64,000 nucleotides of DNA, taken from contig BGKB01000139.1 of NCBI GenBank assembly GCA_003116975.1, forward strand, positions 68,376-132,375, written 5' to 3'. The position numbers were made by a program, and so were the translations under genes. Under the pieces are notes generated by a model. That model searched no databases, had not been told where the DNA came from, and was given only the letters and a program-made list of their open reading frames with translations. Source of the stretch: Aurantiochytrium sp. KH105 (taxonomy: Eukaryota; Sar; Bigyra; Thraustochytrida; Thraustochytriidae). Below, piece after piece: positions 1 through 64,000 of the stretch. The number at the start of each line of letters is the position of its first letter. Position 1 is the stretch's first letter.

Positions 1-1509
1 TACCCAGGCTGGCGGAAGCTCGGCCCACTCGAGATAGGAGGTCATGAGAGGGCCGTTGTCCAAAACCGTCATGTAAAGCAATGTATACGCAAGACTCGCG
101 CCAAAAATCGGCTGCGCCATGTACACGGAGGCCCCCAAGCGAAGCGAAGTCCATGTTCCCGTGTTCCCGCGGTTTTCGTGCGCATAACCAACAATGACGG
201 CAGGCCCGCCGTAAATATCAGACGACAAGAGCACCGGATGGACATGCACGCCCTCGTCGTGGCCAGGCAAATGGTGGTGTGGAACAAGGTCGCCGACCTC
301 GTGCTTGTGGCGATGCATTGTGCCGTCTGAGCCGACGTGAACATGCTCCTTTTCTTGGACGTCGAGAACAACGTCTTCGAGGACACGACCGGAAAGCTTG
401 CCCACGGCAGCCCCGGCACCGCCTGTGCCCGTGCGGAGAGGATGATGGCCTGGCGTGGTCTCATCAAGAAGAAGCGGATGCGCGTGCGGAAGATGGCCAA
501 GAGTGTGCGTGTGGCGCGTGCCGTCTTTGTGCTCGTGAAGCTTTTCCGAGAGTTCGTCGGCAAAACGAGCGTACACGATGCGCAGGAGGCAAATCTCGAG
601 CGGGCACGAGATCAGGTTCCAGAGGCCGAGCAAGGCGGCTCCGTAAAAAATCCGCGCGCGCATCGTCACGCCAAGACCTTGATAGAGCGCGGCAAAAAGG
701 GCAGGTGCCAATGCTTTGCACGTAAGATCGATGCGACGCAGAATGGTGTTGATCTCTCCAACGGGGATGTGCAACGTGTCTGCAATGACCACGACCCAGT
801 CCTTTTCCAACGAGACAGTGCCTGTGCTGTTGAGGAGTTCCCCGACGCACCCGAGTAAAATGAGCATGGCGAACCATACGAGGGTTGCTGCGTTGGAAAG
901 CGAGAGCGCAGAGACTCCCCATTCAGCGGGATCGACGAGGACGCCGCCACAAATGAGCGCACAGGTGCCAACAATGCAAACGTTTTCACCGAGACAAGTC
1001 CACTGCTGCGCCGAAAGCCGATCGGTACGGTCGATCCACAGGCCCATGGCAGGCAGTCGAAGCATAATGACCACGTAGACGACGAGCGTATATGTGGCAG
1101 TCGGCACGAGTGTGTCGCGAAAGAGGTCCATGAAGATGAGTGGAGTTGCCATTTGCCACATGCGATCGCCCCACGCCGAGAGCAGATGCGACACGAACAG
1201 AATATGCAGCGACGCCTTGGTCCTGTGTGGTCCACGTCGACTCTGTGCCCGCATTTCGAGTAGACCGGCCGCGCTGGGCGCAGCGGCCATGATACCTGCG
1301 AGCAGCAAAGCGGCTCCCGCGCTGCGTCGCAGCTGCGCGACCTGCGCGGCCGTGTACCCGTTGGCCTCGCCTCGCAGTGGTCCCCAGAACTCTAGCTCGC
1401 TCGGGCACAATGCCTCCGACTCGGCGAAGCACGCCGTGCCGCCCAGCGCGAGCGCCGCCGCGACGACGAGCACGGCGGCCATGGCCGCGCGCTCCATGCG
1501 CAGCCCCAT
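1..1509 (-). CDS. Ferroportin-like iron exporter (SLC40 family), 3' end beyond window
   Basis: The frame is open from an ATG at 1509 down to base 1 (503 codons) and continues off the left edge. Seen: an N-terminal hydrophobic stretch that could be a signal peptide (residues about 10-26), a second hydrophobic stretch near 67-87, then the ferroportin hallmark AWGDRMW at residues 112-118 (Asp115 aligns with human Asp39), PAMGLWIDRTD near 150-160, and LLYMTVL shortly before the edge, matching the family's TM7 start. Ferroportins export Fe2+ across plasma or vacuolar membranes. Oddity: the loop before that last motif (residues 325-424) holds about 20 histidines, far more than I know from animal or plant members. 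ATGs at codons 1, 5 and 10 are all possible starts; the first was chosen. Family call is confident; substrate and location are inferred. Confidence 0.87.
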   Translation of the reverse strand, partial: MGLRMERAAMAAVLVVAAALALGGTACFAESEALCPSELEFWGPLRGEANGYTAAQVAQLRRSAGAALLLAGIMAAAPSAAGLLEMRAQSRRGPHRTKASLHILFVSHLLSAWGDRMWQMATPLIFMDLFRDTLVPTATYTLVVYVVIMLRLPAMGLWIDRTDRLSAQQWTCLGENVCIVGTCALICGGVLVDPAEWGVSALSLSNAATLVWFAMLILLGCVGELLNSTGTVSLEKDWVVVIADTLHIPVGEINTILRRIDLTCKALAPALFAALYQGLGVTMRARIFYGAALLGLWNLISCPLEICLLRIVYARFADELSEKLHEHKDGTRHTHTLGHLPHAHPLLLDETTPGHHPLRTGTGGAGAAVGKLSGRVLEDVVLDVQEKEHVHVGSDGTMHRHKHEVGDLVPHHHLPGHDEGVHVHPVLLSSDIYGGPAVIVGYAHENRGNTGTWTSLRLGASVYMAQPIFGASLAYTLLYMTVLDNGPLMTSYLEWAELPPAWV

Positions 1510-1730
1510 CTTCTCGTCCGCACGGCGTCTCGCGTCGCTAGCTCTCGGTCTGGATCTGGATGGATGCGGCAAAGATCGGGGACTGCTGTTAGTAGTGAAG
1601 ACCTACTGGACCCTAGCAGGGCGTCCCAGTCCGTGCGAATCTGGAGATGCTCGTCTTCGTCATCAATGCAGCAAGCAGAAGATCACGTGCACATGTTCAG
1701 AGGCTATGAGCAGCGAGCTGCTGCAGAGAG

Positions 1731-1758
1731 CTGCTGCTGCTGCTGCTGCTGCTGCTGC
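1731..1758. repeat. (CTG)n microsatellite, about 9 copies
   Basis: Perfect CTG/GCT triplet run, 28 bases, in the upstream region of the ferroportin-like gene. Confidence 0.95.
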
Positions 1759-3360
1759 GAGGAAGGCAAGATCTTGATTCACTCTCAGCAGTGTGCATGT
1801 ATATGTGTGAACTACACATGCGGGTTTCGGGACAGAGCGTCTCTATTGGCGGTTGCACCTTTGATTCATCTTTCCGACATCGTGTATACTTAGTTTGGGA
1901 AGGAGAATGGGTGTGCAGGTGCACGTGCTAAGGTAATTCACAGTTCGACGGTAGTATTTAGTTACTGTATTTAGAGGAGAGAATAAGAATGGCAGGCCCC
2001 AGAGCTAACCTAGCTTCACCACATGCCAAGAAGCATAGATCGGGCTCACTAATTTTACCCCAAACAAAGAGGATGGCGACACGAGAACATTGACACCAGG
2101 GTGATGGCTCACGTCTCTCTCGGTCGTCTCGACAAGGTGATAGTTTCACAAAAAGTAGATGTCCAAGTGAAGCAAAAGTCGTTCGAGCTTTCCAATGTAG
2201 TGAAAGGAGAGACGGACCCCCGCTTTTCGCTTTCACAGTCAATAAATATTGCCAGTCATCTTATACCTTTGTGGAATCCGCTTGCACGCGCTGTCGACGA
2301 CTTCGTTGCCTTGATTGAAGAAGAGAGAAAGAGAGACTAACCGTGAGTCGTGGCGTAAGTGCGCCACTCGCAAATTCTAGGAAGCTGAGCCCGTTTGTTC
2401 TGCATGCTCCAGCTTGACGGCGAGCGTTGAGATTGTCTTGATTTTCCGAATTGCGTCGGGACTGATACTTTCGCTTTACTGCGAACGTTATTCGACCAAG
2501 CAACAAATCCTGAGCGCCGTGCCGCGGTCTGCGCAACTTGGTCTCCCCTTCAAGTAAAGACTTCTCCTCTACCCATCAATTGGCACGTGCACGCGGATGC
2601 CCCTCACTTTTCACCCTTCTGCGCCTGGGTGTTTTGAGGGGTATTTTACACCCTTCTCCTCCGAGCGGTCTTCCTCTGCACCCGGCAGAGCTCGCATCTT
2701 CGCGCCGAGGTCCTCGTGCTGCTCTTCCGGGGCCTGTTCAAGGCCACCAGTCAGCAGCAGCAGCCCCTCCCCCGCACGTCGCAGCTGCAGGCCGTGTCGC
2801 GCGCGCCTCCTTTTGCCACCATGGCCAGTGGCCGGCCGCTGCTGCTGCTGCGCACACCCTCTTTCTTACTTTTTCCTTTTTTTCCCTTTTTCTTTCCCTT
2901 TTTCGTTTTTCACGCGCTCGATATCGTCCCGCGCGCCCCCTTTCCCCCGCTCGCCCCGGGAGGGTCCCCGCCGCACTTCCGGTCTTCTCCCGCTCGCCTG
3001 CATGCCTGCCCGCCCGCTCGCGCGCATGCAGATCCGCGCCCCTCTCCCGCGCCTGCGCCGGCTCGCGCTCGCGCTCGCGCTCGTCCCGGAGATCGAGCGG
3101 CGGCGGGCCCAAGCAAGCAACTTACTTTTATTTCTTTTACTTTTCTATACTACAGTTAGTAATAGAGTGTGCGCCACGCACAGTACCTCCTGTTTCAAGT
3201 TCAACTCCGTTGTCGTCACCACTATACACCATACTATGCACCGCTTCTCGTTCTTCGGCGGCTATCTCAGCCAGGACAAATGCACGGCCAGCTGCAGCGA
3301 GCGCCCGTGGTTTTCCCGTATCCGCCCAATGGTGTTCACGTTGCTTTCACTCGCGGCGAT

Positions 3361-3493
3361 GATTCTTCTTTCCTTTTCTTTCCTTTCTTTTCTTTTCTTT
3401 CCTTCTTCTTCTTTCCTTTTCTTTCTTTCCTTTCTTTCTTTTTCTTTTCAAGTTTCTTTTTCTTTCTTTCCTTCCTTTCTTTCTCTCTCTGTG
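3361..3493. repeat. Pyrimidine-rich (C/T) tract upstream of USP
   Basis: About 130 bases almost purely C and T on the plus strand (TTTCC/TTCTT units, only a few purines), ending about 450 bases before the USP start codon. Could be a 5' UTR pyrimidine tract, a polypurine/polypyrimidine triplex-capable promoter element or a simple repeat. Confidence 0.85.
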
Positions 3494-3945
3494 TCCCTCT
3501 GTGCGCGCGACGCAGACCGCCATCGCCCGCCGCGCCGCGCCCTCCCGCGCGCGCGCGCCCGCCCGCCCGCCCGCGCGCCGCCGGCCCTTCTCCGCCCGCG
3601 CGCTCCCTCCCTCCGTCCCTCCCTCGCTCGCGCCGCCGCCCTCGCCGCGCGAGCCGCGCCGCGTCGAGCCGAGGCGATCTCGCGCCCGGGGCTACGCACA
3701 CGGGCCCGTCGCGCATCATCATCATCGCCGCCATCGCCGCCGCGCCGCCGCGCCCAGCCCGCGCCGCGGCCCTCCTCGCCGCGCCCGCGCCGCAGCCCGC
3801 GCGCCCCCTCCCGCGCGCGGACGGAGCGCGGCGTACTTCGTCAAAAGGAGTATCATCCCTCGCCTAGGCAGGCGTACATAACACGCGCCTCGCCGCACGC
3901 GCACGCAGGCAGACCAGCAGGCCAGCAGAGGCGCGGGAGGACACC

Positions 3946-6900
3946 ATGGTGCGGCGGCAGATGAGCGCGGCGAAGGAGGCCGCGGCCGCGGCGACCAAGG
4001 TGAAGATCGCCTCGGGCCCGCCGAACGTGGCGGCCGCCGCCTCGTCGTCCTCCAAGACGGACACCGAGGCCGAGGCCATGCGCAGAACCATGGAGGACTT
4101 CGACTGGCGCAAGCTCAAGGAGGTCGACGAGGCCATGATGCCCGGGGAGTACATTTCCGCGGCCACCGAGCCCGAGCCCGCGACCTTTGAAGAGTATCTG
4201 GCTCTCTACGAAAAAATGTTGTCCATGTCCTCCACGTACTTCGACGCCAACAAGTATATCGAGCTCGCGGAGAACGAAGTCTACTACCTGGTCAGCGAGA
4301 GGTGGGTCGAAGAGCTCTTCGACTGGCAGAGCCAATTTGAGGACAGATTCGAAGGCCTCATCCGGGAAAAGGAGCCCGTGCCCGAGGACTGGACGCCCGG
4401 CAACTTTCCCTTTCTGCGCGGCGTCGACAACACGGATCTCGTGATGCGCTACTCGCGTTATTGCGTCGACCTCGTCGATGATATCCAGGAACACTCGAAC
4501 TTCTTTCTCGTCGATGAGAACGCGTGGCGAACGCTCATGTCCCATTTTGGCGGCGGCCCAGAGATTGGTCGCCTCTCGTACCCGGCCAAGAACGGACAGG
4601 CGCTCCTCGACATTCATGGGATTCCTGTAAAGGTGGTCATCTCCAACGACCTGAAAACCTATCGTCACTACAACGTTGGCAGATTCGACACTGTCAAGCA
4701 GGTTCTCGTCTCGCTCTGCAGAATTTATGGAGTAAACGTGAGAAAGGCCCGTTTGTGGGACTTTTACGCAGGCCAGTGCCACGCCTGTCTCGACGTCCCC
4801 GACGCAACCATGCGAGACTGCGACATCACCCCGAACCAATTCCTTTTCGTCGAGCTTGCTGCTGAAAACGGCACCTTTCTCCTCGACTCGGAGGAGCCTC
4901 CAATCCGCTCGGCGTTGCCGGCCTCGACCGTGGTCGGTCTCGGCTCGCGGTCATACGGGGCGGCGTACGGGCGCGGCATCCCCGCCGAGCCCGGCCTCGT
5001 TGGCCTCTTTAACTTGCGCAATACCTGCTACATGAACTCGACGCTGCAGTGTCTCAGCAATATTCCCCAGCTGCGCGAGTTTTTCACGTCGGACGCCTAC
5101 CTCGAGGAGCTCAACGAGGATAACGTTCTGGGTACAGGCGGCCGTCTTGCACACGCCTTCGCAGATTTGGTAAAGTCTCTCTGGGAACAATCGCCTCGCC
5201 TGCCACGCGCCATCTCGCCCGGGGACTTTAAACAGATTCTCGATGATGTGCATCCTGATTTCGCCGGCTTCATGCAGCACGACGCCCAGGAACTGCTTTC
5301 ATACCTTTTGGATGACATGCACGAGGACGTAAACCGTGTGCGCAAAAAGCCCTACACGGAACCTGTCGAGGCGAACGGGCGGCCCGATGTCGAGGTCGCT
5401 CGTGAAGAGGTGGCAAGGTACAAGCAACGCAACGACTCGCACGTCTCGGATCTGTGCGCCGGCATGCTCATCTCCAAGGTGGCCTGCCCCCGGGAAGGGT
5501 GCTCGCATGTGTCAGTCACCTTTGACCCCTTCTTCTCCCTCTCGCTCCCCGTGGAAGCGGGCCCGGCCAAGTCCCGCATTATTGAGGTGACCTTTGTTCC
5601 ATTCGAGAGCCCGCTGGAGCGGAGCGTCTTTCGCGTTGAAGCGCCCGTTACGGGACCTGTCGCGCTTCTTCGTAACCTGGTGGCAAGTCACGCGGGCGTT
5701 CCGGCCGATACTCTGTTGCTCGTCGAGCTCGCCGACCACAAGATCATCCGCACGATCGCCGAGTCGATCAAACTCGAAAGCATCCAGCCAAGCGCCACGA
5801 TTTACGCCTACGAGAACCCGGACGCCTCAAAGCACCTCGACATGACCCACGGCGACTTCACGCGCTGGTATAGGCCACCAATGAGCCTTACGGACGACGA
5901 AATGGTTGTGGATGAGAACTACCTGAGCTACTTGCCCGCGGCCGCCGTCACTGGCACCTCGGCAGGAGCTGCCGCAGCTGCTGCCGCTCGTCAACGCAAC
6001 GCGGGAGGGAAGACCGGCACCGCTGCAGGAGCAGGACCCTTGCCCTCTGCTCTCAAGCACACTCGGGGTCCGCCGCCTCCACCGCCGCTTCCAGATCCGG
6101 TGGCCATGCTCGAAGGCATCGATCACATCAAGGTGGATGTGCGCGGAGAGGGCCAGGACGAACAAAGCGCCATTACAATTCAGACCCGGGGACCCGACGT
6201 GAGCACATTGTCTGGGCGCAAGGCTCTTGCCAAGGGCAAGTTCGCTTGCCCCTTCCAGAAACGTCAAATGTGGCTGGGTCATATTGAGCCGTACAGTTTC
6301 GCATCGAGCCGCCTTGCCATGCGCATGGAAGTGGTCCATGTGGAGTTGATGGACAACAACGAATCCTTTCGGGTGTACATGCTACTCGATATTAGTCGCA
6401 TTATTCCACGCAGCAAGAATCAGCTCGAACAGGAGACGCGTTTGCTCGTAGGCGAGTACGTTCCCGCGGAAATGGTGGGCGGCCGCCGCGGAAGGCGGGG
6501 CCGCCGTGGAGGCGCACGCAAGGCCTCCAAGGTCGGCGCCGGGTCCGAAGGCAAGGACGAGGCCAAGACCGAAAATCGCAAGTCTCTGGCGCGATTCTCG
6601 CCTCGGAACGTGTCCAAGGCCCTCTTTGCAGGTCTTGTGCGTCGGAACTCAAAGCAACGCGGCGACCCCTCGCTCGAGGACGAGCACACTGGCGAGGGCA
6701 AATTCGATTCCGAGACGGAGCTGCATGCCGTGGACGAGGAGGGCGAAGACTTGGCCGATGACGGCAGCGATGCCGCCGAGAGCAGTGGTGACAGCAGCAG
6801 CGATGACAAAAAGGAAGATCACCTGCTGAATAACATGGGGGAGGTCTACTTGGATTCAGGCCCGTGGAAGGCCTACTACTACAGTACGAACGACCCGAGC

Positions 6901-8145
6901 TACGTGAAGCGTACAGCCGACTTCAAGGTGCGTGCCTCGGTGGACGAGCACGGTCGGATCTTTTTCGGCAAGGTTGTTCTCGACGGAGGGTACCAGACGA
7001 CGGAAACCATGGCGTTTTATCTCAGTTTGGCTCCGCCAGAGATGATTCCTCTCATGGACCTGAGTTTGCCTCAGTCGCAGCAGCCCTCGATCGATCGCAA
7101 GATTACGCTGAACAACACCCGCAGCATTCGTGCCGTTAACAAGGTCAATACGAAAGAGCTCGATCCCCGGCATCCGTATGCCCGAACGGACTGGTGTCTC
7201 GACCCGGCCATCTTCGTCGTGGATCGCGATATCACCGATTCGCAGGTGTACTGGATGGTGGTTGACTATTACGTCGATCTTTACAACAAGTTCATGCAAG
7301 AGGCTTTGCCCGGGCTTGAAGGCGCGCCCGATCTTTTGCAAAGTTTGCCAGACTCGATCTCGCGCGACGACGTGGCGAGCGCCCTCGAAGTCTATCACGC
7401 GGGCCGGAACTACGCTTTCACGCCGACGCAGCGCGAACCCAAGTCGGGCAGTATGATCCATCCCGACTCGGACGACTCGTTCTTTTCTGTGAACAAGAAT
7501 ACCTTTTTGCGTATCGTCAACTTTTGGTCCGCCACCTCTCCCGTCATTGACCTTTTCGCCACGATGGACCTCTATTTGGAAGATCGCTTCGAGCGTGGCC
7601 ATCTCAGAGCCGAGGAAAATATGCGCATCTCGGACTGCATGGACCTTTTGTGCAACGAGGAAAAGCTGAGTGAGCACGACTCGTGGTACTGCTCGAATTG
7701 CAAGGTTCACACGGAGGCTGTGAAGTCGATGCGCATCTGGTCCTTTCCCCCGGTGCTCATCTTGCACCTGAAGCGCTTCGCACAGGAAGCCGATGGCTAC
7801 TTTAGCGAGAAGCTCATGACGCAGGTCGATTTCCCGCTCGAGAATCTTGACCTGCGGAGGTATGCGCTGGATCCGGAATCCAAGGAGAGCTCGGTTTACG
7901 ATTTGTGCTGCATTACCAACCATTACGGAGGCATCGGATCGGGCCATTACACGTGTTACGCGCGCCACGAGACCAAGGGATCTTGGCATGAATTTGATGA
8001 CGACGCTGTGCTGCCTGTTGCGAATCTTTCGGCGCTCGCTTCATCGGCAGCGTATGTGCTCTTTTACCTTCGCCGCGACCTTCGTCCCGAGGCGTGGGGG
8101 GAAGTTCTTTCCTCTGCTGAGGTCCTGCCCGACCCGGACGTTTAA
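3946..8145 (+). CDS. Ubiquitin carboxyl-terminal hydrolase, USP4/USP15/USP11 type (DUSP-Ubl-USP)
   Basis: 1399-residue deubiquitinase in one exon; start in an ACCATGG context. Order seen: Ala-rich N-terminus, helical region (40-115), DUSP-like domain (about 125-215, containing AWRTLMSHFGGGP), a Ubl-like stretch (about 220-310), then the USP catalytic core. Cys box NLRNTCYMNS gives catalytic Cys361; His box GGIGSGHYTCY gives His1334; the FDDDAV motif (Asp about 1351) completes the triad. Two Cys pairs (CPREGC near 520, CSNC near 1248) look like the USP zinc ribbon. The core is split by a very long insertion (about 640-1130) with Ala-rich, basic GRRGRRGRR and Ser/Asp/Glu-rich segments. It should remove ubiquitin from protein substrates; substrate unknown. 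Family very likely; exact USP4/11/15 orthology not testable by eye. Confidence 0.95.
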   Translation: MVRRQMSAAKEAAAAATKVKIASGPPNVAAAASSSSKTDTEAEAMRRTMEDFDWRKLKEVDEAMMPGEYISAATEPEPATFEEYLALYEKMLSMSSTYFDANKYIELAENEVYYLVSERWVEELFDWQSQFEDRFEGLIREKEPVPEDWTPGNFPFLRGVDNTDLVMRYSRYCVDLVDDIQEHSNFFLVDENAWRTLMSHFGGGPEIGRLSYPAKNGQALLDIHGIPVKVVISNDLKTYRHYNVGRFDTVKQVLVSLCRIYGVNVRKARLWDFYAGQCHACLDVPDATMRDCDITPNQFLFVELAAENGTFLLDSEEPPIRSALPASTVVGLGSRSYGAAYGRGIPAEPGLVGLFNLRNTCYMNSTLQCLSNIPQLREFFTSDAYLEELNEDNVLGTGGRLAHAFADLVKSLWEQSPRLPRAISPGDFKQILDDVHPDFAGFMQHDAQELLSYLLDDMHEDVNRVRKKPYTEPVEANGRPDVEVAREEVARYKQRNDSHVSDLCAGMLISKVACPREGCSHVSVTFDPFFSLSLPVEAGPAKSRIIEVTFVPFESPLERSVFRVEAPVTGPVALLRNLVASHAGVPADTLLLVELADHKIIRTIAESIKLESIQPSATIYAYENPDASKHLDMTHGDFTRWYRPPMSLTDDEMVVDENYLSYLPAAAVTGTSAGAAAAAAARQRNAGGKTGTAAGAGPLPSALKHTRGPPPPPPLPDPVAMLEGIDHIKVDVRGEGQDEQSAITIQTRGPDVSTLSGRKALAKGKFACPFQKRQMWLGHIEPYSFASSRLAMRMEVVHVELMDNNESFRVYMLLDISRIIPRSKNQLEQETRLLVGEYVPAEMVGGRRGRRGRRGGARKASKVGAGSEGKDEAKTENRKSLARFSPRNVSKALFAGLVRRNSKQRGDPSLEDEHTGEGKFDSETELHAVDEEGEDLADDGSDAAESSGDSSSDDKKEDHLLNNMGEVYLDSGPWKAYYYSTNDPSYVKRTADFKVRASVDEHGRIFFGKVVLDGGYQTTETMAFYLSLAPPEMIPLMDLSLPQSQQPSIDRKITLNNTRSIRAVNKVNTKELDPRHPYARTDWCLDPAIFVVDRDITDSQVYWMVVDYYVDLYNKFMQEALPGLEGAPDLLQSLPDSISRDDVASALEVYHAGRNYAFTPTQREPKSGSMIHPDSDDSFFSVNKNTFLRIVNFWSATSPVIDLFATMDLYLEDRFERGHLRAEENMRISDCMDLLCNEEKLSEHDSWYCSNCKVHTEAVKSMRIWSFPPVLILHLKRFAQEADGYFSEKLMTQVDFPLENLDLRRYALDPESKESSVYDLCCITNHYGGIGSGHYTCYARHETKGSWHEFDDDAVLPVANLSALASSAAYVLFYLRRDLRPEAWGEVLSSAEVLPDPDV

Positions 8146-8685
8146 TTTGTCGCCTCTCCTTGTTGTTGGCGCTTGAACAGAATACGAAGTTTCAGGGGGT
8201 GCATGGATGATAATCATGAATCATGTTGTTGTTGTTATTATAAACATTTATAAGTTTCTTCTCTCGCGGAAGTGCCCTGTTTGCAAGGAAGCGCCGAGTC
8301 TTCATTTTTGCAGTTCTTCTTTCGCTTTTTGTCAAGGACCGAGGGGAGGGGGCTTTGCTACGGATATTAAACCGTTGATGACAAATAGATATGATATTAT
8401 TAGGGCATGACAAAATACGAGCGTATCGGAGCAAAGCGTTTCTCGCTGTCGTTGTTGTTGACGCTAGCTCGACCACAAAGCGTACATGCGAACGCTGACG
8501 AAGACAACCTCCATATCCTAGCATTTGACGGCACCAGTCTGCAAACGAACAAACAAATGAGCAAAGGACCAACGACAACAATCGAGGGTCTGCACTCACG
8601 ACCGCGCGGGGTACAAAAGTTTCTCTCCTTTCTCTTTCCTAGACCTAGCTGCTGGACTAACATTCCATTGGACACAAAGCTCCCC
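8146..8685. other. Convergent intergenic region
   Basis: Tail-to-tail 3' regions of the USP and the membrane-protein gene. Locally AT-richer with (TTG)n-like stretches; no gene seen. Confidence 0.6.
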
Positions 8686-9522
8686 TTACTCCTTTTTGGT
8701 GTGCTCAGAGGCAGGCGGGGCGACAGCAGCGGACCGTGGAATGTTGATTGCAAAGATGAAAACAAGGAGGCCCAGCGGAACGTGGTAGAGCGGATGGTTG
8801 ATCTCCTTTCCGAGCTGGGGATCGCCAATGAGGGGCGCGAGAAAGTACAATCCCGCGGCGAAAATAAGGTGATACGCGCCACAGGCCGCGTAGATGAGCC
8901 CCGGAGACCGGGAAGCCATGGAAGCCAGCTGGTAGCCACCAATAATGAAGAGCGCACAGCCGTAGATACGAAGACCAAAAAATTTCGGCCCCTTGAGCAG
9001 GTAAGGGTTGGCGATGATGGGGTATTCGCTGTATTTGGTTGGGTCAGCAACCATGAAAGCGCCCTCGACCATGTCAAGACCCCCAGCGAAGGCAAGGAAG
9101 AGACGAGCCAACAGCTCGGGCTTGGACTCTTCAGAGTCCAAGCCTCGGGCCTGGATGAGGTGCGCGCCTTCCTTTTGCACAAAGTAAAAGGCAACAAGAG
9201 CCAGGAGAACGTCGGGTACCACTGACAGGGCAAGGACGGGCGGTGCGCGCAGCAACATGATTGCGGCGATGATCATTGGGATCGTTGTGAGTCGACCGAG
9301 GCTTGTGGCGGCCGCGAGCATATAGTCGTTCGTCACCACGCCAGCCGCGTAGATGAGCGTCAGCCCGATGAGCAGAAGCCCCGTCAGCCGATACCCCGCC
9401 GAGTGCGGTACTGCCATCTCGGGAATCATATCGGTGGCAACTTCAGGCGCGAAGAGCATAAAGACGGCCGCTCCGGCCGTGCACACGGTCTGCACCGCCT
9501 GCACGCTCTGCATCCCGTTCAT
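8686..9522 (-). CDS. Multi-pass membrane protein with an internal duplication, unknown function
   Basis: 278 residues from the ATG at 9522; an upstream in-frame extension has no ATG. I do not recognise the family. About seven or eight hydrophobic segments are visible (roughly 12-27, 45-63, 80-92, 97-115, 141-158, 181-200, 208-231, 248-260). The halves resemble each other: residues about 11-114 and 141-231 each begin with a short helix followed by a proline-containing loop, then a G-x-R-x-x-G motif (AGYRLTGLLL versus FGLRIYGCAL) and paired helices. This suggests an ancient tandem duplication of a four-helix unit. No charged catalytic motif stands out. The last residues are hydrophilic (EHTKKE) but do not form a classical dilysine signal. 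Location and substrate unknown. Confidence 0.8.
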   Translation of the reverse strand: MNGMQSVQAVQTVCTAGAAVFMLFAPEVATDMIPEMAVPHSAGYRLTGLLLIGLTLIYAAGVVTNDYMLAAATSLGRLTTIPMIIAAIMLLRAPPVLALSVVPDVLLALVAFYFVQKEGAHLIQARGLDSEESKPELLARLFLAFAGGLDMVEGAFMVADPTKYSEYPIIANPYLLKGPKFFGLRIYGCALFIIGGYQLASMASRSPGLIYAACGAYHLIFAAGLYFLAPLIGDPQLGKEINHPLYHVPLGLLVFIFAINIPRSAAVAPPASEHTKKE

Positions 9523-10777
9523 CGTTCCCCCTTTTCCTATTCTCTCTTGTCTTCCTCTTCTTCGTTTTTGCAGTACAGCCCAACACAGAACTTGTGCACG
9601 CCAAACCGCTCCACGCTCGTGCCCCGAACGCAATCCAATCCAAACCAAACCAAAACAATTCAAACACCGCAGACGCTCGCTCGCTCGCTCGCTCGCCCGC
9701 CCTCTTTGCGTGTGAGTCTGCAGGCCTGCCGCCCCGCGCCGCGTGCTCCGCGCCGCCCTCGCCCGCCGTCCCTCGTTGCGTTTCTGCTCCGCGCCCTCGC
9801 CAGGTCCTCCTTCATGCCCTTCCCAGTCCTACTCGGCCCCTCCCGGATCGTCGTCGTGCACGCGCCCCTTGCGATCCGGACCCGCCGCCGCCGCCGGTCG
9901 GACCGAGGCGCGTCCCAGTGGCCGCCGGTTAGGTTCCGGTCAGGTTCGCGCTTTCAGGGGCCCGCAGTTCGGGGGCCCGCCGCGGTTGGGTTAGGTTAGG
10001 TCAGGTTTGTGATTTCGGGGGCCCGGCCCGCGCGGATTGGGGGCCCGGCCTCACAGGCGGGTCGCGCCATACCGCAGCGAGGTGGGGGGAAAGAAAGTAA
10101 TGAGACAAGGAGACCCGCGAGCAGACCCGAGCCGGAGACGCGCGCGGGGCGCGAGACGCGCAGGGCGAGGCGCGCGAAGACGCGCGGCCGCCGCGCCGCG
10201 CGCGGCCCGCGCCATGCTCGCGGGGGGTGGCGGCAGGGAGAGCGAGGGTGGCGCGGCGGGCGCGGAAGGCGGTATGGGCACAGGGGACCCGCCCACTGGT
10301 AGGAGGTGCTAGGCGCCGACTAGCGCCGGGAAGCTAGCCGCTGCACGTGCGGAGTCGGTGAGGGAATGAACGAGAATGATCGAACGAGGGAATGCGGAAA
10401 TGCATGCATGACGCATGATGCATGAGCATGCACAGCTTCGCGCGGCGTGCTTGGGCGCGGAAAGGAAAGCGGAAGAGCGGCCCAGGAAGGCCTGGCTGCG
10501 TGGACGCCCTGGCCAGCGCAGCCATGCTACGAGAGGAATGCGGTTTTCGACTGGAGGGCGCCATCGACACGATCGGTCAAGCAGCATTAGCTAGCTGATG
10601 AGAGGAGAGGAGGAAGCGTCGGCAGGCAATCAATGAACGCGCGATCGCGGCGCGCGCTCGGACGGCGAGCACCCCGCGGCCGCGCTCTACACGGACACGC
10701 CCAGGCCTCCGCGCAAGCGCAGACGCGGGAGCAGCCAGCTGCAGGCGCAGGCAGTCCGCGATCCGCGGGCGGAGCGC
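9523..10777. other. Divergent intergenic region
   Basis: Head-to-head spacer between the membrane-protein gene and the coiled-coil/TIR-like gene. Holds a (GCTC)n run at about 9675-9696, an imperfect tandem duplication (separate entry) and a very GC-rich block to about 10300. No gene supported. Confidence 0.6.
9927..10050. repeat. Imperfect tandem duplication, about 62-base unit
   Basis: Two copies start at 9927 and 9989. Each begins with GGTTAGGT, then GGTCAGGTT, then a T-rich spacer and one or two GGGGGCCCG blocks. Copies differ by small indels. It lies in a divergent promoter region, so the repeated motifs could be protein-binding sites; that is inference. Confidence 0.7.
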
Positions 10778-12379
10778 ATGATGAGGGCGCTGGGATGCAT
10801 CTTCGGGGGGCGTAAGAACCAGGCCTCGCAGCAGCACGCGCTGGCCCCGGCAACGACGCCGGCGCCGACAGCGACGGCGAAGAAGAAGAAGAGCAAGAAG
10901 CAGAGCACGAGCGCCGGCATCGTGAACGATGACCTGAGCGCTGGCGACCAGCGCGAGGGCAGCGGCGGAAAGTCCAACGGGGTCCTGCAGGAAACCCTGC
11001 TCGCAGAGGGGCGCACGTGCGCCAGCGAGGTACGCGCGCTGCGCCAAAGACTCTTGCAGGATCACGGCGTCGGCGACGAGACGCCCTCGCTCGAGGAGGA
11101 GGTCCCAAGGGATCTGAGTGCGTTCATGAAGTATGCCAAGGACGTCGCGGAAGACGTCGGCCCCGTGCGGACCACCATCTCTCGCAAAATCAAGAGGTAT
11201 GAGCGCGAGCAGGCCGAATGGGCCCGTCTCGAAAAACTAGGCGAGCAGGCCAATCTCAAGGCAAGCGAAACAGCCATTTGCAGCAAACACGTGGCCGAAT
11301 TTGCGCATGATATTCAGACTCTCACCAGCCTTGACCAGCGCCTTGACGAGGCAACGGAGCAGCTCGTGCAGGCCCACGAAAGCCTGCGCCAAACGACAGG
11401 CTCGAGCTTTGCCGCCATCGCTCTGCTCTCTTCCCTGGGCACACAGCTCAACCCGCCCTTCCGCTCGGTCCTGCTGGCGACTCGCCTCGCGCGCAAAAAC
11501 AACCAAGATAGCGATGGTCCTTCTCCGAGCGGGAGCAGCCGCAAATCCAACAAGAGCGGAAATGCCAATGGCAACGAAGAAGATGAGAATGGCCCGGGTC
11601 TGCGGCCGCCTCGTGCCCACGCGCAAGAGTCCGATGGTGGTCTCGCGCCGGAAGAAGTCTGCGCCTTGGTGTCCAAGACCAAGGTGCTCTTTTCTTTTGC
11701 CTCGAGCCAAGGCGGTCTCCGGGTCGCTCGTAGCATCTACCGCTCTTTTGCGCGCGACGAGCTTAACCTTGCCCCCGAGGAGGTCTTTATTCACAGCGAG
11801 AACCTGAAGCGCCATCGCTGTTCCACGACAGAGACCGCGGACGGCGTGCTGACCAATCCACACTCGACAGAATTTTTCTCGTTTGCCATGATGATGACGC
11901 ACGCCCTCATCTTTGTCATGGACGACGCCTGGCAAAAGGACGGCTGGCTCGAGACCCCCGAAGCCCTCGCCATGAGTCACACGCTCGAAGCGTGCTACGG
12001 CGATGGCAATGATACCTTTTATGGGATTGACTTCGACCTCATTCTTGCCTACCCGCAGGCCAAGACGACCTTGGCCAGCCGTGACGCAGGCAAAGTGCTT
12101 CGTAAGATCAACGAAGCTACAGAAGCGCGCATGCTAGCCGCCATGGTACGTCTCGGCGTCCCGGCCACAAAGGAAGTCTTCTTTGAGGACTGGGCAGACT
12201 ATGGCGCAATTGCCGCTCGCGTGGCGGCTGCCATTGAGCGTGTTTCCGCTGTCCTTGGCGCCCAGAACTTGCGGCGCCCCAAAATGGACGATCTCGTCCA
12301 ACTTTATTGCGCAAAATGGCGCCCCACAGCGCTTGAGCTTGAAGCGGACGCTCTTGAAGGCCACAGCTGCAGCAAGTAG
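10778..12379 (+). CDS. Coiled-coil protein with a possible C-terminal TIR-like domain
   Basis: 533 residues, start ATGATG at 10778. No family recognised with certainty. Residues 1-50 are short, basic and Lys-rich. Residues about 80-225 are charged and helical (coiled coil likely), followed by a Ser/Asn/Glu-rich linker (240-285). From about 295 the pattern resembles a TIR fold: a beta strand (TKVLFSF), a helix with GLRVARSIY, a strand EEVFIHSENL, then THALIFVMDDAW followed by GWLETPEALA, and later a strand DLILAYP. In TIR proteins the segment after the fourth strand commonly has Trp then a catalytic Glu; here Glu residues sit 2 and 5 after the Trp, not the usual 4. The TIR reading is therefore tentative. 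A coiled-coil scaffold of unknown function is the conservative alternative. Confidence 0.8.
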   Translation: MMRALGCIFGGRKNQASQQHALAPATTPAPTATAKKKKSKKQSTSAGIVNDDLSAGDQREGSGGKSNGVLQETLLAEGRTCASEVRALRQRLLQDHGVGDETPSLEEEVPRDLSAFMKYAKDVAEDVGPVRTTISRKIKRYEREQAEWARLEKLGEQANLKASETAICSKHVAEFAHDIQTLTSLDQRLDEATEQLVQAHESLRQTTGSSFAAIALLSSLGTQLNPPFRSVLLATRLARKNNQDSDGPSPSGSSRKSNKSGNANGNEEDENGPGLRPPRAHAQESDGGLAPEEVCALVSKTKVLFSFASSQGGLRVARSIYRSFARDELNLAPEEVFIHSENLKRHRCSTTETADGVLTNPHSTEFFSFAMMMTHALIFVMDDAWQKDGWLETPEALAMSHTLEACYGDGNDTFYGIDFDLILAYPQAKTTLASRDAGKVLRKINEATEARMLAAMVRLGVPATKEVFFEDWADYGAIAARVAAAIERVSAVLGAQNLRRPKMDDLVQLYCAKWRPTALELEADALEGHSCSK

Positions 12380-12912
12380 GACAGAAGCGATCGATCGTGG
12401 CTGCAAACGTGCTGAAAACTGTTCAATCTACCAGCCCATAGAGTCCTTGCAAAGTTCTTCTTTTTGTTAAGATTGAGTAACCGAGGATTAAAAAATGAAG
12501 AGCTACGGGCCAACAAGAAGCAAAGCCATGAGCAAGCAAGCAAGCAAGATCTCCAAGTTCTGCTCATCACTTTTCTCTCCTCCCTTTATTTCTTTTCCAA
12601 ATCGAGGCAAACAGGCAAGCAAGCTGATAAAATGACACGCACCACCTTCACTGCTCGTGGGCGTTTGAAATACGAAGACAATTGTTGATTTTCCATTCCT
12701 GCTTTCAGATTTTCCTCCCTGTGACTTCCTCCGCCAACACTTATTGCATGCAACTTTTCGAAAAGGCTCTCGCTGGATCGATGCAATCTTCACGAAGCGA
12801 TTCACCGCGCAAAAAGTCCTTTTCTGCCCAACCAAGTTACAGCGTTGCTGCACTAGCATAGATCGACAGCGTTGCGCCGTTTCCTCTTCTTTTCCATTTT
12901 TTTTTTTTTTTT
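12380..12912. other. Convergent intergenic region
   Basis: Tail-to-tail 3' regions. A poly-T run at about 12898-12914 lies at the UBC12 stop codon (poly-A on its mRNA strand). Reading straight through the UBC12 intron would keep a frame open to 12503, but homology supports the spliced end at 12913. No other gene seen. Confidence 0.6.
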
Positions 12913-13831
12913 TTACGAAGAGGCCTTGATTGCAGGGGGAAACGATTCGCCATCGACGGGATAACCCTTGAGTGAGCGCTGCACGTTCTGCATAAACCGT
13001 GACTTGTCCTTTCGCAAGAGCTCGGCAGCCTCTGTATATACGTATGCATGAGGGAGAGAGAGAACGGGAGTCCAAGCAGACATGGGAAAAAAGGTACGTG
13101 TGAGTCAGATCAGAAATGTAAACGCACGAGCGAGATATCAAGGTACACCGAAATGATCCTCCAAGCGCCGAGTACTTACCGTGGTTGAGCGGATCGTCCG
13201 CGTTTGGCTGAACAAAGAGAACAATGAGGCCGTAGATGACGGCGTTAATGTCGAGCACAGGCTTCCAGTCGGCACGCAAGATATTGAGGCACACATTGCC
13301 TTCCAGGTCAATGTTGGGGTGGTAGATCTTTTCCAGACACTTGACCTTGGGCGGTTCGTGCGGATACATGTCCGGCACAGTGAACTGAAAGGTGTAGCGG
13401 TAGCCCTTCCAGTACCCGTCATCCGGAGAGACGATAACCTGAAAGTTCATGAGGTCGTTTGGGTTCGGGAAGTTTGCTTTCGCGCAATCGCCGCCGTCGA
13501 GCTCGGACACGTCCTTTTGCACGCGGATCTCGCCGGGCCGCAGCCGCCGCCCGGATTTCTTCGCGGCCTTGGCGCCCTTGACGCCAAAGATATTCACGCT
13601 GCCGCGGCCTCGGCCCCGCCCGCGGCCGCCGCTCGCGGCGCCCTCAGCGCCGCTGGCCGCGACGCCGGACGTGGCGCCCTCGCCCGCGCCGCTCTCGCCG
13701 CTCTTCTCGCCGCCCGACGCCTCGCCGCCCGCCGTCTCCTCGGCCTCGCCGCCGCCCGCCGCCGCGGCCTCGGCCTCGGCGGCGGCCTTGGCGGCGGCCT
13801 GCTCCTCCTTCTTCTTCATGATGCCGATCAT
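12913..13831 (-). CDS. UBC12: NEDD8-conjugating enzyme UBC12 (UBE2M), two exons
   Basis: E2 enzyme that carries NEDD8 from its E1 to cullins. Exon 1 is 13831-13180, intron 13179-13032 (GT-AG, donor GTAAGT, 148 bases), exon 2 is 13031-12913; product 256 residues. Splicing joins PLNH to EAAELL, restoring the conserved E2 C-terminus. The start MI followed by Lys/Glu matches the UBC12 N-terminal peptide that docks on the E1. Then comes an Ala/Gly/Glu-rich insertion (about 12-75) absent from most homologues and an RGRGRGR run. The core carries NFQVIVSPDDGYWKG, YPHEPPKVKC, HPNIDLEGNVCLNIL (catalytic Cys181) and DWKPVLDINAVIYGL, all close to UBE2M. The intron lacks in-frame stops, so retention would give a different long C-terminus; splicing is strongly preferred on homology. 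Confidence 0.95.
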
Positions 13832-14814
13832 CTTGCCGCCGCGATGCCGCCGCCTCGCCGCGCCGCGCCACGCCGCGCCGCGCCGCGCCGCCGGCCCTCC
13901 GCGCCCGCCCGCGCCGCGCTCGAACCGCTCTCGGCGCCGCGCGCGCCTCGAGTCTCGCCTTCGCGTTCTGCTGCTGCTGCTTCGCGTTCACGATGTTCAT
14001 GTTGGGGCTCGGGGAGAGACCGCGGCAATCAAAGAGAGCGGCAAAGCAAAGAGAAGGCGGAGGGAGCAACTCGGAGCGATCTATCCCCTCGTCAAGATGC
14101 ACAGCGATTCTCTCTCGACGGCCAGCGCGCGCATTATCCGCGTCCCGAGGCCTCGAGAGCTCTGCTGGGGAAATGACGAGGAGTACGAGACGTGGACATG
14201 GAGTGGGGGAGCTTTCATGATGACGAATGGATAAAAAGCGGGATGGGACCTCGGATAACGCGATGCATCTTGGTGCTCTGAGAACGGCAATCGAAGGCTC
14301 GATCGCAGAAGTGGGTCGACGACACGTATTACCGACTCTGCATCTCAAAGAAGTTTCGAATCCGTGACAGATAATCTTGTCGCGTGGTTTCTTCTTCGTC
14401 AAGATTCTGGAAAGAAATTCGGTTTGGCCAAAACAGCTGTTCTTGCTCTTGCCGACATAATTGATACTCCTCTCATCAACTACTACGTTCTCCCTAATTC
14501 ACGGAAAGAAAACATTCATACTCAAAGTAGACGCAGCACAAATACTCCGCAAGCAAATCACACCAAAGCAGCCGGCATACCAAGTATCTGCAGGCGTCTT
14601 GCTTTTCATGTCATTCACATGTCGTGCCATTATTTGTTCTTTTGCTTGCCTGGCTGCTTGCCTGTCTGGCTGCCACTGCCAGTGATGGGGTGGAATACGA
14701 GCTTGCACAAAACGCCTCCCCTGACCCGACTCCAGCCTAGCCTAACCGTCACCGTTAGGCAGAGCCAATGCATCGCGAAGAATAAGCAAAGCACGAATTG
14801 CAGAGAGCCTGGAC
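13832..14814. other. Divergent intergenic region, UBC12 to dUTPase
   Basis: Head-to-head spacer. GC-rich next to UBC12, more mixed toward dUTPase. Open frames here look like mirror images of GC-rich UTR; no gene supported. Confidence 0.6.
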
Positions 14815-15549
14815 ATGCGCGCGCGCGTGAGCAAGATGGCGCAGGAAATGGTGTTGGTGAGCAAGCTCTCGGAGAAGGCGACCGTGCCGACGCGCGGGTC
14901 GGCGGAGGCCGCGGGCCTCGACCTGTACGCGGCGCACGACGCGGTCATCCCGGCCGCCGGCAAGGGGCTCGTCAAGACGGACCTCGCCATGCAGGTTCCT
15001 CTGGGCACGTACGGGCGCGTGGCGCCGCGCTCGGGGCTCGCGTGGAAGAAGCACGTCGACGTGGGCGCCGGCGTGATCGATCGCGATTACCGCGGCAACG
15101 TTGGCGTTGTCCTCTTTAACCATGCCCAGGAGGATCTTGAGGTCAAGGTGGGCGACCGCATCGCACAGCTTGTGCTGGAAAAGGTGAGCATGGCGCCCGT
15201 CAGAGAGGTTGAAAGTCTCGACGAGTCTGCGCGTGGCGAGGGTGGCTTTGGCAGCACTGGAGTCAGCAAAGACGAGACACCGGCCGCCACCACGGAGACC
15301 GAGACTGGGGCGCCCGAACCCGATGCCAAGCGGGCCAAGCTCGAGGCGAGCGCTGAAGAGGCGATGGAGGGCCTTTTGGTGGCGCTTGCTGAGGTCTCTT
15401 CGCTCGATGCTGCCGTTAAAACCAAGCTGCGTCAACGCGTGCTTGCCGGGGATGCCGCAGTTCTTGCAGTGGGCCGCGCTCACGCTCGTGTGGGCAAGGT
15501 CGACGAGCTCGTCGAAAACCTCCTGGCCCTGCCGGAAGTTTCTGCCTAA
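14815..15549 (+). CDS. DUT: dUTP diphosphatase with C-terminal extension
   Basis: Hydrolyses dUTP to dUMP and diphosphate, keeping uracil out of DNA. All five trimeric-dUTPase motifs are present in order: AAGLDLYAA (I, near residues 31-39), PRSGLAWK (II), [17 protein letters not shown] (III), [11 protein letters not shown] (IV) and [11 protein letters not shown] (V, near 140-150). Motif V is normally the flexible C-terminal tail; here about 90 further residues follow, with a basic KRAK patch (possible nuclear signal) and an Ala/Leu/Glu-rich helical region. Total 244 residues versus about 150 for the family. A second ATG at 14836 (MAQEM) is an alternative start. It lies divergently from UBC12 about 1 kb away. 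Function confident; role of the tail unknown. Confidence 0.96.
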
Positions 15550-16387
15550 TCAGATTGGTCCCAATCTAACCTTTACCTGACCTGCCTGCCCTGCCCCACA
15601 CCAGCTCCCTTTTATCCTTTTATAAATACTCTGCAAGAAGAAGATGCCGACGCAGAGACAGCATTTGTTTGTAAATGTCAAAAGAGAAATTTTTAAAATC
15701 TTTCAGTAGGTGGGAAGGCTTCCTTTCGAGGTCCAGGTCCAGGTCCAGTCCAAAGATATTCGGAGAGAGACGAAGTCAATCTGTGAGCCAACTTTTTGCA
15801 ACATGACTGGAAAGGCAAGCTAATTTAAATTTTTGTTTATTGAAATAAAAGGCCCCAGACGGAGCGTTTCGAGACAGCCGATGTCGGATCATCACTGAAC
15901 TGAGAGGAAAAGAAGAGCAGCCGCATGCTTGCTTGCTCGCTCGCATGGCCGGTCTATGTGTATAACGTACGCCTTGTCTGCTATCTCCTTTCCTCTATCC
16001 ATTTTGTTCCTGTGCGCACCCTTCTGTTTCGGTCGGTCCTGCAAGCGAGAGAGGGAGAGAGAAAGTTTGCGGGTGAGAAAGATTGATCGACGGGACAGAA
16101 AGACTGAGGATCACGTTCCTCACCACGATTTGCCAACCAAGTAAGCGGCGACAGCAGAACTGGCTAACGTTCTTCTTTATCATCATCATCATCATCATTG
16201 TCATCGTCTCCAGCTCCCTTTGTGATCTTTTTCTTTTCTTTTTTTCCATTCTCTCATCTCCATTTCTCTGTCCCAAAAGGAAGAAGAGAAAATGGAGACG
16301 GAAAAGAATGATAGCTGAAGCCCGATGCACTCACCATCAAGTCGGTCAGGTTGGGTCTCTCCTTTCCCAACCCCCCTACCACATGGT
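15550..16387. other. Convergent intergenic region
   Basis: Tail-to-tail 3' regions of dUTPase and SERCA. Contains a CAGGTC-type short repeat near 15730-15752, AT-rich stretches and a CAT/ATC triplet run near 16175-16200. No gene seen. Confidence 0.6.
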
Positions 16388-19300
16388 TTACTGCTCCTTC
16401 TTGGAGGCCTCAATCCTGGCGCGGCGCCTCCTAAGGGCCGAAGCGTTCATGATGCGTCCCACAAGCTTGAGCACCTCATCGATGAGGACCACGGGCGCCG
16501 AGTAAAGAATGACAAGGGCCCATTCCTCGAAAGAAAGAGGAACGACGTCAAACATGGGCGCCAGGGAAGGAACGTAGAGAATCATAAAGTGAAGCGCAAA
16601 GCTCGAGGCCATGGCCAGGAGCAGGTACGGGTTCACAAAGGGATGGGTGCCCGGAGCGAAAAGCGAACCATCCTCGCTAATGGCGTTGAGCGCGTTGAAC
16701 ATCTCAATCGTGACAAGAACCGAAAGACTCAGCGTCGAAGCCTTCTTCTTGCCCACTTCGCCAAAGTAGTCGCAGCCGGACACGTCGTAGGTGAGGCCGC
16801 CCGCAGTCCACGAGTTGGCCGAGAACTTGTGCGTGCCATCGTCAAGATGAAAGAGGTTCGTGTCCGGGTCGCACTTTTCCCAGTTGGAGAGATGGTGAAA
16901 GTCGACGCTCGTGTGGCCGTCCTTGGAAAGGTCAATGAGGCCGAGAAAGGGCTTCGAGCCAACACCATGCATGTACCAGGTGACAAAGACGCCAACAGTG
17001 GCGATACCGACATAGAGACCAACGATGATGTAACGAGCCATGACCCAGGTGGAAATGAGAGGCTCCGACTTGTCGCGCGGCGGCTTCGTCATGATGTCCG
17101 GGTCGCTCGGGTTGAAGCCAAGCGCCGTAGCGGGCGGGCCGTCGGTCACAAGGTTGACCCAGAGCAGCTGGATGGGCACCATACCTTCGGGGAGGCCGAG
17201 GGCCGCGACAAAGAAGATGCTAAAGACCTCACCAATGTTCGACGAGATCATGTAGCGGATAAAGGCGCGCATGTTATCGTAAATGGAGCGACCCTCCTGA
17301 ACACTGGCCACAATGGTGCTAAAGTTGTCGTCCGCGAGAATCATGTCCGAGGCCTCGCGCGCCACTTCGGTGCCGGCAATACCCATGGCCACGCCAATGT
17401 CAGCGAGCTTGAGCGCGGGGGCGTCGTTGACACCATCGCCGGTCATGGCCACCACGTTGCCCTGCTCCTTGAGAAGCTTGACAATGTGCTGCTTGAAGGC
17501 CGGCTCGGCACGAGAAAAGACCATGCCCGTGTTGGCGTTCTTGGCGAGGAGCTCGCGCTGGTTTTCGACGGGGAGCTTGCTAAAATCGTGACCCACAAAG
17601 GACTTGTCAGTGAGGTCCTCGTCCTCGCCAAAGACGGAGATCTCGCGGCAGACGGCCTCGGCGGTGATGCGGTTGTCTCCGGTGATGACCATGACACGGA
17701 TGCCAGCGTTGCGGCAGGCCTCCATGGAGGAACGGACCTCGGCGCGGGGCGGATCCTGCATGCCGACAAGGCCGACAAAGGTGAGATCCGTCTCGATCTT
17801 GGCAAAGTTGGCCGGGTCGCGAAGCTGGGCGGCGGCGCTGTGGTGGGTGCCGTTGTAGTCACTGAGAGCGCCAAGCTCGGACTTCATGGCGAAACCAAGC
17901 GTGCGCAGGGCCTTGCCGGCCATCTCGGCGATACGCTCCTGCATTTCCTTCTTGATCGCAGCAGACATTTCCACGCGCTTGCCGTCGTTGGTGAGCACGT
18001 GCGAGCAGCGCTCCAGGAGGGTCTCGGGGGCGCCCTTGACCAGGAGCTCGTTGGCAGACTGTCGGGTCTTGCCCGAGTTGACAATGACACTCATGGACTT
18101 GCGGTCGCGGGTGAATTCGAGCGTGGCCACGGCCTCGGCGCTCGCCTTGAGGCTCTCGTTCACGGGCAGCTGGCCCTTGGCGACAGAGGGCGAGGCCTTG
18201 CCGTTCGAGCCGAGGAGCTTCTCCACGAGAACCGTGAGGGCGGCTTCGGTGGGTGCGCCCACGTGCTTCCAGGTGCCCTTGACGAGCTCGACAGAGCTGC
18301 TGTTGCACACACTGGCGACAAGAGCGAGCTTTTCGAGCGCGGCGCCGCCGGCGTTAGACAATTGGGCCTCGCCGTCGAGCGGGTTGTAGGTGGCGCCCGA
18401 GACGGCGACCTCGTCGGTGCCCTTGCCGCCGGCGCCGACAACAATGACGCGGCGGACCGACATCATGTTGGTGGTGAGGGTGCCGGTCTTGTCACTGCAA
18501 ATGACCGTGGTGCAGCCGAGCGTCTCGACAGCGGGGAGCTTGCGGACAATCGAGTTGCGCGCCGCCATCTTGCGCGTGCCGAGGGCGAGGCACATGGTAA
18601 TGACCGTGGGGAGACCCTCGGGGATGGCAGCGACGGCGAGTGCCACGGCAATCTGAAAGTAGTAAATGGCAGCCTTGAAGTCGATGGACATGTTCTCGAG
18701 GTCGATAAACATGTGGTAGTTGATGAGCCAGACGAGAACGCAGATGAGGGAGATGACCCACTGGAGCATGTCGGAGAACTCCTCGAGCTTTTGCTTGAGG
18801 GGCGTCTTCTCCTCGGCGCGCTCGGCGGCGGCCGCCTGGAGCTGCTCCTGGATCTTGCCCATCTCGGTGGACATGCCCGTGCCGGTGACAATGCAGATGG
18901 CATGGCCGTTGGCAAGCATGGTGCCGGAGAAGAGCATGTTGCTCTTGGACTGGATCTCGCAGTCCTCCTTGTCGATTTTGTCCTCGGACTTGCTCACGCT
19001 GACGCTCTCACCCGTGAGGGCCGACTGCTCGGCACGCAGGGTGGTGGTCTTGAGCTCGGCCACGCGGCAGTCCGCGGGCACGCAGTCGCCGACGTTGAGC
19101 TCGATCACGTCGCCGGGGACGAGGTCCTCGGCCGGAAGGTTCGGCGTCCAGTTGCCGCCGCGACGGACGCGTGCCGTGGCGGCCTGCATGGCCTTGAGGG
19201 CTTCGAGACTCGCCTCGGCGTTGGACTCCTGGTACACGCCCACGATGGCGTTGAGGATGAGGATGAGCAGAATGACGCCGGACTCTACGAGGCTCTCGAG

Positions 19301-19582
19301 GGTGAGGGCCTTGCCGGCCTCGTACGCCTCGTACATGGCGATGAGCGCCGAGACCACGGCAGCCACGAGCAGGATCTTGACGAGCGGGTCATCGAACTGC
19401 TCGAGAACCAGCTCCCAGAACGAGCTCCCCTCCTCCTTGGGCAGCTCGTTCTTGCCAAACTTCTCCAGGCGCGCCTCCGCCTCGCCGTCCTCGAGCCCCT
19501 CCTCCACGGACGTGTCCAGCTCCTTCTCCACCGCCTTGACCTCGCGCGCCCACGGCGCGGCCATCAGCTCCACGGCCGCCAT
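16388..19582 (-). CDS. SERCA-type Ca2+-transporting P-type ATPase (P2A)
   Basis: 1064-residue ATP-driven pump that moves Ca2+ from the cytosol into the ER lumen. Near full-length identity pattern with SERCA: N-terminal GLNELP-like block ([11 protein letters not shown]), actuator TGES loop (ALTGESVSV), M4 motif VAAIPEGLP, phosphorylation site DKTGTLTTN with Asp364, KGAPE in the nucleotide domain, [13 protein letters not shown] hinge, and [13 protein letters not shown] in M6, which carries Ca2+ ligands Asn and Asp. The C-terminus is lysine-rich and ends KKEQ, a textbook KKXX dilysine ER-retrieval signal. ATGs at codons 1 and 7 are both possible starts. The opposite strand is open for over 1100 codons across the gene, a GC-bias artefact. 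Identity confident; ER location supported by family and tail. Confidence 0.98.
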
Positions 19583-21177
19583 CCTCGCCCGCGTTCCCCA
19601 GGGAGGGCCCGCCCGCCCGCCCGCCCGCCGCTCTGCCTGCCTGCCTGCCTGCCCACGCCTCGCGCGCCGCGCTCGCCCGCCGCCCGCCCGCCGCTCGCGC
19701 CGCCGCTCGCTCGCTCGCTCGCTCCGCGCGCCGCCGCCGCCTCGTCGCGCTCGCGTTCAGGTTCTGGATTCTGGATTCTGGATGCCGCCTCTGCTGGCTT
19801 GCTTGAAGACGCTCAGGATACGAGGCGCCGGCTGTTAGGCTGACAGCCGCGCGCGAAATCCCGCTCGTTCTGCGCCCGCTCGGTCTGCGGCCGCCGCGGA
19901 GCACGCGGGCACGCAGAAGCGAGCAGGGGCGGGCAGGGCAGGAGCGCCGCCGGCGAGCGGAGCAGGTTTTCGCAGCGGCCTCGCGGCGCTCTCTCGCTCC
20001 CTGTGGCGCCGCCTTTCTCCCTGCCTGCCTGGCCTGCCTGCCTGCCTGCTTGCTTTCCAGCCTGGCGCGACGCCGGGGGGCAGCGGCGGAGTCTCCGGCA
20101 GGCCGGGATATACCGTACGCGACGGTGGCGCGGCTTACGGTACCGCCCGACGCGCAGAGGCGTCGACGTGCGGAACGTCGAGGAGAACGAGTTCTGGAGT
20201 GCCGCGGCACGGGCTGCGAGGTCATCGGGCGGAGGTGCGTGGCGGGACGGTGGTTGATCTCGTTGGGGGTTGAGCTTGGTTTGGGTTGGCAAAGGAGCAT
20301 CCCGGGCGGGAAGAATCTGCTAAAAAAGAAACTGATGACTGGGATCTCTGGTAGGTAGTAGGCGTAGCTGGCAGTCTGGGGTAGGTGCAGCTGCAGCTGG
20401 CGCTGATCGCGATCTCGAGCGCCACACCAAGCTCGAACTGTTGCTCTCAGGCTCCTCACACAAACACACACATGTGCGCGCGTATCTTTTTGTCCTTCTT
20501 CGAGTTGTTCTTGTAGCACCGGCGTCGGCCCACCGCGCAGTCTTTAACCAGCTCCGCACGAGGAACGCAGGAGCGCTTGGTGCCGCGACGCACGGACGAG
20601 CTCTGTTGCCCTCCCCTCCCCGTTCCATGGAAAAGAGTTCAATCTTGATTAGTGTATAAGTCGCCGTCAAGAGCGACACCATCATTTCCTCATCTGCGCG
20701 ATCATGATGTTGTCCGAAAGCCGCTGGTCCCAAAAGGTGGTCCTGGTGCCTGACTCAAACGAGAAGCCCGGTAAGGAGCGAGCCTCCGTCATAAGCTGGC
20801 AAAGACTGGACCATGATAGTCATCTGGGAGGTCGGTCACATTGCGGCCTGCGGCCCCAAAAATTCCAAAGTGGTCTAACGGCTATAATGTAGGACCTCTT
20901 CAAATGCATGAGGAATTGGCTAGCAGCTTGCTTTGTCGAGCGCGGGAAAGCAGAGCGCACGGCACACGTACGCACATCGTGGCTGGCTGGCTGGCTAGCT
21001 GGCTGGCTGGAGTCCTTACCTCTTGCTTCTCGCCCTCGCCGGGTCGCTGGCAGTTGCTCGCTTGCTTCCCTCGCAGAGGGCGAACGCGAAAACACTTGCT
21101 CGTTCGCTGACGAGCTCGCTCGCTCGTTCGCTCACTCGTTCGCTCGCTCATTCTGGCGCAGCCGATCATTCACTACC
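19583..21177. other. Divergent intergenic region, SERCA to SMP-30-like
   Basis: Head-to-head spacer of 1.6 kb. GC-rich near SERCA with (CTGC)n and (CCCG)n runs at about 19615-19700, a (CTGC)n run near 20020-20050, a TGGC repeat near 20981-21010 and a (GCTC)-type repeat near 21112-21150. A tRNA-Glu-like half sits at 20864-20937. No protein gene supported. Confidence 0.6.
20864..20937 (+). other. tRNA-Glu-like fragment (probable relic)
   Basis: The 5' half matches the eukaryotic tRNA-Glu pattern: TCC start, then TGGTCTAACGGCTAT, which fits the Pol III A-box consensus. A partial acceptor complement CTTTG occurs about 68 bases downstream. No matching B-box, anticodon stem or T-arm is visible, so this is not an intact tRNA gene. 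It could be a decayed tRNA, a tRNA-derived repeat, or chance. Confidence 0.3.
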
Positions 21178-22041
21178 ATGGAAATCGTTCGCGATGGAGA
21201 CCAGTCGGGCGAAGGCCTCGTCCTGAGTGGCGGCTGCCTGGCTGATGGAAACGCAATCTGGGCAGTGTCTGCGGCCCGAGGAAAGGTTGTCAGATTTGCC
21301 GATGCTGAAGCGCTTGACGGAAGACCCACAGAGGCCGTAGCGACGCGAGGGTCACCGTCGGGCGTCGCAGTGGACGCAGATGGGCGCGTCTACGCATCGG
21401 ATCTCGAACATGGCGCGATTCTGAAGATTGATGTCGAAAATGCAAAGTACACCGCCATCGTCCAAGACTATGAGGGACAGCCTCTTCTCGGTCCCTCGAG
21501 TCTTGCCTTTGGCGCCGATGGTACAATGTACTTTACCGACAGTGGCCCGCTTGGTGAGAGCTCTCTCGACAACGCCTGTGGTAGCGTCTTTGCCATCACT
21601 CGCGACGAGAGCGGCCAAGTGTTGCGCCCCCTGGCCCTCGGGTGTCTGGCCCATCCCTGTGGCATTTGTGTATCGCCGCGAGACGACAACATTGTCTACG
21701 TCGCCGAGACACTGCGAAACCGTGTCCTCCGTTTCTCGAGGAGACCACACGGTGCCTTTCTTTGCTCTGTCCTCCATCAATTCTCTGGTCGCATTGGGCC
21801 TTCGGCAATTGCGGTGGATCCCAATACGGGGTATCTGTATGTGGCCCGATACGAGTTTGATACCAACGCAGGACTGATCAGCGTCATTGACCCTTCTGGC
21901 GTCGACCAGGGCATTGTGCGCGATATTGAGATTCCCGAGCTTGCAGGTGGCGAAATCTCCGCGCTCTCACTAAACCCTGATGCTGGCGAGCTTCTCATCT
22001 TCGAAGCGACCTCTGCAAAGCTTGTCAAACTTCGCATTTGA
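21178..22041 (+). CDS. SMP-30/gluconolactonase-like beta-propeller protein
   Basis: 287 residues from the ATG at 21178 (ACCATGG context). An in-frame ATG at 20908 would add about 90 low-complexity residues from tandem TGGC repeats and is disfavoured. Repeated propeller-blade signatures are visible: SPSGVAVDADGRVYASD, GPSSLAFGADGTMYFTD, HPCGICVSPRDDNIVYVAE, GPSAIAVDPNTGYLYVA, and a last blade GGEISALSLNPDAGELLI. These match the SMP-30/gluconolactonase/LRE-like and NHL-type superfamily, whose enzymes often hydrolyse lactones or esters with a bound divalent metal. Without a structure I cannot say which residues bind metal, and some relatives are only scaffolds. No signal peptide or membrane segment with this start, so probably cytosolic. 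Family fairly sure; substrate unknown. Confidence 0.88.
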   Translation: MEIVRDGDQSGEGLVLSGGCLADGNAIWAVSAARGKVVRFADAEALDGRPTEAVATRGSPSGVAVDADGRVYASDLEHGAILKIDVENAKYTAIVQDYEGQPLLGPSSLAFGADGTMYFTDSGPLGESSLDNACGSVFAITRDESGQVLRPLALGCLAHPCGICVSPRDDNIVYVAETLRNRVLRFSRRPHGAFLCSVLHQFSGRIGPSAIAVDPNTGYLYVARYEFDTNAGLISVIDPSGVDQGIVRDIEIPELAGGEISALSLNPDAGELLIFEATSAKLVKLRI

Positions 22042-22568
22042 GCAAAAAATTCTCGGGCCTTCCATCACAGCAAAAGGTAGTATACTATACTGTTGGTCTC
22101 ATTCTTCTTCTGCGTTTCTTTACTTGAACCCCGTGGTGCAGTCGTCGCTGTTCTCATCTTCTCAGCTTGATAACTTTTTGTTAAACTTTTCCTTCGATCA
22201 TCATTTGTTTCTACACCAGCGGTGGTACGCTGGCGAGCTTCATGTGATACATTTCTTTTCTGATAGAACGCATCTTGACAGTGGCAAGCTCCTCGCACAT
22301 CTGCTGTACGCGCGGGCCCATCATGATGGTCAATGATCTTCTCTCTGCTTGCAAGCTCGCATCATGCAGGTTTTCGAGGTGGTGAATGGAATCGAGAATC
22401 GAGATGCGATCACCGGCAGTCGTTCAACCGTGACATCCTTGCGATGCGCGGCCAGCGGACGGAGAGCAGCGTTGTGCCGGGCACAGGAGGCTGCGGACGC
22501 TCGTGACGCGGGGGCCAACCCAGGCCCGGGTCTGTGGCGAAGTGGGACAGCGGACTCGCAGAGACGCC
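22042..22568. other. Intergenic region
   Basis: Between two plus-strand genes; 3' UTR of the propeller gene and 5' region of the next. A short coding-like stretch on the minus strand (22211-22418) is noted among the findings but has no proper start or splice site. Confidence 0.55.
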
Positions 22569-23792
22569 ATGGAGCGAGACATCCTCGAAGAAGCGGAGGC
22601 CTCGTCCGCACATGGCGCAACGCGCGTCCAGCAAGAGCAGCAGCGCATGGGAAGTCTGATAAGACCGACGCCGAGTGATCTCGAGTTCGACGATGGGCCT
22701 GATAACGATTCCTTGACCCTGGGTGAGCCGCAAGACTTTGCCTCAGTAACCACGGATGACGATCGACGACAAGACCCAGACTACTTGCACCACCACCGTT
22801 TCCATCCTCCAACTCCACCTCCTCCTCATCTCCACCTTCACGATCATGACCAACACCTTCAAGGTGAAGATAATCCCCATGACCACCGCCAAGTACAAGA
22901 CTTCGCACATCTCGACAACGTAAATGTAGAGCATGGCCAGACGCTTGACGACGAGGAGCGTCCGCTGGACAAGTCCAAGACCAATGGCAACAACTTGGAG
23001 ACCGGGAAACCAGAAAGAACAAAGCAAATTAGGTGCGACTGCAAGCTCCCGTGGTGCCAGGAGCAACGCGCAGCAAGGTATGATGAAATGAAAAAGTCGA
23101 TTCCGAACTGGCCCCTACACTTTTCCTCGCCAAGGTGCCCCCTGCAGCGTTACGAGGTCGTGCACACCCTGCGGCCCAACCTTTCCAACAAGTCGATGCG
23201 GTCCAACTACTACTTTCTTTGGTGGCATCTCCGCCCGAGCTCGTTCATGTGGGTTGCAAAATTCGACAAGCGCAGTAGAGACCAGACGCCGCGCTGGATT
23301 GTGGGAAGACAGAAAATCAACGTTTCTGCCAATTATGAGCCTGTGCCACACCCTCTTGTCTTTTCTCTCTTTGATCCTGCAACGAGACAATGGGTGCCCG
23401 ATCCAGATTCGAACTTGGCTCGAGATAATTGTCTCGTGACTCTGAAGTCTGGCAAACAGGCGTACGAAAATCCGAATGGGCCAGCGCAAGCAGCGCTATC
23501 CGCTCCACTGTCTGGCCACCATCTTCACGCCATGGGCCATAAGCGACCGCGCGTTGAAGCACCGACTTTTCATCCTTCGCTGTATCAAGCAATTGAGCAA
23601 TACGTCCAAAAGAGTGATCCAGTAGACTTGGAAGAAGCCAAAGCTGACCTGATGCAAGCAAAAGATCTACTTTCACGCGTCATGCGAACTGCAAACGTGC
23701 CCAACACGAACGGACGACATCCGGGTTTGACTGCTAGGGCAAGAGATATAGGTACTCCTGGCGGCGCATCAACAGATGACCCATTTGTTTGA
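22569..23792 (+). CDS. Hypothetical protein with His-rich region
   Basis: 407 residues from the ATG at 22569 (GCCATGG context), the first ATG in the frame. No family recognised. Residues about 70-115 are rich in His, Pro and Asp (HHH, PPPPHLHLHDHDQH), a possible metal-binding or disordered segment. A short Cys cluster CDCKLPWC follows near residue 155. The central part (about 165-300) looks folded, with many aromatics (NYYFLWWHLRPSSFMWVAKF, PRWIVGRQK) and alternating strand-like segments. The C-terminal 70 residues contain a predicted helix (DLEEAKADLMQAKDLLSRVM). No signal peptide or membrane segment. The globular centre could be a divergent DNA- or protein-binding domain; I cannot name it. 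Confidence 0.75.
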   Translation: MERDILEEAEASSAHGATRVQQEQQRMGSLIRPTPSDLEFDDGPDNDSLTLGEPQDFASVTTDDDRRQDPDYLHHHRFHPPTPPPPHLHLHDHDQHLQGEDNPHDHRQVQDFAHLDNVNVEHGQTLDDEERPLDKSKTNGNNLETGKPERTKQIRCDCKLPWCQEQRAARYDEMKKSIPNWPLHFSSPRCPLQRYEVVHTLRPNLSNKSMRSNYYFLWWHLRPSSFMWVAKFDKRSRDQTPRWIVGRQKINVSANYEPVPHPLVFSLFDPATRQWVPDPDSNLARDNCLVTLKSGKQAYENPNGPAQAALSAPLSGHHLHAMGHKRPRVEAPTFHPSLYQAIEQYVQKSDPVDLEEAKADLMQAKDLLSRVMRTANVPNTNGRHPGLTARARDIGTPGGASTDDPFV

Positions 23793-24338
23793 TGAACACT
23801 TGAAGAGGAATATTTTCTGGTCAACGCTCAGCAAAGGTCTCTCGATGCCGTATTTTTTTAACTTCCTTTTTCCCCAATTTAATGTGCCATTGCAAAACTG
23901 TGTGTGAAACCCAAAGGCTCCTTTTAAGTTTTAACTTTAAAAAATGAATGACATCCATGGCAAGAGACAATTTCATCGAGCTCGTCGCACGGTGGCGAGG
24001 TGCCATCACCCAAGACTGTCAAACACATGACTCGGCGCCATGTCACCTCGACAACGTCTCCAAAATAGCTCACACCACAGTGAACCTTTCTTTTGCTATG
24101 AGATAGACGAGAGACATCCACCACCTAACGTGCGAGCAGGGGCAGATCTTTCTCAAACAAAATTTCCGATGGAATCCCAATGCCTCGCAGCATTCACCCT
24201 GGAAATCGCCGCGAGTAATTTTCAATGCATCGCCTTTACGAGCACGTCCAACATCTCATCACATTCACGCTCTTATGCTGTACTCTGCTCTGCTCACGAA
24301 GGGGCTAGACACAACATGTATTATGGCAAAATCGTAAA
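23793..24338. other. Convergent intergenic region
   Basis: Tail-to-tail 3' regions, AT-richer than the surroundings. No gene seen. Confidence 0.6.
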
Positions 24339-25554
24339 TTAGGCTACTTTACCGTCCATGCCATCCATGACACTACCCTTGAAGGTGCATTGCATGAACT
24401 CGTTCCACACGCCTTGAACCTGAACCTTGTCCTTTTGCATCGCTACGCCAAGAAGCGTCACACCAGACGGCACCATTACGCCGTTGTACACGTCACCCTT
24501 GAGATCAATGCGCAGGACACTCCCTTCTGTGTACCTCTGAGCAGCGGCAAGGAGTTTGGCTTTTTTCGAAGGCCCTCGCTTTGTCTTTTTCGGGGTCTTA
24601 CGTTTTCCGCTTGCACTGATTCCCTCTTGCTGCTGTTCGCCCGATTCCCCTTGAGGATCAATGAGCGAGACCCGTCCAATCGCGCCCGAATCGCCGCGGA
24701 CATTGATGTCCTTGCCGTGCAGCTCCAAGAGCACAGGCATGGTCGCCCCCGTTTTGCGGGCATCGAGCCGCTTTGGGAACACAAGCGGCAGGGAGTCTTC
24801 ACTTCCGGGCTGCGTCTCCCCCTTTTCGTGTCGCGTGTCCACATCGTCGGTGGATTTACCCACAGCAGCAGAGCGTGCTGAGACGGCGGTGTCTTGTGTA
24901 CTTGCCCACGCCGTGTCCTGTGAGAGCCCGAGTTCCTGGCTGTCTTCGATCGTTTGCGTTGGCGGGTTATCAACCTTGACTCCTGCTCCTGCTCCTGCTC
25001 CTGGTGCAGGTGCAGGTGCAGGTGCAGGTGCAGGTGCAGGTGCAGGTGCAGGCGCAGGAGAGTCAAAGGAGACCGCGCTGGCAGCGCTGCTACCAATGCT
25101 ATTGGCGCGCGGCGTTCCTTGCAATTTCTTCTGGGTCATGATTCTCGAGGTCTCTTTTCTGATCGCCGCGATGTAGCATGTGAGCTTTTCCCCAAATTTT
25201 TCTTCGAGCTTCTCACGGACCAATCGAGGGGTGACTTTTCCTTGAAAACTTGGAAAGACTTCTGACACGGCGGCGACAACATCCTTTTCTGGAGGCACGT
25301 TTGGGGTACCCAGCACGTCGTCGAGCAGGGACTGCGTGTTGGCGAATAAGCTGCAGGATCATCTTCGCGTCAGAGTCTGGCTGCACGCAACGAGGTCCCG
25401 TTTCCCGGAAACATCGAGCCAGCAGCACCAGCACAGTTCCCGTCACACCCACTTACCTGCTCCCGTGATACAAGTCGGTGCCCCCGGAATCGGCGCGCGG
25501 CTCGCTCTTGGCGACGCTCCCGGGGCCACTCTCACCATCGTTAGGCGCGCTCAT
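24339..25554 (-). CDS. DEK_C-domain nuclear protein, two exons
   Basis: Exon 1 is 25554-25457, intron 25456-25351 (GT-AG, donor GTAAGT, acceptor CTGCAG, 106 bases), exon 2 is 25350-24339; 369 residues starting MSAPNDGESG. Splicing yields SSLFANTQSLLDDVLG and a continuous frame; retention would stop at once. Residues about 54-104 match the DEK C-terminal domain pattern (VTPRLVREKLEEKFGEKL), a small helical DNA-binding module found in chromatin proteins. An Ala-Pro then Ala-Gly dipeptide repeat (about 130-156) comes from a hexanucleotide repeat. A strongly basic block (GKRKTPKKTKRGPSKKAK, about 282-299) is a likely nuclear localisation signal. The C-terminal 70 residues look folded, unknown. 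Chromatin or transcription role is inferred from the domain and the basic block. Confidence 0.85.
24981..25058. repeat. Compound hexanucleotide repeat coding Ala-Pro/Ala-Gly
   Basis: On the plus strand (TCCTGC)n is followed directly by (GGTGCA)n, about 4 and 8-9 units. On the coding minus strand this gives alternating Ala-Pro then Ala-Gly dipeptides inside the DEK_C-domain protein. Confidence 0.9.
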
Positions 25555-26106
25555 GGCGCCGCGCTCTCAGACGGAGTCCGTGCTCACGCCGAGCTTGCTG
25601 CTCCTCTGCGTCGCTGCCGGCGCGGCGGGCGCTGCCCGTCTGCCGGCAAGCCCAGCTGCCAGCTAGCTGGCTGAGCGTGCCGAGCGTGCCGCGCGCGAAG
25701 GCGACGGCGATCTCGCGAGGTTCGCGTTATGGTTCTTGTCGTTGTTCTTGTTCTCGTTCGTCTCCTCGAGACTGTTCTTCTTCACGTCGCTTGCGGCCGC
25801 CCAAGAGCCCCGCCGGCAAAGCCGCCTCGCTCGCGCTCGCGCTCGCGCTCGCGCGCGAGAGACTCGGAGCGGCGACGACCGCGCGGCCCCGAGGCCCGGC
25901 GCCGCGACGAGCTGGTCTGCGCAGCTGACAGTGCTGCGCGAGCGAGACGTGGGCTCAGTGTCGTCCTCGACGACAACGACGGCGACAGCGACTGCGCCGG
26001 CGACGACGTTGAAGACAACGAGAGCCTGCGAGAGCCTGGCGAGGACGCGTAAAGACGCAAGAAGTCCCGCACCGCGGCGGGGAAGAGAACTCACGACGCG
26101 GGCGCG
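25555..26106. other. Divergent intergenic region (shared promoter)
   Basis: 552-base head-to-head spacer between the DEK_C gene and the O-fucosyltransferase-family gene. GC-rich with a (GCTCGC)n run near 25826-25856. No gene supported. Confidence 0.6.
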
Positions 26107-27801
26107 ATGCTTCCCGTATTGCGCGGAAGCCAGCCGCTCAAGGGCAAGTCGGTGGCCTCGAAGCGAAAAGGAGCCAAGCACGTGCGCATGATCCGGGCCA
26201 TGTGGACGATCTTGGCTGTTGCCGGGACTGTGTTCGTCATGTGGATGGTCTTTTTTGGCTCGGTCATGTTCAACAGCGAGGCTGCACTTGTGCAACGGCT
26301 CGAGCAGCGGCTCGCGCAAAGCGAAAGTGCTCTCGTGGATCACCTGCTGCAGGAGACTGGGGTTGGGTCGAGCTTTGAGGAGGCCTTGCAAAAAGATCCG
26401 CAGGCACGAGGCGGGATGTACAACATGACGCATCTGCATGATAAACTCACAGCGCAAGACGACGCACTTGTGCGCGAGGTCGTGCACCGACGACACACGC
26501 GGTACTGGCTGGAAAGCAAGCCGACATGGCCCAAAGATCCTCTGCCTCCGTCAGACCGCTACGTCACCTTTAGTCCATGGCGCGGGGGCTTCAACAACAT
26601 TCGCATGAGTCTAGAAATGGCGGCTGCCTTTGCACTGGCGACAAACCGTACTCTGGTCATGCCACCGGGATACGCCATGTACTTGCGAGGGCAGAGTTCA
26701 CTGGTGAGTTACTTTGACTATGAAGATCTGCGGCGCGGACTGTCCGTTGTGACGTACGAGGAATTCTACGATCGAGTAGACTTTGGCCGATTTCAAAAGG
26801 AAAAGCCAGGCACGGTGAATCATCATGGCGGCGCAGAAAGGTACTATTCCGGTCTCGGCTCGATGCCAGGGGTCTACAACACGAAAAGGATGTGGCCAAG
26901 CAACGCGATTGGTGGTCAGATTGTTTACTGCGTGCCTGACTGCCCTCAGTCTCAGGACACGCATCAAGACCGACAAGAGTATCGCTGGTTCCAGCAATTT
27001 TCTGCAAAACTCAAGCGATTTTCGGTGTCCGACCCTGCCCTCGCTGATGCGCAGGTGGTCCACTTTCCGGAGAACTTGCTGGGGCACTTTTATACCATGG
27101 TCTACTTTCGCGACCCGCAACAGGGTAGGCGTGTGAAGCGTATTATCCGTGACCACATTCACTTTCGCGAGGAGATCATTGAGCTCGCGGAGCGCATCAT
27201 CAGCAAGTTGGGTGACTTTCAGTACAGCTGTTTACATATTCGCCGCAATGAATTTCAGTTCAAAGATGCGTGGACTCCTGCAGAAACCATTGTGGAAAAC
27301 ACGAAGCGGCTTTTCAAGCCCGGTGAGCGCATGTACATTTCCACCGATGAACTTTCCGATGAGAAAGAACGCAAGCGCAAGTGGAGTGACCCGAAAGCCA
27401 TGGTCACCGTGGCAAAGCACACCTGGTTCGAGCCCATGAAGGAGGCCTGGGGCCGAAAGAATGTTCTCTTTTTGAGCGACTTTTACGATGACCTGCTCGG
27501 ACCCCTGGTGCCGGACATGTGGCTGGGCTGCATTGAGTCAGTGGTATGTTCGCGTGCGCGCGTTTTTGTGGGTACGCGCAAGTCAACCTTTTCCGGTTAC
27601 ATTCATCGTCTCCGTGGCTACATGCTAGATGTGGGCCAGAAATTGATTCTCGAGGCGCAGTCGGTCTACCCTTATGACTACTTTGACTACTTTCGTGGGC
27701 CTGAGTGGAACAATCTCAAGGGTGCTTACGGAGGCGGTCATCCCTACTGGGGCCGCGAGTACAAGGAGTCCTGGGAATGGGTGCATGATCCACTTGGCTG
27801 A
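26107..27801 (+). CDS. O-fucosyltransferase-family protein, type II membrane
   Basis: 564 residues. A short basic cytosolic tail, one membrane anchor at about 30-51, then a helical stem (to about 140) and a lumenal catalytic domain fit a Golgi or ER type II glycosyltransferase. The domain shows GDP-fucose O-fucosyltransferase hallmarks: RGGFNNIRMSLEMAAAFALA followed by TNRTLVMPP (donor-binding helix and strand), a CLHIRRNEF block where the family has its conserved HxRxxD/E-type Arg, and near the C-terminus VVCSRARVFVGTRKSTFSGYI. It would transfer fucose (or a related sugar) from a GDP-sugar to Ser/Thr of secreted proteins or glycans. Which branch (POFUT1, POFUT2 or plant GT106-like) cannot be settled by eye. 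It is divergent from the DEK_C gene. Confidence 0.9.
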   Translation: MLPVLRGSQPLKGKSVASKRKGAKHVRMIRAMWTILAVAGTVFVMWMVFFGSVMFNSEAALVQRLEQRLAQSESALVDHLLQETGVGSSFEEALQKDPQARGGMYNMTHLHDKLTAQDDALVREVVHRRHTRYWLESKPTWPKDPLPPSDRYVTFSPWRGGFNNIRMSLEMAAAFALATNRTLVMPPGYAMYLRGQSSLVSYFDYEDLRRGLSVVTYEEFYDRVDFGRFQKEKPGTVNHHGGAERYYSGLGSMPGVYNTKRMWPSNAIGGQIVYCVPDCPQSQDTHQDRQEYRWFQQFSAKLKRFSVSDPALADAQVVHFPENLLGHFYTMVYFRDPQQGRRVKRIIRDHIHFREEIIELAERIISKLGDFQYSCLHIRRNEFQFKDAWTPAETIVENTKRLFKPGERMYISTDELSDEKERKRKWSDPKAMVTVAKHTWFEPMKEAWGRKNVLFLSDFYDDLLGPLVPDMWLGCIESVVCSRARVFVGTRKSTFSGYIHRLRGYMLDVGQKLILEAQSVYPYDYFDYFRGPEWNNLKGAYGGGHPYWGREYKESWEWVHDPLG

Positions 27802-28393
27802 GAACACTTTTGTGTGTGTGCGCGTGAGGCAGTAGCGGGGGTGGTGGGGATGGGTTCATTCTCGGGTCGAAGCGGATATGGGGCCTTGTTTCACCGATTT
27901 GAAACCCCTACTAAACCATGAGAACGATCGATTTGCACATTTGCACAAGAAAACCATCTCTTCTTTTCGTAATACGAGATGACCCCAATCCGCATGATAT
28001 CGTCAAGCGGAATGCATTTTTTTTTTTAAACGACCGATCTGCACATTTGATTTCTTTCTTCTCTTGCCCCTTTCCTTTTTATTCGTCTTGTCATAGATGG
28101 ATGGCTACGCGATACGAAATGACTTCGATCCAAATGAGGATTCCCTCAAGCTAATGTGGGTGAGCTTCAAGAGAAAATGTGCAAATCAAGCTTGTGTGAG
28201 TCGGGGAGAAATGGGTGCTTTAATCATAAAAGTTGTTTCGAAAGAGTCGGCTGGCGTTGCATCGCAAAAAGCAAAAAAAGTGTATGTATACAAAGGCAGC
28301 AAAGATAACCCTACCGTCTTCTAGCCGCCTCGGCCCTCTCTTTCATTCGTCCATCTATTTCTCTCACATACACGCACAGCAAGCACACACGAG
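27802..28393. other. Convergent intergenic region
   Basis: Tail-to-tail 3' regions with a poly-T run near 28018-28026. A 75-codon plus-strand frame at 28097-28324 has no recognisable similarity and is probably chance. Confidence 0.55.
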
Positions 28394-29179
28394 TTAGCCT
28401 GCTTGAAGCGCGGCAAGTCGACGGTCGAGCTCAGAGACGGCATCATCTCCTTTGGGCACTGGAGCGGAGACGGGCGCCGTAGGAGCAACAGGAATGTCTT
28501 CAAGACTTGAAATGTTCAAATCATCGCTGCTTGCACCGAGTCCCTGGAGATAGAGCTGTTTGCCCTGCGCAGCCAAGTTCGTCTTGGGAGCCGTCGTGGG
28601 CGCGGCCGGCGCCTTGTCGAGCAGACCCGTGGTGAGCTCTGCAATGATTTGATCCACCGCAGCGTCTGCCTCCTCATCCATGCCCTCGTCGTCGAAGGTG
28701 GACTCCATGGCATCGTCCATGATTTCCTCGATGAGTCCGGCGCGTTCCATCTCCATGGCCATCTCCTGCATATTCTTTGCGACCTCGGGCATTTTCACCA
28801 GAGAGTTCATGGCGGCCATGACTTTCGTAGAGCTTTGCATGACCTGCGCCATTCGCATTTGGGCAGCCTGATGCCGAAGCTGCAGATTCACCGAGTTCAT
28901 GTGCGCCTTGGTCACGTTTATCCTGTTCTTGGCCTTTTTCGACTGCACCAAGGAGTGCGCGAGGGGGCGGATCGCTGCCATTTCTCCTTTTTTGGCAAGC
29001 ATTTTGATATCGCGCTGCATCTTGAGTTCTTCACGCTCGATCTGCCGCAGTTGTCTGTCCAGCATGCGCTGCTCGCGGCGAAGGTTACGCGTCCACTCCT
29101 TGACCAGCTCCCTCGGGTCGGGCTGTTTGAGCCCCACCCTTTCGAGGAAGGCCGTCGTGCGCGACTTTTCGGACGACAT
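28394..29179 (-). CDS. VPS24: ESCRT-III subunit VPS24/CHMP3
   Basis: 261 residues from the ATG at 29179 (MSSEKS); the frame upstream has no ATG. ESCRT-III subunits polymerise on endosomal and other membranes to drive inward budding and scission. Core match to CHMP3: RELVKEWTRNLRREQRMLDR in helix 1, KKAKNRINVTKAHMNSVNLQ in helix 2, STKVMAAMNSLVKMPEVAKN, and GLIEEIMDDAMESTFDDEG. The N-terminal half is basic and the C-terminal half acidic, as in the family. The last residues (DAVSELDRRLAALQ) fit a MIM1 motif for binding the MIT domain of VPS4. Family length about 220; the extra residues are mostly an Ala/Pro linker at about 190-240. Confident identification. Confidence 0.96.
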   Translation of the reverse strand: MSSEKSRTTAFLERVGLKQPDPRELVKEWTRNLRREQRMLDRQLRQIEREELKMQRDIKMLAKKGEMAAIRPLAHSLVQSKKAKNRINVTKAHMNSVNLQLRHQAAQMRMAQVMQSSTKVMAAMNSLVKMPEVAKNMQEMAMEMERAGLIEEIMDDAMESTFDDEGMDEEADAAVDQIIAELTTGLLDKAPAAPTTAPKTNLAAQGKQLYLQGLGASSDDLNISSLEDIPVAPTAPVSAPVPKGDDAVSELDRRLAALQAG

Positions 29180-30935
29180 CTTTTCTTTTCTCCTCACCTA
29201 GCGCGCGACAAACCTAGCTTACGAAGGCCTCCTTTCTTCTCTTGCCTCTGAGGCACGAGCAGCCCGCGCAAGCTCGCAGTTCGTGTCTGTCGGGTGCGCC
29301 GAGGAGCCTGGCCTCGCTCGCGTCGGCGCTCGCGCTCGTTCGATTGATCGCGGCGAGGTCGTGGGAAAGGGGACCAAGATCAAGAGGAGCGCGAGCGCAA
29401 GCGCGGGCGTGCGTGCGTGTGTGCGTGCGTAGCCGCTACCGCCGCCGCCGCCGCCGCCCCCCTCGCGCGACCTCTCCTCCTGTTTCTGCTTCTGCTTGCG
29501 CTTCTGCTTTCGCTTCTCGTGGATCTTCTCCAAAAGTCCTTCGTGTATTTATGCCTTTTTTATTTTATTTCATTTTCCAGGTGTTCTTCTACGTTCTCTT
29601 TATGTGGCTCCTAATCGGAACGCCAGCCGACCGGGGAAATCGGTGAATCCTGGCCTCGGACAACTCCAAGCCCTAACGCGGGAGAAGCTGGTTGCTTTTG
29701 CTTGTGCGATAAATAAGATTGTCCGAGAGGAGAAAAGTCATATGCGAGGCTTGACTTTTACGGTAATCAGTATACCACATACTAAAAGGAGTAGACAGTG
29801 ATAAAAGAGAGAGTGGAGCGGAGGGTGCACGTGCCTAGGGGGGGGGAGCGAACCCCTTTCACGTACCTTCGTCACGTGCACAGCCTCTCTCGGCAAATCT
29901 CAGTGGTGCCCCTCCCCTCCCACCTTCAGTGAACACGCTCCTCCCTTACCCGCAGTTGCCAGCGCCACCACCTTCGTGTTTCATGTGGCCGAAAGTCTTT
30001 CTCTCTTCCCCCAGAGTTCTTTCCTGTCAAGTTCTTCACCCTCCGCATACCCCGGGACGCGCTCCTCTTCTATTTCTGCCAGCCAGCCTGCAGCAGCTGC
30101 AGCAGGCAGCTGCCAGCCTCCGGCATCGCGCCTCCGCTTCTCCCTCCCCCCTCCCCCTTCGCGCATCTCCACGGAAGGCGCCATCGCCAGCCCGCCACGC
30201 GCACCGGGATTCATTCCGGGCCCCCATTCTCCTTCCGGGGCCCCCATTCCCGAGAGCCTGTCTTGCAGTGTACCGCCGCGCAGGCTGTGGCCGCCGCTAT
30301 AACCCACTTGCGGGCGGCCGGAGCTCGACTTGCGCGCCCTTTTTCCCACCTTGGCCCCGGCCCGCCAAGTGCCGCTCGCGCGCACGCGCAAATCGCTTTT
30401 TGGCAAGCGAGCGAGCGAGCGAGCTCGCACGCGCCGGCCGCAGGCAGGCAGGCAGGCAGGCAGCTGCAGCCCAGGCAGGCCGGCAGACGCGCGCGCGGCC
30501 GCCCGCGCCCGCGCGACGCCCGCGCAGCGCCCGCCGTCGCCCCCGCGCGGCGGCGATCGCGCGATCGAGCGAGGCATCGACCCGCCGCGCCTCATCCCGT
30601 GACCTCGCGGGCCTCGCATCCATCCCGCGGGCCTCTCTCCGGCGCCCGCGGGCCCGCGACGCGCGCACGCAGGAGCGGGGACGCGAGCCGCCCGCGCCGC
30701 GCGGCTTCGCCCCCCGCGCGCCGCGGCGCCGCCGCCCGCGCCGCGCGACAGGGCTTTCGGGCGCGAGGTGTGTGCAGGCGAGCGAGGGAGTGAAGTCCAA
30801 GGAGGACAAGGCCCGCCAGAGCTCTTTGGAGAGGGCGCACGTGCACGGCGCGAGCTCTTCGGCGAGCGGGCGAGAGGAGAAGGGCAGCGAGGGCGTCGTC
30901 AGCAGCAGAGCTAGCAAGAGCAGAGGCCGGGGAAG
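29180..30935. other. Divergent intergenic region
   Basis: Head-to-head spacer of 1.75 kb. Contains a (GCC)n run near 29437-29459, pyrimidine-rich stretches, a (GGCA)n run near 30447-30465 and a very GC-rich block at about 30330-30780, probably promoter and 5' UTR of the RS-rich gene. Long open frames here are GC-bias artefacts with Arg/Ala/Pro-only composition. Confidence 0.6.
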
Positions 30936-33878
30936 ATGCCGCGGTACGACCGGCAGCTGGAGCGCAATTTGGTCCCGATGCAGCATCTTGGAGCTGCCGC
31001 GACGGCGTCGCAGCGCAAGGCCAAGTACGCCAACGCGGCCGAGTGCCCGGGGTTCCAGTACGACCCGGTCTTCGGATTTCAGGGTCTTTGCGGCGTGTGT
31101 AAGTTCCCCAAGGCCAAGCACCCCGGCGACGTTGCGTACAAGAGCCCGCTCGCGCGGAAAAAGCCACGCCAGAACCGCATGAGCGTGGCGCGGCGCATCT
31201 CCATGGCCGCGCGCAAGAACAAGGCCTTTCACTTTTCCGACGACGAAATGGCGTCCGACGAAGAAGAGACCGGCGATGCGGCGGCGCGGTTTTCGCTTCC
31301 CATTGTAGTCGTCGAAGAGGAAGTTAAAACACGCAATGACGGTCAACTTGAGTCCAGCATGGCCAGAACCTCACGGCGCAGTCGAATGAGCTCCCGTAAA
31401 AGTGACACACGAACATCGAAACGTCGAAGCCGTATGTCCTTGCGAAGGTCTCGAGCGTCAAAGCGCGCCGAGGCGGAGATCCCCGCAGCTGCCCCCCTCA
31501 GCGCGCGGGGGAGAGGTTACACTGAAGATGGCGGCGAGGACGATACCATTTACGATCGCCTGGATACAAAGTTCTCCGACATGTATTCGACTATTTCCAA
31601 GTCATCTCTGCCTCGTGATACGGATTTCAATACCGAGAGCGATGAGCACAACTCCGAAGAAGACGTTCGAGAAGATGAGGAGGAGGAAGAGGAGGAGGTT
31701 GTGGTTGCCGCGCCCCCACCCCCACCCATTCTAAAGAAGAAGAATCGAGTATCGAATTCGATGCGCGAATCTCGCCGTGAAAGCTGCATTCGCGGGTCCA
31801 TCCTGCGTGAGCCGGTCGCGGACGCGCCGAGGCGGGTTTCTCGCGTTACTTGGCTCGACGAGACCCCCGCAGAAATTATTCAAGATGTTGCTGCAGACAG
31901 CGATGCCAACACTGACGATGAAGAAGAGGCCCTTCGTGCCGCAGCCGAACAACCAGCGAGCGGTAAGCGCATGAGCGCTCGTCAGAGCATGCGCCGCAAG
32001 AGCTCCCGTGCCTCTCTCGCGAGGCAGAGCCAACGGGGCGTATCGAACCGTCTTTCTGTCGTTCGCGAGAGCGAAGAGGACGAGGCAAAGTCGAATCGCG
32101 CCAGCCAGGGAAGCATGCGCTCGTCTCGCGCAAAGCGAATGTCAGCTGCATCGGGCATCGTTGCAGCCGTACCAGTTGTTGTAGACCAGGACGGGGATGA
32201 CGACGACGAGGAGGAAGAAGAGATGGACGGCACCAAGTCTGTGCCCTCGAGGCTATCGCGTCAGTCTTCGGCATCGAAGCGTACCTCTCGGCGTTCTTCT
32301 TCGCGCCGAAGCGCCCGTCAAGAGCCCCTCGATGATCTCGATGAGGCATCGGAGGAGGACGATACGGATACCATGCCAAAGTCGTCGCGTCTCTCTGCGG
32401 CATCAAAGCGTTCGTCACGCCGGAGCGAGCAGCATGACAGGGACGAGGAAGAAGAGGAAGATGCGGACGATGCTGCTCTTGCAGGCAAGAGCGTCTCTCG
32501 AATGAGCATGCGAAGGTCCACCGCGAGCCGTAGCTCAAGACGTTCGAGCAAAGCCCGCGACGATGACAATGATGACAATAAGCGAAGCAGCAGACGTTCT
32601 GCAAGATCATCGCGGCGCTCTCGTAAGAGCTCTCGTCGCCTTGCCGGAGACGTAGACAATGAGACCGCGCGGCTTTCCGCGATTCGTGAAGAAGAGGAAG
32701 AGGAAGACTCGGAAGAGGAAGACTCGGAAGATGCAAGTGAGGAGGAAGACTTTGTCTACGGCGGCGCTGAGCGCTCTCGGTCTTCGAAGCGCTCAGGACG
32801 ATCGTCGACGCGCTCTTCGACACGCTCGTCTAGCTCTCGCGATAAAGATGGCAAGGCCGCGGATGCAGGATCCGCATCACATAAACTCCTCAAAAGCGCG
32901 GCCATTTCGACCGCACGCTCCTCTGGAGATTCGTCCGGTCGCAGCTCTTTGGTCACGAGTGTGAGCCGTGACCAGAGCAGACGCGACCAAACGAGTTTTG
33001 CATTACGCGCTGCTTCCGAGCACGACAGCGGCAGCGAACAAGAAGACGAGGAAGAGGAAGAAGAAGAGTCGAGCCCCAGGGAAGAGGAGGCGAGCGAGGA
33101 GGAAGAGGATGAGGGCATGTTTGCCGAAATCGAGTTTGACGAACGCGATCCAAGCGAGGACTTTGAGAACTACTTTGACTGGGCAGGTAGGCCCTGCCGT
33201 GCTCTTTTCCATGATAACGAGGAGTTTTATCCGGCAACCATTCTCGACTACGAAGGCGACAAGCTCTTCACGGTCCAGTTTGCAAAAGGAACGACGCAGA
33301 AGGAGACTGAGCTCAATGATATTCAGCTCGTGGACCGTGATAACCCACTCTTGGCGCCCATTGAAGCTCGCGAGGATGACATTGGGTTTGACTCGCTTGC
33401 AGATGCCTGCCGAGCCAAGGACGCTACGGCCGTATTGGCGTTCTTGCAGCGCGGCGAGGCCCCGGACGAGGTAGACAGTAACAACGAGACGCCGCTCTCG
33501 ATCGCGTCAATGCTTGGAGATATCAACTCTGCGAAGATTCTCTTGCAATTCGGCGCCATGGACATGGACGGTAGCGCGCTCGCAAAGGCTGCCAACCAAG
33601 ACTTTAGAGACTTTCTTATCACATATGGGCTTGGCAAGGCCCATCCCAGAGCGCAGTGCATTCAGCGTGAAGGAGGCGACTTTGACGTTTTGCGCAGGCA
33701 TTTGTCTGCTGGTGCATCATCGAGGAGCCGGGGTCGAACGACCATGCGCCGCCTTTCCCCGCGCGGCTCGTCGTGGCCCCGCATTGCGCGCACTTCGCAC
33801 TCAGCCTCGGAATCCTCCGCCTCGAGCACATCGTCGACGCTCAAGAAGATGCTTTGCATGAATAACGGAGGTCAGTGA
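30936..33878 (+). CDS. RS/acidic low-complexity protein with Tudor-like and ankyrin-like regions
   Basis: 980 residues. Near the N-terminus Cys37, Cys52, Cys55 and His62 are spaced like a small zinc-binding motif (C-x14-C-x2-C-x6-H, containing GLCGVCKFPKAKH). Residues about 80-735 alternate Arg/Ser blocks (SRRSSRRS, RMSMRRS) with runs of Glu/Asp, the look of a heavily phosphorylated scaffold. At about 748-795 GRPCRALFHDNEEFYPATI and a following acidic beta pattern resemble a Tudor/SGF29-like barrel. Residues about 815-905 contain two ankyrin-like units (NNETPLSIASMLGDINSAK). The tail is again Ser/Arg-rich. SR-type composition suggests RNA or chromatin association; the RS/E alternation could also drive condensates. 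I know no named orthologue, so the domain calls are moderate. Confidence 0.88.
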   Translation: MPRYDRQLERNLVPMQHLGAAATASQRKAKYANAAECPGFQYDPVFGFQGLCGVCKFPKAKHPGDVAYKSPLARKKPRQNRMSVARRISMAARKNKAFHFSDDEMASDEEETGDAAARFSLPIVVVEEEVKTRNDGQLESSMARTSRRSRMSSRKSDTRTSKRRSRMSLRRSRASKRAEAEIPAAAPLSARGRGYTEDGGEDDTIYDRLDTKFSDMYSTISKSSLPRDTDFNTESDEHNSEEDVREDEEEEEEEVVVAAPPPPPILKKKNRVSNSMRESRRESCIRGSILREPVADAPRRVSRVTWLDETPAEIIQDVAADSDANTDDEEEALRAAAEQPASGKRMSARQSMRRKSSRASLARQSQRGVSNRLSVVRESEEDEAKSNRASQGSMRSSRAKRMSAASGIVAAVPVVVDQDGDDDDEEEEEMDGTKSVPSRLSRQSSASKRTSRRSSSRRSARQEPLDDLDEASEEDDTDTMPKSSRLSAASKRSSRRSEQHDRDEEEEEDADDAALAGKSVSRMSMRRSTASRSSRRSSKARDDDNDDNKRSSRRSARSSRRSRKSSRRLAGDVDNETARLSAIREEEEEEDSEEEDSEDASEEEDFVYGGAERSRSSKRSGRSSTRSSTRSSSSRDKDGKAADAGSASHKLLKSAAISTARSSGDSSGRSSLVTSVSRDQSRRDQTSFALRAASEHDSGSEQEDEEEEEEESSPREEEASEEEEDEGMFAEIEFDERDPSEDFENYFDWAGRPCRALFHDNEEFYPATILDYEGDKLFTVQFAKGTTQKETELNDIQLVDRDNPLLAPIEAREDDIGFDSLADACRAKDATAVLAFLQRGEAPDEVDSNNETPLSIASMLGDINSAKILLQFGAMDMDGSALAKAANQDFRDFLITYGLGKAHPRAQCIQREGGDFDVLRRHLSAGASSRSRGRTTMRRLSPRGSSWPRIARTSHSASESSASSTSSTLKKMLCMNNGGQ

Positions 33879-34083
33879 AAATAAGTAGATTTTGTTGTGT
33901 GTTTTTCATACCATTTCCTTTGGGTTTGTTCGCTTCGGAGACCGAGAGGCAATGTGATTCAGCGATAAATTGAATTGGATTGGAGAGATTCGGGACGTCC
34001 AAGGCTTTCCCGTGGCAAGCCATGTGAAAAGGAAAAAGAAAAAGAAAAAGATAGGGAATGCTTCTTGGTCAAAAGTGCTTGAA

Positions 34084-34119
<36 letters not shown>
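34084..34119. repeat. (GCT)12 microsatellite
   Basis: Perfect 36-base triplet run in the 279-base convergent gap (33879-34157) between the RS-rich gene and the TMEM86-like gene; likely in a 3' UTR. Nothing else is seen in that gap. Confidence 0.95.
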
Positions 34120-34120
<1 letters not shown>

Positions 34121-34157
34121 CTACGAGCACAGGGTCTAAGAACGTCAGGATGTGTCT

Positions 34158-35027
34158 CTACTTGCGCCGTCTGGCTGCCGATTCCTTCGACCTCTTTGAC
34201 AAAGACTTGGTTGAGGCCGCTCCCGTGGAGGCTGGTTTCGTGGGCGTAGCCGCGGGCTTCGCCGGTGCAGCGAAGGCCTTGGCTCTTTCGAGAGCAGCTT
34301 CCTGAACTTGTTTGGGCGGAAGGATGCTTGCCGAGGCAAGACCAATTTGTCCAATGTAGTAAAGGAGAATGACAAGGTAGCGCGCATGCGAGACTGGCTC
34401 TACGAAACGATTGTAAGCGAGCAGAGTGTCAGAGGCCGCGAAGACAAATGCACCCACTGTGCCGTAGTAATATGATTCCATGCCGCATGCCGGCATATAG
34501 CGCCCTGCGGCCCGGTACACCATCTGTCCCAAAACAACAACGTATGCAATAACGGGATACTTGTAATTCTCAGAAAGGTGCGGCGCCAGCACGGAGTAAA
34601 TCAGTGTCACGATACTGAGCCAGGCAAGAGCCAAGAAACGGCCCATCCAGAGTCGTGACTTGCCTCCACGCCGTGTCACGCCGGCGGCAGCGTCAACGGT
34701 GAACGCCGAGATGAACATCACGTGTCCAAAGAGAAAGAAGCCAAGGCCCGGAAGAAATCCCTGGTCGCCAAGCTCGAGCGCGACATCGCCAAACGCCCCG
34801 AGCGCGATTCCAACGCCAATACGATGTGCAAAGACCACACCCTGCACTGTATTTCGCTCTGTGTCCGCGAGAAGACCTACAAATGCGAGCAGCAGCACGG
34901 GGAAGGCCTTGAGGACTACGTTAACGCGCAGGCTCAATTCCACCTCGAGCGCCCGCGTCAGGAAGTACGCAAAGCACAGCGCCGTCGCTGCCACCAACAC
35001 CATGCGGCGCACGGTCTCGCCTGCCAT
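34158..35027 (-). CDS. TMEM86/YhhN-family lysoplasmalogenase
   Basis: 289 residues from the ATG at 35027 (MAGETVRRMV); further upstream the frame has no ATG. About eight hydrophobic segments match the YhhN family of integral membrane proteins, whose animal members TMEM86A/B hydrolyse lysoplasmalogens to a fatty aldehyde and a glycerophospho-base. Family motifs seen: GAFGDVALE (conserved Asp), GFFLFGHVMFISAF (conserved His after FLFG), and GAFVFAASDTLLAYNRF (conserved Asp). These acidic and His residues are the proposed active site of the family. The C-terminal 40 residues are hydrophilic and Lys/Ala-rich with no similarity. Likely ER or other endomembrane; activity inferred from family only. 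Confidence 0.9.
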   Translation of the reverse strand: MAGETVRRMVLVAATALCFAYFLTRALEVELSLRVNVVLKAFPVLLLAFVGLLADTERNTVQGVVFAHRIGVGIALGAFGDVALELGDQGFLPGLGFFLFGHVMFISAFTVDAAAGVTRRGGKSRLWMGRFLALAWLSIVTLIYSVLAPHLSENYKYPVIAYVVVLGQMVYRAAGRYMPACGMESYYYGTVGAFVFAASDTLLAYNRFVEPVSHARYLVILLYYIGQIGLASASILPPKQVQEAALERAKAFAAPAKPAATPTKPASTGAASTKSLSKRSKESAARRRK

Positions 35028-35766
35028 GGTGCTGCTGGTTTGCGAGTGAGGTCCTGAGCTCCTCCGCGCGGCTAAACCCCTAAGTTCGCGCGCTCGTCTC
35101 AGGCACGAGTGCCTCCCCTTTTGCTCCCGTGCCAAAGGTCACTTCGCGTCGCGCCTCGCCTCGCCAAGGCTGATTGGTCTCTCTTTTTACATTTTGCCTG
35201 CCACGCACTTGCACTCACATGTCAAGATGTTTGCGTTCTCATCATCATCATCAACAACAACAACAACAACAATGATGGCGTCAGTGGCTCAGATTGGCCG
35301 ACGAGGACAAGCTGCAAGCATGTAGTATACTAGTTTAGGCCTACGAGATTGCCTGATTCGAGCTTGTTGCCAATCTTCTTTGAAAGAAAACACATTGCGC
35401 AACCTGGATCTGGTGTTTTGTCATCGTTGTCGATGCTGACGAAACGATAACGCATAATGTGGACCCTTTGGCGCCTTGCTCACGGGCTTGGCTTATACAT
35501 GCGTTCGCATCGAGGTTGATTTGTCTTCGGCCGGAGCCATTTCGACCTTGGCACAATGATGGTCCACGTCATTTCGACCCAAAAGATCACATTTGACCTG
35601 TCCTCGTGGCGGCGACCGACCATGGTATCAAGGACCCGAAGGTGACCAAAACAGAATTTCATGGTGACGTTGATGAGGCGAGACATCCATGATGAGATCA
35701 ATCATCATGATGATGCGGTGATAGAGATGCCCGAAGACCAAAACTGCATCCTTTGCATCTGTCGCC
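35028..35766. other. Divergent intergenic region
   Basis: Head-to-head spacer. Contains adjacent (CAT)n and (CAA)n triplet runs at about 35239-35273. No gene seen. Confidence 0.6.
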
Positions 35767-37071
35767 ATGCTCGCTGCATTGGAGGACCTCTCGCGCGTGG
35801 CGGCAGCGCCAGCAGGCGGTACGTGGCGCAGCGTGGCCGCGCCGGAGAAACCGAGCACGAGCTCGAGCGCAGACGAGGGCGGTGAACACGGAGATGAGCA
35901 GAGCTCGCTTCGTGCTGGCGGTGAAGTTGCCACGCCAGAAGCGCGCTTCGGCCCGGCGCTCGCGGAGCTACAGCAGGCGCAGCGCGAGCTGACGCAGCTC
36001 AAAGACGCGGCGCGAGGGCTACGGCGCGGCCTGGCATGCCAACTCTTACGCTCGCAAGGTCCGGCATCGACGCTCGACGCAGAAACTGCCGGATTTCTTG
36101 AGAACCACTGTGCGTGTGAACCCGGAGCGCAAAGACGTGCTGCAGCCAGCTCTAGTGAAGGGGCTCTCGACGCGGATGCAGTACGTGGGCGTCTTGAGCT
36201 TGCCGAGACGCCGCAAGAATTTTGCGAGATTGCTCTGGCATGTCTTGGCGGCGGAGACAGCGACGACGACAACGACCCAAGTGCAAACGGTGGTCTCCGC
36301 GTTCCCGTGTGCTGGCTGCACGCTGACAGTGCTGGCGGCGGTGGCGGCACGGGTGACACGGGTGACACCACACATCAAGATCGTCGCGATGTAGAACGCG
36401 ACGAGGTGGAGCTCAACGGGCGAATGCTGCGTGGTGCAGAGGCCAAATACGAAGGCGTTGTCGAGGATCTCGTGACAGCCCTTTCCGAGACCTTGGACTG
36501 GGCCGTCGCTGGTGGGGCGCGCGCCACACAGCTTCGCAGGCCCATGCTTGAGCGTTTTGCTCGCTGTGTGCTCAATACGGCCAATCGCACGCACTCGGGA
36601 GGAACTGCTTTCGAAATCGTTCTGGCGCTCTTTGGCCAGGCCCCGCACCTCGCGCAGGTCACGCCAGCTTCAGAACGGGCGCCTCCTTTGCAGATCAACA
36701 CGCAGCTCGAGACTTTTTGGCGTTATGATGCAGAACAAGACAAGGTGAATGAGGAGTGGGGGCTCGTTGTTCACGTGAGTGCCAGCATCGACTATTTGCT
36801 CAAAGATCCAGTGGATGTGGAGGTGAGCCTGGCCAGTTTGCGCGCAACTTTCCAACAGACAGTTGCGCTTTCACTTCCCATGCCCGCCTTTCCAACGCAT
36901 CTCATTGTCGATGATCGGCAGAGCTCCAAGCATCGCCGCGAAGACTATGCTGTGTGGGAAGATGCAGAGTGTTTTGCTGAGGGTGCTGTTTTTCTCACAT
37001 CGGAGATGGCCAGCAGGCCAAACACGAAGATGCCTTCAGACCCAAAGTCTCCTGAACATGGTGAACAATGA
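35767..37071 (+). CDS. Hypothetical protein
   Basis: 434 residues, start in a GCCATGC context. No family recognised. Residues 1-60 are Ala/Ser/Gly-rich and probably disordered. A Glu/Gln/Leu-rich helix (about 64-95) could form a coiled coil. A second disordered linker (about 160-200) is Asp/Gly-rich. The C-terminal half (about 215-400) looks folded: a helix VVEDLVTALSETLDWAV, a second LERFARCVLNTANRTH, and later strand-like segments (EEWGLVVHVSASIDYLL). No signal peptide or membrane segment. The high-GC codon use and long uninterrupted frame argue that it is real. Confidence 0.75.
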   Translation: MLAALEDLSRVAAAPAGGTWRSVAAPEKPSTSSSADEGGEHGDEQSSLRAGGEVATPEARFGPALAELQQAQRELTQLKDAARGLRRGLACQLLRSQGPASTLDAETAGFLENHCACEPGAQRRAAASSSEGALDADAVRGRLELAETPQEFCEIALACLGGGDSDDDNDPSANGGLRVPVCWLHADSAGGGGGTGDTGDTTHQDRRDVERDEVELNGRMLRGAEAKYEGVVEDLVTALSETLDWAVAGGARATQLRRPMLERFARCVLNTANRTHSGGTAFEIVLALFGQAPHLAQVTPASERAPPLQINTQLETFWRYDAEQDKVNEEWGLVVHVSASIDYLLKDPVDVEVSLASLRATFQQTVALSLPMPAFPTHLIVDDRQSSKHRREDYAVWEDAECFAEGAVFLTSEMASRPNTKMPSDPKSPEHGEQ

Positions 37072-37558
37072 GAAGAGGGCTCTGTTCGATTTTATATCTT
37101 AGATTGACCTGGCTGGAAAGAATTGAGTCTTGCAAAAAAATCTAAAATACAAAACACTCCTGTAAACATGTTTCTTTTCTACATCTTGAGAACTGTCTTC
37201 ATTTCGATTTCTTGTTCGGGTTCATGGCGACGGTGAACATGCAGGTTTTAGGTTCTGAGCAAAAATATATACAAAGCCTACGAGCCAATAACACACCAGA
37301 TTACGAACTTTTCGGGTAAGTAGTTTTTCCGACGAGGCGTGGGTCAGTGATACCAAACGAAATCTCCAGCCACGCACAAGGGAGTAACTCTTCAAGTACC
37401 TTTGGATCGACATCACAAGACGGTACCCAAAGAGAGTACTGACGGTCGCAACATGAATCGCATCTGACCAGAGAGCGCAAACCTAAATTACCAAGAGACG
37501 AGGAAAAACGAAAACAAATAAAGAACGAGTGTCCTTTTTAACCCTATAATCACACGAA
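37072..37558. other. Convergent intergenic region
   Basis: Tail-to-tail 3' regions, AT-rich. No gene seen. Confidence 0.6.
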
Positions 37559-38749
37559 TTAGCGCTCATCATTCCAAGAAATCCAGCGCGAGTATACTTC
37601 GGGGAATTGCTTGATAAGAAGCGCCTCAAAAAGCCCATTTTCGGGAGCAAAAAATGCGTTGAGAGAATCGAGATCGCACGTCGAAAAGAGTTCTGACGTG
37701 TGATGACTGCTGCCCGTGTTGGCGGACGTGAATCGCTCAATCTCGAACTCGTTGAATGGGCGCAAGCCCAGGAAATTAGCCACTCGATTGAGCGTCCCCG
37801 GCGCATCCTTAAACATGGCCTCGCTTTGCGTTACGAGGATACGATCGGCCGGGAAGAACCGGAGCCAGCGAACAAGCTGGTCAACGTAGACGCTCCTCAC
37901 AACGGCAGAATCGTAATTGAGGCCCATGCAATACCTCCGCTTGCAGTGCGAGTCGTCAGCCGCGCACGTGCCGTCTGGTGATGCAAAGTTGGCAGGGGCC
38001 TCACCAATGACGTCGGCGACTTTGGTAGGATCTGCCAGCCTTTTTAAAGCGCTCCACGCAGTTTCGGACTGCACATCCGTTTCCATGAACTTGTGTTGCG
38101 AGGGCGTGTAATTGTCAATGCAAGTATCGAGAGCGTTACGATCCCGTTCAAAGTAGTCGACGCATGAACGCTTCGTTCTTTCGCGATGGATCTGGCCAAC
38201 ATAGTGAGAGATGAATCGGTGCGTCGGATTTCGAAAGCAGACAATAAATTTAGCATTCGGCACCGCGTCCGCGATGCGGACGACAGCACTTGGAATACGT
38301 ATGTAGCTCGGCGTTCCTTCGCCCGTAAGAATGCCTGGCGTGGCAGAGGTGTCGGGAAAGAGACGTCTGTAGTTCGTGAGACCCTTTTTCCAGGCCTTGT
38401 CTGTGACGAAGAACCTTGTTTCTTTGCATGTGGCTGGCCGAATGTTTCCGTGCTGCGAAAGATAGCTGTAGAGCGCTGTGCTCCCGCCCTTGTGCACGCC
38501 GATCACAAAATAGTCCGGCAAGGACCCCGGGTCGTCATGTCTCGAGCAATGATAGGTACTGTAGGTGTCATTGTAGAAGTTCTGCAGCACGGGCGGCGCG
38601 CTCAGCTCGCTTGCCGACTCGAGGGCGAGCAGGCCATTCTCTGCGCTCTCTACATTGACGAGCTCGACGCCGTCGCCACTCCCGACGGCGTAGAAGGCCG
38701 CGCTCAGGCCAAATATACTAACCACCGCGGCCACAACCCTGCTCATCAT
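37559..38749 (-). CDS. Golgi-type sulfotransferase, paralogue A
   Basis: 396 residues from the first in-frame ATG at 38749; the frame stays open 61 codons upstream without an ATG. MMSRVVAAVVSIFGLSAAFYA near the N-terminus is a signal anchor. The lumenal domain carries the PAPS 5'-phosphosulfate loop GVHKGGSTALY (Lys87) and the 3'-phosphate motif FRNPTHRFISHY, as in heparan and carbohydrate sulfotransferases. Family enzymes transfer sulfate from PAPS to a sugar hydroxyl or amine. A set of Cys residues (YHCSR, TCKE, CVDYF, TCID, CAADDSHC, RYC) is shared with the next sulfotransferase and likely forms disulfides. It lies in tandem, same strand, about 1.6 kb from its paralogue. Acceptor unknown. 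Confidence 0.9.
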   Translation of the reverse strand: MMSRVVAAVVSIFGLSAAFYAVGSGDGVELVNVESAENGLLALESASELSAPPVLQNFYNDTYSTYHCSRHDDPGSLPDYFVIGVHKGGSTALYSYLSQHGNIRPATCKETRFFVTDKAWKKGLTNYRRLFPDTSATPGILTGEGTPSYIRIPSAVVRIADAVPNAKFIVCFRNPTHRFISHYVGQIHRERTKRSCVDYFERDRNALDTCIDNYTPSQHKFMETDVQSETAWSALKRLADPTKVADVIGEAPANFASPDGTCAADDSHCKRRYCMGLNYDSAVVRSVYVDQLVRWLRFFPADRILVTQSEAMFKDAPGTLNRVANFLGLRPFNEFEIERFTSANTGSSHHTSELFSTCDLDSLNAFFAPENGLFEALLIKQFPEVYSRWISWNDER

Positions 38750-40320
38750 CGGGAGATCCTCGTCCCCTGCGTCCGCGTCCGCGTCCGCGTCCTCGCCCGC
38801 CCGCTCCGTCTGCGCGGTCGTCTCGCGCTTCGCAGACGGTCTGTCGCTGTTTTGTTCGCGCTCTGTCAAGTTGTCTCTTGCCCGCCTTGTCTCGCCCCCT
38901 TGACGCGCCTGTAATAAGTAACTACGCCTCAAGGTTTGCTTGCCGACGGTGTGCGACTGTCGCAGCCACAGCTCGTCTCCGTGTCCGTGCCCACCACGGC
39001 CGCGGGCTTCTGCCGCGGCTCGCCGGCAGCCGGCCGGCCAGCGCTCTCTGGCCTACGCGCGCGGCACGGTCAGTCTACTCCGCCAAACTCCGCCAAAGAA
39101 GCTCGACCGCCTACGCGCGTGCGCGTAGGCCGGCGCGTGCGTGCAGTGCGCGCACCAGGGCGCGAGAGAGGGCGAGACAGACTGAACAATGTCGTCACGC
39201 CAGTCTCGCATGACCAACGCACCGCCTCTGCCCGAGCAGCCTGCCGCGCTGCCGGCCGCTCCAGGCTGCTGCGCTGGCCGCCGCTCCTCGTCGCGCCGCG
39301 CAGCCAGGCCGTGCCGCCGCAGGTCCTCGCCGGCAGCCTGGCGATCGCTCTCGGTCGCCGTCTGCGTCTCGATCGCTCTCCTCCTTCTCCGCTCTCTTCT
39401 TTCCTCCTGTGACTGTCAACTGCTATTTTTCCCTCTCTGTACTCCTTTTCGCGTCTCCTTCTTTTCCTCTTTCTCTTTCTTTTCCTCCTTCTTCCCCCAT
39501 TGCTCTCTCACTCGGCCTGCCGGGCCATCCGCTATGGCCAGCCACCCTGCGCGCCGCGCCGCTCATCCGCCACCGCGCCGCGCGAAGAACGACCGGGCGC
39601 AGTGCAGACAGGCGTCTCCGGGCCCGGAGATGCCCTCAGGCTCGGGCTTTGGCCCCTAAGGGCGGACTCCGATTCCTCGGAAAGCCCGGCCGTGACCAGC
39701 CAGGTCGTCACTCCATCTTCAGCCTGGTGACTTGCGGAAGTCCTCAACGGATCGATTTGAACGTTTTCCCACCGATACGTTGGAGGCTGTGCCGTGGCCG
39801 CTGTCGCGCGCTTCGGAAGCGGACGAAGATCCGTTCACGCGAGAGGCATCCTCGTGCTCGACAACGTGCATGGCCGGGAGCGGCTGGCTGCGGCGCGAGG
39901 GTCAAAGGGTCAACGCTTTTCGGCAGGGCGCAAGTCGGGGAGGAGAAAAGCGATGTAAGAGCGGAAAGCGCCTCGGCCGGCCAAGGGAACCCTCAGCAAG
40001 CGGGGAACTCGGCCGAGGACTGATGCGCGTTGGGATCTAGGCCAGACGTGCATGTTGTGAGCTCGCCAATTACGATGAGAAGGGCCTCTTCGGCGAGTAC
40101 CGTTCTCAGCGGGGGCGCCAACGGCAATAAAGCGGTTGCACCTTGACGGCAATAAAGCGGTAACACCTTGACGGCAACAAAGCGGTTGCACCTTGACTTG
40201 TGAAAGAAAGGCCGAAGCCCGAGCGAACGGACCTCCCTCTCCCACATCCCCCCCCCCCCCCTCCCTCCCCCGCAAAAGAGTTTTTTTCTTCGCCTGAGCG
40301 AACGGACGCGAGAGCAATAG
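38750..40320. other. Intergenic region between the tandem sulfotransferases
   Basis: Upstream region of paralogue A and 3' region of paralogue B. Contains a (GTCCGC)n run at about 38769-38797, a pyrimidine-rich stretch near 39430-39500, a 25-base minisatellite, a poly-C run near 40249-40262, and two copies of GAGCGAACGGAC (about 40219 and 40297) flanking the poly-C. No gene supported. Confidence 0.55.
40124..40198. repeat. Minisatellite, 25-base unit x 3
   Basis: Three head-to-tail units beginning GCAATAAAGCGG (third unit GCAACAAAGCGG) and ending CACCTTGACG (last CACCTTGACT). Units differ at only two or three positions. The first two contain AATAAA on the plus strand, though the adjacent gene is on the minus strand. 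Confidence 0.95.
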
Positions 40321-41646
40321 CTACGCCGCCCACGAAATCCAGTGCAAGCGCGCTGCGGGAAATTGTGCTGCAACGAGAGCGTCCAGGAGATTGTTTTCAA
40401 GGACAAAGTACGGCGCGAAGGCCTCTCGGTCGCAGCTCGCTGCGGCCGGGTCCGTGTGGTGACTGCTTCCCCGGAAGGCCTCGTTAAAACGAGACAATTC
40501 GAGGGCGGAAAACGGGCGCAGCTCGAGAAATGAAGCAATGCGCTGGAGCGTGGCGGGCGTGTCTTTGTACATGACCTCCGCCTGAATGAGCATGATTCGA
40601 CTTGGCGGCACAAATCGTAGCCAGCGCACCAACTGATCCACGTAAATACTACGCGCAATCGCATTATCGTGAAAGTGGCCCAGACAATACCTCCGAACGC
40701 ATTGTGGCTCATTTGTAGCGCAAGTTTGGTGATGGCGCGTCAACTTTGTACTTTTAGGCCGAGGCGGCACGGGTCCGAGGTCTGCCTCTCCTAAAGCCTG
40801 CGCGAGCAGCGCCGGGTCGGCGAAAGCGCGGAGAGCGGACCATGCGGTCATACCATCCGGCTCTGAAGGTAGTGACTGATGCAAATCAGGCTTGTAGTCC
40901 CGTTCGCACGTTTCGATCTCATCGCGCGACATCGTCCAGTATGACGCGCACGAGTCTAGATACAGGTTGCGTTCGAGAAAGCCCACATATTGAGAGACAA
41001 ATCGCTCGACGGGGTTGCGCATCGAAACGACGAATTTAGCGCGTGGTAGCGCGGCAGAGATGCGAACGGGGGCAACTGGCGAGCGCACGTAATCGGGCGA
41101 GCCCTCACCCGTGAGAACCCATGGCGTGGCTTTCGTGTCGTGGAAGTGCTTTTTATAGTATCCAATACCGCGCTTGTAGATTTCTTCGTTTGTAAAATAA
41201 TGAATCTCCTTGCATGTGGCTGGTCGTACGTGTCCGTGCTGCATGAGGTACCCATAGAGTGCCGTGCTCCCGCCTTTGTGCACGCCAATCACTAAAAAAT
41301 TTGGCAATGACCCTTGCTTTGGCAGACGTGAGCATTCATAGGTGAAGAACGTATCATTGTAGAAGTTGGGTAGTACATCTTGCGTGCGCAAGGGGTTGCC
41401 TTCCTGCGTGGGCGCCTCTTGATCCGGCTCTAGAGGCGTCATTACCAACGGGCTCTCGCTGATGGGCTTGACGACAGAATCTGCTTCTTCAAGGTCAAGT
41501 GTATTGATTCTCGCGCTGTTGTTGAACGTCATGCCTGCACCCAGCATGACCGTTGCTGCTAGCAAGGTCGCGGCCGCGAGAGCGGCGCCTTTACGCCTTG
41601 CCATTGGCGCCTCTTGCGTCGGCACGGTCGTCTCCTCGCCGACCAT
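40321..41646 (-). CDS. Golgi-type sulfotransferase, paralogue B
   Basis: 441 residues from the ATG at 41646 (MVGEETTVPT); an internal ATG at 41604 (MARRKG) is possible. A signal anchor follows at about 21-40. The catalytic domain parallels paralogue A along its length: NFYNDTFFTYECSR, PAPS loop GVHKGGSTALYGYL (Lys124), PATCKE, VLTGEGSPDYVRSP, 3'-phosphate motif MRNPVERFVSQY, and near the end VDQLVRWLRFVPPSRIMLIQ. The same Cys positions are kept. The two genes diverged well but are clearly duplicates in tandem. Probably a Golgi carbohydrate sulfotransferase using PAPS; acceptor sugar unknown. N-terminal stem is longer than in paralogue A. Confidence 0.9.
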   Translation of the reverse strand: MVGEETTVPTQEAPMARRKGAALAAATLLAATVMLGAGMTFNNSARINTLDLEEADSVVKPISESPLVMTPLEPDQEAPTQEGNPLRTQDVLPNFYNDTFFTYECSRLPKQGSLPNFLVIGVHKGGSTALYGYLMQHGHVRPATCKEIHYFTNEEIYKRGIGYYKKHFHDTKATPWVLTGEGSPDYVRSPVAPVRISAALPRAKFVVSMRNPVERFVSQYVGFLERNLYLDSCASYWTMSRDEIETCERDYKPDLHQSLPSEPDGMTAWSALRAFADPALLAQALGEADLGPVPPRPKSTKLTRHHQTCATNEPQCVRRYCLGHFHDNAIARSIYVDQLVRWLRFVPPSRIMLIQAEVMYKDTPATLQRIASFLELRPFSALELSRFNEAFRGSSHHTDPAAASCDREAFAPYFVLENNLLDALVAAQFPAARLHWISWAA

Positions 41647-41716
41647 TGCGGTCAACGCTCACTTTGGTGGTTGTGCTATACACCACCAGGCCTACGCTCG
41701 CGCCACAGCCGCGCGT

Positions 41717-41762
41717 GTGGCGTGGCGTGGCGTGGCGTGGCGTGGCGTGGCGTAGCGTAGCG
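41717..41762. repeat. (GTGGC)n pentanucleotide repeat
   Basis: About nine copies of a 5-base unit (the last two are GTAGC), in the upstream region of sulfotransferase B. Confidence 0.95.
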
Positions 41763-42030
41763 CTCCGCGCGAGATGCCCTGGTCCTCGCGACTCCGCGCG
41801 TGCGTCCACGCCTTTCGCACCCAGTTGGAGCCGCTCTACATAGGCTTAGCGCATTTTTTCCAAACCAAGGAGTCTCGACCACCAGCCTGATTATGAGCTC
41901 GAGCCTGGCCAGCCAGCATCTCGCGGTGCCCTTCCCCATCCATCCCCATCAGGCGCAGCTGCAATGCTGCCGTGCCACTCGCGAGGCGCCTTCGATACAT
42001 CGGGCTTGATCTCCGAGGCTTAGCATTGCC

Positions 42031-42066
<36 letters not shown>
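42031..42066. repeat. (ATG)12 microsatellite
   Basis: Perfect 36-base triplet run, intergenic. Confidence 0.95.
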
Positions 42067-42068
<2 letters not shown>

Positions 42069-42798
42069 AATCAGTCATGCCTCACCGTCGCCAGTCCCTG
42101 CAGCCAGCCAGGAACGGCCCTCGCGCCACATTTGCTTTTGCCGCGCGAGCGAACCCTGCAGTTCATTCATGCCTGCACCTGGCTTCATCCTTCTGCAGCA
42201 GCACTGCAGCTGCCGCTTGCAGCCTGCCGACACCTGCGACGGCGTCAAGATCGCCCCGTCCAGGCCACTGCTCTCGTGTCTACAAAATTCTACATGACAT
42301 TCTCCCAGACAGCCACGGCCCGCGCAGCCTGAGGCGGTCAGGCCCAGCGATGGCGACCCCCGGCACGACGACGAACTAGCTCTCGGTGCGCTGGGCTTGC
42401 GTGCCCCGGCCTCGCGCGGCGGCGCCCTGGCAGCCCAGCTTCCCGAACCGGCCGGTCTCGGCGCGGTCGGCCGGCCCTGCACAGCACGGTGTGGCGCGTC
42501 TTCGAGCCGCGTCCATGCCGAGGTCGCAGCTTTTGCAGCCGGCAGCAGGCAGGTCGGCCGTCGCCTGGCACTGCAGCAGCAGCTGCCGCGTCGAACGCCG
42601 CGTCGCCCGAGGTCCCGAGACCAGACTCCATCGCATCATTCATTCGCCCATCCCGTCTCTTCTTTGCTGCCGCTCCGCTCCAACCGGTCGAAGCAGCAGC
42701 TACGGCAGCTGCAGCTGCTGCAGCTGCAGCGTCTCGGCGCCTGCACGGTCGCAGGGGTCGGTGCTGCAGGCGCGAAGACTCACTGTCAAGACCCGAGC

Positions 42799-42827
42799 AT
42801 CGATCGATTGATCGATCGATCGATCGA
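42799..42827. repeat. (ATCG)n tetranucleotide repeat
   Basis: Nearly perfect self-complementary ATCG/GATC run of about 29 bases, with one ATTG interruption. Confidence 0.9.
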
Positions 42828-43169
42828 CCGACCGCGCGGGCGGCGCGAGGTCCGGTCTCGGCGGCTGCGAGACCCGCACGGGGGGGGGGTGCGCGGGCGC
42901 ACACCGGGGTGCGCGCCGACCGACACGTGCCAGTCTTCGTTCGGCCGACCGTGCACAAACACACAAACACACGAACAATCAAACAACCAAACACGCGCTG
43001 CAGGCAGCGCGAGAGCAAACCAGCAAGCGAGTGCAAGCAACAACAGGCGGCGGGATAGCTGTGCAGCAGACGCGCATCGCGGGGATCCTGGGCCGGCGGG
43101 AGCGCGCGTACGTACGCGGCGCAGGCGGAGGCGCAAGCGCGGGGCTCTTTCTGGCGGAGCGGAACTGGG

Positions 43170-43898
43170 ATGATGCAGAGCGGCTGGGAGCGCGCGAGGG
43201 CGTCGCTGCGGAGGTCGCTGCAGCGCAGACCGCGGCAGCAGGACGAGAACGCGGGCGCCGTCGGCGACAAGAACGGCCTCGAGGGCGCGGAGGCGAGGCG
43301 GTACCGCGGCGGGAATTTCGAGAGCTTTGCGGACCTCCCGCTCTCGCCCGTGCACAGCGCCGACAGGAGCAAGGCCCACCGCGGCGCCGGAGCCTACGAC
43401 GGAGAGGAGCACTCGCGGCGTTCACGGCGGAGCCGTCGCGGCCCGCGGTCGTCGGTGGCCGCGGACAACGCCTTCAGGGGCCGCGAGGCAAATGAGCTCG
43501 TGGCCGCTGCAGCCGCGACGACAGGAGACAAACATGGCTACGAAAGTGACGATGACAGTCGCAGCGACCTTGGAGATCTTGGGCGTGAGGAGGAGCCGGA
43601 AGATCGCGGGCTTGTTTGGGAAGCTGACTCAGACACGAGCGACGAGGACTACGCGCCCGACTTTTCGGGGTTCACGGTCAACTTGCCTGACCACGACGAT
43701 TGCGATGCGCCGGTCGAACCTACGACGCCAGACGCTGTGGCAGCAGCGAGAGCGCGTTCTCACTCGCCGTCCAGATTTAAGCGTCGCTCTATTCGACCAA
43801 GGCCAGCAGCGGCAGCGAAAGCAGCTGCTTCTCCTTCGGCGATCAAACGAACCTCGTCCAGCAAAATCCGCTCGATCACCAGCCACCTCAAAAAGTAA
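43170..43898 (+). CDS. Hypothetical disordered protein
   Basis: 242 residues starting MMQSGWERAR. No family recognised. Composition is polar throughout: an Arg-rich N-terminus, an RRSRRSRRG block near 80-90, an acidic middle (ESDDDSRSDLGDLGREEEPED, about 123-143, and DSDTSDEDYAPDF) and a basic Ser/Lys-rich C-terminus (SPSRFKRRSIRPRP, SSKIRSITSHLKK). Short motifs such as SRFKRRS and KRTSSS look like phosphorylation sites for basophilic kinases. No membrane segment or signal peptide. The sharply alternating charge and third-position GC suggest a real gene, but a compositional artefact cannot be excluded. Confidence 0.55.
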   Translation: MMQSGWERARASLRRSLQRRPRQQDENAGAVGDKNGLEGAEARRYRGGNFESFADLPLSPVHSADRSKAHRGAGAYDGEEHSRRSRRSRRGPRSSVAADNAFRGREANELVAAAAATTGDKHGYESDDDSRSDLGDLGREEEPEDRGLVWEADSDTSDEDYAPDFSGFTVNLPDHDDCDAPVEPTTPDAVAAARARSHSPSRFKRRSIRPRPAAAAKAAASPSAIKRTSSSKIRSITSHLKK

Positions 43899-44758
43899 TC
43901 TTCGTCCCAACCAATCCAACCTAACCCAGCCCCAAAACAAACAGACCAACCAACAAACTTTACAAACAAGCAATGTTTTCTATGTCGCAATCTTTTCTTC
44001 TTTTCGTTCGAACGGGATTCTCGACGTTTTGCAACTTTTCTAGTCTCTGGCATGCGGGGAGAGGAGTCTGAGCTATAGTAACGCATCAACAAATCCTTCT
44101 TGCTTCTCATTTGCTCGAGCCTCCCCACATTTCCTCCGATCAAGCAGTGACAGCGACAGTAAATCGGCGTTCACTTCTCGCCACATGTCCTTGCCTAACG
44201 CGCATTTTTCCATCCTTTGGATCTCTTGCTCATACGTTCGCTCTGGTGTCCTCTCTCTCTCTCTCTCTCTCTCTCGCCTGCTCGCTCGCTCGCCCTTGTG
44301 TTCACTCCAGATCTCTCGCATTCGCAGCCGCTCCCGGCCCGTCAGCCACGTCGTCCCAAGCAGACATCGACACGGAGACAAAACCAAACAAAAAAATCGT
44401 CCCAATAGTGCCGTTGAGGCCAAGTGGGGTTTTCTCGCTGATAGGGGCGGAAATCTGGTGGGGAGGCGCACAAACAGAGAGGGAGAGAGTCCATTCTTCG
44501 CAACCCAAGTTCAAGTCCCCGCGGCCCGAGGTGCGCAAAATCCATCCCGGCACCTTGGCCTTTGTCAGGGCTGGGCGCAGGCGGGCAATTTGATCAGGGC
44601 GCGGGAGCGACCCGCCAGACTGCCAGACAGCAAGCAAGCTAGCAGGGCAAGCAGGCGAGCAAGCGCGCTCGGACACGAGATCGACAGGAGCAAGCAGAAA
44701 CTTGGCAGCCAGCAAGGCCGGCACGCGAGGGAGACATAGATATAGAGAGAACTCGGCC
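43899..44758. other. Intergenic region upstream of the myosin gene
   Basis: 3' region of the disordered protein gene and 5' region of the myosin. Contains a (CT)12 run at 44251-44275 and short (GCTC) repeats. No gene seen. Confidence 0.6.
44251..44275. repeat. (CT)12 dinucleotide repeat
   Basis: Pure CT run about 480 bases upstream of the myosin start codon. Confidence 0.95.
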
Positions 44759-47700
44759 ATGGCCACCAACACAGTCACCTCGGGCACCCTCGTGCTCGTG
44801 AAGGACGACCAACATAGCTTTCTGCCCGCCCAAGTCGTGCGTACGATCGGCCCAGACGGTGGCGGAGAGGTCGAACTGCTCGAGGATGGGTACAACAACA
44901 ACGTCTCGACCAAAGACAACCCGAAAATGGCCATCGGCGAGAGCAATGTTACCACCGCCGACGCCTCGAACTCCAAGTCATCTGCCAAGCGCCGCGTTCG
45001 CGTAGAATCTTGCGAAAGCGTCGCCATGATGGACCCTGATACAGCGCGCGGCGTTGCCAACATGGTCGGTCTACGCGAGCTCAACGAGGCCTCTATCTTG
45101 CACAATCTTCGCGTACGTTTTGCACGAGACGAAATATACACAAGCGTAGGCTCCATCCTCGTGGCCATCAATCCTTTCAAGCTCCTCCCGCTCTACACAC
45201 CCGAAGTTCTCGACGCATACAGGAGTGGAGATGGGTCGCCCAGGGCGCCGCACGTGTTCCAAATTGCCGACGCCGCATACAAGGCGCTCCTCGCCAAGCA
45301 CTGCGATCAGTCCTGCATCATCTCCGGCGAGTCAGGCGCAGGCAAGACGGAGACAACCAAGCTGTTCTTGCAATTTCTCACCGAAGTGAGCAGTTCCGCC
45401 ACGCTGGCAACCGAAATCCCTGCCCAGATCGATGTGGAGAACGCCGAGGCTGACACCGACTTTGGCTTGCAGGAGCGCATCCTCCAAGCGAACCCGCTCA
45501 TGGAAGCCTTTGGTAACGCCAAAACCGTGCGCAACAACAACTCTTCGCGCTTTGGTAAATGGATCCAAATTAAATTCGACACCAAGCGCGGCGCCATGCG
45601 AGGCGGCCAGATCACCAGCTACCTGCTCGAGAAGTCGAGGATCGTTCACCAAGGTCCCGGCGAGCGAAACTATCATGTATTCTACCAACTCTGCAGCGCC
45701 GCAGCTAACGACGAGGAGCTCCGTCGCAGGACGCATCTCTCGGCGCCCGACGATTTTCACTACCTCAACCAAAGTGACACCTTTACCGCAGAGGGTATCA
45801 ACGATGAACGCGAGTGGGAGCGCCTTCTCCGTGCTCTCGAGGTCATCAAGGTCGCTTCCTCCGACGTAACGCAATGTCTCGACGCTCTTGCGGGCATTCT
45901 TCACCTGGGAAATCTTGACTTTGACGAACGCGACGCCAGCGGCGATGGCCAGGCCGTTGTGCGTAATGGCGCCACGCTGGATATTTGCGCCGATTTGCTT
46001 GGCGTTAATCGGTCGAATCTTGAGCGCGTTCTCACCACACGCAGCGTCGGAATGCGCTCTGTCATTTACAAGCCGTATACGCGCCAAGAGGCCCTCAACG
46101 CGCGCGATGCGCTCGCAAAAGCCATCTATTCCAACATATTTGATTGGATGATCGACAGGATCAACTGGTCCCTCGATCTCGTCTCTCCAAGTGCGAATGC
46201 CTCCCCCTCTCTGCGCAAGTCTGCCTCTGCATCGTCCTTGTCCGCCTCCTCTGTCACTGACCGCGCAATCGGTGTGCTGGATATCTTCGGCTTTGAGTGT
46301 TTTGCACATAACAGTTTCGAGCAGCTTTGCATCAACTTTTGCAACGAGAAACTTCAACTTCACTTCAATCAGCACATCTTCGAGCAGGAGCAAGCCGAGT
46401 ATGCGCGAGAGGGCATTGACGTCTGCAGCGTCAACTTCGTAGACAACCAGCCTTGCGTCCTTGCCCTCGAAGCGAGGTCAACCGGCCTCTTTGCCATGAT
46501 CGACGAGGAAATCTCTATTCCACGAGGCTCCGACGCTGGCCTTCTTAGCAAGGTACTGCAAAAGGCATCTTCGCACATTGGCCCGGCACCGGTAAAAGCG
46601 AAAAATGGAAGAACCTCTTTTGCTGTGCAACACTACGCCGGCGAGGTCATCTACGACGTCTCCGGATTTTTGGAAAAAAGCAAAGATGCTCTGCATGCCG
46701 ACCTCCAGGGTTGCATGGCGCTCTCAAGCAAGTCCTTGCTCCAAAGCGTCTTTGACATTTACGACGAGGCCGCCACGGCCACCAGCCCCATGAACGCCTC
46801 GTCTTCATCCCATATGTCCATCGCAAGCTCGGCTTCCTACGCGTCCTCGTCTCGATCCAGCTCGAAGGCGAGGCGAAAGACGCTTGGCTCCAAGTTCAAG
46901 GACCAGCTCTCGTTTTTGCTCGCCTCCATCAACGCTACCGAGCCCCATTTTGTGCGATGCATTAAACCCAATGCCGAAAAACAGGGGGATCTTTTTACAA
47001 GTCCCATGGTTCTTGCTCAATTGCGCTACGCTGGTCTGCTCGAAGTGTGCCGAATTCGCCAACAGGGTTTCCCCGTGCGCATTGCAACCTCAGAATTCGT
47101 GCATCGCTATGCGGCCCTCATCCCTGGAAGTACAAGCCATCAAGACACCAAGGCTTTGTGCAGTCAGCTCGCTGCCCGCCCCGAGCTCTTTGGCCCAGAA
47201 ACCCCCTGCTCCGAGGATGACTGGCGCGTGGGCAAGTCCAAGGTATTCATGCGGGCCCACCTTCATGCACAACTCGAGGCCCAACGCGAAAAGGCCGTCT
47301 TCACACACGCTGTAGGCATTCAGGCCGCAGCGCGAGGCTTTCTAGCGCGCCTCTCATGGCGCAGTATCCAAGTTTCTCTCGACGCCGTGGCGCAAGCCAC
47401 TTCGCGTAAAGAACTGGAGGCTGCGCTCCTCGCAAGCTCAGATCTTCCGCACGGAGGAGAGCATGTGCATTCTGTACAGAATGCAAAGGCGCGACTCCAC
47501 AAGCTCATCGAGCAAGAGCGCGCGGAGAGTCTTCTTCGCGAGGCGCTCGGGCGTCTCGAGGAAGCCGCCCTACGCACAGCCATCAAAGTGAGCCAAGCGG
47601 CCGGTCTTTCAACAACGAATGAGTACCTGCGGGAGGCCCAAGATGCTCTCTCGCGCGTCGAGGAGGCAACGCAAATGCAGATCGCTCTCAATGACGCCGT

Positions 47701-50700
47701 GCAGGCCCGGAACCTATCACAGCTGATCACACTTCTCGAAAGGGCAACCCAAGAACTCGGCATGACGCCAGATCAGCACGATGTAGTACGCCAGGCCACC
47801 ACATTACGCTCTCGACTGCAGGGTGAGGCAGACTTGCTTACCAGGCTCGACACGGTTCTCGCCACGGCCAAGTCTTCGGCTGAACTTGAAGACATCCTCA
47901 CAGAAATCACGCGATGGGGACTCGCAAGGACAGAAAACGTAGTCACCGCTCAAAAGGTCACCAAGCTGCTCCGTGAGGCGGAGCAAGCCTCCTCTGCCCG
48001 CGACTATGCCAAACTTCGCGCAACGCTAGCCGAGGACACAGGTCTTCCCAAGCAGAACTATCCCAGAGGTGTCGACAAGCTTCTCGCCCAGCTCGCCATC
48101 GAAGACGCCTTGCAGATAGCCGTGTCCGAAAACAATGTCGAAGCGATCCAGACGCTTCTATCCGGTCTCGACGCATCAGCTCCGCTTTCGCTCCGCGAAG
48201 CAGCCCGCGGTGCCCTTCAACGCAACAATGTGCTTATGCGACTGACAACGGAGAGCAGCAGCCCGGAGGACCTCAGCGCGGCCATCGCCGAGGCATTGGC
48301 CCTGCAAATGAACCCTGCAGACTATCCAGCCCTACAAAAGGCGCAACTCGACCTCGAGTCCAGCGGCGACGATGCCTTCAAGTTAGTCTCCTCGGTGTCG
48401 CGACTCACGCAAGCCCGAGATCTCGAGGGTCTTCGCGCGCTCCCGGGAGCCGCCAATGATGAAAACGTCCAGCGCGCAATTGCCCGAGTTCAGAGTGAGC
48501 TCGCTTTCATTGACGCAGTTTCACCTTGCGCAACCTTGCAGGAGATTGAGATCTGCTGTCTCAACTCAAATTGCGCACTTGCGGAACGCACCTTGGACGC
48601 GGCCAAGCGCATTGACTTTGCTCTCGCGTCCACGCATAGTCTCGAGCAGCTTGCAGATATGGATGCATTGGCAGACGAAGCGCACCTCCCGGGCATGGCC
48701 TCCGCTATCCGCGCTCTTCAGGACAAACGTAGCAGTGAGCTCTTTCTCGAGCGACGCCTACATGACGCCATGCTCGCTGAAGATCGTGAGCAAGCGCAAG
48801 CAATTTTGCAAGGCCTAAACCCGAGCAACAAGACCGCCCAAGAATGCAAACTCTGGCTCGACCGCAATACAGATATTGGTCAGCTCGTCGATGAGCTCAA
48901 AGATGCCATGGGCGCGCGAGATCTCGACAAAATCAATGGCCTGGTCGATCTGTTGCTGCGACAAGGTGCTCAATTGGACCCAAGCTTGGAAAAGGAACTG
49001 CAAGTTGCACGCACACAGCTCCAAGCCCAGCGCAGAAGCTGCGCAGAGGTCTACGAGGAGACACGCGCCCTGCAGAGTCGTCTACAATCACCAACAAGCC
49101 TTGCCCAAGAGGAGCTTGAGGCTCTGCGGAGCGCGCTGCAGGCTTGCAACAAATCTGATGCCCTCGAAATCGTGCGAGGAAAGTCTCTCTTGAGCCAGCT
49201 TGAGGCCCAGCTCGAAGTTCAGGCTTCAATGCAATCCGCCCTAGACGCCGACCGGTACGAGGACCTCAAGAATGCACTTGAAATTGCTCAGGAAAAGGAG
49301 CTGGATCATCTTGACCTCGTCGCGCGCATTCGAAAGGCGCTACGTGTGCGCGAGCGCGAGCGACGCGCCAAGCAGCGCTCAGCCTTGGATGCAGCATATA
49401 ATGAGTCGCACGAGAGCGTCTCTGGCAAGGGTAATACAACCTTTGACGAGGAGCACAAAGACGATGCCGAGGGGGCATGTGACGGCGGGCAAAGAGATTT
49501 GCCGCGCAGCGACGAAGAAAGAGCTGAAAGAGCAGCCCGAGATCGACAGCTGCGCGAGAGCCGCAGGGATCGCGCGCGTCAGACGCGCTTTGAGTTCGTC
49601 AATTTTCACAAAATTCGCTCAGACGAGGATTTTGCACGTGGTATTTTCCTGCACAAGTCGCGTACGATTCGCCTCAAATGCACCTTTCAGCCCACGAGTA
49701 TCTCCCGATCTCTCTTGGACCATGGCAGCGACAAGGAGCTCAACAAAGTAGCCGTTCGCATTCACAAAGCCATCCTTGGCTATTGTCGCGACAAAGCCAT
49801 GTCGTTTCCTGCGACCATGGCGCAGGACATTCTCATCAAAGGACTCGACATGTGCGAGATTATTGACGAGATTTATGCGCTCCTGTGCAAGCATTTGACG
49901 CATAATCCGAGACCCGAGTCTGTGGGTCGAGGCTGGCAACTGGTGTGCATGTGTGTGAGCACGTTTCCCCCGTCTGCAGAGTTTGAACCCTACCTTCTGA
50001 ACTTTTTCCTTTCTCACTGCGAAGTGCCGGGTTTGATTGGGAACTACGCGCGCTTTGCGTTGCGCCGGCTTGAAGGTATTATTCACAGCGGCCCGTCTGG
50101 CTTTGTGCCAACCGTCGCAGAGATTCAAGCATACAATGACCGCCCACCTGTTTTAGCTCGCATCGAGCTCGCCGACAACTCCATTCTCACGGATGAGCTC
50201 CCGGTGACACCGGACCTTGACGTTGGCAAAGTCTCCGAGCTTTGTGCGCATTTTCTGGGTCTACAGGACCACAGGGCTTCCTTTTTTGGTCTCGAGGTAA
50301 ATGGTCTTGTGCCGCTGCGACCGGTCGACTTTATCGGAGATGCTTTTATTCGTGCATTGCGCGAAAAGACAGAGTTTCGGCTTGTCTTTAAGCGGATCGT
50401 GACGCTCCGCTTCAACGGTCTCGACGATCCCAGCGAAGATGATCACATGTACAACCGGCTCGTGTACATGCAAACGCAGCGCGACTTTGCGCAGGGCAAG
50501 TATGTGCATGACGTATCTCGTGCTGATGTGCCACGTCTCGTGGCAATGGCTCTCGCAGTCGATCGTGACAACTCGGTCTTTCAAATGTCCGCAGAAGAAC
50601 TCTCGAAGATCCTCCCCGACGCTTACATTCATGAGCCCGATATTCCCGAAGGAATGCGCGCCTTGGCGCAAGAAGTGAAGCAAGTGGCTCCTTCGGTAAC

Positions 50701-51043
50701 TAGCGAGGATCCAGCACAGTTGCAGCTCGCGTTTTGGGACCACATCCGCCCTTTTCGCAGTTACGGGACGCTCTCATTCCCGACCACTGCGGGCCAGGGA
50801 GACCTGGTCGTGAGCGACGCCGGCATCGAGTTTAGCGGCCGCACCCTGCCCTTTGAGCGTTTGCACCGTTGGGGCGGGAACGCCTCCAAATTCACCTTGG
50901 TCATCTGGAACCCTGAACAGACTGCCGAAGAGGAAAAGATTACGTTTGCGACGCCCTACAGCGTCCATATTGGCGGCGCTCTCCTCAACTTCATTACTCG
51001 TATCATGGAGAACTCTGAGCCCGACGACGAAGCCAGTGCTTAA
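44759..51043 (+). CDS. Unconventional MyTH4-FERM myosin heavy chain
   Basis: 2094 residues in one exon; the ATG at 44759 is the first in the frame (GGCCATGG). An N-terminal SH3-like stretch (about 8-45) precedes a complete motor: P-loop GESGAGKT (190-197), switch I NNNSSRFG, switch II DIFGFE (508-513), actin-site region HFVRCIKPN (about 731) and RYAGLLEVCRIRQQGFPVR. One IQ-like motif (GIQAAARGFLARLSW, about 853-867) follows. Residues about 870-1560 are an unusual helical repeat region. The tail has a MyTH4 domain (about 1610-1780) then FERM lobes (about 1794-2090). MyTH4-FERM myosins act in filopodia, phagocytosis and membrane-cytoskeleton links. The class within this supergroup cannot be given by eye. 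ATPase residues look intact, so an active motor is expected. Confidence 0.96.
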   Translation: MATNTVTSGTLVLVKDDQHSFLPAQVVRTIGPDGGGEVELLEDGYNNNVSTKDNPKMAIGESNVTTADASNSKSSAKRRVRVESCESVAMMDPDTARGVANMVGLRELNEASILHNLRVRFARDEIYTSVGSILVAINPFKLLPLYTPEVLDAYRSGDGSPRAPHVFQIADAAYKALLAKHCDQSCIISGESGAGKTETTKLFLQFLTEVSSSATLATEIPAQIDVENAEADTDFGLQERILQANPLMEAFGNAKTVRNNNSSRFGKWIQIKFDTKRGAMRGGQITSYLLEKSRIVHQGPGERNYHVFYQLCSAAANDEELRRRTHLSAPDDFHYLNQSDTFTAEGINDEREWERLLRALEVIKVASSDVTQCLDALAGILHLGNLDFDERDASGDGQAVVRNGATLDICADLLGVNRSNLERVLTTRSVGMRSVIYKPYTRQEALNARDALAKAIYSNIFDWMIDRINWSLDLVSPSANASPSLRKSASASSLSASSVTDRAIGVLDIFGFECFAHNSFEQLCINFCNEKLQLHFNQHIFEQEQAEYAREGIDVCSVNFVDNQPCVLALEARSTGLFAMIDEEISIPRGSDAGLLSKVLQKASSHIGPAPVKAKNGRTSFAVQHYAGEVIYDVSGFLEKSKDALHADLQGCMALSSKSLLQSVFDIYDEAATATSPMNASSSSHMSIASSASYASSSRSSSKARRKTLGSKFKDQLSFLLASINATEPHFVRCIKPNAEKQGDLFTSPMVLAQLRYAGLLEVCRIRQQGFPVRIATSEFVHRYAALIPGSTSHQDTKALCSQLAARPELFGPETPCSEDDWRVGKSKVFMRAHLHAQLEAQREKAVFTHAVGIQAAARGFLARLSWRSIQVSLDAVAQATSRKELEAALLASSDLPHGGEHVHSVQNAKARLHKLIEQERAESLLREALGRLEEAALRTAIKVSQAAGLSTTNEYLREAQDALSRVEEATQMQIALNDAVQARNLSQLITLLERATQELGMTPDQHDVVRQATTLRSRLQGEADLLTRLDTVLATAKSSAELEDILTEITRWGLARTENVVTAQKVTKLLREAEQASSARDYAKLRATLAEDTGLPKQNYPRGVDKLLAQLAIEDALQIAVSENNVEAIQTLLSGLDASAPLSLREAARGALQRNNVLMRLTTESSSPEDLSAAIAEALALQMNPADYPALQKAQLDLESSGDDAFKLVSSVSRLTQARDLEGLRALPGAANDENVQRAIARVQSELAFIDAVSPCATLQEIEICCLNSNCALAERTLDAAKRIDFALASTHSLEQLADMDALADEAHLPGMASAIRALQDKRSSELFLERRLHDAMLAEDREQAQAILQGLNPSNKTAQECKLWLDRNTDIGQLVDELKDAMGARDLDKINGLVDLLLRQGAQLDPSLEKELQVARTQLQAQRRSCAEVYEETRALQSRLQSPTSLAQEELEALRSALQACNKSDALEIVRGKSLLSQLEAQLEVQASMQSALDADRYEDLKNALEIAQEKELDHLDLVARIRKALRVRERERRAKQRSALDAAYNESHESVSGKGNTTFDEEHKDDAEGACDGGQRDLPRSDEERAERAARDRQLRESRRDRARQTRFEFVNFHKIRSDEDFARGIFLHKSRTIRLKCTFQPTSISRSLLDHGSDKELNKVAVRIHKAILGYCRDKAMSFPATMAQDILIKGLDMCEIIDEIYALLCKHLTHNPRPESVGRGWQLVCMCVSTFPPSAEFEPYLLNFFLSHCEVPGLIGNYARFALRRLEGIIHSGPSGFVPTVAEIQAYNDRPPVLARIELADNSILTDELPVTPDLDVGKVSELCAHFLGLQDHRASFFGLEVNGLVPLRPVDFIGDAFIRALREKTEFRLVFKRIVTLRFNGLDDPSEDDHMYNRLVYMQTQRDFAQGKYVHDVSRADVPRLVAMALAVDRDNSVFQMSAEELSKILPDAYIHEPDIPEGMRALAQEVKQVAPSVTSEDPAQLQLAFWDHIRPFRSYGTLSFPTTAGQGDLVVSDAGIEFSGRTLPFERLHRWGGNASKFTLVIWNPEQTAEEEKITFATPYSVHIGGALLNFITRIMENSEPDDEASA

Positions 51044-51583
51044 AAATTAAGAAAACATTCTACTTGCACCCACCGCCATCAGACTAGCCGCGCCAAGCGC
51101 GAAGCCGCACTGGACGCTGCAGCGCTGTCTTACTCCCCATCTTACAGTCAGACAGTCTTTTTTGACAAATTGGTGCCGTGCCCGCATTTCTGGTCCATTC
51201 CCGAAATCTTGAGAGAGTATACGGGTTATCTTGAGGCTTGCCCGCTTGGCTTCAGGATGAAGCCGGCTGCAAACTCGTCAACGCCCATTCCATTTTCTCC
51301 CCCTCCTTGCTTTCCTCCGTCCATCGCCCTCGATGCTCTGGCATCCTCTACAGCGAGCCTCATCGTCTCCATCGCCGTCATTCCCCTCCCACATCCCTGA
51401 TCTTGCTCTTCTCGTTGTCGTTCGGATGCAGCAGCAGCAGCAGCAGCAGCAGCTCTGATCGTGTCTTCACATCAAGACGGCTTCGCCCCAGAGCCTCACC
51501 ACGGTCAGGCCAAGGCGCGTCTTGCTCTCCACCACGGTCATCATCATCGCATCGTGGCGTCTGCTTCCTTAAAAAAGTTACTA
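51044..51583. other. Intergenic region, myosin to COQ8
   Basis: Both flanking genes are on the plus strand. Holds a (GCA)9 run at 51427-51453 shortly before the COQ8 start. No gene seen. Confidence 0.6.
51427..51453. repeat. (GCA)9 microsatellite
   Basis: Perfect triplet run about 130 bases upstream of the COQ8-like start codon. Confidence 0.95.
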
Positions 51584-53623
51584 ATGATGCGCGGCGATGA
51601 CTATAGCGTCTTGGACCACAGGTCTCGCGAGGCTCGGAGCACAATCGCAACGCGGCGGTCCGGGCCGGCTCGCGCGGGGGCTCGGGACGCAGGGCGCGGG
51701 GCGCGGACGGTCCTCGCGGCGGGCGGCGCTCTGCGGGTCGCGGCGAGCGGCCTCGGGCGGAGCAGGATGCCGGCGCGGTCGAGATCGACCATGGAGCATG
51801 CGCGCCGCGTGCTGCGGCACGGCGACACGGCGCGGTGCGCGCAGGGGGCGCTCATGGTGGCGCAGGAGCTCCTGCGGTCGCAGCAGCGTGTCGCGGCGAC
51901 CGGCGTGGGGCCCTCGCTGCGGTCGCACGCCCAGGGCCTGGGCCAGGTCGCCGACTTTTTCATCGCTCGCTTTGCGCCGAGCCTCGTTCCTGATCTTGCG
52001 CCCGAACATGCTGCCGCCGCAGGAACCAAGACCGACACGGCCATGCAGGGTGTAGATCATGTTCCTAGCGGTCAGGCCTATGCCGACATCGACATGTCTG
52101 ATTTCGACCCAAAGGTGCAAATGGACGCTTCGGCTTCGCCAAGCGGCACTTCGACAGCCACGCCCCAAGGACTTCCACAGGGACCTGCACAGCCTGCAGC
52201 CTCGAGGCCAGCCACCCCGCCGAGTGGTCTCGTCGACGACGATATTGAGCTGCCAACGACGGCCGGTAAAGAACAGGCAGTGCCATCTGGACCTTTGAGT
52301 CGTGTTGTTGGTTTTAGCCGACTCGCCGCCGGCTTGGCCGCAGGCACGGTGAGTGAGTCCGTTCGCCGTGGCTTTGGAGCGAAGCGCGAGGAGGACAACG
52401 AAAACCCGTCTCGCAAACGAGGCATGCGTGATGCAGTACTCTCTGATGCAAACTCGGACCGGATCGCCGCTACCTTGTGTCGAATGCGCGGTGCGGCCCT
52501 CAAACTTGGTCAGATGCTCAGCATCCAAGATGAGACCGTGCTTCCACCGCAGCTGAGTCGGGCACTTGAGCGCGTTCGACAAAGCGCAGACATCATGCCT
52601 TCCGCACAGCTCGATAAGGTTCTCCGTGACGAACTAGGCGCGGATTGGCGCGATAATTTCGTCAAGTTCAACAATCGCCCCTTTGCTGCAGCCTCGCTCG
52701 GTCAGGTCCATCAGGCCTTGCTCAAGACTGAGTCGGGCCCCGTTCCCGTGGCGGTCAAGGTGCAATTTCCCGGGGTGGCGGACAGCATCGATAGTGACTT
52801 GAACAACCTCAAGCGGCTCGCAGACGTGACCGGGATTTTCCCTCGTGGACTCTTCATTGACCGCATCGTCGAGGTCATGAAAGAGGAGCTCAGGGAGGAG
52901 TGCGACTATTTGGCCGAGGCCGAACATCAGATGAAGTTCCGAGACCTTCTCAAAGACGACACTGATGCTTTCTTTGTTCCTCGCGCCTTTAAGCAGACGA
53001 CCACCTCGCGAGTCCTTACCACCGAGCTCGCCCGTGGCGTTCCCATTGATAAGGTAGTGGACACGCTCTCGCAAGAGAAGCGCAACCGCATCGGTCGACT
53101 GCTGCTCCGACTCTCACTAAAAGAGCTTTTTGAGTTTCGGTACATGCAAACAGATCCGAACTTTAGTAACTACATGTACGACGACAAAACGGGTCGCGTG
53201 GTCCTCTTAGACTTTGGCGCCACGCGCGCGTATGGCCGCGAGTTCGTCGACGACTACATGGAGCTCGTATGGGCGGCGAGCAACAGTGATCGCGCTGCCA
53301 TCCTGGACTACTCGGTGCGTCTTGGTTTTCTTACGGGCGACGAGTCTCAGGCGATGAAGAACGCGCATATTCATACGGGCTTGGAGATTGGCCGACCATT
53401 CCAGCACGATGAACCTTTTGACTTTCGCGGGTCCCGCATGGTGAACCAGATGAGCAAACACGGAGGAACCTTTATGAATGAGCGTCTTACTCCGCCTCCC
53501 AAAGAGGTTTACAGCTTGCATCGCAAGCTTTCGGGTGCCTACATGACGTGCATCAAGCTCGGCGCCATTTTCCCCTGCCGAGATCTCCTCGTCAAGACTT
53601 ACAACGCCGCCAAGGCCCGGTAG
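51584..53623 (+). CDS. COQ8: COQ8/ADCK3-type atypical kinase of ubiquinone biosynthesis
   Basis: 679 residues from ATGATG at 51584; the frame extends upstream without an ATG. Mitochondrial UbiB-family ATPase/kinase needed for the coenzyme Q complex. Diagnostic COQ8 features: the KxGQ motif (AALKLGQMLSIQD, Lys307 to Gln310), the Ala-rich loop AAASLGQVH in place of a Gly-rich loop, VAVKVQFPG (ATP Lys), EECDYLAEAE, MQTDPNFSNYMYD and LLDFGATRAYG (metal-binding DFG). Sequence from SDANSDRIAATLCRMRG onward tracks human COQ8A/B closely. The first 250 residues are Arg-rich then disordered; the first 70 could be a mitochondrial presequence but include several acids. An out-of-frame ATG at 51597 opens a more presequence-like peptide (see findings). 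Convergent with the cyclase-PDE gene, 220 bases apart. Confidence 0.95.
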   Translation: MMRGDDYSVLDHRSREARSTIATRRSGPARAGARDAGRGARTVLAAGGALRVAASGLGRSRMPARSRSTMEHARRVLRHGDTARCAQGALMVAQELLRSQQRVAATGVGPSLRSHAQGLGQVADFFIARFAPSLVPDLAPEHAAAAGTKTDTAMQGVDHVPSGQAYADIDMSDFDPKVQMDASASPSGTSTATPQGLPQGPAQPAASRPATPPSGLVDDDIELPTTAGKEQAVPSGPLSRVVGFSRLAAGLAAGTVSESVRRGFGAKREEDNENPSRKRGMRDAVLSDANSDRIAATLCRMRGAALKLGQMLSIQDETVLPPQLSRALERVRQSADIMPSAQLDKVLRDELGADWRDNFVKFNNRPFAAASLGQVHQALLKTESGPVPVAVKVQFPGVADSIDSDLNNLKRLADVTGIFPRGLFIDRIVEVMKEELREECDYLAEAEHQMKFRDLLKDDTDAFFVPRAFKQTTTSRVLTTELARGVPIDKVVDTLSQEKRNRIGRLLLRLSLKELFEFRYMQTDPNFSNYMYDDKTGRVVLLDFGATRAYGREFVDDYMELVWAASNSDRAAILDYSVRLGFLTGDESQAMKNAHIHTGLEIGRPFQHDEPFDFRGSRMVNQMSKHGGTFMNERLTPPPKEVYSLHRKLSGAYMTCIKLGAIFPCRDLLVKTYNAAKAR

Positions 53624-53843
53624 ACTTACTCTCCCTTCTTTCCCCGTCTCTCTTCGTGGCCCTTCGAGGTTGGTCTTTGCTTCATAAAGTTAAAATTCAC
53701 CCTCTACCTTTTCCTATCAATACCTTCTTATGTATACATGAGTTTATATCATATAATCAGCTAAGCCCTTGGGCGATGGAGACCAAGGACCTTGATCTTT
53801 AAACCTTAAGATTGAAGACAGCGCCCTTGCACCTGTTTCTACT

Positions 53844-56800
53844 CTACATCGCTTGCTCGTGGGAAACACCCTCTTCCTCCTCGATGACTGCACCGGGCAA
53901 CGAGGATGACAGCCTATCGTACGATTTGGCGTGCGACATTTCGGTAATCACCCGCTCGGACGTGAAGATGACGGACGCAGAGCGGCTTGTTGTGGAACCC
54001 AGACGCGGTTGAGGGCGCACTTTCATGCTGGCAGTGTTGCTGCGTGACATGGTCGAACTGACCATGTTAATTTTGGAAAACGACTGCTTCAAGGTCTCAG
54101 AGCTGTACTTGGAGTCCTTGCTGCTGCTGTTCATGAGCTGATTTTGCAAAAGTCGCTGCGTTGATGCATCGGACTGCGGTGGGGTACGGAGGACACCTGG
54201 GGCGCTCGTGTCTTTGCCCTTTTGATAAAATGAATAGTTGGTCATGACGTAATCTCGCTGTTCTGTGGCTTCCGGACAGAGACGCGCCAAGACGTCAAAG
54301 AGCGGAAACGCAATGTTATTAATAAATCCGAGCTGCATTTGCGGGTCAAAGCTGGCCATAAAGGTGGTCACTGGGACGCCCACGTGTCTCTCGAGCTCGG
54401 TCTGCCCAATGAATTCTTCCGAGATTCGGGTGACCCAAAGCTTGTACGTCGGTAGCTCTCGCGCACAGTTCGAAACGTCGGCGCACTTGATAATAAGCTC
54501 CATCATCATGGCCCCGGCATCCTTGTCCATATCCACGAGATCGGAGAGCGAAGGCGACGAGCTTGCAGTCGAAAGCGAGCAGCGACTGTGTTGCAAGTCA
54601 CTCGCATGTGCAGAGGCCGAGGCCAGCAGATCCATCCGTCGATTGAGCTTATCAACAAACGTAGTGTGGTTTTCCACCGAGGTGGAAAGCACGAGCCTCG
54701 TCACGAGTGGCTGAATTGTTGTTCTCACTTGATCCAGCTCTCCCTCCAAAAGAGCTTCAATCAAAGGTCTCGCTGTGGCCGCATGGAAATTCTCCAGCAC
54801 AGGGTCTGCAAACTGCTCACAGAGGGCGTTTTCTGTTGCTTTGAGAAAAGACGCATTTACGCCGGGATGTCCAATGTCGTGCACAGCAGCAGCGAGTAGC
54901 ATCGCGAGACGGTCGAGCTTGCTAAACTCTGGCGAATCACTATCCCGTGCTGATCGCCTGGCTGACAAAGTACCCATTTGTGAGTCGTCGCTGCCGTCCT
55001 CGTCTTCATTCGTCAACGGCATGCCGGTCATTGACGCTGAGAGAAAGTCCTGTGCTGAGCTGCTCGTCTGGACTTCAGCTTCCTCGCCATCGGAACGAAG
55101 CACCAGCTTTCTCTGGTGAAGCTGAAGCAAGAACACATGGCAGGCCTGCACGACATCGGCAGCATGCGTGCTGTTATGATATGGGTTCGCAGGATACAGA
55201 CGCTCGACTTCTTGTGCAAATCGATCAACCATCGAGATGTTGAACTCGAACAGCTCGTAAAAGCCGTGCTTGAGGAAAAGAAGTCGTAACATCATGTGCA
55301 AGGGCGTTCCACACGCCACTCGCTCAAACGAAAAGATGTCAAAGCTCCATGCGTCAAGCTGGAGCGCAAGCGCCGACAACGCGTCACGCTCTTGAAAGTT
55401 CATTCGGCGCGACCACGTCTCCACGGCAATAGGATCCGAGTAAATGAAGAGCGCGTGCTTGACGGTATCGCTGGAAACTCGGCGGCGCTTCCGGTCCTCC
55501 GCACTTTGTGTATTTCTGACAATGCGCAGCTTGAAGGAGGACGATTTCCTTCTGTTTTCCAAGTGCGAATCAGCACTTGCGGCTCTTGACATTGGCGGGT
55601 TGCCCTTTTGCGCCGCTTGTTGGGGCGTGGTAGCAGCCTGGACCTTGCTTGAATTCGAGCTCCGCGTCTTGATGGACCAACGCATCCCTCGCATTCGAAG
55701 CCCCACACTGCTGTTGCTGTTGCGTTGCGTCTCATTTTGGCGGTCTGACCCCGAAGACTTCACGTGCTGGTTTTGTTTTTCCGCTTGTTCTACATCGGGA
55801 TTTTGGCGTAGAAACGCAACGAGGTTCTCCCGAGACGTTGACTCCATGGGAGCATTTTCGAGACATTCGTCCCACTCCTTGTCCTGGTCGTTCCCAGTTT
55901 TGCTAAAAACAATATTCATGGAAGGCATGCGTCCAAGCACGAGCGCTGATGGGCCACGCATCAGCCCTGACTTGGGCCTAGCGGTCTTCGCGTGCGCAGT
56001 CTCTTCTTCCTGATGAATCGGTGCTCGCATGCACTTGCAGCTTGGCCATAATAGACACGAGCGCATCATCTGTGTCCACCATCGGTTTCCCTCGATCCCA
56101 CGTACATCCCCTTTCTGCATACCTTCCTTTTGTCCACCAAGAAATTGTTCGTGATAATGAACTTGCCCACTCGTTTCAGGCATTGCCTTTCGATGCTGCT
56201 GATTCCCTTTGGTTTGCATCGAATCTTGTCCATGCTGCTGCATGTCAAGAAGAATCGCGTCGTTGTTGTTGTTGTTGGGCGCTGCTTCATTTACATTTAA
56301 TGTCGATCGGATACTTTGCGCACGAAGTATGCTTGTTTTGCGTGTTGCCTGGCGAATCGAGCGAAGCGTTTCCACGAAAAGCTGGGTATTTGCATCTTTC
56401 ATTGGAAGACCTCTCTGGAAAGGTTCACGACCGCTGCTCATGGAACCAGAGTCGCGTCTTGTGGAGCCTTGGAAACTCTGCGCAAGCACATCGCCGAGCA
56501 TGGACGACGGCCGTCGTCGCACACTCGCCCACAGCTGCGACTTGCTCTCGCTCGATGCCTCGCGGCTGCTTTGATGGAGTCGGGGCATGGATGACTTTTT
56601 CCTTTTCATGCTCTCAGTGCTACTTGGCGATTGCACAGTATTTTCTCCGTCAAGTCTGACGGGAGGAAGTCGGATCTCTAATGCATTTTTCAAGGCGTCA
56701 TGGTAGAGATCATGCGCCCCCTGCAGTTGCTTCGCGCCGATCATGTGAAAGAGAATCATAGCCTGAACCTGCAGATGCGTGGGGTCCTTCGCGTTCTCTG

Positions 56801-59800
56801 AAACGGACTGTCGCCGCAAGGATTGCTTCCACGTTTCCAACACCTGAATGACTGTCTGATGCAAGCGCTTTCGGTGGGCGAGTAGCATCTCTCGATAGAC
56901 TTTGCGACGCATGATGACATCGCAAAAGCTAAAGCAGCGCTCTCTTCCCCGCCTTGACTCAAATGTATCCCCGGCAGAAGAATCAACGCGGAAGTGCGGG
57001 CAGTGGTCTTCGTGTCGGAGCGCCGCGCTTGCGTTTTCTTCGGTGTACAACGGTCGATGTACCTCCTTGATGACGCCAATCTGCAGAAGTCGCTGCAGCC
57101 GTGTCTCAAGCTTGAAGAGAACGCCCTCATCGACTGCCACGGATGGAGGCTTCTTGCCCTTCGAAGCCTCAACACTTGGCATGATTGTCACATCTGGGTC
57201 TACCTCCTTGAAAGGGTAGATTGCGACAAGCATGCCTAAGTCGAAGTGCAGACCAAAGGGGCCCAAGCCATTGGCAAGAATACTCGCGCAGCGAAGGACG
57301 ATCTTTTCCGCAACGCTCAGTCGATCCAGGATCTGGGCTTCCCATCGCGTGTTGCAGCAGTCGCTGCAAATGGAGAGAGCATGAAGCCTCTGCTTGAAGG
57401 ACATGGGTACCAGTCGAACTTTCTCTTCGGGGAGGATCATGTTCTGAGACGGTCGCTTCGCGGTCAAGCGGATCCCGCTGCTTGACCGTCTCAAGACTGT
57501 GCCTTTGACGTTGGGATTTCCCTGGCTTGCAAGACCTTCCACGAAGCCTGCGGCACACAATGCGTCAAGACATGCAATGAGACGGTCACGGTTTCCTCCA
57601 ATGATGCGGTACAACGTTTTGGTGAGACCTGCTGAGACTTGCGTAACCTGAAAGTGCGACAAGATCAAAGCGTTGGCCTCTAACAGTGTTAACGGCTGGT
57701 GTTCTACGACAATCGTTTGCATGCTTTGTACAAAGCCCACATAGCTTTCCTCAAGACCAGCTGACTTAGGCCGCCGTGCCACAGAATGCGGCGGAATGAG
57801 CGAAACAAGCAGAAAGACTCCCGAGAAGGGAATCGCTCGCTGGAAGATCGATGACCTTCTACGCGCGTGCGAACTATCTCGTTGCGAGGCTTTGCGTTCC
57901 ATTGAATCGGCGCCCGATACCCCACTCAACGACTTGTTTGAACTTTGCGCGGAAACGATGCTGTTGGCTCCCTCGAGCTTGGTGCCCATGTCCTCCTTCT
58001 CTGCGTTATTCTGTCCATGTACAACCTCCATATTGGCCTGGTAGGCAGGTCGTGTATGCCGGTCCCGCTGATGAGAGAGCATGTGTTCCAAGATTCGACG
58101 GGTGAACTTCCAATCCATGGGCGGCATATTATGCGCATCTTCAATGGTGAGCACGAGCGAGAAATTCGCCGCAACCATCGTCTGCAAAAGTGCGCTGATA
58201 GCGTCGATGACTTGATCAAAGTCATCGTCAGAGAAAGAGTACTCCGTCTCGTCGGGCTGAAACGTTGCTGCGGCGTATGCCATGGGCCAGGTAGAGAAGC
58301 AGGGATGCGCCAGTACGGAGTCATCCACCGCAACTTCTCGGACCTTGGCGAGTGCCACAACGCCTTGGAGAATTCGGCGCCAAACTGGCGCGCCTTGGAG
58401 AAGCGAATCTCCAAGAAAGGCATTGGTACGAAGCAGAAGCGTATGAGATAGCTGACGCGTCAAATGCTGGATCCACTTTGGCGCTTGCATTCCGCGGCCC
58501 GAACCAGGACTGCTCCGGCCAGAACTGTAGTGAGCTCTTCCTGAGCCGCCTTGAAAGCCCTTGGCTGCAGCATTGAAGGCTCGCCCCGAGCCCTGAGAGC
58601 TTCGACTCGACCCATGCATGGACCGATTGGACGAATTTCTAGACGAGAATGTCAGCGGGACGCCCATCGTCGGCAATCTAAAGTCATTGTGAAGCTCCAT
58701 GATGGAAACTATCTCGTCATTGAGCACATAATAGGGTTCTGCATTTCGATCCTCCCATAATTGCATGCACGTAAGATCCATTGTTTCTCTCGCTTCGGCA
58801 GCGTTTGTGCAGAACATCGTTGCCGCGGCCGGGTGCTTGCCATCAGAGTTGAAGAAATTGTCCACGGCAAACAAGACATCAATGTACCGAAGCCGCCACG
58901 TTTCAGCGACGGGTGGAAGCTCACGGGCCAGTTTTTGGCTGGAGGAAATTCGTCGAAGGAGGGCGCGCTCATTGTGCAAGGCGGCCCATCCTGGCTGAAA
59001 GCAGCATGTGGCGTGCGTCTTTCCCTTGAGCATGATTTCTCCCACGGGGTGAAAGACAAAGTCGTGCACCAGTTCTTTGCAAGCGTTGCGGGTGCTCTCG
59101 TCACATATAATGTTTCCGATGTAGCCGACACTCTTGCAAAGATTCGCGTGTGGATCCTTGGCTGCTTGCATGAGTCTTGCGCTGACATTAACGCTATCTC
59201 CCAGCAGAGTGTACTCCTTACGGGACCCACTTCCCACGGGACCGCAGAGTGCAGTGCCTGTGGTAACCCCAATGTACCTCTTGCCGCGAGGGTCGAGACC
59301 ACGCAGAACACGCACAATGCGCAACGCGAAAGCGACACCCCGCGCAGGGTCTGCAAGATTGGAGAGCGGGGGTAGACCAAGAGCTACTAAGACCGTCGTG
59401 CCCTTATCATCCACAATAAATTTGTTTACGCTCGCCTCGACGCGGTACGCCTCCCGCTGGACTCCTCGAAAAATATCTTGCACGCGCTGCAAGCGTTTTG
59501 GAGTGGTGGCTACGAGGTCGTGCGGATCAAGGCCAAGATTGACAAATATCGTCGTCACTTCGCGAACCTCGGTCATCCAGCTCAGATGTGTCTGCAGAAA
59601 GGGAATGATGGAAGCTGGAACGTAGCGTTGTAGCTGTTTGATTTCGTGACTGCTTGATAAGAGAGGGCGCTTGATTGAAATATTTCGAACGCGCTTCGTG
59701 TTAGAATTCACGGCGGTCGATCCCGATTTGAGTTTCGTTCCAGAAAAACTGTCGCTGACGAGAGCCCAAACTTCGGGAGAGACAATCGTTTGACCTGGGC

Positions 59801-60794
59801 TGCACTGGTTTTCTCCTGCAAAAGCCTGCATCAAGGCCTCGCCGCAGGGCACAATCTCGACGCGATCCCTTTCACCGCCCACGTGCAAGATCGAGGCCCT
59901 GCCCACACCAATGCCCATTTTTACAGAGAATTCAACGCCATCTGCAAGTTCTGCGCCGTGCAACTCCTCTTGTAGCTGAAGGGCGGCTTGGGTGGCTTTC
60001 AGAGCCATGAGCCTGCGGTCGAGTTTACCATTGCGGTCGTGCTCCGCTTGCCAAAAGATGATCATGGCGTCTCCTGCGAATTTCAGAATATCGCCTCCTC
60101 CTTTGCTGAGAAGCTTGTTGATGCGCTCAAAATATCTGTTCAAAAAGAATCCAAGCTTTTCGGACCCGACACTGCCCTCCTCGCTAAGACGTTCGGTAAG
60201 TTTGGTGAAGCCGCTCACGTCGAGGAAGATGGCCACGGTTTCGAGTTCTTGGTTGAAAGGAGTGAGGTCCCAATCACAATCTACTTCATGAAGCATGCGT
60301 TGCACAAAGTCTACCAGGTGCACAGCTGCGAACTCTTGTACGATGCGAGCGCCCATGCGAGGTTCGGAGGTGGTCTCGCTTTCCGTGCTTTGCATGAGCG
60401 CGGAGCGTCTCCTGGTCAATGTCCGGCTCTTCGTGGCCGGCGTTGGCGCGTATGCGACCGGCACGGTGACATCTCCGCTAGGAGCGCCTGCCGAAGCCTC
60501 TTCCTCCTCCTCCTCCTCCTCCTCCTCCTCTTCACTGATTCCCCCATCGTTTGAAGCCATCGAGGACGATGTGCTTCTTCGCTCCCTTGGCTGCCGAGGC
60601 GTGTTACCATCCTCAACCAGGTAGGACTCGCGTTTTTCCTGCTCGCCGCCGCCTCCTTCTCCTCCTGCTGCTTCCGACGAAGTCGTCGCGTGCGAGCCGC
60701 CCGCGCTCCCTGGCGGGGCGTCCGTCGCCTTCGCGTCGCCTGGCCCGCCGCCCGCGCTGCGCCGGGTCGTCGCTCCCGGCGAGGCGGCCTCCAT
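53844..60794 (-). CDS. Soluble adenylyl cyclase (ADCY10-like) fused to cyclic-nucleotide phosphodiesterase
   Basis: 2316 residues, one exon; first ATG at 60794. Acidic, Ser-rich N-terminus, then tandem class III cyclase domains matching soluble adenylyl cyclase. C1 (about 180-330) has metal ligands Asp192 (FLDVSGFT) and Asp242 (GGDILKFAGDA). C2 (about 385-600) has Lys458 (VNKFIV) and Thr529 (KEYTLLG), the Lys/Thr pair expected for ATP selection. A STAND-like region follows (about 680-1200), with a Walker-B-like strand SLVLTIEDAHN but no clear P-loop. After a long Ser-rich linker a PDE domain occupies about 1790-2190: HNSTHAADV (His1873, His1877), VHDIGHPG (His1972, Asp1973), KCADVSN (Asp2106) and the invariant Gln2154. 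No membrane segments. It should both make and hydrolyse cAMP. Synthesis and hydrolysis are inferred from intact residues. Confidence 0.95.
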   Translation of the reverse strand: MEAASPGATTRRSAGGGPGDAKATDAPPGSAGGSHATTSSEAAGGEGGGGEQEKRESYLVEDGNTPRQPRERRSTSSSMASNDGGISEEEEEEEEEEEEASAGAPSGDVTVPVAYAPTPATKSRTLTRRRSALMQSTESETTSEPRMGARIVQEFAAVHLVDFVQRMLHEVDCDWDLTPFNQELETVAIFLDVSGFTKLTERLSEEGSVGSEKLGFFLNRYFERINKLLSKGGGDILKFAGDAMIIFWQAEHDRNGKLDRRLMALKATQAALQLQEELHGAELADGVEFSVKMGIGVGRASILHVGGERDRVEIVPCGEALMQAFAGENQCSPGQTIVSPEVWALVSDSFSGTKLKSGSTAVNSNTKRVRNISIKRPLLSSSHEIKQLQRYVPASIIPFLQTHLSWMTEVREVTTIFVNLGLDPHDLVATTPKRLQRVQDIFRGVQREAYRVEASVNKFIVDDKGTTVLVALGLPPLSNLADPARGVAFALRIVRVLRGLDPRGKRYIGVTTGTALCGPVGSGSRKEYTLLGDSVNVSARLMQAAKDPHANLCKSVGYIGNIICDESTRNACKELVHDFVFHPVGEIMLKGKTHATCCFQPGWAALHNERALLRRISSSQKLARELPPVAETWRLRYIDVLFAVDNFFNSDGKHPAAATMFCTNAAEARETMDLTCMQLWEDRNAEPYYVLNDEIVSIMELHNDFRLPTMGVPLTFSSRNSSNRSMHGSSRSSQGSGRAFNAAAKGFQGGSGRAHYSSGRSSPGSGRGMQAPKWIQHLTRQLSHTLLLRTNAFLGDSLLQGAPVWRRILQGVVALAKVREVAVDDSVLAHPCFSTWPMAYAAATFQPDETEYSFSDDDFDQVIDAISALLQTMVAANFSLVLTIEDAHNMPPMDWKFTRRILEHMLSHQRDRHTRPAYQANMEVVHGQNNAEKEDMGTKLEGANSIVSAQSSNKSLSGVSGADSMERKASQRDSSHARRRSSIFQRAIPFSGVFLLVSLIPPHSVARRPKSAGLEESYVGFVQSMQTIVVEHQPLTLLEANALILSHFQVTQVSAGLTKTLYRIIGGNRDRLIACLDALCAAGFVEGLASQGNPNVKGTVLRRSSSGIRLTAKRPSQNMILPEEKVRLVPMSFKQRLHALSICSDCCNTRWEAQILDRLSVAEKIVLRCASILANGLGPFGLHFDLGMLVAIYPFKEVDPDVTIMPSVEASKGKKPPSVAVDEGVLFKLETRLQRLLQIGVIKEVHRPLYTEENASAALRHEDHCPHFRVDSSAGDTFESRRGRERCFSFCDVIMRRKVYREMLLAHRKRLHQTVIQVLETWKQSLRRQSVSENAKDPTHLQVQAMILFHMIGAKQLQGAHDLYHDALKNALEIRLPPVRLDGENTVQSPSSTESMKRKKSSMPRLHQSSREASSESKSQLWASVRRRPSSMLGDVLAQSFQGSTRRDSGSMSSGREPFQRGLPMKDANTQLFVETLRSIRQATRKTSILRAQSIRSTLNVNEAAPNNNNNDAILLDMQQHGQDSMQTKGNQQHRKAMPETSGQVHYHEQFLGGQKEGMQKGDVRGIEGNRWWTQMMRSCLLWPSCKCMRAPIHQEEETAHAKTARPKSGLMRGPSALVLGRMPSMNIVFSKTGNDQDKEWDECLENAPMESTSRENLVAFLRQNPDVEQAEKQNQHVKSSGSDRQNETQRNSNSSVGLRMRGMRWSIKTRSSNSSKVQAATTPQQAAQKGNPPMSRAASADSHLENRRKSSSFKLRIVRNTQSAEDRKRRRVSSDTVKHALFIYSDPIAVETWSRRMNFQERDALSALALQLDAWSFDIFSFERVACGTPLHMMLRLLFLKHGFYELFEFNISMVDRFAQEVERLYPANPYHNSTHAADVVQACHVFLLQLHQRKLVLRSDGEEAEVQTSSSAQDFLSASMTGMPLTNEDEDGSDDSQMGTLSARRSARDSDSPEFSKLDRLAMLLAAAVHDIGHPGVNASFLKATENALCEQFADPVLENFHAATARPLIEALLEGELDQVRTTIQPLVTRLVLSTSVENHTTFVDKLNRRMDLLASASAHASDLQHSRCSLSTASSSPSLSDLVDMDKDAGAMMMELIIKCADVSNCARELPTYKLWVTRISEEFIGQTELERHVGVPVTTFMASFDPQMQLGFINNIAFPLFDVLARLCPEATEQRDYVMTNYSFYQKGKDTSAPGVLRTPPQSDASTQRLLQNQLMNSSSKDSKYSSETLKQSFSKINMVSSTMSRSNTASMKVRPQPRLGSTTSRSASVIFTSERVITEMSHAKSYDRLSSSLPGAVIEEEEGVSHEQAM
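60501..60533. repeat. (CTC)n coding a poly-Glu run
   Basis: Triplet run inside the cyclase-PDE gene, giving about 12 consecutive Glu in the N-terminal disordered segment. Confidence 0.95.
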
Positions 60795-62828
60795 GGCGAG
60801 GCGCGCACTACGTTTTGCGAACACCGCGCTCGGACCAAGGCTGCTACTTGTCAATGTTCGCGGCGACAAACCCGCGCGCGTGCCCTGCTCGGCCGCCCTT
60901 AGATCCGGTGCCCACGAATACACCGAGCCGAGCCAAGGTCGGCCGTGGCATACATACGTCCGTTAGCGGCAAGGAGTCTTCTAGCCTAGCTTCGTCTCGC
61001 GCTGCCCCGTCACCGACCCCGCCGTCGTCGCCTACCTCATGCGCACGCTACGGTAGGAAAAATAGAAGGAGGCGGAGGAGGAGTACACACCGTTTCACCA
61101 CACCTATGCTGGTTGTCTGTCCTCTGCGGCGAGGAAAGAGGCGTTGAGATCGCCATCGCAGAGGCACTGCACTGCTCTTCGATGCACTGCGTAGGCTCTA
61201 CAGTGTCGACTAGGCGCGGAGGCTAGGCCTGTCTAGGCTTGGCCCCGCCCGAGGATGGGCCGCCAAGAGCAAGCAATAGCTTTCTTGACAAAAGAATTGC
61301 GTGGGGAAGCCAAGTGTACTACCTGGCTCGCAGTGCTACGGTGTAAAAGGTGGCACTGGACGCAAGAATGAACTAGCTAAAGGGGCAGCCAGACTTGGTT
61401 GCTCCATCTCTGCACCCCAGTCTCAATTCGTGCCACGCACCGCACACCACCCACCTTTCTCCAAGCGCTTTCGTTTGTCTTTTTTTTTTTTTTTACTAAG
61501 CCCGCAGAGGTCGAGAATGCAGCGGTCCGCTGTGTCGCGATTTTAAGGGGTTGATGAGCGGCAATTTCCGTGTCACGGTCGTGTGCTAGTGGGAGAGTGA
61601 AAGAGCCTCATTGTATATACAAAAAAAGGGATGGAGTGCAGAGTGTGTTATTACACACCCTATGGTACGGTGAAATAAGAGTTCTGTAAGGAGCGTAAAG
61701 CAGAAAGTAGAGCAAACACCATAGACCAAACACTAAACGGAAATCAAAGGCGGCAGTGTCCACGAGCTAGCCAGTCAGCCAGTCAGCCAGCCAGCCAGTG
61801 AGCCAGCCATTCATGCAAAGAAGGATCAGCTGAGACCAAACATGGCAACTGCTTCACCTGACATCCCGATCGCGCGAATGGTCAATAACACCGGACGAAC
61901 CAAGACAGAAGGAAGAGCAGCCCATCTTCACGCAAGATGACAGCAACAGAGAGTGACGACAATCTCTTGCTGCCGTTCGTGAGGAAGCTTTTCCAAACAG
62001 CATCACACTCACGTACGCCAGCGACTTCTTCTGGATACTATCTTCGCCCTGAACAGCGATCGATAAATCAACGCAAGGTGAACGACGGTGCGCGCGCCAA
62101 ACCCAAACGACCCCGAGATCTATACAGAGCTGGTTCAACTCAAGGCTAACATTTCAACATCATTTAGGACCACAGACACCTAGCTCTGGAGGGACGCTGA
62201 CGCAGATGCTCTCAACATGGCTCTCTTCTGGGCGACCTCAGCGAAGAGGCATTTGTGCTCGCTAACGCCAGGCCATGTGCAGGACCAGAACATCGCCGAT
62301 GCGGTTCTGGCAGAGATGTCGTCACGTCTGGATCGTTAGCTGTTCGCTGACAAATCTTTGCGCTCGACAATCGCCGCATTCATCCATCACGAGCTCAGTT
62401 TGTCTGGTTCACCTTGCTGAAGAAGTGCATGCACACCCATGGCTTTTGTTTGCGCTCTTTCTGTTTCATTTGCAGGGCTCCCGCATTGCTTTAGCTTGTC
62501 AGGTTCCCTCGTCCGTCGCTTGCTATACTTGTCGGGCTCCCTCGCCTCATGCAGGCAACACGACAAGCGAGTGATTACGAACGAGGGAGAGAACCCGATA
62601 AATCGTGTCATGTGCGCAACGCGCTCGACTGGGTTGCACTCAATGCGCGTGCTCTGCACAGCACGTGCGGACGGCCCTGGCCGGCAGCGAGCGCTACAAG
62701 CAAAACCAATGCACTCGAGCAGACCCCGAACTCGGTCAGTGCGAGCGGACACGGCGCAGAGGCCGTGCGCGCGCGCGCGTGGTCGTGAGGCGATCGATAC
62801 TCTGGATGGAAGGAAGGAGAAAGGAAAC
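60795..62828. other. Divergent intergenic region, cyclase-PDE to PD-(D/E)XK gene
   Basis: Head-to-head spacer of 2 kb. Contains CTAGG-type short repeats near 61195-61245, a poly-T run at about 61479-61493, a CAGC/CAGT repeat near 61770-61810, and a stretch at about 61980-62400 with coding-like pieces broken by stops (see findings). Near 62395-62605 the motif GGAACCYGAYAA recurs about four times, in both orientations. Confidence 0.5.
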
Positions 62829-64000
62829 ATGGCTGCAAGCGGGGATACGCCGGCGTTCACGCTGTACGACGCGCTCGTTCGCACGCCCATGGCGCACTCC
62901 GCTTTCACAGACGAAGTCGAAATATCGATCGGTCCAAACGGGGCCAGGGCAAATCGCGAAGATTTGGAAAGAAGCATGGCCGTATCAAGTTCTGAGAGTC
63001 AACTTCTCGGCGTTGAGCCCAGAAGGTTGGTTTTGTGGGATACCTTCGATGCTGATGTGGCTCCCGAGCCTACCGAGGCTGCCGTCTTTGCAAAACAAGT
63101 TTCTCCATTTCGCTTCGAAACCGCGAGGCGGCAACCAATCTCTATACTAATGAATGAGGCAGATGCCTCCCTTCATATGAACGACCATTTCATCAAAGAC
63201 TGTCGGTATATGTTTGCCAACCCGGACTTTGGCCTCGATGAGATGAGGGTAGCATTTCATTCTCACCCTGAGGAGATAGGTGCAAGACCTGATGCTCTGT
63301 GGTCAAGGTCTTTATATCCCGGAAATAGCGCGCCGTTGTCGCCGGGCTTGTTTGGCACCGAGTTTGGGGCGGGCGATAGAGTCATCTTGGCTCATGAGCA
63401 CAAGTCCCCTTTCAAGTTCCCTTACAAAGCAACGTTTGACGAGATGCTGAACGATGCGGTCGACTTCCTCGTGGATGAGGATCCACATTTTGATAAGAAC
63501 GAGGAATATTCTCGGCACGCCACGTGGATGATCGCCAACCGCCTCCATCAATACTATGCCGAACATGACCTCGTGGAGTTCTCTGAAAGTGTTTCCCGCG
63601 ACACCAGTCTTACAGATGGTAGGAAACACGACCTTCTCTACCCGATTCATCAGGTTTACGCATACATGTTGCGAACCTTTTGCCGCTTTGGTGTCCTCAG
63701 CACTACGAACATCACCTGGTTCCTGAAGTTAGAGCCGGACAACACGCTGAGAATCACCAAAGGTTACGACTGTACCGGCAACACCGAAGCTACGAATCCG
63801 AAGTACGCCTACTTCAGACTTCTTCTCAAGGCTTCGAAAGGTTCTCGTCTGACATTGGACAGCGCAAGCCTTGACAGTCTGGGACGAAATGCCAACCTTA
63901 ATGTTGCGGGGTCTCCGTGGAAAGCGGTTTTCGATCAGATTGTCGCAGCACGCACCGGTACAGACACCAGCATCGCTACCGCATCTGGCTCTGGAGCAGG
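62829..64000 (+). CDS. Protein with PD-(D/E)XK nuclease-like domain (Crinkler/FunK1-associated type), 3' end beyond window
   Basis: 390 codons from the ATG at 62829 to the window edge, no stop. Residues about 140-310 show a PD-(D/E)XK layout: Asp155 in ARPDALW, then Glu190-x-Lys192 in LAHEHKSPF, then a helix and strand HQVYAYMLRTFCRFGVLSTT followed by NITWFL. Fungal and oomycete relatives of this type often carry a protein kinase after the nuclease-like domain (FunK1 and some Crinkler families); whether one follows here lies outside the window. The frame is also open upstream to about 62418, with another ATG at 62439 opening a hydrophobic, signal-like stretch; that extension has poor codon character and is disfavoured. 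The nuclease reading rests on motif spacing alone. Codon use is less GC-rich than in neighbours. Confidence 0.7.
   Translation, partial: MAASGDTPAFTLYDALVRTPMAHSAFTDEVEISIGPNGARANREDLERSMAVSSSESQLLGVEPRRLVLWDTFDADVAPEPTEAAVFAKQVSPFRFETARRQPISILMNEADASLHMNDHFIKDCRYMFANPDFGLDEMRVAFHSHPEEIGARPDALWSRSLYPGNSAPLSPGLFGTEFGAGDRVILAHEHKSPFKFPYKATFDEMLNDAVDFLVDEDPHFDKNEEYSRHATWMIANRLHQYYAEHDLVEFSESVSRDTSLTDGRKHDLLYPIHQVYAYMLRTFCRFGVLSTTNITWFLKLEPDNTLRITKGYDCTGNTEATNPKYAYFRLLLKASKGSRLTLDSASLDSLGRNANLNVAGSPWKAVFDQIVAARTGTDTSIATASGSGA

Follow-up and report, generated by a model that had tools for sequence, protein, structure and literature searches.

Within the window analysed here, a stretch of 64,000 nucleotides on one contig (C139) of the Aurantiochytrium sp. 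KH105 assembly, a single open reading frame encodes a protein in which a tandem cyclase of the soluble adenylyl cyclase (sAC) type is followed by a remnant of a STAND module, a low-complexity linker and a class I cyclic-nucleotide phosphodiesterase (PDE) (Table 1). Judging from its sequence, we consider it rather probable that this protein works as one signalling enzyme, a self-limiting local source of cAMP that would remove its own product. A second gene combining an sAC and a C-terminal PDE is present in the same genome, and the relationship between the two bears on how such a pairing arose.

Table 1. Features of the sAC-PDE fusion gene (nucleotide positions are those of the window)
Feature	Position	Strand	Residues	Particulars
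Whole frame	53844..60794	-	2316 aa + stop	sAC, degenerate STAND, linker, PDE
Cyclase C1	59745..60260	-	179-350	metal Asp192, Lys238, Asp242; Pfam, phmmer, alignment, AF2
Cyclase C2	59112..59636	-	387-561	adenine Lys458 and Thr529, Asn536, Arg540; phmmer, alignment, AF2
Walker B-like stretch	58137..58157	-	880-886	LVLTIED; STAND-type module without P-loop
STAND winged-helix end	56670..57329	-	1156-1375	hhalign
Low-complexity linker	55395..56669	-	1376-1800	seven R[RK]x[ST] motifs
Class I PDE	54180..55394	-	1801-2205	His1873, His1877, His1972, Asp1973, His1976, Glu2001, Asp2106, Gln2154, Phe2157
Ser at the TD-motif Asp column	54678..54680	-	2039	alignment of PDE rows

One reading frame, a complete cyclase site and a degenerate STAND module

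The preliminary description of this DNA had proposed an uninterrupted frame of 2316 codons, and translation of the interval indeed ran to its stop codon with no internal stop. A stop-free run of this length has a chance of about 1e-42 at the local base composition, and the remaining five frames across the interval contain 48 to 91 stops each. When codon usage was scored in steps of 75 codons, with a training set of two long ORFs from elsewhere in the window, the frame ranked first of the three in 30 of 31 segments, the sole exception beginning at aa 708; a chance frame is ruled out on these grounds. Parts of the low-complexity linker gave a weak coding score. Upstream, the frame can be extended in phase by 43 codons, to position 60923, with a GTG start, and the first segment, which contains this extension, had a codon score of 0.00. 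The gene contains no N. All ten residues named beforehand (Asp192, Asp242, Lys458, Thr529, His1873, His1877, His1972, Asp1973, Asp2106 and Gln2154) stand where they had been placed, and both halves exceed their Pfam cut-offs, Guanylate_cyc with 48.3 bits overall in two stretches (cut-off 21.9) and PDEase_I with 163.3 bits (cut-off 24.8; best stretch aa 1956-2178). Elsewhere in the window, a large myosin with a MyTH4 domain is encoded in one open frame (44759-51040, plus strand), and two frames of 1172 and 1064 aa overlap on opposite strands (16325-19840, plus, and 16388-19582, minus), the former having no match in Pfam.

The presence of two ADCY10-like cyclase domains was confirmed by Pfam and by phmmer against PDB, in which the C1 and C2 domains of ADCY10 matched the spans given in Table 1 (E 1.8e-30 for the whole match). 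In an alignment of ADCY10, 34 bacterial sAC relatives, the window protein and seven other sAC proteins of the same genome, residues D192, K238, D242, K458, T529, N536 and R540 were all identical to those of ADCY10 (7/7); their catalytic roles are assumed to be those of the ADCY10 residues. The protein thus combines tandem C1 and C2 domains with the metal Asp pair, the adenine Lys and Thr, the Asn and the Arg of an ADCY10-type sAC, and by sequence its cyclase active site is complete. Among the eight sAC proteins of this genome it is alone in keeping both the adenine-selecting Lys and Thr. An AF2 model of aa 170-610, built from 28 sequences, had a mean pLDDT of 86 and a pTM of 0.87, and its 24 best matches in PDB were all human sAC. 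The bicarbonate site of ADCY10 we take to be Lys95 and Arg176, with Arg176 presumably binding the bicarbonate. In the window protein the Lys is kept and the Arg176 column is occupied by Phe, so that bicarbonate sensing by the Arg176 route is unlikely in this cyclase; the two nearest relatives in the genome have Phe and Ile at this column. Since Arg is found there in only 5 of the 34 bacterial rows and in none of the eight proteins of this genome, it does not define the wider sAC family.

The region behind the cyclases had been called ATPase-like, a description that did not hold, as the Walker A motif is absent and only a Walker B-like stretch and a winged-helix end were recognised. The P-loop (G-x4-GK[ST]) is nowhere to be found in the window protein and is present in each of the seven further sAC proteins of this genome that were aligned. 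The winged-helix end was detected by hhalign when the middle of the protein was compared with a profile of four of these proteins (probability 86, E 4.6e-6). We therefore regard the middle region as a STAND remnant that, because the P-loop is absent, probably cannot bind ATP; the cyclase remains classified as sAC-type because the P-loop defines the STAND module and not the cyclase. The protein shares the C1-C2 pair and the active site with ADCY10 and the bacterial sAC relatives and has a STAND-type remnant behind the cyclases like its relatives in the same genome, but differs from ADCY10 and the bacterial proteins in the added PDE, the missing P-loop and a Phe in place of Arg176.

PKA-like R[RK]x[ST] motifs are abundant in the protein (15 against 3.25 expected, a count reached by none of 500 shuffles). 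Thirteen of the 15 fall in the STAND-like region and the linker, and the cyclase and PDE segments have none. Six of the seven further sAC proteins encoded in this genome likewise show an excess (0, 0, 9, 11, 16 and 19 of 500 shuffles reaching the count); five of these six lack a fused PDE, and the seventh protein contains no such motif. An ankyrin-containing ORF elsewhere in the window, unrelated to them, has an excess too (10 against 3.6 expected). Because unfused sAC proteins and the ankyrin-containing ORF share it, the excess is not special to fusions, and in the window protein it may be compositional. At about aa 1570-1590 the linker also has a short segment rich in Trp and Cys (WWTQMMRSCLLWPSCKC), a candidate membrane or lipid-attachment site.

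A second fusion gene and the origin of the pairing

The assembly searched comprises 367 contigs totalling 76 Mb, and the cyclase and PDE genes identified there mostly occur as near-identical pairs on two contigs. The PDEase_I family search returned at least 25 places, which we interpret as 11 genes, that of the window being single and the other ten paired. Three of three C139 stretches searched in the assembly gave no second copy of the window locus, one of them yielding distant partial matches, and we read the absence of a second allele as a collapsed or missing haplotype, the loss of one copy, or a hemizygous region. In the same genome, contigs C72 and C155 carry a frame matching PfaA (polyunsaturated fatty acid synthase) with 930 bits, under the cut-off of 1010; this frame lies divergently beside a second, partly matching one. 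Sub-threshold matches to the model also occur in 11 of 14 controls from bacteria and archaea. Together with the long frames free of introns and the size of the genome, the PfaA-like frame would be in keeping with a thraustochytrid.

The second sAC-PDE fusion lies on contig C38 (L034:675-8591), with another copy on C160. Its frame of 2646 codons encodes, from the first ATG, 2639 aa in the order sAC C1-C2, STAND ATPase, PH, PDE. Pfam recognised two Guanylate_cyc domains, a PH domain and PDEase_I (279.6 bits), while AAA_16, with an intact P-loop, scored 23.1 bits, under its cut-off of 32.6. In this paralogue the adenine-site Thr is replaced by Ser; its PDE keeps the Asp of the TD motif and has Ser in place of the purine Gln. 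The proteins of C38 and C160 are 99.1% identical and are read as alleles. Their coding sequences differ by 26 nonsynonymous and 160 synonymous changes (ratio 0.05), of which the stretch from STAND to PDE holds 7 and 45 (ratio 0.05) and the PDE 2 and 17. Going by this pattern, the sAC-STAND-PDE arrangement is real and is kept as coding sequence.

In a 43-row tree the cyclases of the window protein, of the paralogue and of a third sAC protein of this genome (C173/C20) formed one clade (100/99). The pairing inside this clade is not settled: the paralogue joined C173 in that tree (88/20), and a 9-row cyclase tree joined the window and paralogue cyclases at 41/30 only. For the bacterial rows, 37 of 58 loci were taken and three (L060, L092 and L095) were dropped because of stops, leaving the 34 aligned; the trees leave out the cyclase places of this genome on C138/C69, C79/C91, C77/C143, C30/C87, C32 (at 127 kb)/C195, C21/C5 (L042) and C23 (a 70-codon frame). 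Contigs C173 and C20 have no PDE match among the PDEase_I matches listed.

Sisterhood of the window and paralogue PDEs was rejected by the AU test in four of four trees, with p = 0.005 in a 13-row tree and 0.0135, 0.0093 and 0.0067 in 10-row trees made with three alignment methods after leaving out L031, L017 and L018; none of the four trees has a starred branch and bootstrap is unsettled in two of them. The window PDE sits on a long branch and pairs weakly with another PDE of the genome, L011, in the 10-row trees (bootstrap 57-64). As read from the alignment, the pre-core segment, which ends in PL, is 3-4 residues longer in six PDEs of this genome, including that of the window, and the longer form is absent from the paralogue and four others. 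A double capture of the PDE is suggested because the cyclases form one clade yet PDE sisterhood is rejected, and on sequences from a single species of this group two captures, or the replacement of one PDE, are a serious reading. In its full form, that one small sAC clade captured a C-terminal class I PDE twice, from different PDE lineages, under repeated selection for source and sink on one chain, we would give this reading close to an even chance. A single ancestral sAC-PDE fusion that was duplicated, the window PDE then diverging fast with no second capture, keeps a good, if minority, chance of being right. In its favour, both cyclases fall within the clade of three, the PDE is C-terminal in both proteins, the window PDE has a long branch, and bootstrap is unsettled in two of the PDE trees. 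Such a history must nevertheless contend with a sisterhood rejected in every tree, with pre-core lengths that put the two PDEs on opposite sides, with the third clade member having no PDE match on its contigs, and with the PH region of the paralogue, for which the profile comparison found no counterpart in the middle of the window protein.

No PDE match was found in the 58 bacterial sAC loci (six-frame ORFs of at least 60 aa). Viral contigs gave 1 pattern match and 0 relatives with the window PDE as query and 67 pattern matches and 0 relatives with ten PDEs of this genome, and prokaryotic genome contigs queried with three of these PDEs gave 92 pattern matches and 0 relatives. The collections being viral and prokaryotic, the absence of relatives is uninformative on other protists.

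Activity of the phosphodiesterase domain

The assignment of the C-terminal part to the class I PDEs rests on the PDEase_I score given above and on phmmer matches in PDB to PDE4D, PDE4C, PDE8A and PDE7A, and also to PDE1 and PDE3 chains. The HNxxH and HDxxHPG motifs, the Glu, the Asp of CADxSN, the purine Gln and the Phe clamp of class I PDEs are all kept. The Asp of the TD motif, on the other hand, is Ser2039 in the window PDE; Asp occupies this column in 11 of the 12 rows compared (10 from this genome and 2 human), the remaining row having Glu. In class I PDEs this Asp contributes to the water shell around the second metal, and because it is replaced by Ser, PDE activity may be reduced. Since the metal ligands are kept but the TD Asp is Ser, hydrolysis by the window PDE is likely, not certain. 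There is also an insertion of about 60 residues ahead of the HD motif. Modelled by AF2 from its own sequence alone, the PDE reached a pLDDT of 41, too low for its geometry to be judged.

The main rival to a self-limiting source is that the domain is a pseudo-PDE, catalytically weak or dead, which would bind cyclic nucleotide and feed back on the cyclase as a regulatory domain. The Ser at a near-invariant Asp, the insertion before the HD motif and the long branch in the PDE trees all point that way. We hold it to be unlikely, though worth serious weight, as the domain retains its His and Asp metal ligands, its Glu and its purine Gln, as another PDE of this genome, L017, likewise departs at the TD column (Glu), and as the PDE of the paralogue has the Asp yet lacks the purine Gln.

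Known proteins with both domains, and a proposed function

PMC5159850 and PMC8115329 describe CAPE (COMBINED AC with PDE) of streptophytes as a protein with the PDE at the N-terminus and the AC at the C-terminus. The CAPE of Marchantia, as presented in the former source, has 1610 aa, with an N-terminal PDE and a C-terminal class III AC, and both activities are reported for MpCAPE. The window protein resembles CAPE in carrying an AC and a class I PDE on one chain but departs from its order, the tandem sAC C1-C2 standing first, then the STAND remnant, and the PDE last, in 2316 aa. That the order is the reverse of that in CAPE, as the preliminary description had suggested, agrees with what both sources describe. 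PMC8115329 also gives Thr or Asn at the purine Gln position of plant CAPE, and records proteins that join a class III AC to a class I PDE, in the domain organisation of CAPE, from Saprolegniales (Saprolegnia diclina and other Saprolegnia, Achlya and Thraustotheca), which fall apart from plant CAPE in both domains and are judged independent there. In view of these examples, a stramenopile AC plus PDE protein is not new.

The preliminary description had further suggested that the fusion arose independently. With respect to plant CAPE, which is compared here by description and not by sequence, an independent origin is likely because the cyclase layout and the domain order differ, and the separation reported in PMC8115329 is in keeping with it. 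Membership in the Saprolegniales group would be suggested by the union of an AC and a PDE in one stramenopile protein; we consider it quite improbable, however, as those proteins are described in that source as having the organisation of CAPE, PDE first and AC last, opposite to that of the window protein. The oomycete GPCR-AC and GPCR-PDE bigrams described in PMC6033456 are likewise fused cyclic-nucleotide enzymes of stramenopiles, but there the AC and the PDE occur in different proteins and are each fused to a GPCR, and Pfam found no receptor domain in the window protein. In the open-access library searched, covered mostly at listing level, we found no AC-PDE fusion of this kind with the sAC first in print; what appears new is the combination of an sAC-type tandem cyclase, a STAND remnant and a PDE in last position, with two such genes, bearing unlike PDEs, in one genome.

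That the window gene is an assembly join, or two adjacent genes taken as one, has very little in its favour beyond the single contig on which the locus was found and the weak coding score in parts of the linker, set against one stop-free, N-free frame running through the linker, best in nearly all codon segments, and the second fusion gene, which has the same domain order on two contigs and is conserved between them. As that second fusion is genuine and its coding sequence is maintained, a join is a poor explanation, and the single polypeptide first described stands.

In the enzyme that we propose, the C1 and C2 halves of the sAC-type cyclase would form one ATP site and make cAMP, and the STAND remnant and the long low-complexity linker would tie this cyclase to the class I PDE. 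We infer that both ends are active on the one chain, in which case cAMP output would depend on how cyclase and PDE balance each other, as governed by regulation at either end and possibly by phosphorylation of the linker. The product channelling or futile cycling put forward in the preliminary description would be conjecture. Neither the regulation nor the PDE activity is to be assumed, because the bicarbonate-site Arg is gone and a conserved PDE Asp is Ser. The genome does encode effectors for cyclic nucleotides: it contains at least 154 cNMP_binding matches, with alleles and tandem domains counted apart, on contigs C25, C1, C66, C7, C42 and many more, several of them in tandem in one frame.

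The local confinement of cAMP is a long-standing question, and a source and a sink on one chain make testing it direct, here in an sAC-type protein that has neither the P-loop nor the bicarbonate-site Arg. Recurrence of the pairing, in plants, in Saprolegniales and perhaps twice in the present genome, would argue for selection on the pairing itself.
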